Positions 1 to 35,480 of a stretch of DNA of 35,480 nucleotides are shown in pieces. The stretch spans positions 1-35,480 of the IMG/VR virus record IMGVR_UViG_3300005580_000011. One strand, given 5' to 3'. The notes beneath the pieces were generated by a model, which was given only the letters and a program-made list of their open reading frames with translations, did no database searches and was not told the origin of the DNA. A program made the position numbers and the translations under genes. How positions within the stretch are numbered: position 1 is the first letter of the stretch; every line of letters begins with the position of its first letter. The DNA is from a virus.

Positions 1-474
1 CCAGCAAAAAGTATAGAAATGATATTTACTCCAAAGTCATTGTCCAGCGGACATTTTATTTTTAATAAAACTGGGCTTGTAGAAACATCAATTTCTTGGT
101 CAGCTGGCGGAGTAATTTCTAAATCAAATATTAGCAGTATATATATAAATGGCCAGGACGCATCCTCGGCAACAAACATATCTTCTTACCTTTATGTTGA
201 CGAGCCAAACTATATATTTATAACGGCAACCTCTTTGATTTCTGGAGAGCTATGGCTTAACGGCAAGCAGCTGCTGGGAGTAAGGTCTGGAGTTCTAGAT
301 GACAACCTGTATCAAAATATTGCTACATATTCGAGTGCCACAATAAGTCCAGCAGATCATTATAATCTTTATATTGGTAAATCTTCATCTATTGGGCAAG
401 GATCGTCTATTGTGCTGACAGAACAGCCCATAGCAACCTACTCTAGAGACAAAATTGTGTTCCAGATTATATAA
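1..474 (+). CDS. C-terminal part of a beta-rich virion protein (5' end outside window)
   Basis: The reading frame is open from base 1, six codons before the first ATG at 19, so this is most likely the end of a longer gene cut by the window edge, not a complete 151-residue protein. The visible part is rich in Ser, Ile, Tyr and short alternating hydrophobic stretches, with segments such as ELWLNGKQL and HYNLYIGKSS. That pattern resembles the last strands of a concanavalin/LamG-like jelly roll, as found in phage surface and fibre proteins. There are no recognisable catalytic residues. It lies just before the portal cluster, where actinophages often carry a minor structural gene. The assignment as structural is inference from composition and place; the exact role is unknown. 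An independent start at 19 cannot be excluded, but no ribosome site precedes it. Confidence 0.5.
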   Translation, partial: PAKSIEMIFTPKSLSSGHFIFNKTGLVETSISWSAGGVISKSNISSIYINGQDASSATNISSYLYVDEPNYIFITATSLISGELWLNGKQLLGVRSGVLDDNLYQNIATYSSATISPADHYNLYIGKSSSIGQGSSIVLTEQPIATYSRDKIVFQII

Positions 475-497
475 TTTTGTCAGGCTAAGTGACAAAA
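475..497. other. 8-bp perfect inverted repeat directly after a stop codon
   Basis: TTTTGTCA at 475-482 and TGACAAAA at 490-497 are exact reverse complements separated by the 7-nt loop GGCTAAG, starting one base after the TAA of the upstream gene. No T-run follows on the + strand, so it is a poor intrinsic terminator there. It could be a weak terminator for the opposite strand, a 3'-end stabilising hairpin or a protein site. Confidence 0.4.
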
Positions 498-500
498 AGC

Positions 501-529
501 TGGACTTATGGATATAAGAATGGTAAAAT
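501..529 (+). promoter_or_regulatory. Probable promoter for the small gene and portal, leaderless-type
   Basis: TGGACT at 501-506 (4 of 6 matches to TTGACA) is followed after 17 nt by TAAAAT at 524-529. The ATG at 538 starts 8 nt after the -10 box, about where transcription should begin. There is no ribosome-site-like purine run, so the first gene would be translated from a leaderless or nearly leaderless mRNA. Confidence 0.45.
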
Positions 530-537
530 AATTAACT

Positions 538-882
538 ATGGACATAAAAAGAATTAATGCTCAAATGAAATCTGGCGAGACCAGATTGGGAGTCTATGTC
601 TGGGAGATGCCTGACGGAAGATGGATCGGCGATGAAGACAATAGTTTCTTATCAATAGCATCAATGTTTGGCAATAAAGAAAGAATAGAGTTGTTAGCAA
701 AGGCAGTTGCCCACTATGGAATTGAAGAAGGTCAGCCTAAGTTTATTGAGGGAAGCCGACAAATTGATGACGAAGAATTTGAATATCAAAAACAAAGATT
801 AAGGTGGGGTCTTACCCCAGATCCGTTGGACATAGGAGTCCATAAGGAAGAGATGGCTAAACTTAGGGGTCCTCAAAAATGA
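538..882 (+). CDS. Hypothetical 114-residue protein upstream of portal
   Basis: I do not recognise a named family. The protein is small, soluble and acidic-to-neutral, with no signal peptide or membrane segment. Its N-terminal half (GVYVWEMPDGRWIGDEDN) reads like a compact beta unit; the middle is an alpha helix and the charged C-terminus ends in a Lys/Arg-rich tail. It sits immediately before the portal gene and its TGA overlaps the portal ATG by 4 nt, so the two are translationally coupled. Small genes in this position in actinophages are usually unassigned head-assembly or packaging accessory proteins; that role is inference. The ATG at 538 is chosen because it is the first in-frame ATG and sits right behind a plausible -10 box. 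Confidence 0.7.
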   Translation: MDIKRINAQMKSGETRLGVYVWEMPDGRWIGDEDNSFLSIASMFGNKERIELLAKAVAHYGIEEGQPKFIEGSRQIDDEEFEYQKQRLRWGLTPDPLDIGVHKEEMAKLRGPQK

Positions 883-2459
883 TTGAATCTAAAGACGAAA
901 TGTTTAGCGAAAATATTGACATTTCAAATGCAGCAGATTGGGTTAGATTTAATAATCCAACTACACAAAAATCAGATGACTTGTTTGACATAGATTCAGA
1001 AGACATACTTAAATTAGCTGGATTAGGTGCATCATTTAGAAGAAAAGTTTCTAGAGATATTCAAAAAGCATTTGTTGGTAAAGATGGTTCAGAAAGCCAG
1101 CAGCTCCAAGTTCAGCAAGCTGTTAGTGGTTACGCCACCTTTGATTTAGTTCAGCCAGAGTATAATTTAGATTATCTTTCAACAATTTATGAAATTTCCC
1201 CATACAATTATGCAGCAATAAATGCAAAGGTTGCAAATATAGTTGGTCTTGGATTTGATTTTATAGAATCAAAAAAGACAACTGGTGCCCTGGAAGAGAT
1301 CCAGGATGAGAAACAATTAGATCGTGCCCGCAAAAAGTTAAATAGAATTAAACAAGACTTGCATGCTTGGCTTGAAGATTGCAATGAAGATGAAACCTTT
1401 AAAGAAACACTTATTAAGTTCTATACTGATTATGAGGCTACTGGTAATGGCTATCTGGAGGTCGGTAGAACGACTGCTGGCAAGATAGGGTACATTGGGC
1501 ATATACCTTCAAAGACAATGCGTGTAAGACGCTTCAGAGACGGTTTTATACAACTTCTGTATGGCAAGGCGGTATTCTTTAGAAACTTCGGAGATACTAA
1601 AACTATTAATCCAATTGCTGGACAAGAAGACAGACCTAATGAAATAATTCATTTAAAGAAGTATACTCCAAAGAATAACTACTATGGAATTCCAGATATT
1701 ATTGCTGCACAGAACGCAATGGCAGGAAATGAATTTGCTGGTAAATACAACTTAGATTACTTTGAAAATAAAGCGGTCCCAAGATATATTATTACAGTAA
1801 AGGGAGCAAAACTTTCACCAGAGTCAGAAAGAAAATTGCTTGAGTTTTTTCAAGTTGGACTAAAAGGAAAGAACCACAGATCCCTATATATTCCACTTCC
1901 ACCAGACTCATCAGATTCAAAAACTGAATTTAAAATGGAGCCAATTGAAGCTGGCGCACAGGAAGGCTCATTTGAAAAATACAGAAATTCAAATAGAGAT
2001 GAAATATTAATGGCTCACAGAGTCCCAATTAATAAAATTGGCACACCAGCAGGTATTAATTTAGCTGCAGCCAGAGATGCAGATAAGACATTTAAAGAGC
2101 AAGTCTGTAGGCCAGCACAGGAAAACCTTGAAAAAAAGATTAATAAAATAATTCAAGAAATGACTGATGCACTAGAACTTAGATTTAATGAATTAAGTTT
2201 AACGGATGCCGATACCCAGTCAAAGATTGATGAAAGATATCTTAGATTCCAGGTAATAACTCCAAATGAAATTAGAGTTAGAATGGGTATGGTTCCAAGA
2301 GAAGGCGGGGACGTGCCAGTCGACCTTGCGGCACAGGCAGCCGAAATTAAAGCCCAAGCAAATCAGAGCAGAACTCGTGACCAAGAAAGATCAGCTAATT
2401 CCCCAGATAAATCTGGGGAGGGTAGAAATACAAAGGGAGACGGAAGACAAGTCAACTAG
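879..2459 (+). CDS. Portal protein (PBSX/SPP1-type phage portal)
   Basis: This 526-residue protein should form the dodecameric ring at one capsid vertex through which DNA is packaged and ejected. It has the usual portal length. Recognisable portal features are the early YNLDYLSTIYEISPYNYAAI segment, the YYGIPDI loop near residue 268, the YFENKAVPRYIITVKG strand near residue 295, and the long helical stretch around RNSNRDEILMAHRVP that precedes the crown. The last 40 residues are polar and probably disordered (QSRTRDQERSANSPDKSGEG). The ATG overlaps the upstream stop by 4 nt. No recognisable MuF-like gene follows; the next gene is the protease. Arginine is mostly encoded by AGA, unlike in the capsid gene. 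The family call rests on sequence pattern, order and length. Confidence 0.88.
   Translation: MIESKDEMFSENIDISNAADWVRFNNPTTQKSDDLFDIDSEDILKLAGLGASFRRKVSRDIQKAFVGKDGSESQQLQVQQAVSGYATFDLVQPEYNLDYLSTIYEISPYNYAAINAKVANIVGLGFDFIESKKTTGALEEIQDEKQLDRARKKLNRIKQDLHAWLEDCNEDETFKETLIKFYTDYEATGNGYLEVGRTTAGKIGYIGHIPSKTMRVRRFRDGFIQLLYGKAVFFRNFGDTKTINPIAGQEDRPNEIIHLKKYTPKNNYYGIPDIIAAQNAMAGNEFAGKYNLDYFENKAVPRYIITVKGAKLSPESERKLLEFFQVGLKGKNHRSLYIPLPPDSSDSKTEFKMEPIEAGAQEGSFEKYRNSNRDEILMAHRVPINKIGTPAGINLAAARDADKTFKEQVCRPAQENLEKKINKIIQEMTDALELRFNELSLTDADTQSKIDERYLRFQVITPNEIRVRMGMVPREGGDVPVDLAAQAAEIKAQANQSRTRDQERSANSPDKSGEGRNTKGDGRQVN
2401..2418. other. Perfect GC hairpin inside the portal 3' end
   Basis: CCCCAGAT at 2401-2408 and ATCTGGGG at 2411-2418 form an 8-bp inverted repeat (about 6 bp with a realistic loop) 41 nt before the portal stop codon. 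No T-run follows, so it is not a convincing terminator; it may protect or define an mRNA 3' or 5' end just upstream of the next promoter. Confidence 0.45.
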
Positions 2460-2477
2460 TTCTACTCAACTGGTTAT

Positions 2478-2506
2478 TTGCCTTTTTATACAACAATCTC
2501 TATAAT
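2478..2506 (+). promoter_or_regulatory. Promoter for the protease/scaffold-capsid unit, leaderless-type
   Basis: TTGCCT at 2478-2483 and a perfect TATAAT at 2501-2506 are separated by exactly 17 nt. The protease ATG at 2515 begins 8 nt after the -10 box, so the predicted transcript starts within a few bases of the start codon. No Shine-Dalgarno sequence is present in the short leader. The same TTGCCTTTT sequence forms the -35 region of the major tail protein promoter at 8101. Confidence 0.75.
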
Positions 2507-2514
2507 ATATACAT

Positions 2515-3828
2515 ATGATCATAGAAAAGTCACATTGGTCCGCTAATGGAAATGCTATTAATTTATCAATTCCATTTACAAAGGTCAATAGAGAAAAAAG
2601 AACAGTCTCAGGTTTTGCAACATTAGACAACCTGGATCAGACTGGTGACGTCGTTACACAAGAAGCAAGTATGAAAGCATTTGAAGGTTTCAGAGGAAAC
2701 CTAAGAGAAATGCATCAGCCACTTGCAGTTGGCAAGGTTGCTTCATTTAGACCAGAGACTTTTTACGACCCAATAACAAAAGAATTTTACAACGGAGTTT
2801 ACGTTGATGCATACATTTCAAAAGGCGCTCAGGATACATGGGAGAAAGTTTTAGACGGAACTCTCACTGGATTCTCAATTGGCGGAAAGATTCTTGAATC
2901 AGATAACGAAGTAAACAAATCAACAGGAGCATCAGTAAGATTTATTAAAGATTATGCACTAGTTGAACTATCAATCGTTGATTCACCAGCAAACGAACTA
3001 TGTAACATTTTTTCTATTGAAAAAGTAAACGGACAAATGATTTTTAAAGGCATCGCAGCAGATGTTAAAATGGAAAATATTTTTTATTGTGCAGACAGCG
3101 ATTCTGTATTTATGTCAACAGAGTCAGAATACCTGTCTCCAGTTACTGGAAAAAAGACAGAGCTCATTGGATGGGTAGAGTCAAACGACGTAAACAAAGG
3201 AAAAGAAATAGAAAAGATTCTTGATTCACGTAGATCAAGATTGCAAACATTGCCTGAAACACAAAATATAAATACGGCAATTGCAGAAGGAGGAAATGAA
3301 GTGGAAAAGCTTAATATAAACCAAGCAACTCCAGTAGTAGAAGAAGCAGTTGTAGAAACACCTGCAGAAATTATTGAAGAAGTTGCCCCAGTAGAACAAG
3401 ATTCTGCTGAAGTTGTAGCTGAAGTAACTTCTGCCGAAGTTCTGGAAAAATCAGCAGAACTAACAGTTCAGGAGTCACCTGATTTTGTTAAGATGCTAGG
3501 CGACCTTAAGGGTTTCTTCTCAGAGACTTTGGAAAAGGCCTCTGAGGCAAACGCTGCTCAGGTTTCAACAATCAAGGAGACAGTCGAAGCTTTCAGCAAG
3601 AATGTCGATTTGAGAATTTCAGAATTAGCAGAAAAGCACACAGAACTCTCAACAGCAGTTGATTCAATTAAGTCTATAATGGACACAGTTGAAAAAAGAG
3701 TAGACGCAGTAGAATCAGACACTGCAATCAAGAAGTCCTCTGACCTTGGCGGGTCAACAGGAGTAACAATCAAAAAATCAAAATGGAACGGCACTTTCCT
3801 CGGTTCCGTTAGCGAATTAACAAAATAA
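2515..3828 (+). CDS. Capsid maturation protease fused to scaffold domain (XkdF/S78-type)
   Basis: The N-terminal part, about residues 1-170, matches the prohead serine peptidase family (XkdF/S78-type). It shows SGFATLDNLDQTGDVV, the REMHQP segment with a candidate catalytic His67, and TGFSIGG with candidate nucleophile Ser121, followed by the LVELSIVD strand. A middle region of about 90 residues is unassigned. From about residue 263 onward the protein becomes acidic, rich in Glu/Val/Ala and then coiled coil, typical of an internal scaffold that is cleaved or expelled during capsid assembly. The enzyme would trim scaffold and capsid parts in the procapsid. A strong internal ribosome site and in-frame GTG at 3301 suggest the scaffold is also made alone, like lambda C/Nu3. 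Translation starts right at its promoter; the capsid gene follows after 19 nt. Confidence 0.85.
   Translation: MIIEKSHWSANGNAINLSIPFTKVNREKRTVSGFATLDNLDQTGDVVTQEASMKAFEGFRGNLREMHQPLAVGKVASFRPETFYDPITKEFYNGVYVDAYISKGAQDTWEKVLDGTLTGFSIGGKILESDNEVNKSTGASVRFIKDYALVELSIVDSPANELCNIFSIEKVNGQMIFKGIAADVKMENIFYCADSDSVFMSTESEYLSPVTGKKTELIGWVESNDVNKGKEIEKILDSRRSRLQTLPETQNINTAIAEGGNEVEKLNINQATPVVEEAVVETPAEIIEEVAPVEQDSAEVVAEVTSAEVLEKSAELTVQESPDFVKMLGDLKGFFSETLEKASEANAAQVSTIKETVEAFSKNVDLRISELAEKHTELSTAVDSIKSIMDTVEKRVDAVESDTAIKKSSDLGGSTGVTIKKSKWNGTFLGSVSELTK
3287..3303 (+). promoter_or_regulatory. Internal ribosome binding site and in-frame GTG start for scaffold
   Basis: AAGGAGG at 3287-3293 is a perfect anti-16S match, the same heptamer used by the genes at 9059 and 33000. 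It is followed after 7 nt by GTG at 3301, which is codon 263 of the protease gene. The competing ATG at 3296 is out of frame, too close (2 nt) and runs into a stop after seven codons. Confidence 0.6.
3301..3828 (+). CDS. Predicted free scaffolding protein from nested in-frame start
   Basis: Initiation at the GTG would give a 175-residue protein consisting only of the acidic, Glu-rich and coiled-coil scaffold region (first residues MEKLNINQATP). The last residues, after a helical stretch resembling a coiled coil (SEANAAQVSTIKETVEAFS to DTVEKRVDAVES), are basic (KKSKWNG), as in scaffolds that contact the capsid shell through a basic tail. Having both a protease-scaffold fusion and an excess of free scaffold is known from lambda (C/Nu3) and related phages. 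Here the evidence is the perfectly placed ribosome site at the domain boundary; production of the short form is inference. Confidence 0.55.
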   Translation: MEKLNINQATPVVEEAVVETPAEIIEEVAPVEQDSAEVVAEVTSAEVLEKSAELTVQESPDFVKMLGDLKGFFSETLEKASEANAAQVSTIKETVEAFSKNVDLRISELAEKHTELSTAVDSIKSIMDTVEKRVDAVESDTAIKKSSDLGGSTGVTIKKSKWNGTFLGSVSELTK

Positions 3829-3847
3829 AGGGTAAGGTGAAAAACTA

Positions 3848-4897
3848 ATGAGTAATGAACTATTAGCAAAAGCAGCTGAAGTAGGCACAACACTAACAGG
3901 TGGAATGACTGGCTCAGCAAACCCTACCGACGGAATTCACGTAGGTTCCGAGGGTAAGGGAGGCTTGCTCAATCCTGAGCAATCCGCAAGATTCCTTGAT
4001 TACATGTTCGATGCAACAGTAATCGGTAAGGTAGCACGTACAGTTCGAATGAGAGCTGACACTACAGAGATTGATCGTATCGGCGTCGGAGAAAAGCTTA
4101 TGAAGCTTGCATCTGAAGCAGAGAACACTGGCTCAAATGCAGCCGTACAGTTCTCAAAGATTTCTCTCACAACAAAGAAACTTCGCCTAGATTGGGAGCT
4201 TTCAACTGAGTCTCTAGAAGACAACATTGAAGGTGCAGATCTAGAAGATCACATTGCAAGACTCATGGCAACACAAGCTGGTAACGACCTTGAGGACGTA
4301 GTCCTTAACGGTAACACAGCTCTAACTGGAGATAACCTTTATAAGGCATTCGACGGTATTGTCAAGATTGCAAAGACAAATGGTCGTGTAGTAGCTGGAG
4401 CGGGCGCAGCAGTGTCTCGTGACATCTTCAACAAGGCTCTAAAGGCAATGCCACGTAAGTACAAGCAACGTCGTCCAGACCTACGCTTCCTTGCAGGCTC
4501 AAACCTTATACAAGATTACTTGTATTCAAACTCACAGAACATCCAAAACGTTAACCCACAAGATATTGCTTCAAGCATTATCCGTGGAAACGAAGGTGCT
4601 CTAGGTGGTCCAGCAGGATATGTTGCACCATTCGCATTTGGTATTCCAATTGTTGAAGTTCCACTACTTAAGGAAACTCAAGTAGGATCATATGCAACAC
4701 CAACAGGAGAGCACGGAGACGTCCACTTGACATTCCCAAATAACGTTGTTATTGGTATCAAGCGCGATGTAACTGTTTACCGCTTCTTCTGGCCAAAGAA
4801 GGACTCAATCGAATATACAATGTATACTCGCGTGGGTACCCAAATTGAGCAGGCAGACGCATGGGTAGTCGTTAAAGACGTTAAGGTTGCTTCTTAA
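3848..4897 (+). CDS. Major capsid protein (HK97 fold)
   Basis: The 349-residue product is the main shell subunit. Its place after protease/scaffold, its length, and its pattern support an HK97-fold capsid: a short N-arm with GGLLNPEQSARFLDYMFD, a spine-helix region with SLTTKKLRLDWELSTESLEDN and LEDHIARLMATQAGNDLEDVVLNG, and P-domain/A-domain segments ending in TQIEQADAWVVVKD. A ribosome site AAGGTGA lies 7 nt before the ATG. Arginine is written CGN in 14 of 17 cases (8 CGT, 5 CGC, 1 CGA), against mainly AGA in neighbouring genes, as expected for the most abundant virion protein. A strong hairpin terminator follows. Whether the N-terminus is cleaved by the upstream protease cannot be told from sequence alone. 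Confidence 0.93.
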   Translation: MSNELLAKAAEVGTTLTGGMTGSANPTDGIHVGSEGKGGLLNPEQSARFLDYMFDATVIGKVARTVRMRADTTEIDRIGVGEKLMKLASEAENTGSNAAVQFSKISLTTKKLRLDWELSTESLEDNIEGADLEDHIARLMATQAGNDLEDVVLNGNTALTGDNLYKAFDGIVKIAKTNGRVVAGAGAAVSRDIFNKALKAMPRKYKQRRPDLRFLAGSNLIQDYLYSNSQNIQNVNPQDIASSIIRGNEGALGGPAGYVAPFAFGIPIVEVPLLKETQVGSYATPTGEHGDVHLTFPNNVVIGIKRDVTVYRFFWPKKDSIEYTMYTRVGTQIEQADAWVVVKDVKVAS

Positions 4898-4917
4898 TTT
4901 AAGAAATAACTTGCTGG

Positions 4918-4947
4918 AAAGGCCCCTAATTAATTTTAGGGGCTTTT
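4918..4947 (+). terminator. Intrinsic terminator after the capsid gene
   Basis: Arms 4918-4929 (AAAGGCCCCTAA) and 4936-4947 (TTAGGGGCTTTT) pair over 12 bp with one G-T wobble and a 6-nt TTAATT loop. The GC core is followed by TTTT. It ends the capsid transcript and overlaps the -35 region of the next promoter. Confidence 0.85.
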
Positions 4948-4972
4948 CATTTTAATTTTATAGTGCTATAAT
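4944..4972 (+). promoter_or_regulatory. Extended -10 promoter for the connector operon
   Basis: TTTTCA at 4944-4949, 17 nt spacer, then the extended -10 TGCTATAAT at 4964-4972. The -35 is built from the T-run of the preceding terminator. The downstream gene has a normal leader with AAAGGAG at 4986-4992. Confidence 0.75.
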
Positions 4973-4999
4973 TTATATACATACCAAAGGAGTATATAT

Positions 5000-5398
5000 A
5001 TGTCATTTGACACACTTAAGGTCAAGGATTTAAAAGCATTAGCAGCGGACTTCGCAGTTGATGTGGACGGCCTAAAAAACAAAGCAGATATTATTGCATC
5101 ACTTTCAGAAGAAGGAGTAACTTGGTCAGTATATCAAGGTACACTTAAAAACATTGAGAACGCAAAAGAAGATGCAGATGAAATTCTTCCTAGACTAGAT
5201 CCAAATCAAAAGCTAGATGAAGATATGGTTCTAGTAAAAATGGATCGACCAAACTACAGATACGATGCACTAGGTTTTACATTCACACTAGAGCACCCAT
5301 TTGTAGCAATGAAGCCAGATGTGGCTCAAGAAATTTTTGATAAGGAGGAAGGGTTTAGATTGGCTACACCTAGAGAAGTACAGGAGTATTACAACTAA
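5000..5398 (+). CDS. Small protein with N-terminal SAP/HeH-like domain, probably head-associated
   Basis: Residues 1-38 (SFDTLKVKDLKALAADFAVDVDGLKNKADIIASL) look like a helix-extended-loop-helix or SAP motif, a small fold that binds nucleic acid or other proteins and is frequently found at the ends of phage structural or packaging proteins. The remainder, with RYDALGFTFTLEHPFVAMKPDVAQEIF and ATPREVQEYY, resembles the short uncharacterised protein that often follows the capsid gene in actinophages. No catalytic motif is visible. A good ribosome site (AAAGGAG, 7-nt spacing) and its own promoter support expression separately from capsid. Possible roles are capsid decoration, internal DNA-binding minor head protein, or connector accessory; I cannot choose between them. 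Confidence 0.72.
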   Translation: MSFDTLKVKDLKALAADFAVDVDGLKNKADIIASLSEEGVTWSVYQGTLKNIENAKEDADEILPRLDPNQKLDEDMVLVKMDRPNYRYDALGFTFTLEHPFVAMKPDVAQEIFDKEEGFRLATPREVQEYYN

Positions 5399-5407
5399 GC
5401 CTAACAC

Positions 5408-6391
5408 ATGGCAGAGATATACATAAACACAAGCACGGCAGCAACAACAAAACTTTACGTAAAAGGTGAAGCTATAACGCCAACATCATCCGTAGTTGTA
5501 AAATTTTATGACATAACTGGTGATCCGCTTGTTTCTCCACAGATTAGTCCATCATCAATTATTGCTACTGTAACAGCAGAAGCGAGTGAAGTTGACCAAG
5601 GATCATTTAGTGTTTATCTGCCAGTGCAGCATTCAACAAGAAATAGAAAGTTTAAGTTAGTTTGGGATTGGCAGTTCAACTCAGTTGCATACTCAACTAC
5701 AACCTACCTAGATATTGTTACTCCATACGTTGATATTCAAGAGGCAGCTCAAGAGATGGGTCTTGGTTCAGATTCAAATGATCCAAGTCATAGGACACAT
5801 CAAGAGTTAAAGTTGGCGGAAAGATATGCAAGAAACATAATTGAAGGACACACTGGACAAAAGTTTTATTTGCATGATGATAGATTCTTTACGATAGGAA
5901 GTGATTCAGATACACTTTCAATGCCTAAGAAAATAAATCGACTACATACCCTATATGCTAATGATGAACTATTGGTAGACAATATTAACAGCATTAATAA
6001 TTTAGGCATAGTTGTTGAAAATACAGTAAGTGGATTTGGAATAAGAGCAAACCATTTTGCTGGCATCAATGATGATGTATATATTGCAAATGGAATGGTG
6101 CCGCCTTCAATAAATGACTCTTCCCCAAATATTTTTAGAAGATCAAAGTCGTATAAAGTTTATGCAAGATTTGGCTGGGATTATATTCCAAATGAAGTTA
6201 GAGACGCAGCGGTTGAGCTAATGAAGATGTACTTTGCAAAAGATCGTGTGTGGAGAGATAGATATGTTAAAAAAATCTCTACAACAGATTGGGATTTTGA
6301 ATATTCTTCAGAGGCATTTAACGGAACTGGATCTTCTTACGCAGATAGGCTTCTAGCAGACTACGTTATAACACAAATGGTACTGGTGTAA
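5408..6391 (+). CDS. Head-tail connector/adaptor with extra N-terminal beta domain
   Basis: The C-terminal two thirds look like a gp6/gp15-type adaptor that docks under the portal. There is a helical start at VDIQEAAQEMGLGSDSNDPSHRTHQELKLAERYARNIIEG, a beta middle (MPKKINRLHTLYANDELL), and a final helical part FGWDYIPNEVRDAAVELMKMYFAKDRVWRDRY. Residues 1-105 form a separate Thr/Val/Ser-rich beta-sandwich-like domain (KLYVKGEAITPTSSVVVKFYDITGDP), not part of the classical short adaptor, so the protein is about twice the usual length. Such fusions occur in actinophage connectors. The following gene overlaps its stop by 1 nt. Confidence in a connector role is good; the function of the added domain is unknown. 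Confidence 0.75.
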   Translation: MAEIYINTSTAATTKLYVKGEAITPTSSVVVKFYDITGDPLVSPQISPSSIIATVTAEASEVDQGSFSVYLPVQHSTRNRKFKLVWDWQFNSVAYSTTTYLDIVTPYVDIQEAAQEMGLGSDSNDPSHRTHQELKLAERYARNIIEGHTGQKFYLHDDRFFTIGSDSDTLSMPKKINRLHTLYANDELLVDNINSINNLGIVVENTVSGFGIRANHFAGINDDVYIANGMVPPSINDSSPNIFRRSKSYKVYARFGWDYIPNEVRDAAVELMKMYFAKDRVWRDRYVKKISTTDWDFEYSSEAFNGTGSSYADRLLADYVITQMVLV

Positions 6392-6816
6392 TGTTTGACG
6401 TGGTTGATGGTTTAATGACCATGAAAATGGATGTCTACCGTCAATCAGAACGGCAGGATTCAAACACTGGCGCAATGGTTAGAGAATTTTCTTATATTAA
6501 AACAATAGATTGTTACGCCCGTGGAATTATTAGCCAAAACGGCGGTAAAGGTAATGACAGACAAAAATTTACAAATAAATATTCTAATGATCAATATATA
6601 GAAGTAAGAACATCTGATAGGCTAACTGCTAGAGATAAAGTAAAAAATATTAGAGATGTAAATGGCAAACCTATCTGGTATGAATTAAATTATCCAAATG
6701 ATACTGATACGGTATTTGATGTGGCAGGAACAACTCCAATATCAGACCCGTTTGGAAATGTTGTTGGATATAACTCCTCATTAGAAAGAGCGGAGAATCA
6801 GCAAATTGGCATCTGA
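6391..6816 (+). CDS. Head closure/head-tail joining protein
   Basis: The 141-residue protein has the size and pattern of a head-tail stopper (SPP1 gp16/HK97 gp7 type). An opening beta hairpin (MDVYRQSERQDSNTGAMVREF) is followed by a charged loop and the conserved-looking IEVRTSDRLTARDKVKNIRD strand region. These proteins form the ring below the adaptor and close the portal channel until tail attachment. The ATG shares one base with the stop codon of the adaptor gene, indicating coupled translation in the connector operon. There are no membrane segments or catalytic residues. The call rests on order and pattern. Confidence 0.68.
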   Translation: MFDVVDGLMTMKMDVYRQSERQDSNTGAMVREFSYIKTIDCYARGIISQNGGKGNDRQKFTNKYSNDQYIEVRTSDRLTARDKVKNIRDVNGKPIWYELNYPNDTDTVFDVAGTTPISDPFGNVVGYNSSLERAENQQIGI

Positions 6817-7597
6817 AATTTTAGCAATTAAAGCAGCAAGCGGATTAGTTAACTTAATGTCTAAGAAGCCAGTTAGTGGTGCAATAAGGGATAGTACTGT
6901 TGCACAAATATCTGCAGCATTATTCTACAAAACAAATGTGATGGCAAAATTAGCATCAAACCCACAATTTCAATCTGCATTTAGAAATGTAATCTTTGAT
7001 CAACTTGAAGTTGACTTTGGCGATTATATAGATGCAAAAGCAAGAACATCTCCAAAGTCTTTTCACCATGTTTATGAATGGGGTAGAGTTGGTCAGGATG
7101 AGGCAAGGCTATTTAAATTAAATAAATTGCCAGCAGATGGCCTATCTCTAAAGGTTAATTATGAATTAATTGATTCTAAATCATTTGTTCCATCTGAGAA
7201 TTCTAATAACAAGCATGTATTTATAAAAAAAGCTTCTATTATGGAAGAAGGAAAGACTGTAATCATTGCCCCTAGATTTTCAGAAAGATTAGTATTTGAT
7301 GTAAATGGATATACAGTTTTTATGCCTAAAGGCCAGTCGGTTACCGTTAGAAAACCAGGTGGAGCAGCAGTTAAAAATTCTTTCTTTTCCGCTTATAGAT
7401 ATTTTTTTACTGGTCAGCTAGTTAATATGTCTATAAAAAAATCGGGGTTCCAAAGACTTTTTAACTCATCTTTATCCAGAGCCTTGGGAGTTCCCGCACA
7501 AATTAAGACAGTTAAGTATAGCTTCTCTGCAAATCAATTAGCAAATGAAGCGGAAGCTGCCACATCAGCAGCATTTGCGAGGTTAGCACATGGCTAA
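6806..7597 (+). CDS. Neck / tail-completion-type protein
   Basis: The 263-residue protein occupies the slot between head closure and tail terminator, where phages encode an HK97-gp10-like or neck protein. Supporting patterns are the helical N-terminus with QISAALFYKTNVMAKLASNPQFQSAFRNVIFDQLE, the SPKSFHHVYEWGRVG segment typical of actinophage neck proteins, and a C-terminal Ala-rich helix. Start choice: TTG at 6806 with GGAG about 10 nt upstream, giving an 11-nt overlap with the previous gene. No ATG lies nearby in frame, the next being at Met18. No enzyme motif is seen. Function as part of the neck or tail-completion ring is inferred. Confidence 0.62.
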   Translation: MASEILAIKAASGLVNLMSKKPVSGAIRDSTVAQISAALFYKTNVMAKLASNPQFQSAFRNVIFDQLEVDFGDYIDAKARTSPKSFHHVYEWGRVGQDEARLFKLNKLPADGLSLKVNYELIDSKSFVPSENSNNKHVFIKKASIMEEGKTVIIAPRFSERLVFDVNGYTVFMPKGQSVTVRKPGGAAVKNSFFSAYRYFFTGQLVNMSIKKSGFQRLFNSSLSRALGVPAQIKTVKYSFSANQLANEAEAATSAAFARLAHG

Positions 7598-8099
7598 TTA
7601 TAAATTAGATGCGATGTTTGAAATAAGAAAATTCCTATGGAGTAGACTTACAGATCTCAGCATATTTGATGCAGATGACTACTACTCAGATAACTTGAAT
7701 GAAACCCTTGTTCCAATTGTTCCAGTGCAGCAACAACCAGAAATGAATCAATTTTTGAGCGGCAAGAAGCACATAGTCTATGATAAGATAGGAATGTCTT
7801 ATGAGAACAACTGGATGATTTGCTGTGAACAAATACTGTTGACCCTATATTCCCCAGACCTCCTCGATATTGTTGAAATAAGAAACTTTTTAACCGATGA
7901 GTTTAGAAGAATGGATGAGTCTGCAAGGGATGTCAATAAGTGGGCGGGGCTATCAGATAAATTCAAGTTTCATAGTATCCATATAGCAGATATATCATCT
8001 ACAGCCCCATCAGAAGAGATACAAGGCTTCTATGCGGCAGATGTAATATTAGAGGTAAAATACTCTAGGATAACAAATGGCCTAGGCAGGTTTGCTTAA
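7590..8099 (+). CDS. Probable tail terminator / tail completion protein
   Basis: This 169-residue alpha/beta protein precedes the major tail protein, the usual place of the ring-forming tail terminator (lambda U/SPP1 gp17 type). The N-terminal helix MFEIRKFLWSRLTDL, the strand LVPIVPVQQQPE and a central helix (SPDLLDIVEIRNFLTDEFRRMDESA) are compatible with that fold, as is the final strand ADVILEVKYSRI. Its ATG overlaps the previous gene by 8 nt. A new promoter begins immediately after its stop, so it is the last gene of the connector unit. Assignment relies on synteny more than on signature residues. Confidence 0.6.
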   Translation: MANYKLDAMFEIRKFLWSRLTDLSIFDADDYYSDNLNETLVPIVPVQQQPEMNQFLSGKKHIVYDKIGMSYENNWMICCEQILLTLYSPDLLDIVEIRNFLTDEFRRMDESARDVNKWAGLSDKFKFHSIHIADISSTAPSEEIQGFYAADVILEVKYSRITNGLGRFA

Positions 8100-8100
8100 T

Positions 8101-8129
8101 TTGCCTTTTATGAAGTAGTAGAGTAAAAT
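8101..8129 (+). promoter_or_regulatory. Promoter for the major tail protein
   Basis: TTGCCT at 8101-8106, a 17-nt spacer, and TAAAAT at 8124-8129. The -35 region (TTGCCTTTT) is the same as in the promoter at 2478. It leaves a leader of about 60 nt that ends in the strong GAAGGAG ribosome site at 8184-8190. Confidence 0.6.
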
Positions 8130-8198
8130 TAGAACAGAGGAAAGGGCCTAGCCAGCCAAATATATATATTAATTTCATGAAATGAAGGAGAAATAACA

Positions 8199-8951
8199 AT
8201 GGCACAAAATGTCGGAAATGCAAAAAATATTCTTGTCGGTGCATCACCTCTATTCTTGTCTGTAAACGATTCCACAACAGCTGGATACGTAGCAGATATG
8301 GAAGCAGGAGCTCTCAGATCAGGAACAGCAATAGTATCACCAGCAACAAAGGGACCATCTACAAAGGTTCCAGCGTTTGCTAATGGTGTAGAATATTGGA
8401 AAACACTTAACACACTAGATGTAAACACAGTAGGCGGAGCGGATGCAGCAGCATACCGTAACGTAGGTTTTACAAACAATGGTCTTCAGATCAGCTACCA
8501 GCCAACATATGATTCAGTAACTGTTGATCAGTTGCTAGATACAGCTAAGCTATTTAAATCTGCTATGCAGGTTCAAATTTCAACAGAAATGGCAGAAGGT
8601 ACACTAGAAAATATTCTAGCAGTATTTGGACAGAAGTCAGACACTCTTACAGAAAATGTAGGAACAGGTTTGGCTCAGGTAGACACACTCGGTATGGAAG
8701 CAGGTGCACTTGGTGCAGCTCCAACAGAGCGTCAGCTAATTGCAGTTGGACAAGCTCCAACTACAGGAGCTTCAGCTACTGAGCGTGTATATTATGCACG
8801 TCGTGTTCTTTCTGTGGAACAGTCACAGTTCTCTTTGGCTCGTACAGCAGCAACAACATTCCCAGTAACATTCCGTCTTCTACCATCAGGCGATTCAGCC
8901 CACGTTGGTTCAGAGTACGGTAAGATTATTGACCGCATTCTAGCAGCTTAA
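8199..8951 (+). CDS. Major tail protein (tail tube)
   Basis: The 250-residue product should polymerise into the tail tube. It follows the neck genes, precedes the tail assembly chaperones, and has its own promoter, a strong ribosome site (GAAGGAG, 8-nt spacing) and its own terminator, as expected for a very abundant protein. The sequence is Ala/Gly/Thr-rich with alternating beta strands (LQISYQPTYDSVTVDQLLDT, MQVQISTEMAEGTLENILAV, RRVLSVEQSQFSLARTA), typical of tube proteins that share the Hcp-like fold. Arginine codons are CGN in 8 of 9 cases, sharing the bias of the capsid gene. There is no extra C-terminal Ig domain. Given the giant tape measure, many hundreds of copies per virion would be needed. 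Confidence 0.87.
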   Translation: MAQNVGNAKNILVGASPLFLSVNDSTTAGYVADMEAGALRSGTAIVSPATKGPSTKVPAFANGVEYWKTLNTLDVNTVGGADAAAYRNVGFTNNGLQISYQPTYDSVTVDQLLDTAKLFKSAMQVQISTEMAEGTLENILAVFGQKSDTLTENVGTGLAQVDTLGMEAGALGAAPTERQLIAVGQAPTTGASATERVYYARRVLSVEQSQFSLARTAATTFPVTFRLLPSGDSAHVGSEYGKIIDRILAA

Positions 8952-8970
8952 TTATATTAATAATTAATAT

Positions 8971-8998
8971 CAAAGCCTCCAAGAAATTGGGGGCTTTG
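8971..8998 (+). terminator. Hairpin terminator after the major tail protein
   Basis: CAAAGCCTCCAA at 8971-8982 pairs with TTGGGGGCTTTG at 8987-8998 over 12 bp with one G-T wobble and a stable GAAA tetraloop. The T-run is short (TTT inside the stem, then GTGTTG), so termination may be partial, leaving readthrough into the chaperone and tape measure genes. Confidence 0.7.
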
Positions 8999-9001
8999 GT
9001 G

Positions 9002-9030
9002 TTGTATCCGTATAATGGTTATGCTATAAT
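9002..9030 (+). promoter_or_regulatory. Extended -10 promoter for chaperone and tape measure genes
   Basis: TTGTAT at 9002-9007, 17-nt spacer, and extended -10 TGCTATAAT at 9022-9030. The same 9-mer occurs at 4964 and 32974. A second TATAAT at 9011-9016 lies inside the spacer. The gene has a consensus AAGGAGG site at 9047-9053. Confidence 0.75.
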
Positions 9031-9058
9031 AATTTAGACAATCCTTAAGGAGGATAAA

Positions 9059-9391
9059 ATGGCAACAACAGTATATGACGTAGAAGAGATTGAACTACAA
9101 AGCGGGGCTAAAGTAAAGCTCAAGCCATTATCAATCAAGCAACTGCGTAAGTTCATGGAAGTAATCAAGAAAGTACAAGATGCAGAAGACGAGACTGCAA
9201 CACTTGGAATTTTAGTTGAGGCATGCGGAGTAGCAATTGAAACTCAACTTCCAGATCTTGTTAAAGATTTAGATAAGCTTGAAGAAGCATTGGACGTTCC
9301 AACAATCAACCGCATCCTTGAGGTTTGCGGAGGAATTAAGATGGACGACCCAAACCTAATAGCGGCAGCGGTACTGGCTGGTCAGAACTAG
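9059..9391 (+). CDS. Tail assembly chaperone, short form (lambda G-like)
   Basis: The 110-residue protein is the short chaperone that binds the tape measure protein during tail assembly. It sits between major tail protein and tape measure, has a beta start (YDVEEIELQSGAKVKLKPLSIKQLRKF) followed by helices, and ends just past a -1 slippery sequence. Analogous lambda G and actinophage gp24-like proteins have the same size, layout and frameshift. The perfect ribosome site AAGGAGG with 5-nt spacing suggests strong translation. Arginine codons are CGT/CGC. A fraction of ribosomes should shift to make the longer form described separately. Confidence 0.88.
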   Translation: MATTVYDVEEIELQSGAKVKLKPLSIKQLRKFMEVIKKVQDAEDETATLGILVEACGVAIETQLPDLVKDLDKLEEALDVPTINRILEVCGGIKMDDPNLIAAAVLAGQN

Positions 9392-9726
9392 ATTTAGCCG
9401 CTTTAGAAGGCCAAGTTTTTCTTTTGGGTCACTGGAAGAATTACGAAGAGCTAGAAGAAAATTTATCGATGCCAGAATTGGTTCAAACAATTACAGCGAT
9501 AAACGAAAAAGAGCATAACCAAAGAAAATTCGCAGCATCTCTAAAAGGAATACAATTAGATGATGATGTAGAAGAAGAAAAAAAAGGTTCTACCTTTGAA
9601 GATATCCAAAGAAGAGCACTTGGAATAAATGCATCAGGAGATGATGTTGTTGGATTACAAGGGCCTTTAGCAGCGCAAGCTGGATTTGGAATTGGCGCAG
9701 GGCTAGGATACTCTAGGAGTAATTAG
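9059..9726 (+). CDS. Tail assembly chaperone, frameshifted long form (lambda G-T-like)
   Basis: Ribosomes that slip back one base at 9355 join residues 1-99 of the short chaperone to 123 residues from the overlapping frame (9355-9726), giving about 222 residues. The second part begins with a Gly/Ser linker and contains LAALEGQVFLLGHWKNYEELEENLS, a pattern typical of T-domains that contact the major tail protein. The downstream part has no credible start of its own: the only candidate near 9424 is a TTG without a ribosome site, so the frameshift is the likely expression route. The stop codon shares a base with the tape measure GTG. Confidence 0.82.
9349..9402 (+). promoter_or_regulatory. Programmed -1 frameshift site CCCAAAC with downstream stem
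   Basis: C CCA AAC at 9349-9355 is an ideal X XXY YYZ heptamer in the zero frame (codons CCA at 9350, AAC at 9353). The -1 frame is open from 9340 to the stop at 9724. A 6-bp GC stem (AGCGGC 9361-9366 with GCCGCT 9397-9402) begins 5 nt downstream and could stimulate pausing. Confidence 0.88.
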
Positions 9727-12700
9727 TGGCTGACGAACAAATTGTAACAAGTATAGTCGCCAAAGCCGACTTGTCTAGCCTTGTGTCTGAAGTACACAGG
9801 GCTAGCGCCAGTCTCCAACAATTACAAAGAGAACTTCTTTCATCAAACAGGGCTATAGCTTCTTCTACAAAATTAGCAAATAATTTATTTAGGGATACAT
9901 TAACTGGAAGCGGACAGTACTCCAGCCACTTTGTAAACCTTAATTCTGATGTAGATAAGTTCGGTAAAAACCTAGATGCTGGTAGATTAAAGCTTAGAAA
10001 TTACTTCTCAACATTTAGAGAACACGCTACAACTCAAAAGGGTATGATAAGGGAGCTTGCCAAAGAGCAGGTAATGCTTCAGAATTCAGTACTGCAACCG
10101 CTAGGCAGAAATGCTCAAGGTTTAATGCAGTACAACGTTATGATTCCTAGAGGCCTAGATGCTATAGCAAATAGTGGAAAACTAGCTCGTATGGAAATGC
10201 AGATTATGAATCGTGCATTGTCTGAAGGAGCAGGATCTTTAATTAACTGGGGTAAAAATACTCAGTGGGCTGGTAGACAGCTAACTGTTGGTCTAACCGT
10301 TCCGCTTACAATGTTTGGGGCGGCAGCAGGAAAAGCTTTTAGAGAAGCAGACCAAGAGCTAGTAAGACTTACAAAAGTTTATGGTGGATTGGCTGCAACA
10401 TCTGCAACAGAGTTAAAAAGAGTTAGAGAAGAAGTTGTTGAGACCGCAAAGATGCTGTCTAAAACAATGGGTTCATCTTTTAAAGAAACTATTGCATTAG
10501 GTGCTGATATTGCAGCTACAGGGCAGATGGGTAATCAGCTTTTAGATTCCATTGCTGAAACAACAAGACTATCGATCCTTGGTGAAGTTGATAGGCAAGA
10601 TGCAATGAAAGCAACTCTATCAATTCAAACAGCATTTAAGCAAAATACTAAAGAGCTTACAGAATCAATTAACTTTTTAAACGCAGTTGAAAACCAGACA
10701 TCCACGACACTAGCAGACTTGGTAGAAGCAATTCCAAAAGCTGGCCCAGTAATTCAGCAACTAGGTGGAGATGTTAAAGACTTAGCTCTTTATCTAACTG
10801 CAATGCGAGAGGGTGGAATTAATGCGTCAGAAGGCGCTAACGCATTAAAGTCTGGATTAGCATCACTCATAAACCCAACAAAGCAAACCGTTGGAATGAT
10901 GTCAGATTTTGGCATAGATGTAATGGGTATGGTTGCAAAAAATACTGGAGACACTACTGGCCTTCTTATGGATTTGCAAAAAGCTTTAGATTCACTTGAT
11001 CCATTAAGTAAAGCAAGAGCAATGGAGCAAATGTTTGGAAAGTTCCAGTTTGCAAGAATGAGCGCATTGCTTAATAACTTAGGTAAAGAAGGAAGCCAGA
11101 CGCTTCAAGTTTTGAACTTAATGAAGGCAACTACTGGAGAGTTAGCAGATATTGCTAGCCGAGAATTAAAGATGATTACCGAGTCTGCATCTGGTAAGTA
11201 TAAGAAAGCCATTGAAGGACTTAAAGCAGAACTTGCAGATGTCGGCGAAGAGTTTTTAGGTGTTGCAACTAAACTTATAACTGCAGCAACTAAGATATTA
11301 GATTTCTTTACGGGATTGCCAGCCCCAATTAAAAAAGCTCTTACTTTCCTAGCAGGATTTACTGCATTAGTTGGCCCGCTTATTATGTTAACTGGTGTTC
11401 TTGCAAACTTCTTTGGATATATAACTAAGGGTATTGTTCAGTTAAGAGCATTCTTTATGAAAGCCAGTGGCTGGAAGATGCTTACTCCAGAAATTATTGC
11501 TGCTCAAAAAGCAGCAGAGATGGTTGAAACTGCATTCTATTCAGACGCTGCGGCAGCCCAAGTTCTTCATAATGCATTACAAAAACTTGTTTTAGATTAT
11601 CAAAACCTTCAAGCAGTATCAGCTAAAAATGCTGTACCAGTAAATCCAGGAGTAAGAACAGTTGGCGGTGCACCAGTAATGGTTGCTGGAAGAAGAGTGG
11701 TTGACCCTACTGATCCTTATGTAGGAGATGTTGATACTAGAGCAATGTCTCATATTAATCCTAGAGATCCTAATAACCCTGCAACAATATTTGGTGGGGT
11801 ACCAGGAGCGGTTCCAGTTAATAGAGGAATATCAAGAACTCCTCAAATTTACATGCATGATAGACTTCCAAATGTTGAAGGCCTAACAAGTATAAAAGGA
11901 ATATCTACAGGAATTGTTCCAGGCGAAGCGGCAAAGCACCACGCATTAATGGCAACACTTGGAATGCAAAGCCAACAAGAAATTGCAGCTTTAAAGAAAA
12001 CAATTGCAATGGGCGGAACAGTTAGCAGAGAGCTACTAGACACATTTGACGACATACTTCCTATAACTCAAAGGTTTGCAGATAGTGCAGCAACTCAATC
12101 AGCCGCAATAGTTCAGCAAATGAGAAATGCAGAAATAACAGTCGAACAAGCAAAAGCAAGAATACTTGCACTTAATGCACAAATAGAAGCAGACATGGGA
12201 GCTGCAGTAACTGCATATGCAGCAAGTCGAGGAAGAACAATAGATTTAACAAGAGCTCCAATGATGGATCAACCAGTTGTTGATGCAAATGGACAATTTA
12301 CTCTAAGAGACCTTTATAAGAAAAAAGCAAACCTATCTGTAATGAACGAGTTTGGTAGACTACGTGGAGTCAGAACATTTGGTGCTCCATATAGCATTCA
12401 AACAACAAGACCTCCTAGATTTAATACTGGTGGAGAAATAGAATCATTCGGACCAAATAAAACTACAGTATCTGGTCCATCCTCAATAGATTATGATGAC
12501 AGATTAGGAAATGTTCCTCTAGGAGGTTATGTACTCAACCAAGCCGCCTCAATGGATCCTGCAAATGCTGCCTTGGTTGCAATGGCACCAAGTACTTATT
12601 TAAACGATGGTGGTAATATAACTGCAGCGCTTACTCCACAGGAGACCGTGTTTGGTCCCCAGATTCAAAGAATGCCTGAGCTATATGCAGCAGTAGATGC

Positions 12701-15700
12701 AGCAAATAGTGGATATAATTTCGGCGGACAGATAATGAATGGCATTGCTGGATATGGAAAGAAAACAGCTAACACTCCAGGCAGTAAAATGGATGAAAGA
12801 CTATTTAAAAAGCAGTACAAGGAATATTTAAGATTTATTAATAATCCAAGGTACGCAGATGACATGAGAGTAAGAATGATTATGCTGGATGCAGCAGAAC
12901 TATCTTATACAGCAAAAATGCCTATGGATAAAGCTATACAGACAGCGACATCTAATTTTGATTCTGCTAAAATGCAATCTGGTGGATCTGATGAGCAATT
13001 TGTAAAGCTAAGAATTAAACAAGTACAAGATTTAGAAAAAAGACATCCAGAGCTAAAAGTTAAAAATGCTAAAAATGCTGAAATAAGTAGCAGTAAGGCT
13101 CTTAATTATAATTTAAATAAAGTCAGAGATGCAATGCTACGCGATCAAAGATTTGCTGGAGTGCATGATTTAATATCTGCAGTTTCTCCAACAACATTTA
13201 AAAATAAAAAAGGTATGCCTATTATTCAGGGATTGCATGATAGAGCACATTTTAGACGCAGGGGTTCTCTTGGGTACATGACCAGCGGATATATGGGCCT
13301 AGCGGCAGTTCTTCCTTCTGGAATAAATAACATAATGAGCAGGCTTGAAACTCTTGGACTATCAAGAGATGTTTTAAATTTAAATGCAGAAGATGCAAGA
13401 GAAAATTTTGCATCAGCTTTAAAGAGAACAGGTATGGATAAGTTTGCAACAGTAGATGATCTATATGCAGCAGTCATGGACGATGGTAAGTTTAAGAGCA
13501 AGGCTCAAATAGAGTCTGGTAATGTTATAAGAGCAAATAGAAAACAAAAAAATTCTTGGAGCATGTTCTTAGAGGCTGCAGCAACAAGACAAAAATGGAT
13601 TCCAGGAAGACCACCTAGACTGGTACCAGCAGGCTACAACCTTGGTGGAATGATTCCAGGTGGATCTATATCTAGAGGTAGAAGCTCTTACGGTAATCCT
13701 ATGCCGTTGTTAGCACCAGAAAAGATGCTTAAGATTTTAACAACAGCAAAGACATTAAGCTCAAAAGATTCACTAGGTTCTTTTGCCAGTATGCCAGTAA
13801 CTAAATATGGACACCAAATTGCACCAAGCTCTGGTATGAGTTATCCAGTACCTGGCGTATCTGGAATATATAGAGACCCTACAGGTAAATTAGTTTTTGT
13901 TAAAGGCGTTCCTAATGAATTAACTGCAATACATGAGCCAATCGGAACCACAATTATGAGAAACGCTTTTGGTATAAATTCTCCAGTTCAAACAGCTAGA
14001 ACAATATCTAACCCGCTAGACCCATCAAAGAAAAGCAAGCTGCTGGCCCTAGAATCAGACTTTGACCCGCGTTTTGTCAGCACTGGTGTACTTTGGAAAG
14101 AAGATCAAGTAATTAGACAGCTTGCTGGTTCTCTTCTTATGAACAATAAAGATTTATCTAGGTCAAACGTTTTTGGTAATTTTAATCCAGATGTTGGAAA
14201 TGCTGGAGTATTTGCTAAAGCATCTGGTAATGCAGCCCTCGCCACAGAAATGAATTCTATGGAAAGGCAAGCAATGATTAATTTACTTGCTGTTAAAGGC
14301 GGAGCAAGAAAAGATTTTGCACGTGATACTGCCCCAATAGTTGCTAAGATGAGCCCAAGAAAATATGGTCGACTAATGAAGAAAGCATTGGAAGAGGCTC
14401 GTCCAGAATTAGTAAAAATAATAAATGGGTTACCTAAAGAGCTTAGACAGCCATACGTTGCAATGCTTCAAAGATTAGATGATGGAATAGATGTTGATTG
14501 GAGTAAATATCATTCCATACACGCTAACCCAAGATACCTTAATTCTGGAGGACCAGTCGGTGGCGCAGTTAGACAAGGCAGATATTCCTACGGTAGAAAA
14601 GGAAACCCTGCTACACGAGCAGCGCAGGAAAGAGCCAGAGCAGAACGAGCCGCATCTTACAACACAAGAAGCGGATCTTCATACACAGCATCTGGTAATC
14701 CTCAGATGCAGGTTGCCCGTGTTCCGTATGTTGGAGGCACTGGTGTAGCTGGTAATGTTTACACTGGAGTACCTACCGCATCTATGGCTAGAACAGTTAG
14801 CACAATGAGACTTGCACAATTCCCTTATATGAATATGCCAACAATGCCAATGAACATTCCAGGAGTTGGAAATACAGCAGCAATTTCTGCAGCATTTGCA
14901 GGAATGGGAAACTCGATTAAAAGAGACTCAATCCAGCTAGCAAAAGCTATAGATATAAATGCAAGAGTTATTGCTATGTCAACTAAAGCAAGTGCACAAT
15001 CTATGATAAATACTACAAAGTCTATGTCAACAAAACTAGCGGCTTCCTCAAAGGCCCTGGCCTCAAGCATACAAGCTTTGCCTGGGAGAGCAGCAAATGG
15101 GATTAATAATTTTAGGAATTCAGTAATACAAGAGCAGCAAGCATATGCTGCAAGAAATTATCCTGCAGGAATGGCAGTTCCGACACAAGGATTCTTTGGT
15201 CCAGGATACATAGGCAAATTTAAAGATCATGGCGATGGAGTGCAATCTAGAAAAGTAGGAAGCGTAGGATTTAGAAAAAGAGAATACCTTGTAAATAATG
15301 CTTCTACTGGCGGACATAGTGTTTCAATGACAGCAGCTCAAGCAAAAGCATCTGGTGTTACAATTCCTCCAAGAGGTGGTATGGGAATGGGTGCCCAAAT
15401 GGGCATAGGTATGGCTGGCTCAATGGGCGGAATGGCATTGATGCAAAAAGAAAAAGTACTTGGAATGAGCGGTATGCAAGCTGGTCTGGGATTGATGGTT
15501 GCATCTAGCATACTTCCTTTCCTTCCGTTTGTCAGAATGGCAACTGCAGCAAAAGCAGGTATGGCTGCGGTTTCAAAGGGAATACGTACTATAGCTACAG
15601 GAGCCGCAACGGCAACAAAAGCTGTTGCCTTACTTGGTAGACTTTTAAAAGGATTTGGCCCTATAGGACTTGTAATAGGCACTGTTATTGAAGGTTTAAA

Positions 15701-18700
15701 TCTGTACAAAAAAATTCAAGATTCAAGGCAAGACGCAACCATGGGGCTTGGGCTTACAGCAAGAGCTGCTGAGCAGGCTGGAATAAAATACTTTAATTTA
15801 AATGAAGAAATGAAAAACACAATAGCAAACAGAAAATTGCTTTCAGCGCAAGCTGCAGGAGGACAAAATCTATCGGCAGGTCTTCCTGGACTTGCAATGG
15901 ATGTTAAGCAGATGAAGGTTGCAAAAGAAGAGGGCAAAAAGTTAAAAGAATTAATAGAGTCAATAAACAGATCAGGTGGATTTGACGAAACATTAAGACT
16001 TGTAAATAACCAAAAAGCTCAATTTATAGCAGCAGGGCTAAGTGTTGAAGAGGCTAATAAAAAGATTTATGGGGCATTAGCAAACAGCTCACAGAGCGGA
16101 GATATGTATAAGATACTTTCTAACTCATCATTTGCAGGAATTACAGATCAAGCTACAGCAGCTAATTTTGCAGTAGGAAATCTTCTTAATACTTTAAATA
16201 AGGGCTCCGACTTTGTTGATTTTGGAAGAGAACTAGGTGCAGGATTTGAATCATTAATTAATATATTTGGTCTAACCACAAAAGCTCTTGTAGGTACAGA
16301 AGATGAAGCAGGTAATGTTATTGACGAGTTTGCTGCTTACCAGAAAGTAATAGGAGATTTTAACAGGGTATACGGAGATGCTTTAAACAAGCCAATAGGT
16401 GACGAAGCATATAACGAGCTCTCAAGAAGTAATAGGCTTTTGGGAGAAATTACAACTAGAGCAGACAGCGTACAAGGAATTTTAGCAAAGTGGACCCTGT
16501 TCTCCTCTGGTTTTGCTGCCGATCTATCTAAAGTAGATTCTGCTCTAGCAATTAAATTAGCAGGATTTACACAATCAATAGTTGGTGCAATGGATGACTT
16601 GGGAGATGTTGGTGGAACTGCAACAACATATGGAACAGTTGAAACAGCTCTAACAAAATTGCAAAAAACAATTAATGCTACATCTGCTGCTTCTCAGAGA
16701 GCTGCAAACGCTGCACAAAGAAACGCCCAGGAAGAGCTAAAGGCAATTGCTAAAAAGATAAAGCTTATTGACGATGAAAAAAATAAAAAACTAGAAGCGT
16801 TAAGAGCAACTCAAGAAGCCTCAAATTATGCATTGGAATTGCAAAAGCTACAAATTGAATATTCTGACGCTATTTCTCGTGGAGATATGGCTAGAGCAAA
16901 CCAAGCTAAATTAGACATAGATCAACTAACTTTAAATAGACAATCCGAGCTTGCTCAGAAAGCAGTTGAAGATGCTGCAAATGCAGCAAAAGCACCTTTA
17001 GAGAAAAAAGCTGCAGGAATACAAGAAAAATCAGAAGCAAGAAGCAATGCTGCAGCCCTGGCTGCAGATAGAACAGCTGTTGCCCAAGAAATTAAATTAA
17101 CTATGGAAGGATTTCAATCTAGATACAATCAGCTAACTGTTGAAGGAATCAACGTTGCCTTGTTGCCAGTTGAACTTCAAGCAGCTGCTCAAGCTGAAGT
17201 TGATAGAAAACTAGTTGCACTTATTAAAGAAATACAAAAATCAGGAACTGGTAATTCTCTTTCTGCAAAATACATAAGAGATGGTTTTTCAAAATATTTT
17301 ACAGAAAATGGAAAAGCTATTCAACTTCAAACAACTTCTGTGGCATATAATGGAAGCGTTTTAACAGAAATAAAAACTCTAAGTAAAGGTGTACTAGATC
17401 AATTCAAGGTAGATCAAAAAGCAGTACTTGCACAAGCTGAGGCAATAACAGGCGGATTGAAAATAAAAGAGCTGAACGATAATTTGGTTAAAGCTCTCAC
17501 TAGATATGAACCAAATACTCCGCAGGGCACTAAGTCTGATGAGGTGCTTCGTCCAGGTACAGCTAAAGACTATACCAACACGGCAAAGAGTTTAAATCAA
17601 GCTGGAGCGGCAGCAACAAATCTTGTAAGCGGTGGATCTTACGAGATGTATGTTAGAGAAAATAATGACGGAATGAAGGAATACTTTAAAGTATTTAAAT
17701 ACAAAGGAAAAGCATATGCTGTAAATCCTATGGATGGACAAATATATAAGTATGATTATGCTTCTGGAACAATTACTGATCTTTATAAGTCAGTTGGAGA
17801 TGCAAATAAAAAAGCAGCAGGAGGACACATAACTGGTCCAGGAACTGGAACATCTGATTCTATTCCAGCAATGCTTTCACATGGAGAGTATGTAGTTAAA
17901 GCATCATCTGTTGCAAAATATGGAGTTAGAACACTTGATGCAATTAATAGACAGAAATTCCACAAGGGTGGTCCAGTTCATGATCATTTAGATGATGGCA
18001 CACATCCCCCTTCACAAATTTCATTAGGTGATAATAGATTTGTTTCAGTTTTGCCATCTGCAACTACTTGGAAAAAAGGAATGGACGATTTTTATAGTGT
18101 ACCTAGAAAAAATTATGGCATAGATAAAATTACATCACCAATGGGATCTCTTCAAAGATTCCTTGATATTGCAAAAAGTCAGATTGGATCGGGTCACAAC
18201 TATAGACTACATGACCGTATGACTCCTGATGGAGGATTTGGTTCTCAACTTGGTAGCGCAAAACCTGGTGATGCCAGATTCTATGACAAGGGAATGTCTG
18301 ACACTAATAAATTTAATATTTGGGGAAATAAAAAATTTGGTATAGGTGATGAAACTTCATGGTGGTGTGGACAATTTGTTGCCTGGGTAGCTGAAAAAGC
18401 TGGAGTTAAAATATCAGACAAAATGCATAGTGCATGGCAAGCAACTCAAAAGTATAAAAAGAAAGGTCTTTTTAATGATTTAACTAAAAAGAACAATTAT
18501 AAAAATATTAAAGTTGGAGACTTAGCTTGGTTTGATTATCAATACGATGAAGATGGCCGACCATTCAGAGATGGCGTTCCAGACCATGCAACTATAGTTT
18601 CTAAAGTTGCTAAAGACCATATTGGTGTAATTGGCTGGTATGGTGATGGAGACCAGGTTTCCCAGACATTTTATAAGAAAACACATCCAGGCCTATTTGG

Positions 18701-21700
18701 TTCAGTAAGCCCAGAATTTAAATCATTCCCAACAAAGATGACTCCACTTCCAAATCAATCAGGTGATCCTGAGATGTCATCTATTGATCCAACTACAGTG
18801 GACACATCAACGGCTACAGTTCCTGGTTATGCAGATGGCGGGCCTGTAAATGTTGTACCATCAATACGATCTTATTTAAAGAAAAAGACGTTTGAATCCT
18901 TCCCTAAGAAACCAGGAAAGACCCGCAGCCCAGGAATGGGCATTGATAAGGACCCAATGCGCTATGCAGGCTCTGGCGCTTCTATGGGAGGTATTGGAAG
19001 CGGAGTCTACGGATTTGGTCCACTTATGTTCCACGATGGTGGTCTAGTAGGACACAAGCATACAATGACTGCTGGTATAGAGCCAGACGGAAAACTATCT
19101 ACAATGATTAAAGCCGCAGAGTCAATGCTTGGCTTTAAAGAAGGCAACGAGGATAACGATACATTTTTTGGTAAATGGCAGGACAATAGGGATAAAAATA
19201 TAAACTCTAGGTTTATTGCTTGGTGCGGTGCCTTTATGAACTGGGTAGCAAATGCTGCTGGAGTTCCATTAGATAATATGGTTTATACAGCTGGTGGTGC
19301 TCAAAAGTTTAAAGAAAAGGGTGATTACCATACATCAGATCCACAGGTAGGAGATATGGCATTCTTTAATTATGGATATGATAACAATAAGCCAGGCCAG
19401 GATCGAATACAGCATATAGGTTTAGTCAGAAACATTTTATCAAAATCTTTGCTTGAGACAATTGAAGGAAATACTGCAGAGGTAGAACCACCACTAGTAT
19501 TCCCAAAGGGATATGAAGATAAAGAATATTATGACAAGGATAGACTATTTAGAATTAGAGACGGTGTATTTAAAAGAAAAAGATTATACAACCATCCAGG
19601 AGCATCTATAGTTGGGTTTGGAAGACCTAAGTATAAAGGAGAAACTACACTCGGTGGACTATTAATAAATAGCGGAAAAACTCCAATCATTCCAAATATT
19701 GGAAAAGATCCACGCTCTCTTTACGCAGCAGCTCTTGGATATGCCGATGGCGGTATTGTAAACTCTAATAATTCTCCATTCTTATTTAATGCGGAAACAC
19801 ATAAAAAAAATAATCCTTTAATTAGAGAAAATTATAAATTAGAAGCAGAAGGAAAGTTTCGCCCTTACACACCAGCTATTCTTCCAGATAGAAGCTCAAT
19901 AACTCAAGAAGAAATTAATCAGATTTTAAAGGGAAGGTATCTTCCTGAAACACCAGAAGCAGCTGAATTCTTTGCCTTGCAGTCAATGAATGGTTACAGA
20001 GATCTTGACTTTATTAGAAAGAATTTAAAAAAGGCTACAGCATCCAGATTGCCTAATTTCAATATGTCCCCAGCAATTGGAAGATCAGCAACAGCACTGG
20101 CACGTAACGGAAGATCAGAAGAATTTATTAGACACGTTTTGGGAATCACAGATCCTTCTATTCCAGTTCCAGGGTTTAAAGGAGGCGCAGGATATGCTAA
20201 CGGCGGCTTAGTTAAAGGATATAAAGACGGAGGATTATTTGGCGGGCTGAAAAATAAATTCAGTAGCTACTTCGATCAGTTTGGAAAAAATAAAGAAGAT
20301 GTTGATAAAGCACCTGGTACAAGAAAGTATACTGAAGGAATCCTTAGAGGGATTATGAGAAGCGTTGATCCAACGGGCGGAATGTTGCAGAAGATGCCTG
20401 GACACAAATCAATAGAAAACTTTATCTACTCTGCCGTTGGAAAACCAATTGAAGAAATAATAGCAGGTAGCGGAACCAAGGGAGACTATCTCTGGACAGG
20501 ACTAAACTTTGTTCCAGGAGCAAGTATTTTAAAGGGTGCAAAAGGAGTAAATGCTGGAATAAAGGGAGCAACTCGCATTGGCTTAGCATCTGTTATGGAG
20601 ACGGTAGAGAGGGCAAAAAACACTGTTCCTTTATTAAAATCATTTAATCCATTTAAATATTCTAGTGAGACAGCTTACGCCGCAAAAAGATTTTCTCCTT
20701 TAACTGTTTTTGATAACACTGTATTGTTTCCAAAATTATTAAATAAGTTAATGGACGGAGGCGCATTAGCTAAAACAGAAGCAAAATCTAAATATGCTGA
20801 ATTAATCGAAAAAATGAATTCTGCAGCAAGTACCTGGGAAAGAACTAAAACTGGAAGCTTCCCACTTTCTCCGTTTATACAAGGATCATTACAAGCTGGC
20901 ACAGGCATAATTATAAACACTCCAAGGCAGCTGGCAAAAGCATTTAAGTCTAGAAATCAGAAAGCAACTGGATTTAAAGCCTTGGCAGAAAGAGCTAGCG
21001 CATTTTTAAAGCCACCTGGAGATAACCCAGCTTTTTGGTCAAGGGGATATGGTGTAGCAATGCCATCCCTTGCAAAAACAACAATTGATATAGCTGGAAA
21101 TGCAGTTAGACACCCTCACGCAACTGTTCAAACTTTAATTCACGAGCTTGGACATAGAGATCATGATCTATTTGGAAATCTTTCATCAATATGGAGTGGG
21201 CTTAAAGAATCAGGTAAGGTCCCCGAACCCAACATGGGAAGCATTAAAGAATTTTATGCTGATCTATTTTCATATAGAGGAATAAAATCTTTAAAGGATA
21301 AACTCCCTGGTTTTGATTCATTAAAACACCGTTGGGAAGAAGGCCTGGGGTACAATCTAGGTTCTCCAGCTTCTTCAACCTTAGAGAGTTCTGTATTAGA
21401 TAATTTATACGAACAACTGGAGATCGCTCTACGAAATCCTGGAGTAAGAGGACCCCAAGTAGGGCAAGCGTGGTCGCAAACTCAAGCCGCTCTTATGAGA
21501 ACAGCAGAACCTGTCGTGACTGGGACTCAGTCTTTGATATACGAGGGCATGGCCAAGATATTTGGGGAAAATGGAATAATAAGCGGAGCTGATAATTTTG
21601 AAAATCTAGTAGCATTAGCTACTAAGATGGGTTGGGATGATTTAATTCCAAAGGCTGGATCTGCAAAGAAGCCAAATCTATTAACATCAATTCTTTCTAA

Positions 21701-22115
21701 TATGCCACCTTTAGGACTACCGCTTTCTCCAATAAATGCTTTACAAGATAAAACAGGTATTGATATGGATAAGATAATGAAGGCCCTTGGTAAAATGCTA
21801 ACAGTTACCTCGCCAATAGGAAATAAAGGCCCTGGCAATATGTATAACTTACCTAGATTTGAGGCGGGAATCAATATGGTTCCAGCAGATATGTTAGCAA
21901 TGATTCATAAGAATGAAGCAGTAGTACCAGCACATATGAACCCATTTAATCCAAATGCTACAACATCTGCAATAGCATCAGGATCAGTATATAATATTAA
22001 TGTAGAGCTAAATGGAACTACAGTAACAGCACAAGATGTTGCAACTCAAATACACAGAGAGATGAAATTAAAAGAAATGGCAGCTGGAGTAAATAGAAAA
22101 GTTGGTAGACCATGA
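9726..22115 (+). CDS. Giant tape measure protein with embedded enzyme-like modules
   Basis: At 4129 residues this is a very long tape measure, which sets tail length and is ejected ahead of the DNA. The GTG start has AGGAG at 9715-9719 and overlaps the chaperone stop by one base. Residues about 150-510 resemble the TP901 tape-measure core (INWGKNTQWAGRQLTVGLTVPLTMFG, AFREADQELVRLTKVYGG). Hydrophobic stretches lie near 535-580 and 1889-1990 and a long coiled coil near 2318-2470. Further modules are an unrecognised region (1030-1300), a possible kinase-like domain (1355-1605), two CHAP-type domains (around Cys2881 and Cys3167) and a zincin (HELGH at 3806). Repeated GG signposts separate them. 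The C-terminus (VELNGTTVTAQDVATQIHREM) is typical for the family. The CHAP domains fit local peptidoglycan opening during DNA entry. Confidence 0.95.
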   Translation: MADEQIVTSIVAKADLSSLVSEVHRASASLQQLQRELLSSNRAIASSTKLANNLFRDTLTGSGQYSSHFVNLNSDVDKFGKNLDAGRLKLRNYFSTFREHATTQKGMIRELAKEQVMLQNSVLQPLGRNAQGLMQYNVMIPRGLDAIANSGKLARMEMQIMNRALSEGAGSLINWGKNTQWAGRQLTVGLTVPLTMFGAAAGKAFREADQELVRLTKVYGGLAATSATELKRVREEVVETAKMLSKTMGSSFKETIALGADIAATGQMGNQLLDSIAETTRLSILGEVDRQDAMKATLSIQTAFKQNTKELTESINFLNAVENQTSTTLADLVEAIPKAGPVIQQLGGDVKDLALYLTAMREGGINASEGANALKSGLASLINPTKQTVGMMSDFGIDVMGMVAKNTGDTTGLLMDLQKALDSLDPLSKARAMEQMFGKFQFARMSALLNNLGKEGSQTLQVLNLMKATTGELADIASRELKMITESASGKYKKAIEGLKAELADVGEEFLGVATKLITAATKILDFFTGLPAPIKKALTFLAGFTALVGPLIMLTGVLANFFGYITKGIVQLRAFFMKASGWKMLTPEIIAAQKAAEMVETAFYSDAAAAQVLHNALQKLVLDYQNLQAVSAKNAVPVNPGVRTVGGAPVMVAGRRVVDPTDPYVGDVDTRAMSHINPRDPNNPATIFGGVPGAVPVNRGISRTPQIYMHDRLPNVEGLTSIKGISTGIVPGEAAKHHALMATLGMQSQQEIAALKKTIAMGGTVSRELLDTFDDILPITQRFADSAATQSAAIVQQMRNAEITVEQAKARILALNAQIEADMGAAVTAYAASRGRTIDLTRAPMMDQPVVDANGQFTLRDLYKKKANLSVMNEFGRLRGVRTFGAPYSIQTTRPPRFNTGGEIESFGPNKTTVSGPSSIDYDDRLGNVPLGGYVLNQAASMDPANAALVAMAPSTYLNDGGNITAALTPQETVFGPQIQRMPELYAAVDAANSGYNFGGQIMNGIAGYGKKTANTPGSKMDERLFKKQYKEYLRFINNPRYADDMRVRMIMLDAAELSYTAKMPMDKAIQTATSNFDSAKMQSGGSDEQFVKLRIKQVQDLEKRHPELKVKNAKNAEISSSKALNYNLNKVRDAMLRDQRFAGVHDLISAVSPTTFKNKKGMPIIQGLHDRAHFRRRGSLGYMTSGYMGLAAVLPSGINNIMSRLETLGLSRDVLNLNAEDARENFASALKRTGMDKFATVDDLYAAVMDDGKFKSKAQIESGNVIRANRKQKNSWSMFLEAAATRQKWIPGRPPRLVPAGYNLGGMIPGGSISRGRSSYGNPMPLLAPEKMLKILTTAKTLSSKDSLGSFASMPVTKYGHQIAPSSGMSYPVPGVSGIYRDPTGKLVFVKGVPNELTAIHEPIGTTIMRNAFGINSPVQTARTISNPLDPSKKSKLLALESDFDPRFVSTGVLWKEDQVIRQLAGSLLMNNKDLSRSNVFGNFNPDVGNAGVFAKASGNAALATEMNSMERQAMINLLAVKGGARKDFARDTAPIVAKMSPRKYGRLMKKALEEARPELVKIINGLPKELRQPYVAMLQRLDDGIDVDWSKYHSIHANPRYLNSGGPVGGAVRQGRYSYGRKGNPATRAAQERARAERAASYNTRSGSSYTASGNPQMQVARVPYVGGTGVAGNVYTGVPTASMARTVSTMRLAQFPYMNMPTMPMNIPGVGNTAAISAAFAGMGNSIKRDSIQLAKAIDINARVIAMSTKASAQSMINTTKSMSTKLAASSKALASSIQALPGRAANGINNFRNSVIQEQQAYAARNYPAGMAVPTQGFFGPGYIGKFKDHGDGVQSRKVGSVGFRKREYLVNNASTGGHSVSMTAAQAKASGVTIPPRGGMGMGAQMGIGMAGSMGGMALMQKEKVLGMSGMQAGLGLMVASSILPFLPFVRMATAAKAGMAAVSKGIRTIATGAATATKAVALLGRLLKGFGPIGLVIGTVIEGLNLYKKIQDSRQDATMGLGLTARAAEQAGIKYFNLNEEMKNTIANRKLLSAQAAGGQNLSAGLPGLAMDVKQMKVAKEEGKKLKELIESINRSGGFDETLRLVNNQKAQFIAAGLSVEEANKKIYGALANSSQSGDMYKILSNSSFAGITDQATAANFAVGNLLNTLNKGSDFVDFGRELGAGFESLINIFGLTTKALVGTEDEAGNVIDEFAAYQKVIGDFNRVYGDALNKPIGDEAYNELSRSNRLLGEITTRADSVQGILAKWTLFSSGFAADLSKVDSALAIKLAGFTQSIVGAMDDLGDVGGTATTYGTVETALTKLQKTINATSAASQRAANAAQRNAQEELKAIAKKIKLIDDEKNKKLEALRATQEASNYALELQKLQIEYSDAISRGDMARANQAKLDIDQLTLNRQSELAQKAVEDAANAAKAPLEKKAAGIQEKSEARSNAAALAADRTAVAQEIKLTMEGFQSRYNQLTVEGINVALLPVELQAAAQAEVDRKLVALIKEIQKSGTGNSLSAKYIRDGFSKYFTENGKAIQLQTTSVAYNGSVLTEIKTLSKGVLDQFKVDQKAVLAQAEAITGGLKIKELNDNLVKALTRYEPNTPQGTKSDEVLRPGTAKDYTNTAKSLNQAGAAATNLVSGGSYEMYVRENNDGMKEYFKVFKYKGKAYAVNPMDGQIYKYDYASGTITDLYKSVGDANKKAAGGHITGPGTGTSDSIPAMLSHGEYVVKASSVAKYGVRTLDAINRQKFHKGGPVHDHLDDGTHPPSQISLGDNRFVSVLPSATTWKKGMDDFYSVPRKNYGIDKITSPMGSLQRFLDIAKSQIGSGHNYRLHDRMTPDGGFGSQLGSAKPGDARFYDKGMSDTNKFNIWGNKKFGIGDETSWWCGQFVAWVAEKAGVKISDKMHSAWQATQKYKKKGLFNDLTKKNNYKNIKVGDLAWFDYQYDEDGRPFRDGVPDHATIVSKVAKDHIGVIGWYGDGDQVSQTFYKKTHPGLFGSVSPEFKSFPTKMTPLPNQSGDPEMSSIDPTTVDTSTATVPGYADGGPVNVVPSIRSYLKKKTFESFPKKPGKTRSPGMGIDKDPMRYAGSGASMGGIGSGVYGFGPLMFHDGGLVGHKHTMTAGIEPDGKLSTMIKAAESMLGFKEGNEDNDTFFGKWQDNRDKNINSRFIAWCGAFMNWVANAAGVPLDNMVYTAGGAQKFKEKGDYHTSDPQVGDMAFFNYGYDNNKPGQDRIQHIGLVRNILSKSLLETIEGNTAEVEPPLVFPKGYEDKEYYDKDRLFRIRDGVFKRKRLYNHPGASIVGFGRPKYKGETTLGGLLINSGKTPIIPNIGKDPRSLYAAALGYADGGIVNSNNSPFLFNAETHKKNNPLIRENYKLEAEGKFRPYTPAILPDRSSITQEEINQILKGRYLPETPEAAEFFALQSMNGYRDLDFIRKNLKKATASRLPNFNMSPAIGRSATALARNGRSEEFIRHVLGITDPSIPVPGFKGGAGYANGGLVKGYKDGGLFGGLKNKFSSYFDQFGKNKEDVDKAPGTRKYTEGILRGIMRSVDPTGGMLQKMPGHKSIENFIYSAVGKPIEEIIAGSGTKGDYLWTGLNFVPGASILKGAKGVNAGIKGATRIGLASVMETVERAKNTVPLLKSFNPFKYSSETAYAAKRFSPLTVFDNTVLFPKLLNKLMDGGALAKTEAKSKYAELIEKMNSAASTWERTKTGSFPLSPFIQGSLQAGTGIIINTPRQLAKAFKSRNQKATGFKALAERASAFLKPPGDNPAFWSRGYGVAMPSLAKTTIDIAGNAVRHPHATVQTLIHELGHRDHDLFGNLSSIWSGLKESGKVPEPNMGSIKEFYADLFSYRGIKSLKDKLPGFDSLKHRWEEGLGYNLGSPASSTLESSVLDNLYEQLEIALRNPGVRGPQVGQAWSQTQAALMRTAEPVVTGTQSLIYEGMAKIFGENGIISGADNFENLVALATKMGWDDLIPKAGSAKKPNLLTSILSNMPPLGLPLSPINALQDKTGIDMDKIMKALGKMLTVTSPIGNKGPGNMYNLPRFEAGINMVPADMLAMIHKNEAVVPAHMNPFNPNATTSAIASGSVYNINVELNGTTVTAQDVATQIHREMKLKEMAAGVNRKVGRP
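10173..11255 (+). other. Tape measure core domain (TP901-like), residues about 150-510
   Basis: Helical region with the family-typical pattern of an amphipathic start (SLINWGKNTQWAGRQLTVG), a Gly/Ala hinge, then AFREADQELVRLTKVYGG and KETIALGADIAATGQMG. It is followed by a hydrophobic pair of helices at about residues 535-580 (ALTFLAGFTALVGPLIMLTG), where tape measures usually carry their membrane-active part. Confidence 0.75.
12813..13625 (+). other. Unrecognised module in tape measure, residues about 1030-1300
   Basis: A Lys/Arg/Asp-rich globular region flanked by GG signposts at 1000 and 1307. It has KKQYKEYLRFINNPRYADDMRVRM, a long helix, then SAVSPTTFKNKKGMP, GLHDRAHFRRRGSLGYMT and LDVLNLNAEDAR-like helical segments. 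Its composition differs from the surrounding Ala/Gly-rich tape measure helices. I do not recognise the fold. Confidence 0.5.
13788..14540 (+). other. Possible kinase-fold (HipA-like) module in tape measure, residues about 1355-1605
   Basis: GIYRDPTGKLVFVKG resembles a kinase glycine/beta hairpin with a strand lysine (Lys1393), followed by a helix glutamate (Glu1404). Further on, MNNKDLSRSN gives Asp1476-x4-Asn1481, the spacing of the catalytic loop of protein kinases and HipA, and Asp1489 could be the second metal ligand. The region lies between GG signposts at 1307 and 1608. The spacing to the last Asp is shorter than usual and the assignment is tentative. Confidence 0.4.
15390..17135 (+). 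other. Hydrophobic region followed by long coiled coil in tape measure
   Basis: Residues about 1889-1990 are Gly/Ala/Met-rich and strongly hydrophobic (QAGLGLMVASSILPFLPFV and LLKGFGPIGLVIGTVIEGL), compatible with membrane insertion or pore formation. Residues about 2318-2470 form a charged Ala/Lys/Glu-rich coiled coil, the ruler-like part. Confidence 0.6.
18123..18725 (+). other. CHAP/NlpC-P60-type cysteine peptidase module 1 in tape measure
   Basis: Residues about 2800-3000. The helix FLDIAKSQIG leads into WWCGQFVAWVAEKAGV with candidate nucleophile Cys2881, then KVGDLAWFDYQ and DHATIVSKV with His2954, and GVIGWYGDGD. Order and spacing (Cys-x72-His) fit CHAP amidase/endopeptidases. The likely role is cutting cell-wall peptidoglycan at the injection site. 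Confidence 0.78.
19068..19625 (+). other. CHAP-type cysteine peptidase module 2 in tape measure
   Basis: Residues about 3115-3300. IKAAESMLGFKEG, then FIAWCGAFMNWVANAAGVP with Cys3167, QVGDMAFFNYGYD, and RIQHIGLVRNI with His3230 (Cys-x62-His), followed by TIEGNT, the strand typical of CHAP domains. It is clearly diverged from module 1 at the sequence level, so it is either an old duplication or a separate acquisition. Confidence 0.78.
21003..21335 (+). other. Zincin metallopeptidase-like module in tape measure
   Basis: TVQTLIHELGHRDHDLFG carries a full HExxH motif (His3806, Glu3807, His3810) in a helix context, and IKEFYADLFSYR provides a candidate third ligand Glu3842, 31 residues further on, the gluzincin arrangement. 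The preceding strand RHPHATVQ and the long polar surroundings fit a small zincin of the kind found in phage polyvalent proteins. Substrate unknown. Confidence 0.65.
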
Positions 22116-22705
22116 GTTTTCAAAAACTATCTAAAGGATCAATCTTATACATAGAGGCAGCAGATCCATATGCAATTAATCCAGTCAATAATTCCTTTAG
22201 CTACAAAGGCTCAAGTTATATTGCTCCAGGAAATACTTATACTGCAGCAGTGGCAACTACAAACGGACTTGATTATGGGTTTGCAGCACTAACAAATGTT
22301 TTTAGAAGAGTTACTGAGCACAATAGAGGCCCTTTGACATTAGACAACAATAGAATTGAACAGTCATCCAGAATGGCAAACGGAACCTTAAGAAAATATT
22401 TTATTGCAGATAAGCTAAACATTAGTGTTTCTTGGAACATGGTTCCTTCTTTTAGAAATGAAACAGTTGATGGTGCCTGGGGAGCAGAAGACATAAAGAA
22501 TTTTTATGAAAGCACTGCTGGTCGAGGAGCATTTAGAATAAAGATAAACCCAACAGTTTTTAATCCGCTGTTGATAACTGATCCAACAATGCCTTTATCT
22601 GATGACTATACATATACTGTAATGTTTACCTCTGCTGATTTTACAGTTGTAAAAAGAGGACTGCAAACTTATTGGGACGTAACTATTGCTTTGGAGCAAG
22701 TATGA
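22112..22705 (+). CDS. Distal tail / minor tail protein
   Basis: The 197-residue protein directly follows the tape measure with a 4-nt ATGA overlap, the position of the distal tail protein that caps the tube and begins the tip complex. It is beta-rich (SKGSILYIEAADPYAINPV, KLNISVSWNMVPSFRNETVDG, YTVMFTSADFTVVKRG, YWDVTIALEQV). Segments of this type are common in actinophage minor tail proteins and lack any enzyme motif. The next gene overlaps its stop by 4 nt and is preceded by GGAG inside this gene, so translation is coupled. The distal-tail assignment is based on order; the family is otherwise poorly characterised. Confidence 0.68.
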   Translation: MSFQKLSKGSILYIEAADPYAINPVNNSFSYKGSSYIAPGNTYTAAVATTNGLDYGFAALTNVFRRVTEHNRGPLTLDNNRIEQSSRMANGTLRKYFIADKLNISVSWNMVPSFRNETVDGAWGAEDIKNFYESTAGRGAFRIKINPTVFNPLLITDPTMPLSDDYTYTVMFTSADFTVVKRGLQTYWDVTIALEQV

Positions 22706-25700
22706 TATCGGCAAACACCACTACAACTGATTTGCTTAAAAAGGGATATACACTTTCAACTTCGGCGGGTGCAACAATAGAATATAATTTAAATACAATG
22801 GTAGAGTATATAACTGCAACATCAGATGCAATGGTAAACAAATATGCAGTTGCTTTCCAAAAACTATTTCCAATAGATACAATATATAAACCATTCAGGC
22901 CTTTATCTGCAGGCATTAAGTATTTAGTTCATACAGATGGAGAAACAGACACGCCAAAAGGCTCCTTTGAGAGACTTAGAAATATAAATGTAGGCGAATT
23001 GCCTAGGCTTTATCATCCTGGTCCAGATACGGTTTATAAGTACTGGCTTGCTCCTAAAAATACAAACATCAATATTTCTCTAGAATATTTTTCTGATGAA
23101 GCAAAAACTACAGCTAAGTTAATACCTACAAATAAAATTATTGCAAGATTTGAAATAAATCACGACACTCCAACTTCATGGACTATATCTGGAGTTAAAG
23201 AAGATAATACACCCATATCTGTTAACGGTCTTGGTTCTGTAATTGACGAAAAAACTGGCGAAGTGGCAATATATTATAATGGAACCGCATGGTCAACTAC
23301 AGAGCCAGCAACTTATTCTGGAACTCAAAAACTAAAAAAAATATCATTGTCTGCATCGAATTCTAATACTGGAAAGCTTATTGGTGTTATTGAGCTCAGC
23401 CCTAGGTGGGTAGTCAACATAGAATCAGACATTGTTTCATTTTTAATTAATAAAGAAACCACGGCAGACGACTCATCTGTTGTTCCAGTAGGAGTTATAA
23501 CAGCAAACTACTTAAGTTTATCTATAGTAAAGCCACACACAGGAACATCTAAATCAATTCTTGAATATGATAGGTTTTCTACTACAATTGATGATACTAA
23601 AATTTACTTGTTTAAAAATGCTATTATTAGACCATATGTAAATATAGGAACAGATTCTTCATCTGAAAAAATTATTCAAGGTTTTTTTTATGTAACATCC
23701 TGGAGCTTATCTGAATTTGGAGAAGCTACAATAGATGCTACAGATGCAGCAAAAGTATTACAAGATACAATGTGTCCTCAAATGTTGGTTGAAGACTCTC
23801 CAGTAACTTCAATTATTAAAAGAGTTTTAGACTCAGTTGGGTTTTCCACATATAAAATTAATGTGAAAACAAAAACTGATTCTGAACAAGTCGTTGAGGC
23901 TGATGATAATTCAATACCAACATTAGCATACTGGTGGTCAGATGGAGATAAAACAGTCTGGGATGTATTGCAAGAGCTATGTAGAGATATTCAAATGAAC
24001 GCTTTTGTTAGCGAATCAAATATTTTAAATTTCTACAGTAGAGATTTTATGTATGACACAACTCAGACTCCAGTTTGGACATTTACTAGTCAAAACTTAC
24101 CAGCAACTGGAGATTTGTTATATGCACCAAACATACAATCTTTAACAACAAAAGAACTTTTTTCTGCAAATCAGGTTAGAGTAAGATATGCAACAGCATT
24201 TACATCTGTAAATAACGAATCATCTTCTCCGTTGTGGAAATCAGAAACATCATTTTTGGGTGCTGGAGCACTAGCAAGCAAGATAGAACTCAATAGCACA
24301 ACTTTTGAGCTTAATCCAAATGTGGTAGTAGGTGCAAGAATAGATAAAATTATGGATCAGTTCTCTGGATATGTTTTAATTAACGGAGAAATTATTGAGT
24401 ATGATGGAATATATTATCAGTACAAGCCACTGGGTAAAACAGAGTTTGCTGACCCAGTTGTAATTAAAAGCCAATCAGATATCTGGAAGTATTCAACATT
24501 AGCTGAACCAGGATATGAAAATTTTCAGGCAATAAATAAATACAATATTAAAAAAAGAGGAGTGTTTAAAACTTCTCCAGAGATACATAACCCTCAAGTA
24601 GGATCATATATAAATGATCCTGGGGGAACACCAGACGCTAATAAATTTAATCTTATTAAAGGGGTTGTTTTAGCTACTCCAGATCTTCCAACAACAAAAT
24701 CTGCCCCAGGAGTTTATTATGTTCCTGAAGGGGAAGTTGTTAGCAAGGTTAAAAAAGGATTTTTAGCAGTCTCTAACCTTGACAAAGACAAAAAAACTTT
24801 TGATATGGCCATTAAGCAATTTAATTTAATTAATACATCTGCAAATTATTTTGCATTTGGAACTAGATTTTTCTTTGAAAGCCAGCTTAATACAGCAGCA
24901 CAGGTTGGAGGCATAGGGTTTTGCCTAGACGCAAATGGAAAAAATGGCTACTACATATTATTGAGAACTACTGCTTTTGCAGGACTAGAAAAAGATGTAA
25001 TGATTGTTAAAGTTAATAATGGAATACTTACAGTTTTAAAAGATAGCCAGCAAACTTCTACAAAAATAAAAGCTGGAATAGATGCTGGAGTAGAATACGG
25101 AATAGATGTATTCTTAAAAAGAGAAGTACGACCTTATTATAATACTGTTACAAACACTATAACAGTTTTTATTAATGGATTTAAAATAACGGCAGAGGAT
25201 AACGGTTCAGCGTCATATTACGGATATGTTCCAGCAAGAGGAATTACTAATAATGTTGGCTTGCATTGCGGACAAGGCACAGTTTATTTTGAGTATGTTT
25301 ATGCGGATGATATTACCGAAGAGATATATAAAAAAAATACTAGTCGTTTAACTTATGAACATAATGGCGTATACTCAGATGATACACTTTCAATGCTTTA
25401 TGGAGATATTATTTATAATGATGGAGATACTAAGCCTGATAAGAGCGGTAGTCTTTTTGAATTTGGAACGACTGCTAGAGAAATTAAAAAAACAAAAATT
25501 TCATATGATGATAGGCCAGCAAAGCCTATAGGTTTTAAAACATCTTTAAATAAATACGCAGTTGTTCTAGATCAAAAAATTCAGCCATTTGGAGCAGAAG
25601 GCTATGTGCTAAACACTAGCTCAGTTACAGTGCCATTAGATGATAACAACAACACAAGCTTCTATGTTCTGGGAAATTCAATCCAACGCTCTGGTTTTAT

Positions 25701-26007
25701 AGATTACGATACAGATCAGTCAGAAGACTCTTCAAATAAAGAGCCAGTAATATTTCAATCAACCTGGATTCAATCAGAAGCAGATGCTAAGCGTCTGGCA
25801 GAATGGATAAAAACAAGCGTATTGAATAAGGGCAAGTTTATTGAAATGAATGTATTTGGAAACCCTTTAATATCAGCTGGTGATATAGTTAATATTAGCT
25901 ATCCAATATTAGGAATGACGGAATCAAGCGGTAAGTATATAGTCAACAGATGTACACTAGAATATAGGGAAGGATTAACTACCTCAATTTCGTGTAGAGC
26001 AATCTAA
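22702..26007 (+). CDS. Baseplate hub / large minor tail protein with LamG-like insertion
   Basis: I place the start at ATG 22702 (1101 residues), with GGAG at 22693-22696 and an ATGA overlap with the preceding gene, instead of the TTG thirty bases upstream. The middle part, near residue 405-455, contains YWWSDGDKTVWDVLQELCRDIQMNAFVSE, a pattern of hub/Tal-like tail tip proteins that form the closed end of the tube. The N-terminal 350 residues are beta-rich. Residues about 710-875 look like a LamG/concanavalin jelly roll (FAFGTRFFFESQL, GIGFCLDANGKNGYYILLR, YGIDVFLKREVRPYYNTVT), likely a carbohydrate-binding insert. The C-terminus (DAKRLAEWIKTSVLNKGKF, GDIVNISYPILGMTESSGKY) matches the end of hub proteins. 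It probably contacts the host surface together with the fibres. Confidence 0.72.
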   Translation: MISANTTTTDLLKKGYTLSTSAGATIEYNLNTMVEYITATSDAMVNKYAVAFQKLFPIDTIYKPFRPLSAGIKYLVHTDGETDTPKGSFERLRNINVGELPRLYHPGPDTVYKYWLAPKNTNINISLEYFSDEAKTTAKLIPTNKIIARFEINHDTPTSWTISGVKEDNTPISVNGLGSVIDEKTGEVAIYYNGTAWSTTEPATYSGTQKLKKISLSASNSNTGKLIGVIELSPRWVVNIESDIVSFLINKETTADDSSVVPVGVITANYLSLSIVKPHTGTSKSILEYDRFSTTIDDTKIYLFKNAIIRPYVNIGTDSSSEKIIQGFFYVTSWSLSEFGEATIDATDAAKVLQDTMCPQMLVEDSPVTSIIKRVLDSVGFSTYKINVKTKTDSEQVVEADDNSIPTLAYWWSDGDKTVWDVLQELCRDIQMNAFVSESNILNFYSRDFMYDTTQTPVWTFTSQNLPATGDLLYAPNIQSLTTKELFSANQVRVRYATAFTSVNNESSSPLWKSETSFLGAGALASKIELNSTTFELNPNVVVGARIDKIMDQFSGYVLINGEIIEYDGIYYQYKPLGKTEFADPVVIKSQSDIWKYSTLAEPGYENFQAINKYNIKKRGVFKTSPEIHNPQVGSYINDPGGTPDANKFNLIKGVVLATPDLPTTKSAPGVYYVPEGEVVSKVKKGFLAVSNLDKDKKTFDMAIKQFNLINTSANYFAFGTRFFFESQLNTAAQVGGIGFCLDANGKNGYYILLRTTAFAGLEKDVMIVKVNNGILTVLKDSQQTSTKIKAGIDAGVEYGIDVFLKREVRPYYNTVTNTITVFINGFKITAEDNGSASYYGYVPARGITNNVGLHCGQGTVYFEYVYADDITEEIYKKNTSRLTYEHNGVYSDDTLSMLYGDIIYNDGDTKPDKSGSLFEFGTTAREIKKTKISYDDRPAKPIGFKTSLNKYAVVLDQKIQPFGAEGYVLNTSSVTVPLDDNNNTSFYVLGNSIQRSGFIDYDTDQSEDSSNKEPVIFQSTWIQSEADAKRLAEWIKTSVLNKGKFIEMNVFGNPLISAGDIVNISYPILGMTESSGKYIVNRCTLEYREGLTTSISCRAI

Positions 26008-26015
26008 TAACGTAA

Positions 26016-26024
26016 TGGTATAAT
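26016..26024 (+). promoter_or_regulatory. Extended -10 element, leaderless-type start for gene at 26031
   Basis: TGGTATAAT at 26016-26024 is an extended -10 with a perfect TATAAT core. The ATG follows after only 6 nt, so the transcript would be leaderless. No good -35 is visible, which extended -10 promoters can tolerate. Confidence 0.6.
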
Positions 26025-26030
26025 AAATAA

Positions 26031-26345
26031 ATGGGAATTCAATCAGGAAAAATATCGGTAATATATGACGATGATTCACGCCTAGCCAATGTATGGAAGG
26101 GCAAGCCTGCAGAAACAAGGGAGAGGGGCGAATCCTCTTCTGGTGGAGGTGGTAATGGCGGAGTACCTAATCCCCCAAATAGACCCCAGCTTGCGGATAT
26201 TGTAATAAAAGATTTTATAAAATACAGGGACAATGGAATAGAAAAAGTAAAAGTAGTTTTGAGAATTTATAATTCAAGCAGCGAATCTATTGATGGATTC
26301 TCGTTTACATTAACCAAGCCAGATGCACAGGGAGGAAGAGCATGA
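26031..26345 (+). CDS. Small tail-associated protein, Gly/Pro-linker type
   Basis: A 104-residue protein with a short N-terminal strand (GKISVIYDDDSRLANVWKG), a disordered Gly/Ser/Pro linker (SSSGGGGNGGVPNPPNRP, residues about 36-53), and a C-terminal beta part (DIVIKDFIKYRDNGIEKVKVVLRIYNSSSESI). It sits between the tail hub and the fibre genes and overlaps the next gene by 4 nt. It has no ribosome site but follows an extended -10 element by 6 nt. The two-part, linker-joined build suggests a connector that ties fibres to the tip, but I do not recognise a family and this role is speculative. Confidence 0.65.
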   Translation: MGIQSGKISVIYDDDSRLANVWKGKPAETRERGESSSGGGGNGGVPNPPNRPQLADIVIKDFIKYRDNGIEKVKVVLRIYNSSSESIDGFSFTLTKPDAQGGRA

Positions 26346-27202
26346 TAACAAAATTTGGAAAAAGGTTTTTAACTAGTTATATTGCAGGAACCTCTTCATT
26401 AGATTCAAAAGAGATGGCTCTTGGAATTGCAACAAATTCTGAATATCCACTATCTGATACAAACTCAAGACTAGGATTTGAATTTTATAGAGTTCCAATT
26501 AGGCAGGGTGGTATAGATATTGATGCCACAGTATCACCAGTAAAATACACAGTAATCTTTTCTGCTATATTGCCTACAAGCATATCTGGTAAAATTAATG
26601 AAATTGGAATATATTCTGGACAGTCATATACTAAAAATTTTTATTCTAGCCAATTTATTTCAAATTTTGAATTGCCATATGAATGGACTCCAGAACCAGC
26701 ATTAGATCAAGTTAACAGTAGAATTCTAGATAGCTCTTTAATATTTACCTCAAATTCAACATCCCCCAGGGAGTACACCTACCCTTTGACAGGCCTAGAC
26801 ATATCTGGTTACAACCCATTAGATACAATGTGTCTTTCTTATAGAGCAAATGATGCTAATCTATCTTCTGTAAAAGTTAGACTCTATAGCTCTGATTCAG
26901 ACTATATTCAATTTACTTTTACTGGGCATGTAGTTGGAAATAACCTTAAGTCTTTATACATGTCTAATGGTGTTACAGCAGGAACATTTAATGCTGAAAG
27001 TATTATTAAGCTAGGTATAACAATTACACCAACATCTGCTCAAACATCTGTATCCATGGACGGCCTTAGAATAAATGATGAGGACACGTTTGATCCTGCA
27101 TACGGTTTAATTGCTAGATCTATACTAACATCAGAAATGATTAAAGTAGTTGGAAGAGAAGCATCCATAGAGTTTAAACTAGACCTGTCGTTTGGAAGTT
27201 AA
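26342..27202 (+). CDS. Minor tail / baseplate protein, beta-rich
   Basis: The 286-residue protein begins MITKFGKRFLTSYIAGTSSLDSKEMALGIATN and continues with VPIRQGGIDIDATVSPVKYTVIFSAILP and GKINEIGIYSG. The EIGIYSG-type turn is common in phage baseplate and fibre-base proteins. The C-terminal half is a jelly-roll-like beta domain (MCLSYRANDANLSSVKVRLYSS, YIQFTFTGHVVGNNLKSLYM). There are no catalytic residues. It starts on ATGA overlapping the previous gene and is separated from the next fibre gene, in the same frame, by only one TAA and one codon. Likely a fibre-attachment or tip protein; assignment is by context. Confidence 0.62.
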   Translation: MITKFGKRFLTSYIAGTSSLDSKEMALGIATNSEYPLSDTNSRLGFEFYRVPIRQGGIDIDATVSPVKYTVIFSAILPTSISGKINEIGIYSGQSYTKNFYSSQFISNFELPYEWTPEPALDQVNSRILDSSLIFTSNSTSPREYTYPLTGLDISGYNPLDTMCLSYRANDANLSSVKVRLYSSDSDYIQFTFTGHVVGNNLKSLYMSNGVTAGTFNAESIIKLGITITPTSAQTSVSMDGLRINDEDTFDPAYGLIARSILTSEMIKVVGREASIEFKLDLSFGS

Positions 27203-27205
27203 TGC

Positions 27206-29278
27206 ATGGCTGGCAAATATGAAGATTTAGGAATTAGCCAAACCAAAGATGGTGAGTACTCTGACGTAATTATTTCAGGTTTAGATCTTAGTACAGAGTA
27301 TGAACTTCAAGTTGCTTGGGTATATTCAGATAAAACTTTAGGAACTAGTGAGTACTCAGACCCATACACATTTGTAACAACTGGAGAATCTCCATTAAAT
27401 AAGCCAAGATTTTTACGATCAGATTTAACTACGCAGCTAAATGCACTTATTGTAAATTGGTCAGGATTAGATTATCTAGGAGCTTCCTACCCATCAAACT
27501 TTGCAAGAGTAGATATATATGTAAAAGGCGGAACATTTGGAAGTGAGTATGTAATTGCAGGAAGTTTTGAAAAAGCTGGAAAGAAAACACTTATTGCTCA
27601 ATCTGGAACATATTTTGTAAAGTTAAGAGCAGTAAGTAATCGTGGAACAACATCAGATTTTAGTGATGAGTGGTCATCAAATACATCTGACCCAGCAGAA
27701 ATTGTTGAGCCACCTACACTTCCAATCGGACTAACAGTTTCAAGCACAGCATTTGGAATTTCTGTAAATTGGGGTGGAGCATATCAAGCAGATGATCCAT
27801 TTTCTGGATTTAAAACAATTGAGGTTTATGCAACAACAAATGCTGCATTGGGAGCCAGCACTACTACAGCATTTGCAAGCTCTGCATTAGTAGCAAATTT
27901 AACAGTAACCCAATCTTTAAATAGACAAAATGTTGGAATTGATAATCTTAAGCAGGCACTTGGATTAGCTACATCAGAATTAGTATATGCCGCTAATATT
28001 TATTTTTATTACATAGCGTATAATAAAAATAATGAGCCTTACAAGGTCGGCGGAGTTTCAACATACACACGAATTAGCGCAACTCCTATTTCTCCAAGCA
28101 AAGCAAATTTTATTGATTTAGCAAATGGTGTAATATCAATTGAAAACCTAGTTGCTGGAAATGGAAAATTTACATCATGGCTTAGAGCTGGATCAGATAC
28201 AGGTGGTTCACGAATAGAGTTAAATGGTGGTAGCAGTTTTGCAGATGGAGCAACTGGAAGATCGGTACTAGATGGATTTACAGTTTACAGCCCTGGTAAT
28301 ACCCCAATATTTAGAGCAAGCACAACGGGAGGAACGGTAACTTTTGGAGGTTATGCACCTTCAGATATAGCAGATATACAATCAAAGGTTACAACGAAGA
28401 CACAGGTTTTTAGGCAGGCAACAGTTCCAACATCTGTAGCCGTTGGAGACCTGTGGATAAATACAGCAGACAGTACTATTGGAAGAAATACAATTTATAT
28501 TGCCACTTCAATTGGGGCAAATTCAATAACAGCCACTGGCTGGGTTGTTGCAAAAGATTTAGATATCTCAAAAGCATTACTTCAATCTGGAGGGTTTGAT
28601 TCTAATGGAAATATAATTAGGGCTATTGAAATTCCAATGAAAAATGGAGTAGCAGAAGGTGCAATATATTCTGTAAAAAGTTCATATGATTCGACACTAC
28701 CTGGTTGGTTTTTAGGATGGAGCGGAACTTCAGCAAACAGCGTTCCAGTTATTGCCATAGGAAATGAAAACTATAGTCTCAAATGGACTGGAACACAGCT
28801 ACAGATAAAAGGTGATATAACCGCTTCAAATATAACTGGTTCAACTATAACTGGTACAACAATAACAACTACTGATACAGGATTTAACAGAATCAGATTA
28901 AATAGCTCTAATAGCTCATTAGAATTTTTAAATTATTTAGATGCTGTAACTGGAGCTATTTATAATTTTAACAGCGGAGAGGTAATAATACAGTCAGGAA
29001 ATAAAACAGCCCTAGGCTATCCTTCATCTTCAGGTTATATATCTGTAAGCAGCACAAGTGTTACAATTGGAAGAACAAATGCACAAGGAGTTAATATTGG
29101 TGGGCTTACAGTTAATAGTACAAATGCAGATTTTAGTGGAGTAGCCGTTAAAAATAGTTCTAATACTAGCATAGGAACAGGAAATTATTACATGAGAAAT
29201 ATTGGAATGGGAGCGGATGCAAAAACATCTTCACAAACAGATGGATATCTTGGAGATATCTGGATACAGTATTCATAG
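27206..29278 (+). CDS. Tail fibre with fibronectin type III domains
   Basis: The 690-residue protein starts inside what looks like the second half of an FnIII domain (SDVIISGLDLSTEYELQVAWVYSDKTLGTSEYSDPY). It continues with another FnIII-like domain (residues about 65-165, RFLRSDLTTQLNALIVNWSGLDY to YFVKLRAVSNRGTTSDFSDEW) and a third beta domain beginning PPTLPIGLTVSSTAFGISVNW. From about residue 305 it resembles the C-terminal part of J-like host-specificity fibres: FIDLANGVISIENLVAG, then IQSKVTTKTQVFRQATVPTSV, a Thr/Ile repeat at GDITASNITGSTITGTTITTT, and a final trimer-like tip. Start: ATG 27206 with GGAAG upstream. It likely recognises the host surface. The missing first half of the opening FnIII domain is odd. 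Confidence 0.75.
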   Translation: MAGKYEDLGISQTKDGEYSDVIISGLDLSTEYELQVAWVYSDKTLGTSEYSDPYTFVTTGESPLNKPRFLRSDLTTQLNALIVNWSGLDYLGASYPSNFARVDIYVKGGTFGSEYVIAGSFEKAGKKTLIAQSGTYFVKLRAVSNRGTTSDFSDEWSSNTSDPAEIVEPPTLPIGLTVSSTAFGISVNWGGAYQADDPFSGFKTIEVYATTNAALGASTTTAFASSALVANLTVTQSLNRQNVGIDNLKQALGLATSELVYAANIYFYYIAYNKNNEPYKVGGVSTYTRISATPISPSKANFIDLANGVISIENLVAGNGKFTSWLRAGSDTGGSRIELNGGSSFADGATGRSVLDGFTVYSPGNTPIFRASTTGGTVTFGGYAPSDIADIQSKVTTKTQVFRQATVPTSVAVGDLWINTADSTIGRNTIYIATSIGANSITATGWVVAKDLDISKALLQSGGFDSNGNIIRAIEIPMKNGVAEGAIYSVKSSYDSTLPGWFLGWSGTSANSVPVIAIGNENYSLKWTGTQLQIKGDITASNITGSTITGTTITTTDTGFNRIRLNSSNSSLEFLNYLDAVTGAIYNFNSGEVIIQSGNKTALGYPSSSGYISVSSTSVTIGRTNAQGVNIGGLTVNSTNADFSGVAVKNSSNTSIGTGNYYMRNIGMGADAKTSSQTDGYLGDIWIQYS

Positions 29279-29286
29279 GATAATAA

Positions 29287-32200
29287 ATGTCAGACATATT
29301 TGTTAAAACTTCTGGGCTCGGATCTACTGGGTGGAAAAAAGCATCTAGTATATTTGTTAAAACTTCTGGGCTTGGAAGTACTGGCTGGAGATCTGCCGTT
29401 GGGGTTTGGATAAGAAATGCAACACAATGGCTAAAAGTTTGGCCACTTTCAGGTATTTTTGCAACAAGAGTCCCATATATAGCAAAATTTTCATCAAATA
29501 CTTACGCAGAAAGAATGCCAAATGCTACATATCCAGTAGTTAGAATAGGTGACTCCTATTTTGGCGATAACGCTCAGTGGGATCTTAACGGATGGCTTGC
29601 CTCATCTTATACATATAGATGGAAAATATATGCTGAATATGACTTAGAGGGATCCATACTTGAAAGCGGAACGGGATCTGGGTGGACAAGTACAGCTGGA
29701 GAAGACCAGCTACCAACTTCAATATGGACAGTAACAAACTCAACAAATGCAGACAGAAAGTTTTTAGGATTTGAAGTTATAGCAAATAATTCATCTAACT
29801 CTCAATATAATGGTGTATCTGTTTCTACTAAAATACAAATTGTTAGACAAAGGCCAAGGATTGCTACTGCACCATCATTTAATATTACTTCTCCAAAAAT
29901 TGGAGATACAATAAACTATTCTTCTGGATGGGATATAACAGAAGCATATAGGCCAGAACCATTAAGAAGCACAATATTTTGGTATAAGAATTCAACTGCT
30001 ACAACCACTGGAGGAACACAAGTTCAATCTGGTGGCTACTCTTACTTAGTGCAGGCTGGAGATCTGAATCATTATATTTATGCAGTAGAAACAAATTTTA
30101 ATTCTGGATCTGATTATGATTTGGGTCCATCTATTGGTGTTTCTGCAACTGCTATAACTAATAATGCTGTAATAACATCACTTTTGCCAGCACCAACCTC
30201 ATTAACAGCTTCTTCCAATAGAGGTGATGGCGTACTGCTAAGCTGGAGCGCAGTTACAGGTGCAAATTATTATGAAATATATTGGCAAAGTTCTCAAGGC
30301 ACTGGGCCCGTAAACCAATCTTTATTCTCAGACTTTGGAAGTGACAATAGCATAACTGGAACTTCATTTATTGACACTACGATATCTCCTGGATCAACAA
30401 GGTACTATAGGGTTAGAGCAAGATCTGCCGCTGTAAGCACTGGTACAAATTGTTCAAATTGGTTTCCAGCTCCTGCATCTAATGCAATTGCTGGATTTAG
30501 AATAAAGCCTGGTGCAATAACAAGACCCACATCCTACTCCTTTGCAACAAGTACTGCTACTGGATATTTTACAACAGGAACAAATACAAGTTCTGTTCAA
30601 TATAAATTACAGGGTGTAAATATTCCAATATCTACACCGACATATACTTTATCAACAACAAGTTCATACCCGTATCAAGTTTCATTAAACCCTTCTTCTT
30701 TGTTTACTGAAAGAACATGGACTAATGATACATGGTCCCCATCTACAACTTATTATGCTAATAATACAGTCTGGTATGCTGGCAATCAGTATCAATCTAA
30801 ACTTATTTCTTTTTCTGGAGCTGGTACCGTACCATCAACTTCTGGAAGCAATACTTATTGGACAAGAGGCTCTTTGGTTGGAACTACTCCAACTACTTCA
30901 AGAACTTGGTCTTCTTCTACTTCCTACACTCAGGGACAAACAGTATATTACGGTACTGGAACAACTGGTGCTAGCGTGTATCAATACACCGCCAACGACC
31001 CTGGATTTTCTGGTCAAAGCCCAACTAATACTACATATTGGACACTTATAACACAAAGAACATACTATGTTGGAGATTATGTTATTTACAACGGAACAAG
31101 ATTTTATGCATTGCAAACAACAACTGGTGTTTACCCATCATCTGGACCAAATTGGACAAGCAGTCTTGGATATTGGAGATATGAGTTCACTCCATATTTT
31201 AGTACTGCAGCAGGTGATGTAGCATATTCTAGTGCAACAAGAGATATGGGTCTTTCTCACACAGCGCCAACTGATTCACTGGTACTGGCAACACCTATAA
31301 CTTTTAGCAATGTAACATCGACATCATTTACATCTAACTATACGACTGGAAACTATGCTAATTATACACATATAGATACATATAAGATAAGTCCATTTAA
31401 TAGACCAAGCAACTATCCAAAAATTATAGCTACACTAAATATTCAAACCTACACGGATACGCCAACTGGTCCTTTAGAAGCATTTACAGATTATGCTGTA
31501 AATGTAACACCTAGATATTACTATTCAGTAGAAAATATTTCATTAGAAATACCAAATATTTATTATGAAGGCACTACCACCAATGGAACAATTAAGACTC
31601 TTGCAGCAGCACCTACAGCACCTACCATAACATCTGTTACCTCTGGTGTTGTTTATTCTCCAGTATCAGTTACTTGTAATGGAGGAAGCGGACCATTCTA
31701 TCAAATGTTTTGGTGGGGTAGTGCAACTGCACCAACAGGTGCCCAGACACCAGATGCTACTGGAGCATCAAATACCCCAACATCAACACCAGTTACGTTA
31801 ACTGATGCTAGTGGACCATCTATTAATGGAACATATTGGGCATTTGTTAGATCAGTTATAACTAGAGATGATACATCAATAGGACCATCAAATACTGTAA
31901 GTGCTTGGAGTTCTGCATTTCAATTTACAGTTACTTTAAACCCTGCGGTTCCATTCTCTTATAACACAGGATCTAGTACAGCTGGTGGATGGTCAGCAAC
32001 AATATCTGGAACCTCCCAGTCAGGAGCCACGTACTCCATACCCGCAACAACTGGATACTCTGTAAACTCCTCAACTGGAACTGTAACGGCAACAGGACTG
32101 GGTTCTAATGTTTCTACTTCAATTGTAGTTACTAAATCTGTTTCTGGATATAATAACACAACTGCAACCGCATCTGGAACTTCTTCTACAATTCCTACCT

Positions 32201-32820
32201 ATAGTCTTTTCTATTCTGCAAATAGTGGATCATTTACTCCAACAACTCAAACTGGAGTTCAAGGTGCTTCAATAACATTAGCGGCAAATGCTGGAACTAG
32301 AGCTGGATTTACTTTTGGAGGATGGAGTATTGGAGGTATTACATATTCTGGGTCAGGATCATATACATTCGGTGCTGGAAATGCAACAGCAACTGCAATT
32401 TGGAATACAACATTTGTTACACCTACTTGCCCAGCTCCAAGTTTATTTTTCAGAAGATTTCCAACCGACACTAGCTCTAGCTGGGAGTATTTCTGTGACT
32501 ACCCAACTCCTAGCGGAAGTTATCAGTCTATCACTGGCATGCAATTTGAGATATATTCAGCAAACTCTACTGCTGGATCAAAAGTTACTGGTGGTGCTGG
32601 AATACAAACATTCCCTGGATCCGTAACTACCTATCCGTATACAAGTTCAAGAGACGGAACAATTTGGGGATTTAGAATTGCATCTGGCTCAAGCTCTTCT
32701 TCAAGCCCATTAGGAACAAGAGTTGCTACAACTGCAAGAAGATATGGTCGCGTGAGAGTAGTTATGCTTGGGACCAATGGAACTACATATTATGGAACTT
32801 GGACAAGCCCACTATTATGA
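29287..32820 (+). CDS. Large tail fibre/adhesin with FnIII, three chitin-binding-like repeats and InlB-type repeat
   Basis: This 1177-residue protein opens with an 18-residue direct repeat (IFVKTSGLGSTGW) used in many phage tail proteins as an attachment segment. FnIII-like sequence spans about 297-405 (LTASSNRGDGVLLSWSAVTG to YYRVRARSAAV). Three tandem modules at about 483-525, 541-585 and 590-632 share the W/Y-x-Y-x2-G/N-x-V-x-Y-x-G-x-x-Y ... YW pattern of CBM5/12 chitin-binding-like domains. Ig-like beta repeats follow, and residues 1006-1039 (AGFTFGGWSIGGITYSGSGS) match the Flg_new/InlB B-repeat. The rest is Ser/Thr/Gly-rich. The protein is probably a receptor-binding fibre recognising cell-wall or surface glycans. 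AGGA lies 10 nt upstream of the ATG; the next gene overlaps by 4 nt. Confidence 0.78.
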   Translation: MSDIFVKTSGLGSTGWKKASSIFVKTSGLGSTGWRSAVGVWIRNATQWLKVWPLSGIFATRVPYIAKFSSNTYAERMPNATYPVVRIGDSYFGDNAQWDLNGWLASSYTYRWKIYAEYDLEGSILESGTGSGWTSTAGEDQLPTSIWTVTNSTNADRKFLGFEVIANNSSNSQYNGVSVSTKIQIVRQRPRIATAPSFNITSPKIGDTINYSSGWDITEAYRPEPLRSTIFWYKNSTATTTGGTQVQSGGYSYLVQAGDLNHYIYAVETNFNSGSDYDLGPSIGVSATAITNNAVITSLLPAPTSLTASSNRGDGVLLSWSAVTGANYYEIYWQSSQGTGPVNQSLFSDFGSDNSITGTSFIDTTISPGSTRYYRVRARSAAVSTGTNCSNWFPAPASNAIAGFRIKPGAITRPTSYSFATSTATGYFTTGTNTSSVQYKLQGVNIPISTPTYTLSTTSSYPYQVSLNPSSLFTERTWTNDTWSPSTTYYANNTVWYAGNQYQSKLISFSGAGTVPSTSGSNTYWTRGSLVGTTPTTSRTWSSSTSYTQGQTVYYGTGTTGASVYQYTANDPGFSGQSPTNTTYWTLITQRTYYVGDYVIYNGTRFYALQTTTGVYPSSGPNWTSSLGYWRYEFTPYFSTAAGDVAYSSATRDMGLSHTAPTDSLVLATPITFSNVTSTSFTSNYTTGNYANYTHIDTYKISPFNRPSNYPKIIATLNIQTYTDTPTGPLEAFTDYAVNVTPRYYYSVENISLEIPNIYYEGTTTNGTIKTLAAAPTAPTITSVTSGVVYSPVSVTCNGGSGPFYQMFWWGSATAPTGAQTPDATGASNTPTSTPVTLTDASGPSINGTYWAFVRSVITRDDTSIGPSNTVSAWSSAFQFTVTLNPAVPFSYNTGSSTAGGWSATISGTSQSGATYSIPATTGYSVNSSTGTVTATGLGSNVSTSIVVTKSVSGYNNTTATASGTSSTIPTYSLFYSANSGSFTPTTQTGVQGASITLAANAGTRAGFTFGGWSIGGITYSGSGSYTFGAGNATATAIWNTTFVTPTCPAPSLFFRRFPTDTSSSWEYFCDYPTPSGSYQSITGMQFEIYSANSTAGSKVTGGAGIQTFPGSVTTYPYTSSRDGTIWGFRIASGSSSSSSPLGTRVATTARRYGRVRVVMLGTNGTTYYGTWTSPLL
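29296..29403 (+). repeat. Tandem 54-nt direct repeat encoding IFVKTSGLGSTGW units
   Basis: Two adjacent 54-nt units (29296-29349 and 29350-29403) encode IFVKTSGLGSTGW-KKASS and IFVKTSGLGSTGW-RSAVG. The first 26 nt of each unit are identical; later positions differ mostly at third codon positions. A degenerate third unit (VWIRNATQWLKVW) follows. Confidence 0.9.
30727..31176 (+). repeat. Three tandem carbohydrate-binding-like protein modules
   Basis: Modules at residues about 483-525, 541-585 and 590-632 of the fibre each show an early aromatic residue, Y-x-x-x-x-x-V-x-Y, and a closing YW, the skeleton of CBM5/12-type modules. DNA identity between units is low, so the duplication is old or the units were recruited separately. 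Confidence 0.6.
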
Positions 32821-32981
32821 TGATAAAAATACAAGACAAGCAGTATTTAATTCAGTCTAAAATTAAAGTTTTAGAGGGAAGAAGAAATCGTTTTTTAAAT
32901 AATGACCCAGAAATTACTGACTCAATAGAGGATATAGAGTCTCAGATTCAGGCCTTGACTAATGTGCTTGAAATGCTATAA
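32817..32981 (+). CDS. Small coiled-coil protein 1
   Basis: I choose ATG 32817 (54 residues; ATGA overlap with the fibre stop) over a TTG 18 nt upstream inside the fibre gene. The protein is almost entirely helical and charged (KIQDKQYLIQSKIKVLEGRR, DSIEDIESQIQALTNVLEML), with heptad-like spacing of Ile/Leu. It resembles the next gene product in layout: a first helix ending in a Leu-Glu turn, a short polar loop, then a helix of I-E-x-x-I type. Together they look like a small paralogous family. Position after the fibres suggests a fibre chaperone or assembly helper; that is inference. The promoter of the next gene overlaps its stop codon. Confidence 0.65.
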   Translation: MMIKIQDKQYLIQSKIKVLEGRRNRFLNNDPEITDSIEDIESQIQALTNVLEML

Positions 32982-32982
32982 T
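32955..32982 (+). promoter_or_regulatory. Strong promoter for small coiled-coil genes
   Basis: TTGACT at 32955-32960 (5 of 6), 16-nt spacer, extended -10 TGCTATAAT at 32974-32982. It lies within the end of the preceding gene, whose TAA is part of the -10 box. The downstream gene has AAAGGAGG at 32986-32993, just 3 nt after the -10, so transcription starting at the usual 6-8 nt would begin inside or near the ribosome site. Confidence 0.75.
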
Positions 32983-32999
32983 ATGAAAGGAGGAATAAA

Positions 33000-33224
33000 A
33001 TGACAACACTATCAAAAAGCGATAAAGTTCAGATAATTGAATCAAGAGCCAGAGGCCTTGAGTATAAGAAATTTGGTCTAGAGATGGATCTATTAGTAGA
33101 AAATGCTAAATCTGCTCCAGATGCTGAAGCAGTTTCTACAATTGAAACAGCTATTACTGAAGCTTCAAATCAACTGTCTGTTCTAAATGCAGAACTTGCA
33201 GTAGTAAATGCACTAGCTGAATAG
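33000..33224 (+). CDS. Small coiled-coil protein 2
   Basis: A 74-residue helical protein (KVQIIESRARGLEYKKFGLE, AVSTIETAITEASNQLSVLN) with an Ala/Leu-rich C-terminal helix. It looks like a diverged relative of the preceding 54-residue protein, sharing the helix-loop-helix plan and the I-E-x-x-I segment. It has the best ribosome site of the local cluster (AAAGGAGG, 6-nt spacing). No membrane segment and no catalytic motif are visible. It may act as an assembly helper or a small virion component; the function is unknown. Confidence 0.72.
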   Translation: MTTLSKSDKVQIIESRARGLEYKKFGLEMDLLVENAKSAPDAEAVSTIETAITEASNQLSVLNAELAVVNALAE

Positions 33225-33230
33225 GTAAAA

Positions 33231-33404
33231 ATGGAAAAGTTAGAATTAATTGTTCATGCCCTTCAAGAAAGAATTGGTCAATTAGTCTCTGGATATGAGA
33301 CTCAGATTGCAATTTTAAGGGCAGAGATGACAGAGCTAATGAATAAGCAAACAGCACAAGATGAATATTCAAAATCAATTGATGCTAAAATAGAAGGGGT
33401 TTAA
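33231..33404 (+). CDS. Small coiled-coil protein 3 (57 residues)
   Basis: An open frame from ATG 33231 to TAA 33402-33404 encodes a 57-residue helical protein (MEKLELIVHALQERIGQLVS, YETQIAILRAEMTELMNKQ) with a clear leucine/isoleucine heptad pattern. It begins 6 nt after the previous stop and ends 1 nt before the next ATG, so it fills the gap exactly and is very likely a real gene in the small coiled-coil cluster. The ribosome site is weak (TAGGTA), suggesting coupling to upstream translation. Similar short coiled-coil genes near fibres or lysis genes are common in phages; the role is unknown. Confidence 0.75.
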   Translation: MEKLELIVHALQERIGQLVSGYETQIAILRAEMTELMNKQTAQDEYSKSIDAKIEGV

Positions 33405-33405
33405 T

Positions 33406-33822
33406 ATGACAGAAATATTCCAAGATGGAGAGCCTGTAGATTCAGTAAAATTGCAAAAGATGCAATCAGAAATTACAGCACTTGCAGCTCAGACTAAGAA
33501 TGCCTACGATCTAAGCCAAACAACATCGGATAGGGTAGCTGGTTTAACCGTTACATATACAAAAGCATACAGAGTTGATTTTGAAAATGGATTAAACATA
33601 GGTAAGAATGAAGAGCCTATTGGTATGAAATGGGATGGGTTTACAGATGTATATCTAGTAGCCTGCCCAAGAGGTGCTTTATACAAGCACGATATTACAT
33701 GGTCAATTTCTGGAGGAATAGGAAGTCATGTTCTCCATGTTCAAAACAACACAAAAGCCAAAATAACTGGAGTAAAGTTTGATATTATTGGCGCTGGAAC
33801 AAAGCCAGCTGTAACAGCATAA
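33406..33822 (+). CDS. Small fibre-like structural protein, coiled coil plus beta domain
   Basis: The 138-residue protein has an N-terminal coiled coil (VDSVKLQKMQSEITALAAQT, residues about 11-45) followed by a beta-sandwich-like C-terminal domain (TYTKAYRVDFENGLNIGKNE, FTDVYLVACPRGALYKHDIT, ITGVKFDIIGAGTKP). This stalk-plus-head plan resembles short trimeric head fibres or tail-fibre tips. AAGGGG at 33394-33398 serves as ribosome site with a 7-nt spacing. It is the last gene before the regulatory cassette at 33828, so it probably ends the late transcript. Whether it decorates the capsid or the tail cannot be told from the sequence. Confidence 0.68.
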   Translation: MTEIFQDGEPVDSVKLQKMQSEITALAAQTKNAYDLSQTTSDRVAGLTVTYTKAYRVDFENGLNIGKNEEPIGMKWDGFTDVYLVACPRGALYKHDITWSISGGIGSHVLHVQNNTKAKITGVKFDIIGAGTKPAVTA

Positions 33823-33827
33823 GCCCC

Positions 33828-33855
33828 TTGACAAGCTGAATCAATATGTTACAAT
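33828..33855 (+). promoter_or_regulatory. Near-consensus promoter upstream of metallophosphoesterase cluster
   Basis: A perfect TTGACA at 33828-33833, 16-nt spacer, and extended -10 TGTTACAAT at 33847-33855 (core TACAAT). This is the best -35/-10 pair in the window. Predicted start of transcription is near 33862. Confidence 0.85.
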
Positions 33856-33866
33856 TAATGTAACAT
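33846..33866. promoter_or_regulatory. Palindromic operator-like site over the -10 box
   Basis: ATGTTAC at 33846-33852 and GTAACAT at 33860-33866 are perfect 7-bp inverted repeats separated by 7 nt (AATTAAT). The half-sites are centred one helical turn-plus apart (14 bp), covering the -10 box and the predicted start site, where a dimeric repressor would block transcription. Confidence 0.65.
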
Positions 33867-33867
33867 C

Positions 33868-33892
33868 AAAGTCACGTACCCGTGACTTTTTT
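33868..33892 (+). terminator. Intrinsic terminator just downstream of the promoter
   Basis: AAAGTCACG at 33868-33876 pairs perfectly with CGTGACTTT at 33881-33889 across a TACC loop, followed by a T-run to 33892. It lies after the promoter and before the next gene, so it may end the upstream late transcript, act as an attenuator, or release a roughly 30-nt RNA. Confidence 0.85.
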
Positions 33893-33909
33893 ACATATTA
33901 AGGTAGACA

Positions 33910-34710
33910 ATGAGTAATGATTTAAAATGGATGATATCATCCGACCAGCAATTTCCATATCAAGATGATAATATGATTGCCCTCTGGTTTAAAGTGATGA
34001 AATGGTTTAAGCCAGATGTCGTTGACTACCTTGGCGATACAGATGATCAAGCCTGCTATAGTAAATATACAGAAGGAAGATCAGCAGAATTTTTAAACCT
34101 TCACAAGACTGACAGTAGAGATCTTATTGTTCCTATGATGAGGCATGAAGCAAAAGGCGCTAGAGATTTTTATACAAAGACAAGAGACATGCTCCCAGAT
34201 GCTCAGCTTTTCTCAGCACTTGGAAACCATGATGTTAGAATCTTTAACTATGTTGATGCAAAGCTTCCAGACTATATTAATGAAGTTACACCAGAAGCTT
34301 TGTGGGGATTAGATTCATTAGGTTATGAGTACATTCATTATAACGAATTGCCAAAGCGCCGTTTTGGAGATATTCATGTTCATCATGGGCTTTCAATTGC
34401 ATCAACTGGATCTGTTCGTAAAGATATGGAAGACTTGCAGGTATCGTTAATTAGAGGTCACTCTCATAGAATTGCTTCGCACCTTGTAACATATGAACTA
34501 CGAAATGGTGGAGAGGGAGAAACTCTTCGTGGATACGAGCTTGGTCACATGTGTGATGAAAAAGGGCCAGGAATGAAATATATGCAGCACCATGATTGGC
34601 AAAAGGGGTTTGCTATTGCACATATTGTAAATGATTATCCACATATTCAAATGATTCATGTGGCACCAGATTACTCATGTGTTGTTGATGGGAAGCTATT
34701 TACACTATGA
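33910..34710 (+). CDS. Calcineurin-like metallophosphoesterase
   Basis: The 266-residue protein carries the full set of metallophosphoesterase motifs: SSDQQ (Asp12), GDTDD at 42-46, GNHD at 105-108, HVHHG at 156-160 and GHSH at 183-186. These residues bind two metal ions and hydrolyse phosphodiester or phosphomonoester bonds. Phages often encode such enzymes near DNA-metabolism genes; substrates range from nucleic acid ends to signalling nucleotides, and none can be chosen here. The first motif has D-x-Q in place of the common D-x-H, a known variant. The ribosome site AAGG lies 6 nt before the ATG, behind the promoter-terminator cassette. The next gene overlaps by 4 nt. It marks the switch from virion genes to a different module. 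Confidence 0.88.
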   Translation: MSNDLKWMISSDQQFPYQDDNMIALWFKVMKWFKPDVVDYLGDTDDQACYSKYTEGRSAEFLNLHKTDSRDLIVPMMRHEAKGARDFYTKTRDMLPDAQLFSALGNHDVRIFNYVDAKLPDYINEVTPEALWGLDSLGYEYIHYNELPKRRFGDIHVHHGLSIASTGSVRKDMEDLQVSLIRGHSHRIASHLVTYELRNGGEGETLRGYELGHMCDEKGPGMKYMQHHDWQKGFAIAHIVNDYPHIQMIHVAPDYSCVVDGKLFTL

Positions 34711-34895
34711 TGAAATGTAACAAATGCCAAGGAAGAGTTTTTGTTGACAGGGTGTTTTCACAAAAATTACACGTAGAGCTTTTCTGCATGATGTGCGGTA
34801 AAAGATGGATGATCAATAAGGATACGAGTGCATTAGGTAAATGGATAGAAAAAAGAGAAAACAGTCAGCTAAGAGCATTCGGTATTTCTTCTTAA
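34707..34895 (+). CDS. Small zinc-ribbon protein
   Basis: A 62-residue protein with two CxxC knuckles (MKCNKCQGR near residues 4-7 and FCMMCGKRW near 27-30), the arrangement of a zinc ribbon that usually binds nucleic acid or protein partners. The C-terminal part is a short basic helix. It is coupled to the metallophosphoesterase by an ATGA overlap, and its 3' end overlaps the following HTH gene by 55 nt. Such small ribbons are frequent in phage non-structural clusters. A nucleic-acid-related role is inferred. Confidence 0.75.
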   Translation: MMKCNKCQGRVFVDRVFSQKLHVELFCMMCGKRWMINKDTSALGKWIEKRENSQLRAFGISS

Positions 34896-35323
34896 ATAAC
34901 AAGATACATAAAGTATTAAGTCATTCAAGATCTAAAGACCAAATGGTTGCTTGGTGCTATCCAGATAAAAAAAGGTTACTATATTCTTATTCACAAGTTT
35001 TAAAAACTATGGAGAATGCATATTCAACTAGTCAGGTAGCGCAAATGCTTGGCAAGCATAAAGTCACTATAGAAGATTATATTTTGGACGGGAAGATTAG
35101 ATATCCTCAGAAAGTATATCCAATAGGTAACCCAGATAGTACATGGTATAAGTTTATGTATAGTGAATCGGACATTATGGACATACATGAGTTTATATTA
35201 GAATCAGGGTATTCTAATAACATGCCTTCAAAAAATGAGATGAAGGCTCTTCTCAAACACAACACTATATTGTATACTAAGACAACAGAAGGGAACTTTG
35301 TGCCAGTATGGAAAGCAGAGTAG
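34841..35323 (+). CDS. Helix-turn-helix DNA-binding protein
   Basis: The 160-residue protein contains, at about residues 61-82, YSTSQVAQMLGKHKVTIEDYI, a MerR/excisionase-like helix-turn-helix. It is followed by a wing-like DGKIRYPQKVY segment and SESDIMDIHEFI, as in small DNA-binding adaptors of actinophages. The N-terminus is strongly basic (MDRKKRKQSAKSIR). The ATG at 34841 has a weak AGGT site and gives a 55-nt overlap with the zinc ribbon; a later Met (residue 35) is possible but would drop a well-structured N-terminal part. It is the only clear DNA-binding regulator candidate in the window, so it might act on the palindrome 1 kb upstream, which is speculative. Confidence 0.72.
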   Translation: MDRKKRKQSAKSIRYFFLNNKIHKVLSHSRSKDQMVAWCYPDKKRLLYSYSQVLKTMENAYSTSQVAQMLGKHKVTIEDYILDGKIRYPQKVYPIGNPDSTWYKFMYSESDIMDIHEFILESGYSNNMPSKNEMKALLKHNTILYTKTTEGNFVPVWKAE

Positions 35324-35430
35324 TCCCAGCAAGAGTTGTAGTATGTGAAATATGTAAGAAAGAATTGGTATTGCGTTGGGGCATTTTTGCTCATGACACT
35401 TTAAGCAGACATAGAAAGGCGGAGCACTAA
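35308..35430 (+). CDS. 40-residue Cys2-His2 zinc-finger-like peptide
   Basis: ATG 35308 to TAA 35428-35430 encodes a 40-residue protein with VCEICKKEL (Cys-x2-Cys) and LSRHRKAEH (His-x4-His), separated by about 17 residues: a compact Cys2-His2 finger. It overlaps the HTH gene by 16 nt, and its stop overlaps the next ATG (TAATG). The tight fit between neighbours and the metal-ligand pattern support it as real despite its size. Candidate roles are DNA or RNA binding or binding of a host protein. No ribosome site is obvious, so translational coupling is likely. Confidence 0.62.
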   Translation: MESRVVPARVVVCEICKKELVLRWGIFAHDTLSRHRKAEH

Positions 35431-35480
35431 TGGAAAAAGGAACTCAAGTTAGAGTAGATCTATCTTTTACACGTAACCTT
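35430..35480 (+). CDS. Start of a gene cut by the window end
   Basis: ATG at 35430 opens a frame of at least 17 codons (MEKGTQVRVDLSFTRNL) that runs to the window edge. It is preceded by the purine-rich GGCGGAG about 5 nt upstream and overlaps the previous stop by one base. Product unknown. Confidence 0.6.
   Translation, partial: MEKGTQVRVDLSFTRNL

Follow-up and report, generated by a model that had tools for sequence, protein, structure and literature searches.

Mycobacteriophages encode tape measure proteins (TMPs) with cell-wall motifs (TM4 motif 3 and an Rpf-like motif), i.e. an enzyme domain inside a siphophage TMP; such a muralytic motif aids infection, including that of stationary cells, and is present or absent among phages; deletion of the TM4 motif (114 aa) corresponds to about 20 nm of tail length (PMC1796659). 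In polyvalent proteins, known from phages and from conjugative elements, a single polypeptide combines numerous disparate enzymatic domains; these proteins undergo domain shuffling and draw on ART, peptidase, and GNAT themes, and TMPs are not mentioned in their description (PMC5512222). In actinophages, MuF-VIP2 ADP-ribosyltransferase fusions join a structural virion protein, in this case a head protein, to a single toxin-like domain directed at the host (PMC7302621). Additionally, Tme and Sle1, tape-measure-related effectors of bacterial contractile injection systems, have a TMP-like carrier with an exchangeable C-terminal effector domain, for which loading and function have been demonstrated (PMC11126660, PMC13277306). 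In phage lambda, a probe on the cytoplasmic side labels the TMP during injection (PMC13190303).

Here, we describe a TMP encoded in a 35,480-nucleotide stretch of viral DNA (IMG/VR record IMGVR_UViG_3300005580_000011, positions 1 to 35,480; hereafter ‘the window’). Its open reading frame (9726..22115, + strand, as are all features below) is a single frame of 4129 aa with a GTG start. The initial annotation had called it a TMP, and both Pfam (PhageMin_Tail, E = 1e-24) and PHROG (TMP profile, E = 2e-117) agree. Genes for a portal, a maturation protease, and head proteins lie upstream and a minor tail protein gene lies downstream; the profile matches and this late-gene position ahead of the minor tail genes place the protein among TMPs, and the head and portal genes place the window outside the headless contractile injection systems of the Tme/Sle1 type. 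Because related phages gain, lose, and exchange enzyme-like domains in it, this TMP probably also carries a changeable set of enzymes for delivery during infection; we assign a probability of about two in three to the reading that carrying exchangeable enzyme modules is its second function. It is best filed as a TMP with polyvalent-protein-like cargo. Whereas mycobacteriophage TMPs have one small muralytic motif each, this one has several modules, kinase-like and other non-muralytic candidates among them, and recurring borders. Unlike in the polyvalent proteins, the TMP itself is the carrier; unlike the MuF-VIP2 fusions, it is part of the tail and has its modules in a row; and unlike Tme and Sle1, it belongs to a phage, and its cargo lies in several internal slots that are followed by a conserved C-terminal end.

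Among 69 relatives from uncultivated phages, conservation is found in a core (residues 1–1010; 9726..12755), which includes the PhageMin_Tail match (240–438) and a membrane-type helix (541–559), and in the C-terminal end (residues 4042–4129; 21849..22112). The protein is modular in between, and in 32 TMPs slot contents are replaced between conserved flanks.

The modules had been described as bracketed by glycine ‘signposts’ of the form (Y/F)-x-(D/N/S/K)-G-G. Every listed GG position was found, but only six sites (at 2745, 3035, 3102, 3339, 3490, and 3499) have that form, the other six being looser. Six strict sites exceed the 0.64 ± 0.79 expected (maximum 5 in 2000 shuffles), and no excess of plain GG was found in the TMP (40 versus 35 ± 5). 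Since the strict sites are too few to explain the pattern, the relatives were analysed instead. The repeated element is better stated as [YFHLMA]-x(1,3)-G-G-x-[VILMF], and a stronger form that precedes cargo modules reads as F/Y-H-x-G-G-P/L-V-G-H-K/R-H.

The looser signposts are FNTGG (GG at 902; 12420..12434), in a predicted disordered linker; YLNDGG (GG at 962; 12597..12614), in a low-confidence stretch of the predicted model; YNFGG (GG at 1000; 12714..12728), the left border of slot 1 by motif, relatives, and AlphaFold; YNLGG (GG at 1307; 13635..13649), the border between slot 1 and the kinase-like module by motif, breakpoints, and AlphaFold; YLNSGG (GG at 1608; 14535..14552), the right border of the kinase-like module by motif and AlphaFold; and KAAGG (GG at 2699; 17811..17909), where the GTGTSDSIPAMLSxGEYVV unit, a common TMP motif, was found as described. 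Further along, FHKGGPVHDH (GG at 2748; 17958..17987) is the left border of the variable slot 3 by relatives and breakpoints; YADGGPV (GG at 3038; 18828..18848) was recognized by motif; FHDGGLVGHKH (GG at 3105; 19029..19061) borders the second CHAP domain by motif and relatives; YADGGIV (GG at 3342; 19740..19760) is the left border of a 151-aa module missing from relative L002; and YANGGLV and YKDGGLF (GG at 3493 and 3502; 20193..20240) form a pair recognized by motif and sister comparison. Five signposts were checked against AlphaFold models, and all of them fall in linkers with pLDDT < 40, outside two predicted folded blocks.

Well-supported breakpoints among the relatives lie within 10 aa of a signpost in 114 of 346 cases (31 ± 5 expected). 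For the cargo regions the figure is 38 of 103 within 12 aa (15.6 ± 3.6 expected), so that enrichment is two- to four-fold; the other 65 are farther than 12 aa from any signpost, and residues 1650–2600 contain 64 breakpoints unrelated to signposts. The 151-aa module that distinguishes the window TMP from L002 was gained or lost exactly between two GG signposts, and in two sister pairs (L032/L053 and L173/L189) modules were swapped at signposts. On these comparisons, domain shuffling in the TMP is well supported. As to its site, slot replacement, breakpoint enrichment, and the sister pairs that are exact at GG favour the signposts, but most breakpoints lie elsewhere, and the signposts are not the sole breakpoints. 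Their role as module delimiters likewise stands in part: they form borders in relatives, but a distant TMP family (L132–L144) has the kinase without flanking GG signposts.

Alternatively, the signposts could be ordinary low-complexity linkers, shared by many TMPs and without a role of their own, and modules could tolerate insertion anywhere unfolded. We regard that explanation as possible but lean against it. Cultured actinophage TMPs contain both the SIPAMLSxGEYVV unit and GG motifs, cargo-free TMPs such as L024 still hold three GG motifs, and the many breakpoints away from signposts fit as well. Less easily accommodated, apart from the enrichment of breakpoints, is the histidine-rich signpost HxGGPVGH[KR]H, which occurs at 48 loci with long open reading frames, keeps its amino-acid sequence across at least 20 contexts whose flanks are unrelated, and was not found among the cargo-free TMP tails listed.

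Slot 1 (residues 1024–1287; 12795..13586) contains in the window a helical domain of unknown function, allele A; relatives have unrelated alleles (module 1010–1300). The neighbouring slot 2 (13710..14537) is near-constant across relatives. The initial annotation had placed a kinase-like module at 1355–1605, and we retain it with borders at residues 1329–1604. The predicted structure appears to have a kinase-like fold of the CtkA/HipA type: CtkA is the top Foldseek match (probability 1.00, though with an E-value of only 4e-3 and a TM-score of 0.41), HipA is also listed (probability 0.66), and kinases make up most of the matches listed, with no sequence similarity detectable between these residues and CtkA/HipA. 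In a comparison with predicted structures of viral proteins, a portal protein fusion and ADP-ribosyltransferase-named proteins of 1200–1340 aa match best (probability 1.00). The KDLSxSN and DVG motifs are conserved; in 12 homologues, down to 44% identity, a K, an E, the D and N of KDLxxSN, and the D of DV are invariant, and by motif these would be the Lys, the Glu, the catalytic Asp/Asn, and the metal Asp. Searches of Pfam, NCBIfam, and PDB sequences returned nothing reliable for the slot 1, kinase-like, protease-like, or ART-like modules (PDB sequence matches, for example to uteroglobin peptides, were regarded as chance), and GTDB genomes yielded no relative for the kinase profile. In a set of 50,697 cultured phage records, nothing matches the slot 1 and kinase region, which a study confined to such records would have overlooked.

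Slot 3 (residues 2752–4041) ranges across relatives from 21 to >1400 residues and contains CHAP, LysM, GNAT-like, HExxH, second-kinase, and ART-like modules, with CHAP, LysM, GNAT, and SprT-like families found there. In the window, two CHAP domains had been proposed, and Pfam CHAP passes in two stretches (42.9 bits against a cut-off of 26). The first, a CHAP-type domain at about residues 2800–3030 (18123..18815), has the Cys in WWCGQF and the His in DHATIV; the second, at about residues 3115–3310 (19068..19655), has its best Pfam stretch at 3165–3249. They are followed by a module of unknown function (residues 3345–3490; 19758..20195), present in relative L003 and absent from L002, and by a protease-like module (residues 3510–4040; 20253..21845) with an LNFVPG segment, HELGH at 3806–3810, and a downstream EFYADLF. 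This last module had been taken for a zincin. HELGH and E(F/T)YADLF, i.e. HExxH with a downstream Glu, are indeed retained in both the window TMP and L002, but Pfam and NCBIfam gave no match, so the module is named protease-like and not filed as a zincin. Assignments of protease-like, second-kinase, and ART-like modules rest on short motifs and are putative; searches of Pfam and of PDB sequences gave them no confirmation. Searches for further relatives of the protease-like and 3342–3493 modules returned only contigs already known. The AlphaFold model of residues 2745–3940 (8 sequences, the misaligned L053 row being left out of the alignment) had a mean pLDDT of 31 and was not used. The candidate enzymatic domains of this one TMP are two CHAP domains, a kinase fold, and an HExxH motif, of which a family profile confirms only CHAP. 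The dN/dS values of the window modules are 0.09–0.42, and their GC content (0.355–0.39, versus 0.399 for the core) gives no clear foreign signal.

With CHAP and LysM as the best-supported families, and known TMP enzyme motifs being muralytic, the cargo might serve entry only: CHAP, LysM, and protease-like modules would digest the cell wall or surface proteins, the kinase-like and unknown domains would be inert spacers or tail structure, and nothing would act inside the host. We consider this unlikely. Invariant kinase-type residues are difficult to reconcile with a spacer, relatives fill the same slot with GNAT-like and second kinase-like modules, and the viral fold matches of the kinase-like module to portal and ADP-ribosyltransferase-named proteins also speak against it.

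The clustering of breakpoints at signposts, some exactly at GG codons, could alternatively reflect short DNA repeats that anchor module exchange by homologous recombination, a reading that we hold to be improbable. Codons of HxGGPVGH[KR]H vary roughly as codon usage predicts: in 20 independent copies, codon identity is 0.33–0.43 for Gly (0.35 expected) and 0.48 for the first His (0.57 expected), and it exceeds expectation only at Val (0.56 versus 0.40) and one His (0.81 versus 0.57). On these data, we reject a nucleotide recombination anchor as the sole explanation of the signposts. Finally, the double glycines, their unfolded location, the presence of a protease-like module on the polypeptide itself, and the autoprocessing proposed for polyvalent proteins (PMC5512222) could mark the signposts as processing sites at which the HExxH module, as the protease, frees modules in the virion or host, but this is improbable given that relatives without HExxH cargo (L004, L009, and L016) have the same signposts.

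If the TMP is both ruler and enzyme carrier, its usual work (as ruler, in chaperone binding, and as membrane channel) would fall to the core, the variable middle with its membrane-type and helical segments, and the conserved C-terminal end. Cargo positions would lie between conserved parts, set apart by flexible glycine signposts that may act as protein-level hinges, i.e. unfolded linkers at which modules could be inserted, removed, or replaced with their neighbours undisturbed. During infection, the TMP would exit the tail and span the envelope. The CHAP and LysM modules would, most likely, breach the cell wall. For the kinase-like, protease-like, GNAT-like, and ART-like modules, the most likely targets would be proteins of the host, either at its membrane or in its cytoplasm, with the effect of countering defence or taking control of the cell. 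We infer that the modules are catalytic, that they pass into the host, and which of them get as far as the cytoplasm; tail-borne delivery of several effectors, as first suggested in the initial annotation, is plausible.

If this reading is true, the tail ruler would give enzymes a second way into the cell right at the onset of infection, in addition to that offered by head proteins like the MuF fusions. The relatives form a natural series on nearly the same core, from an empty slot to >1400 residues of cargo, which makes testable the cargo’s effect on tail length, the passage of folded enzymes through a narrow tube, and the hosts or defences that drive module exchange.

The window, an IMG/VR virus record of 35,480 bases, holds head and tail genes of phage type and one open reading frame (ORF) of 4129 aa (9726–22115), whose first part strongly matches tape measure families; residue numbers below are those of this tape measure protein (TMP) unless stated otherwise. 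Downstream of the minor tail protein lie two long ORFs without a PHROG match (27206–29278 and 29287–32820), and a metallo-phosphoesterase gene (33910–34710; PHROG E = 9e-52) is found close to where the tail region ends. The GG positions of the short glycine motifs ('signposts') listed in the initial annotation are exact in every case (902, 962, 1000, 1307, 1608, 2699, 2748, 3038, 3105, 3342, 3493, and 3502), but its motif, (Y/F)-x-(D/N/S/K)-G-G, fits six of the twelve as written and not the other six. This strict motif has 6 matches in the TMP, well above the 0.64 expected from shuffling, and the plain GG count is normal relative to shuffles.

Scanning IMG/VR with residues 149–880 yielded 69 loci (some of them fragments), most of which are 73–97% identical; 31 distinct long TMPs were extracted for comparison. 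Among the long TMPs, residues 1–1010 are mostly 66–97% identical and the final 87 residues are kept in most relatives; between this core and the C-terminal end, identity falls and returns blockwise. The helical slot 1 (1010–1300) is replaced by unrelated sequence in about ten relatives, with identity resuming at signpost 1307, and the kinase-like block of slot 2 (1329–1604) is aligned in every long relative except L043. The latter TMP, lacking the kinase, has other sequence between the slot 1 and slot 2 signposts. Slot 3, the variable cargo region (2752–4041), is almost empty in five relatives (L021, L023, L024, L051, and L043) and longer than 1000 residues in others. In L027 and L029, a homologue of CHAP 2, one of the window's two CHAP-type modules, directly follows the core signpost, but in the window CHAP 2 follows signpost 3105, indicating that the module has moved.

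That signposts delimit modules, as initially claimed, holds in the sense of preferred, not exclusive, borders, as both breakpoint counts and single pairs indicate. Of the 346 well-supported breakpoints in an alignment of 32 proteins, 114 are ≤10 aa from a signpost (31 ± 5 with shifted signposts). Pairs of close relatives give 103 distinct breakpoints in the cargo regions, of which 38 are no more than 12 aa from a signpost (15.6 ± 3.6 at random, with a maximum of 28 in 1000) and 57 no more than 20 aa (24.4 ± 4.4). None of the 64 breakpoints in residues 1650–2600 is that close. These breakpoints are not wholly independent because the genomes share history. Individual pairs give a clearer picture: the window and L002 are alike through LGYAD/GG, after which the window has 151 additional residues before GGLV resumes in both; divergence begins at PLMFANGG(P/L)V between L032 and L053 and at FH(K/A)GGPVGHRHGRN between L173 and L189. 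The middle region (14673–17795; residues 1650–2690) changes fast and has many breakpoints, none close to signposts, and two membrane-type stretches (1921–1939 and 1966–1984).

An AlphaFold model of residues 880–1640 (43 sequences) predicts two ordered blocks, ~1024–1287 (helical) and 1329–1604. All five signposts covered (902, 962, 1000, 1307, and 1608) fall outside them, in stretches with pLDDT ~24–40, in agreement with the layout first proposed. Foldseek against the PDB placed the Helicobacter pylori kinase CtkA at the top (probability 1.00, E 4e-3), and most of the hits after it were kinases too, including HipA; TM-scores are low (0.41 on target) because the complete two-block model served as the query. 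The best matches among viral predicted structures were a portal protein fusion and proteins of 1200–1340 residues named as ADP-ribosyltransferases, one of them from Mycobacterium phage Onyinye. Slot 1 and the kinase region had no match among cultured phages at E ≤ 0.01, and a search of GTDB genomes with the kinase profile yielded no relative. A separate TMP family (L132–L144), with a core 35–37% identical to the window's, carries the kinase-like module at its residues ~794–1070 (42–46% identical to that of the window). No GG signpost flanks the kinase in this family, although L138 does have a PAMLSPGEAVIP-type half unit upstream.

Pfam searches of 20 slot 3 regions detected CHAP in six and LysM in four and, weakly, GNAT in four (best E 0.0019), SprT-like in two (0.0048), and M13 in two (0.029). 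Other assignments are by motif alone: HExxH in modules of the window, L002, L006, L011, L017, L036, L053, and others nearly identical to them; H(D/G)GN...DFG in L003, L009, L016, L152, and L167, with two copies in L178; and ART-like stretches in L009, L004, L052, L032, and L138. Besides its two HGGN...DFG kinase-like motifs, the L178 TMP fragment has a module homologous to the kinase module of the window; in the C-terminal region of L138, a TMP-type C-terminus comes after the ART-like stretch (GPGLYSATSP...). In many non-CHAP modules, a hydrophobic Gly/Pro segment (LNFVPGxxxLKG, LGVLPGxG), possibly membrane-related, lies ~50–150 aa past the signpost (slot 3 of the window, L011, L016, L017, L027, and L036); CHAP modules lack it. 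The dN/dS values of the window's modules (0.09–0.42 in pairs with L002 or L003; rough, with some dS near or above 0.9) are consistent with purifying selection.

A degenerate DNA scan for the histidine-rich long signpost ('adaptor'), HxGGPVGH[KR]H, returned 55 stretches, 48 of them in frame within a long ORF. In 20 copies with mutually dissimilar flanks, codon variation roughly matches what codon usage would give (one Val and one His position show an excess), so the conserved unit is mainly protein rather than DNA. The VGH[KR]H extension is absent from the cargo-free TMP tails inspected, in which plain GG motifs persist; GG linkers thus seem, from these sequences, to be older landing sites, with the histidine form accompanying cargo.

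Polyvalent proteins carry similar cargo, but the paper describing them does not mention tape measures (PMC5512222), and here the carrier is the TMP. No such multi-slot phage TMP turned up in the open-access papers searched for TMPs together with kinases, ARTs, polymorphic toxins, or polyvalent proteins.

TMPs exit the tail and get as far as the inner membrane. That of lambda is labelled from the cytoplasmic side in the course of injection (PMC13190303), that of TM4 has an embedded muralytic motif that aids infection of stationary cells and contributes to tail length (PMC1796659), and injection systems have TMP-like proteins bearing exchangeable effector domains (PMC11126660, PMC13277306). The signposts may be flexible hinges that would let modules thread or fold separately; by analogy, we infer that the cell wall would be the target of the CHAP modules, and host proteins that of the other modules.

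Follow-up and report, generated by a model that had tools for sequence, protein, structure and literature searches.

A 65-bp cassette fills most of the gap between the structural-side genes and the phosphoesterase group of an IMG/VR phage contig, and in it a strong-looking promoter leads straight into a terminator-like hairpin, with a dyad lying over the -10 box and the start region (Table 1). Sequence and comparison reveal its parts, their order, its single copy, its conservation and the covariation within the dyad. Conserved in relatives whose synonymous sites are nearly saturated, the cassette is a likely control point of the replication operon. We give an even chance to the reading that it is a strong but attenuated promoter, overlapping the end of the upstream transcript and controlling the replication operon at the structural/replication boundary. 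All positions are counted on the window, which is the whole 35,480-base virus record.

The cassette and its genomic setting

The window genes before position 33822 encode portal, protease, capsid, tape measure and tail proteins. The tape measure (4129 aa, 9726-22115) contains a CHAP peptidase/amidase domain, and the idea that this giant ORF is a virion RNA polymerase using a hairpin promoter was dropped on that identification. On the other side, the cluster of phosphoesterase, zinc ribbon, HTH and Cys2-His2 genes listed in the initial annotation is present, its last member being a 40-aa ORF (35308-35430) with a Cys2-His2-like pattern and no confident family. The phosphoesterase marks the start of the replication module in a relative, and the downstream genes of the relative G012 encode a DnaB-like helicase, a primase, a single-strand binding protein, a DNA polymerase and a UvsX-like recombinase.

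Table 1 Features of the cassette and its neighbours, with positions in the window
Feature	Position	Strand	Basis or remark
Last upstream gene, 138 aa, without family match	33406..33822	+	Stop codon 5 nt before -35
-35 box TTGACA	33828..33833	+	Sequence
Extended -10, TG-T-TACAAT	33847..33855	+	TG at 33847-33848, TACAAT at 33850-33855; sequence, relatives
Dyad / hairpin 1, ATGTTACA-ATTAA-TGTAACAT, over -10 and start	33846..33866	+	Sequence, folding
Predicted transcription start region	33860..33862	+	Inferred from distance to -10
Hairpin 2, 9-bp stem, TACC loop, T6; intrinsic-terminator-like	33868..33892	+	Folding, comparison
AAGG, likely ribosome-binding site	33900..33903	+	Sequence, inference
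Metallophosphoesterase, first gene of downstream module	33910..34710	+	phrog_221, E 9e-52
Small Cys-rich protein, zinc-ribbon-like	34707..34895	+	phrog_12850, E 3e-22
HTH protein	34841..35323	+	phrog_9440 / weak HTH_17

The near-consensus extended promoter proposed initially is confirmed at 33828-33855: TTGACA-16-TACAAT scores 11/12 plus the TG, with -35, -10 and spacing all of sigma-70 type. Hairpin 2 (AAAGTCACG-TACC-CGTGACTTT, 33868-33889, with the T-run at 33887-33892) has the stable GC-containing stem followed by T6 of an intrinsic terminator, although it is unlisted by a standard motif scan and came from folding and a script. The RNA from 33862 to 33892 folds at -10.7 kcal/mol (z -5.6), a value that 0 of 200 shuffles equals, and the predicted length from start to the end of the T-run, about 31 nt, agrees with the earlier estimate of about 30 nt. 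The palindrome ATGTTAC-N7-GTAACAT, likewise noted before, is exact and occurs nowhere else in the window in exact form; 8-bp arms with a 5-nt loop describe it better than 7-7-7.

Chance readily supplies promoters and does not supply the combination. We scanned both strands of 60 whole-window shuffles that preserve dinucleotides, scoring promoters at 10/12 or better: promoters occur about 12.6 times per shuffle (13 in the real window), a dyad of at least 7 occurs 0.03 times per shuffle, and promoter, hairpin and T-run together occur 0 times, against once in the real window. The palindrome alone is less striking, with 6 matches in the window at up to 3 mismatches where 2.3 are expected.

Two other readings of the site were set aside. 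A bidirectional promoter was rejected by eye, the minus-strand -10 lacking its last T in L060, L505 and L511, and a replication origin is unsupported, as a GC-skew switch is absent at the site in G016, G009 and G012. Elsewhere in the window, a second extended promoter (11/12, TTGACT-16-TATAAT, 32955-32982) lies at the end of the ORF 32799-32981, with similar sites in the relatives G001 and G007.

Conservation across divergent relatives

Relatives were selected by phosphoesterase alone, to avoid choosing by cassette (the best 80 of 535, the best 80 of 423 and the best 80 of 574, plus 9), and the 248 loci pooled with the window gave 165 distinct upstream regions. Under a rule that allows a spacer of 15-17 nt, 125 of the 165 have the promoter and 40 do not; at least two of the latter (L463, L549) are short fragments, and a wider-spaced promoter seems visible by eye in L457 and L416. 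Loci L268-L386, having been picked by promoter and palindrome, are excluded from the 125-region statistics, and L082-L084 were unused.

Conservation of TTGAC and TANNNT in these regions is by construction, because the promoter rule fixes both. Beyond it, the spacer is 16 nt in 117 of the 125 and 17 nt in the other 8, and the TATG extension is conserved at 95-100% per position in the 117 with a 16-nt spacer. No part of the promoter varies more than the -35/-10 spacer in those 117, the most frequent base reaching 32-66% at nine positions.

The cassette occurs in all 80 nearest relatives, and a hairpin follows the promoter in 121 of the 125 promoter-bearing regions. The hairpin starts 12-14 nt past the -10 in 109 of the 121, and a T-run (5 or more T among the 8 bases that follow the final stem G or C) is found in 108. 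The 13 regions without one are L028, L400, six of GGCCATGA type, two of GGCGAC type and three of GCATAG type. Pairing of the stem persists through at least seven arm sequences (GTCACG, GCCACG, GTCACA, GTCGCA, GGTCACG, GGTCACA and GGCCATGA), and the T-run can survive a changed stem, as in six regions with GGTCACG/CGTGACC followed by CTTTTTT. In 20 chosen relatives, identity to the window at phosphoesterase fourfold sites is 42-72%, near saturation; the GTCACG...CGTGAC arms are intact in 16 of them.

Position and copy number are equally constrained. In 124/124 relatives with enough sequence, the end of a plus-strand ORF lies no more than 17 nt from the -35, at a median of 4 nt before it, and each of 21 records examined holds one match to the motif at up to 1 mismatch and one hairpin. 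Collection-wide there are at least 119 exact matches to promoter plus palindrome, 117 of them directly before a phosphoesterase; the remaining two run off the end of the retrieved sequence. Of 306 promoter-like sites on three long contigs, the only ones followed by a T-rich hairpin are the three cassettes and one weaker G016 site.

The cassette is absent in Rhodococcus relatives and in several outgroups, the outgroups still having the phosphoesterase gene. Host genomes gave 4 pattern matches, and 0 relatives among the genome contigs searched; Rfam returned no family at gathering level (best 23.2 bits against 51.4). In one outgroup, L438, a hairpin upstream of the phosphoesterase (CCAGTCT-GAT-AGACTGG) encloses the -10 itself and has a T-rich stretch behind it. 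Two distant phosphoesterase lineages (L494, L495, L498 and L504; L553 and L554) share one T-run-less GGCCATGA hairpin in place of the usual one, a distribution that suggests cassette exchange.

A covarying dyad over the -10 box

Conservation of the terminator without promoter and palindrome had been named beforehand as refuting the initial proposal, and the outcome is mixed. Promoter and hairpin do travel together, and the palindrome does so in part, being exact in 61 of the 125 promoter regions and present with one mismatched pair in 14 more. Its arms covary. With the left arm GTTAC (71 regions), GTAAC follows at spacing 7 or 9 in 54 and GTAGC in 0; with GCTAC (29 regions), GTAGC follows at spacing 7, 8 or 9 in 7 and GTAAC in 0. 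Arms therefore match in all 61 regions having both, as GTTAC/GTAAC or GCTAC/GTAGC and never mixed. The C/G arm type appears at about five separate places on the phosphoesterase tree, beside T/A types, on a FastTree topology with many weak branches and possible recombination.

A stem of at least 6 (wobble allowed, loop 3-7) is present in 69 of the 125 regions, where 200 shuffles give a mean of 5.1 and a maximum of 12. Shuffle nulls ignore relatedness, which a test on 19 clusters corrects in part: 12 clusters have such a stem, which in 10 of the 12 involves the -10; the 200 shuffles average 2.9 and reach at most 6. Regions without the standard dyad can pair the promoter differently. The -10 pairs with an upstream TGTAGCA in L494, L495, L498 and L504 and with AGCATA in L539 and L544, the -35 is paired instead in L407 and L408, and a dyad on the -35 is visible by eye in L009, L051 and L078 of clade B. 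We also scored the folding of read-through RNA ahead of hairpin 2 with the promoter letters held fixed; it is better than in shuffles, with a mean z of -2.36 in the 61 regions with the dyad and -1.43 in 50 without it. Clade B (14 regions; mean z -0.72, median 0.09) speaks against a general rule.

Could the dyad be an operator at which a dimeric phage repressor turns the promoter off, site and protein co-evolving? This concerns the dyad alone, is compatible with the attenuated promoter, and is possible without being what we expect. An inverted repeat overlapping the promoter, perfectly symmetric over -10 and start, is what such an operator would show, the consistent matching of the two arms would fit it, and a palindrome also lies in the spacer of a different promoter of these phages (G016:18627). 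The half-site spacing, however, varies between 7, 8 and 9 across relatives, although it could be fixed within one phage; the arms extend inward, so that the loop is mostly 3-6; the dyad is absent in about half of the regions; and in some lineages the -10 has its pairing partner upstream, or it is the -35 that pairs. Nor does the adjacent HTH protein, put forward initially as a candidate binder, track the dyad: one HTH sequence accompanies the palindrome in nine regions but lacks it in three, and a single palindrome goes with several different HTH sequences.

Since the arms covary at spacings of 7, 8 or 9 and the -10 or -35 finds different partners in other lineages, the dyad seems closer to a conserved secondary structure than to a fixed operator. 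If so, the cassette would couple neighbouring operons in an unusual way. One form of this, which we rate as unlikely, is a structure-coded gate in which the promoter is kept in a stem-loop by any pairing neighbour, coupling late transcription to shutoff of the replication promoter; the gate could be a hairpin either of the read-through RNA or of the DNA itself, supercoiled or single-stranded, and the terminator right behind could stop late transcription from expressing the operon. The palindromes might instead be functionless products of template-switch mutation around a fixed -10. The dyad is labile on the tree (37 state changes) and its loop and partner side are variable, as this would predict, but 66 other strong promoters on three contigs lack such folding (mean z -0.11, 14% below -1.5), and we consider the explanation improbable.

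The spacer palindrome of G016 (L555), CCTAGT-CA-ACTAGG, belongs to another consensus promoter at 18627-18656; similar ones occur in G002, G015 and G017, and a fully symmetric CCTAGTCGACTAGG in one relative.

A model for control of the replication operon

From the arrangement we infer promoter and terminator activity, regulated read-through and a role for hairpin 1. A near-consensus promoter read by the host sigma factor would drive the replication operon, the phosphoesterase and then further genes; in G012 the operon under such a promoter would comprise DnaB helicase, primase, SSB and DNA polymerase. The promoter's RNA would form the terminator hairpin at once (RNA positions about 7-28, U-run to about 31), and most starts would presumably end as an RNA of about 31 nt. 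Operon output would then equal promoter strength times read-through and be raised by any factor that lowers termination. Because the arrangement is kept across very divergent relatives, the cassette probably meters replication-operon output in this manner, a function amenable to a simple reporter.

Hairpin 2 would also end upstream transcription, and on longer upstream RNA the -10 region would fold as a second hairpin just before the terminator. A transcript must start upstream to contain both arms of hairpin 1, because the promoter's own RNA begins inside the right arm. As the upstream gene ends beside the -35 in every relative that could be scored, RNA spanning hairpin 1 is to be expected, and the cassette would thus combine two overlapping signals, an attenuated replication promoter and the structural transcript's 3' end.

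The conserved order of promoter then terminator favours attenuation, as a plain late terminator could equally precede the promoter. Against it stand the outgroups that carry the phosphoesterase without the cassette, and the regions without a T-run, which include L028 and two separate groups with the strong GGCCATGA hairpin, so that the hairpin can persist without a terminator. That persistence, together with the narrow range of distances from the -10, would suit a 5'-end hairpin of the replication mRNA that protects it or shapes its leader, termination being weak or incidental. This is rather unlikely, given that the T-run is kept in most regions, including those in which it is unpaired with the stem. 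Somewhat less likely still is a terminator serving the upstream structural transcript only, which promoter-started polymerase passes because it is so close to its start. The adjoining gene end and the confinement of hairpin 1 to upstream-derived RNA agree with such a terminator, but it leaves the placement of the promoter before the terminator unexplained and assumes unequal treatment of two polymerases.

The product itself, a functional RNA of about 30 nt in the initial annotation, is possible as such, though its predicted ends (about 31 nt) and strongly conserved stem sequence are offset by a variable loop, a 5' tail that differs between clades, T-runs missing in some lineages and the lack of an Rfam family at gathering level; we regard it as the least probable of the explanations considered. 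Pairing of the RNA 5' end with bases beyond the T-run was also tried and dropped; it fits TTTTTTACAT and clade B and fails for the TTTTTTCG and TTTTTTAA classes.

Comparison with known systems

With promoter running into terminator both real in the sequence and conserved, attenuation or read-through control is well motivated, and the cassette may work like a promoter-proximal attenuator. Repression plus antitermination, as first proposed, is partly supported: its promoter-into-terminator core stands, whereas the 34841 protein is unsupported as operator reader. A classical loading site of the Q/AlpA type is absent between -35 and -10, where the 117 relatives are variable.

Three comparable systems have been described. 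Like the lambdoid late promoter pR' of 21Q, the cassette is a phage promoter followed by an intrinsic terminator needing read-through (PMC6606751); in that system the spacer between -35 and -10 contains the Q binding element, and a -10-like pause is required (PMC6606751), whereas the cassette's spacer is unconserved and its genes are replication genes. The AlpA-controlled alpB promoter of Pseudomonas aeruginosa also has a terminator immediately before the first gene, with expression set by read-through, and uses a 6-bp AlpA element between -10 and -35 (PMC7969949, PMC9371919); an AlpA-like element or protein was not found for the cassette. The GafZ-controlled GTA promoter of Caulobacter combines a near-palindrome between -10 and -35 at the promoter of a phage-derived cluster with downstream terminators, placed after the first gene (PMC11150451), in contrast to the cassette's palindrome over -10 and start and terminator before the first gene. 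An ordinary operon-end intrinsic terminator shares the GC-containing stem, the T-run and the position just past the last structural stop codon, but does not have the next operon's strong promoter nested before it.

An intrinsic terminator thus stands between promoter and controlled genes, as in the Q/AlpA/GafZ class; membership is unsupported because the spacer, where their binding elements lie, is variable here. A dedicated antiterminator of this type, loading at the promoter and carrying polymerase through, would explain the shared order of promoter then intrinsic terminator (PMC6606751, PMC9371919, PMC7969949 and PMC11150451), and is nevertheless improbable, on account of that spacer and of a pause-like -10 element in the initial transcribed region whose enrichment is weak overall (mean 5.56 against 5.24, sd 0.085) and missing where lineages lack the dyad (5.46 against 5.36, sd 0.15). 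Two further observations count against the attenuation reading itself: many other promoters of these phages have no terminator, so a genome-wide antitermination programme is absent, and NusG, sought as an antiterminator, was found in 0/10 relatives. A listing-level survey of the literature on promoter-proximal terminators, tiny RNAs, actinophage transcriptomes and promoter/terminator overlap returned no description of the cassette.

Phage group and host

The phages form a large set of lake viruses, which probably infect actinobacteria. A search for a phage sigma factor gave 0/10 relatives, and nothing was found in the literature on the gene timing of these lake phages. A WhiB-like protein is encoded by all ten of the longest among 20 relative records opened, and phosphoesterase homologues occur in 749 phage records, nearly all from phages of Mycobacterium, Streptomyces and Rhodococcus; the host is therefore probably an actinobacterium. 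Freshwater Nanopelagicales are our guess, resting on low GC (37-39% in three relatives) and on the abstract of PMC10202952.
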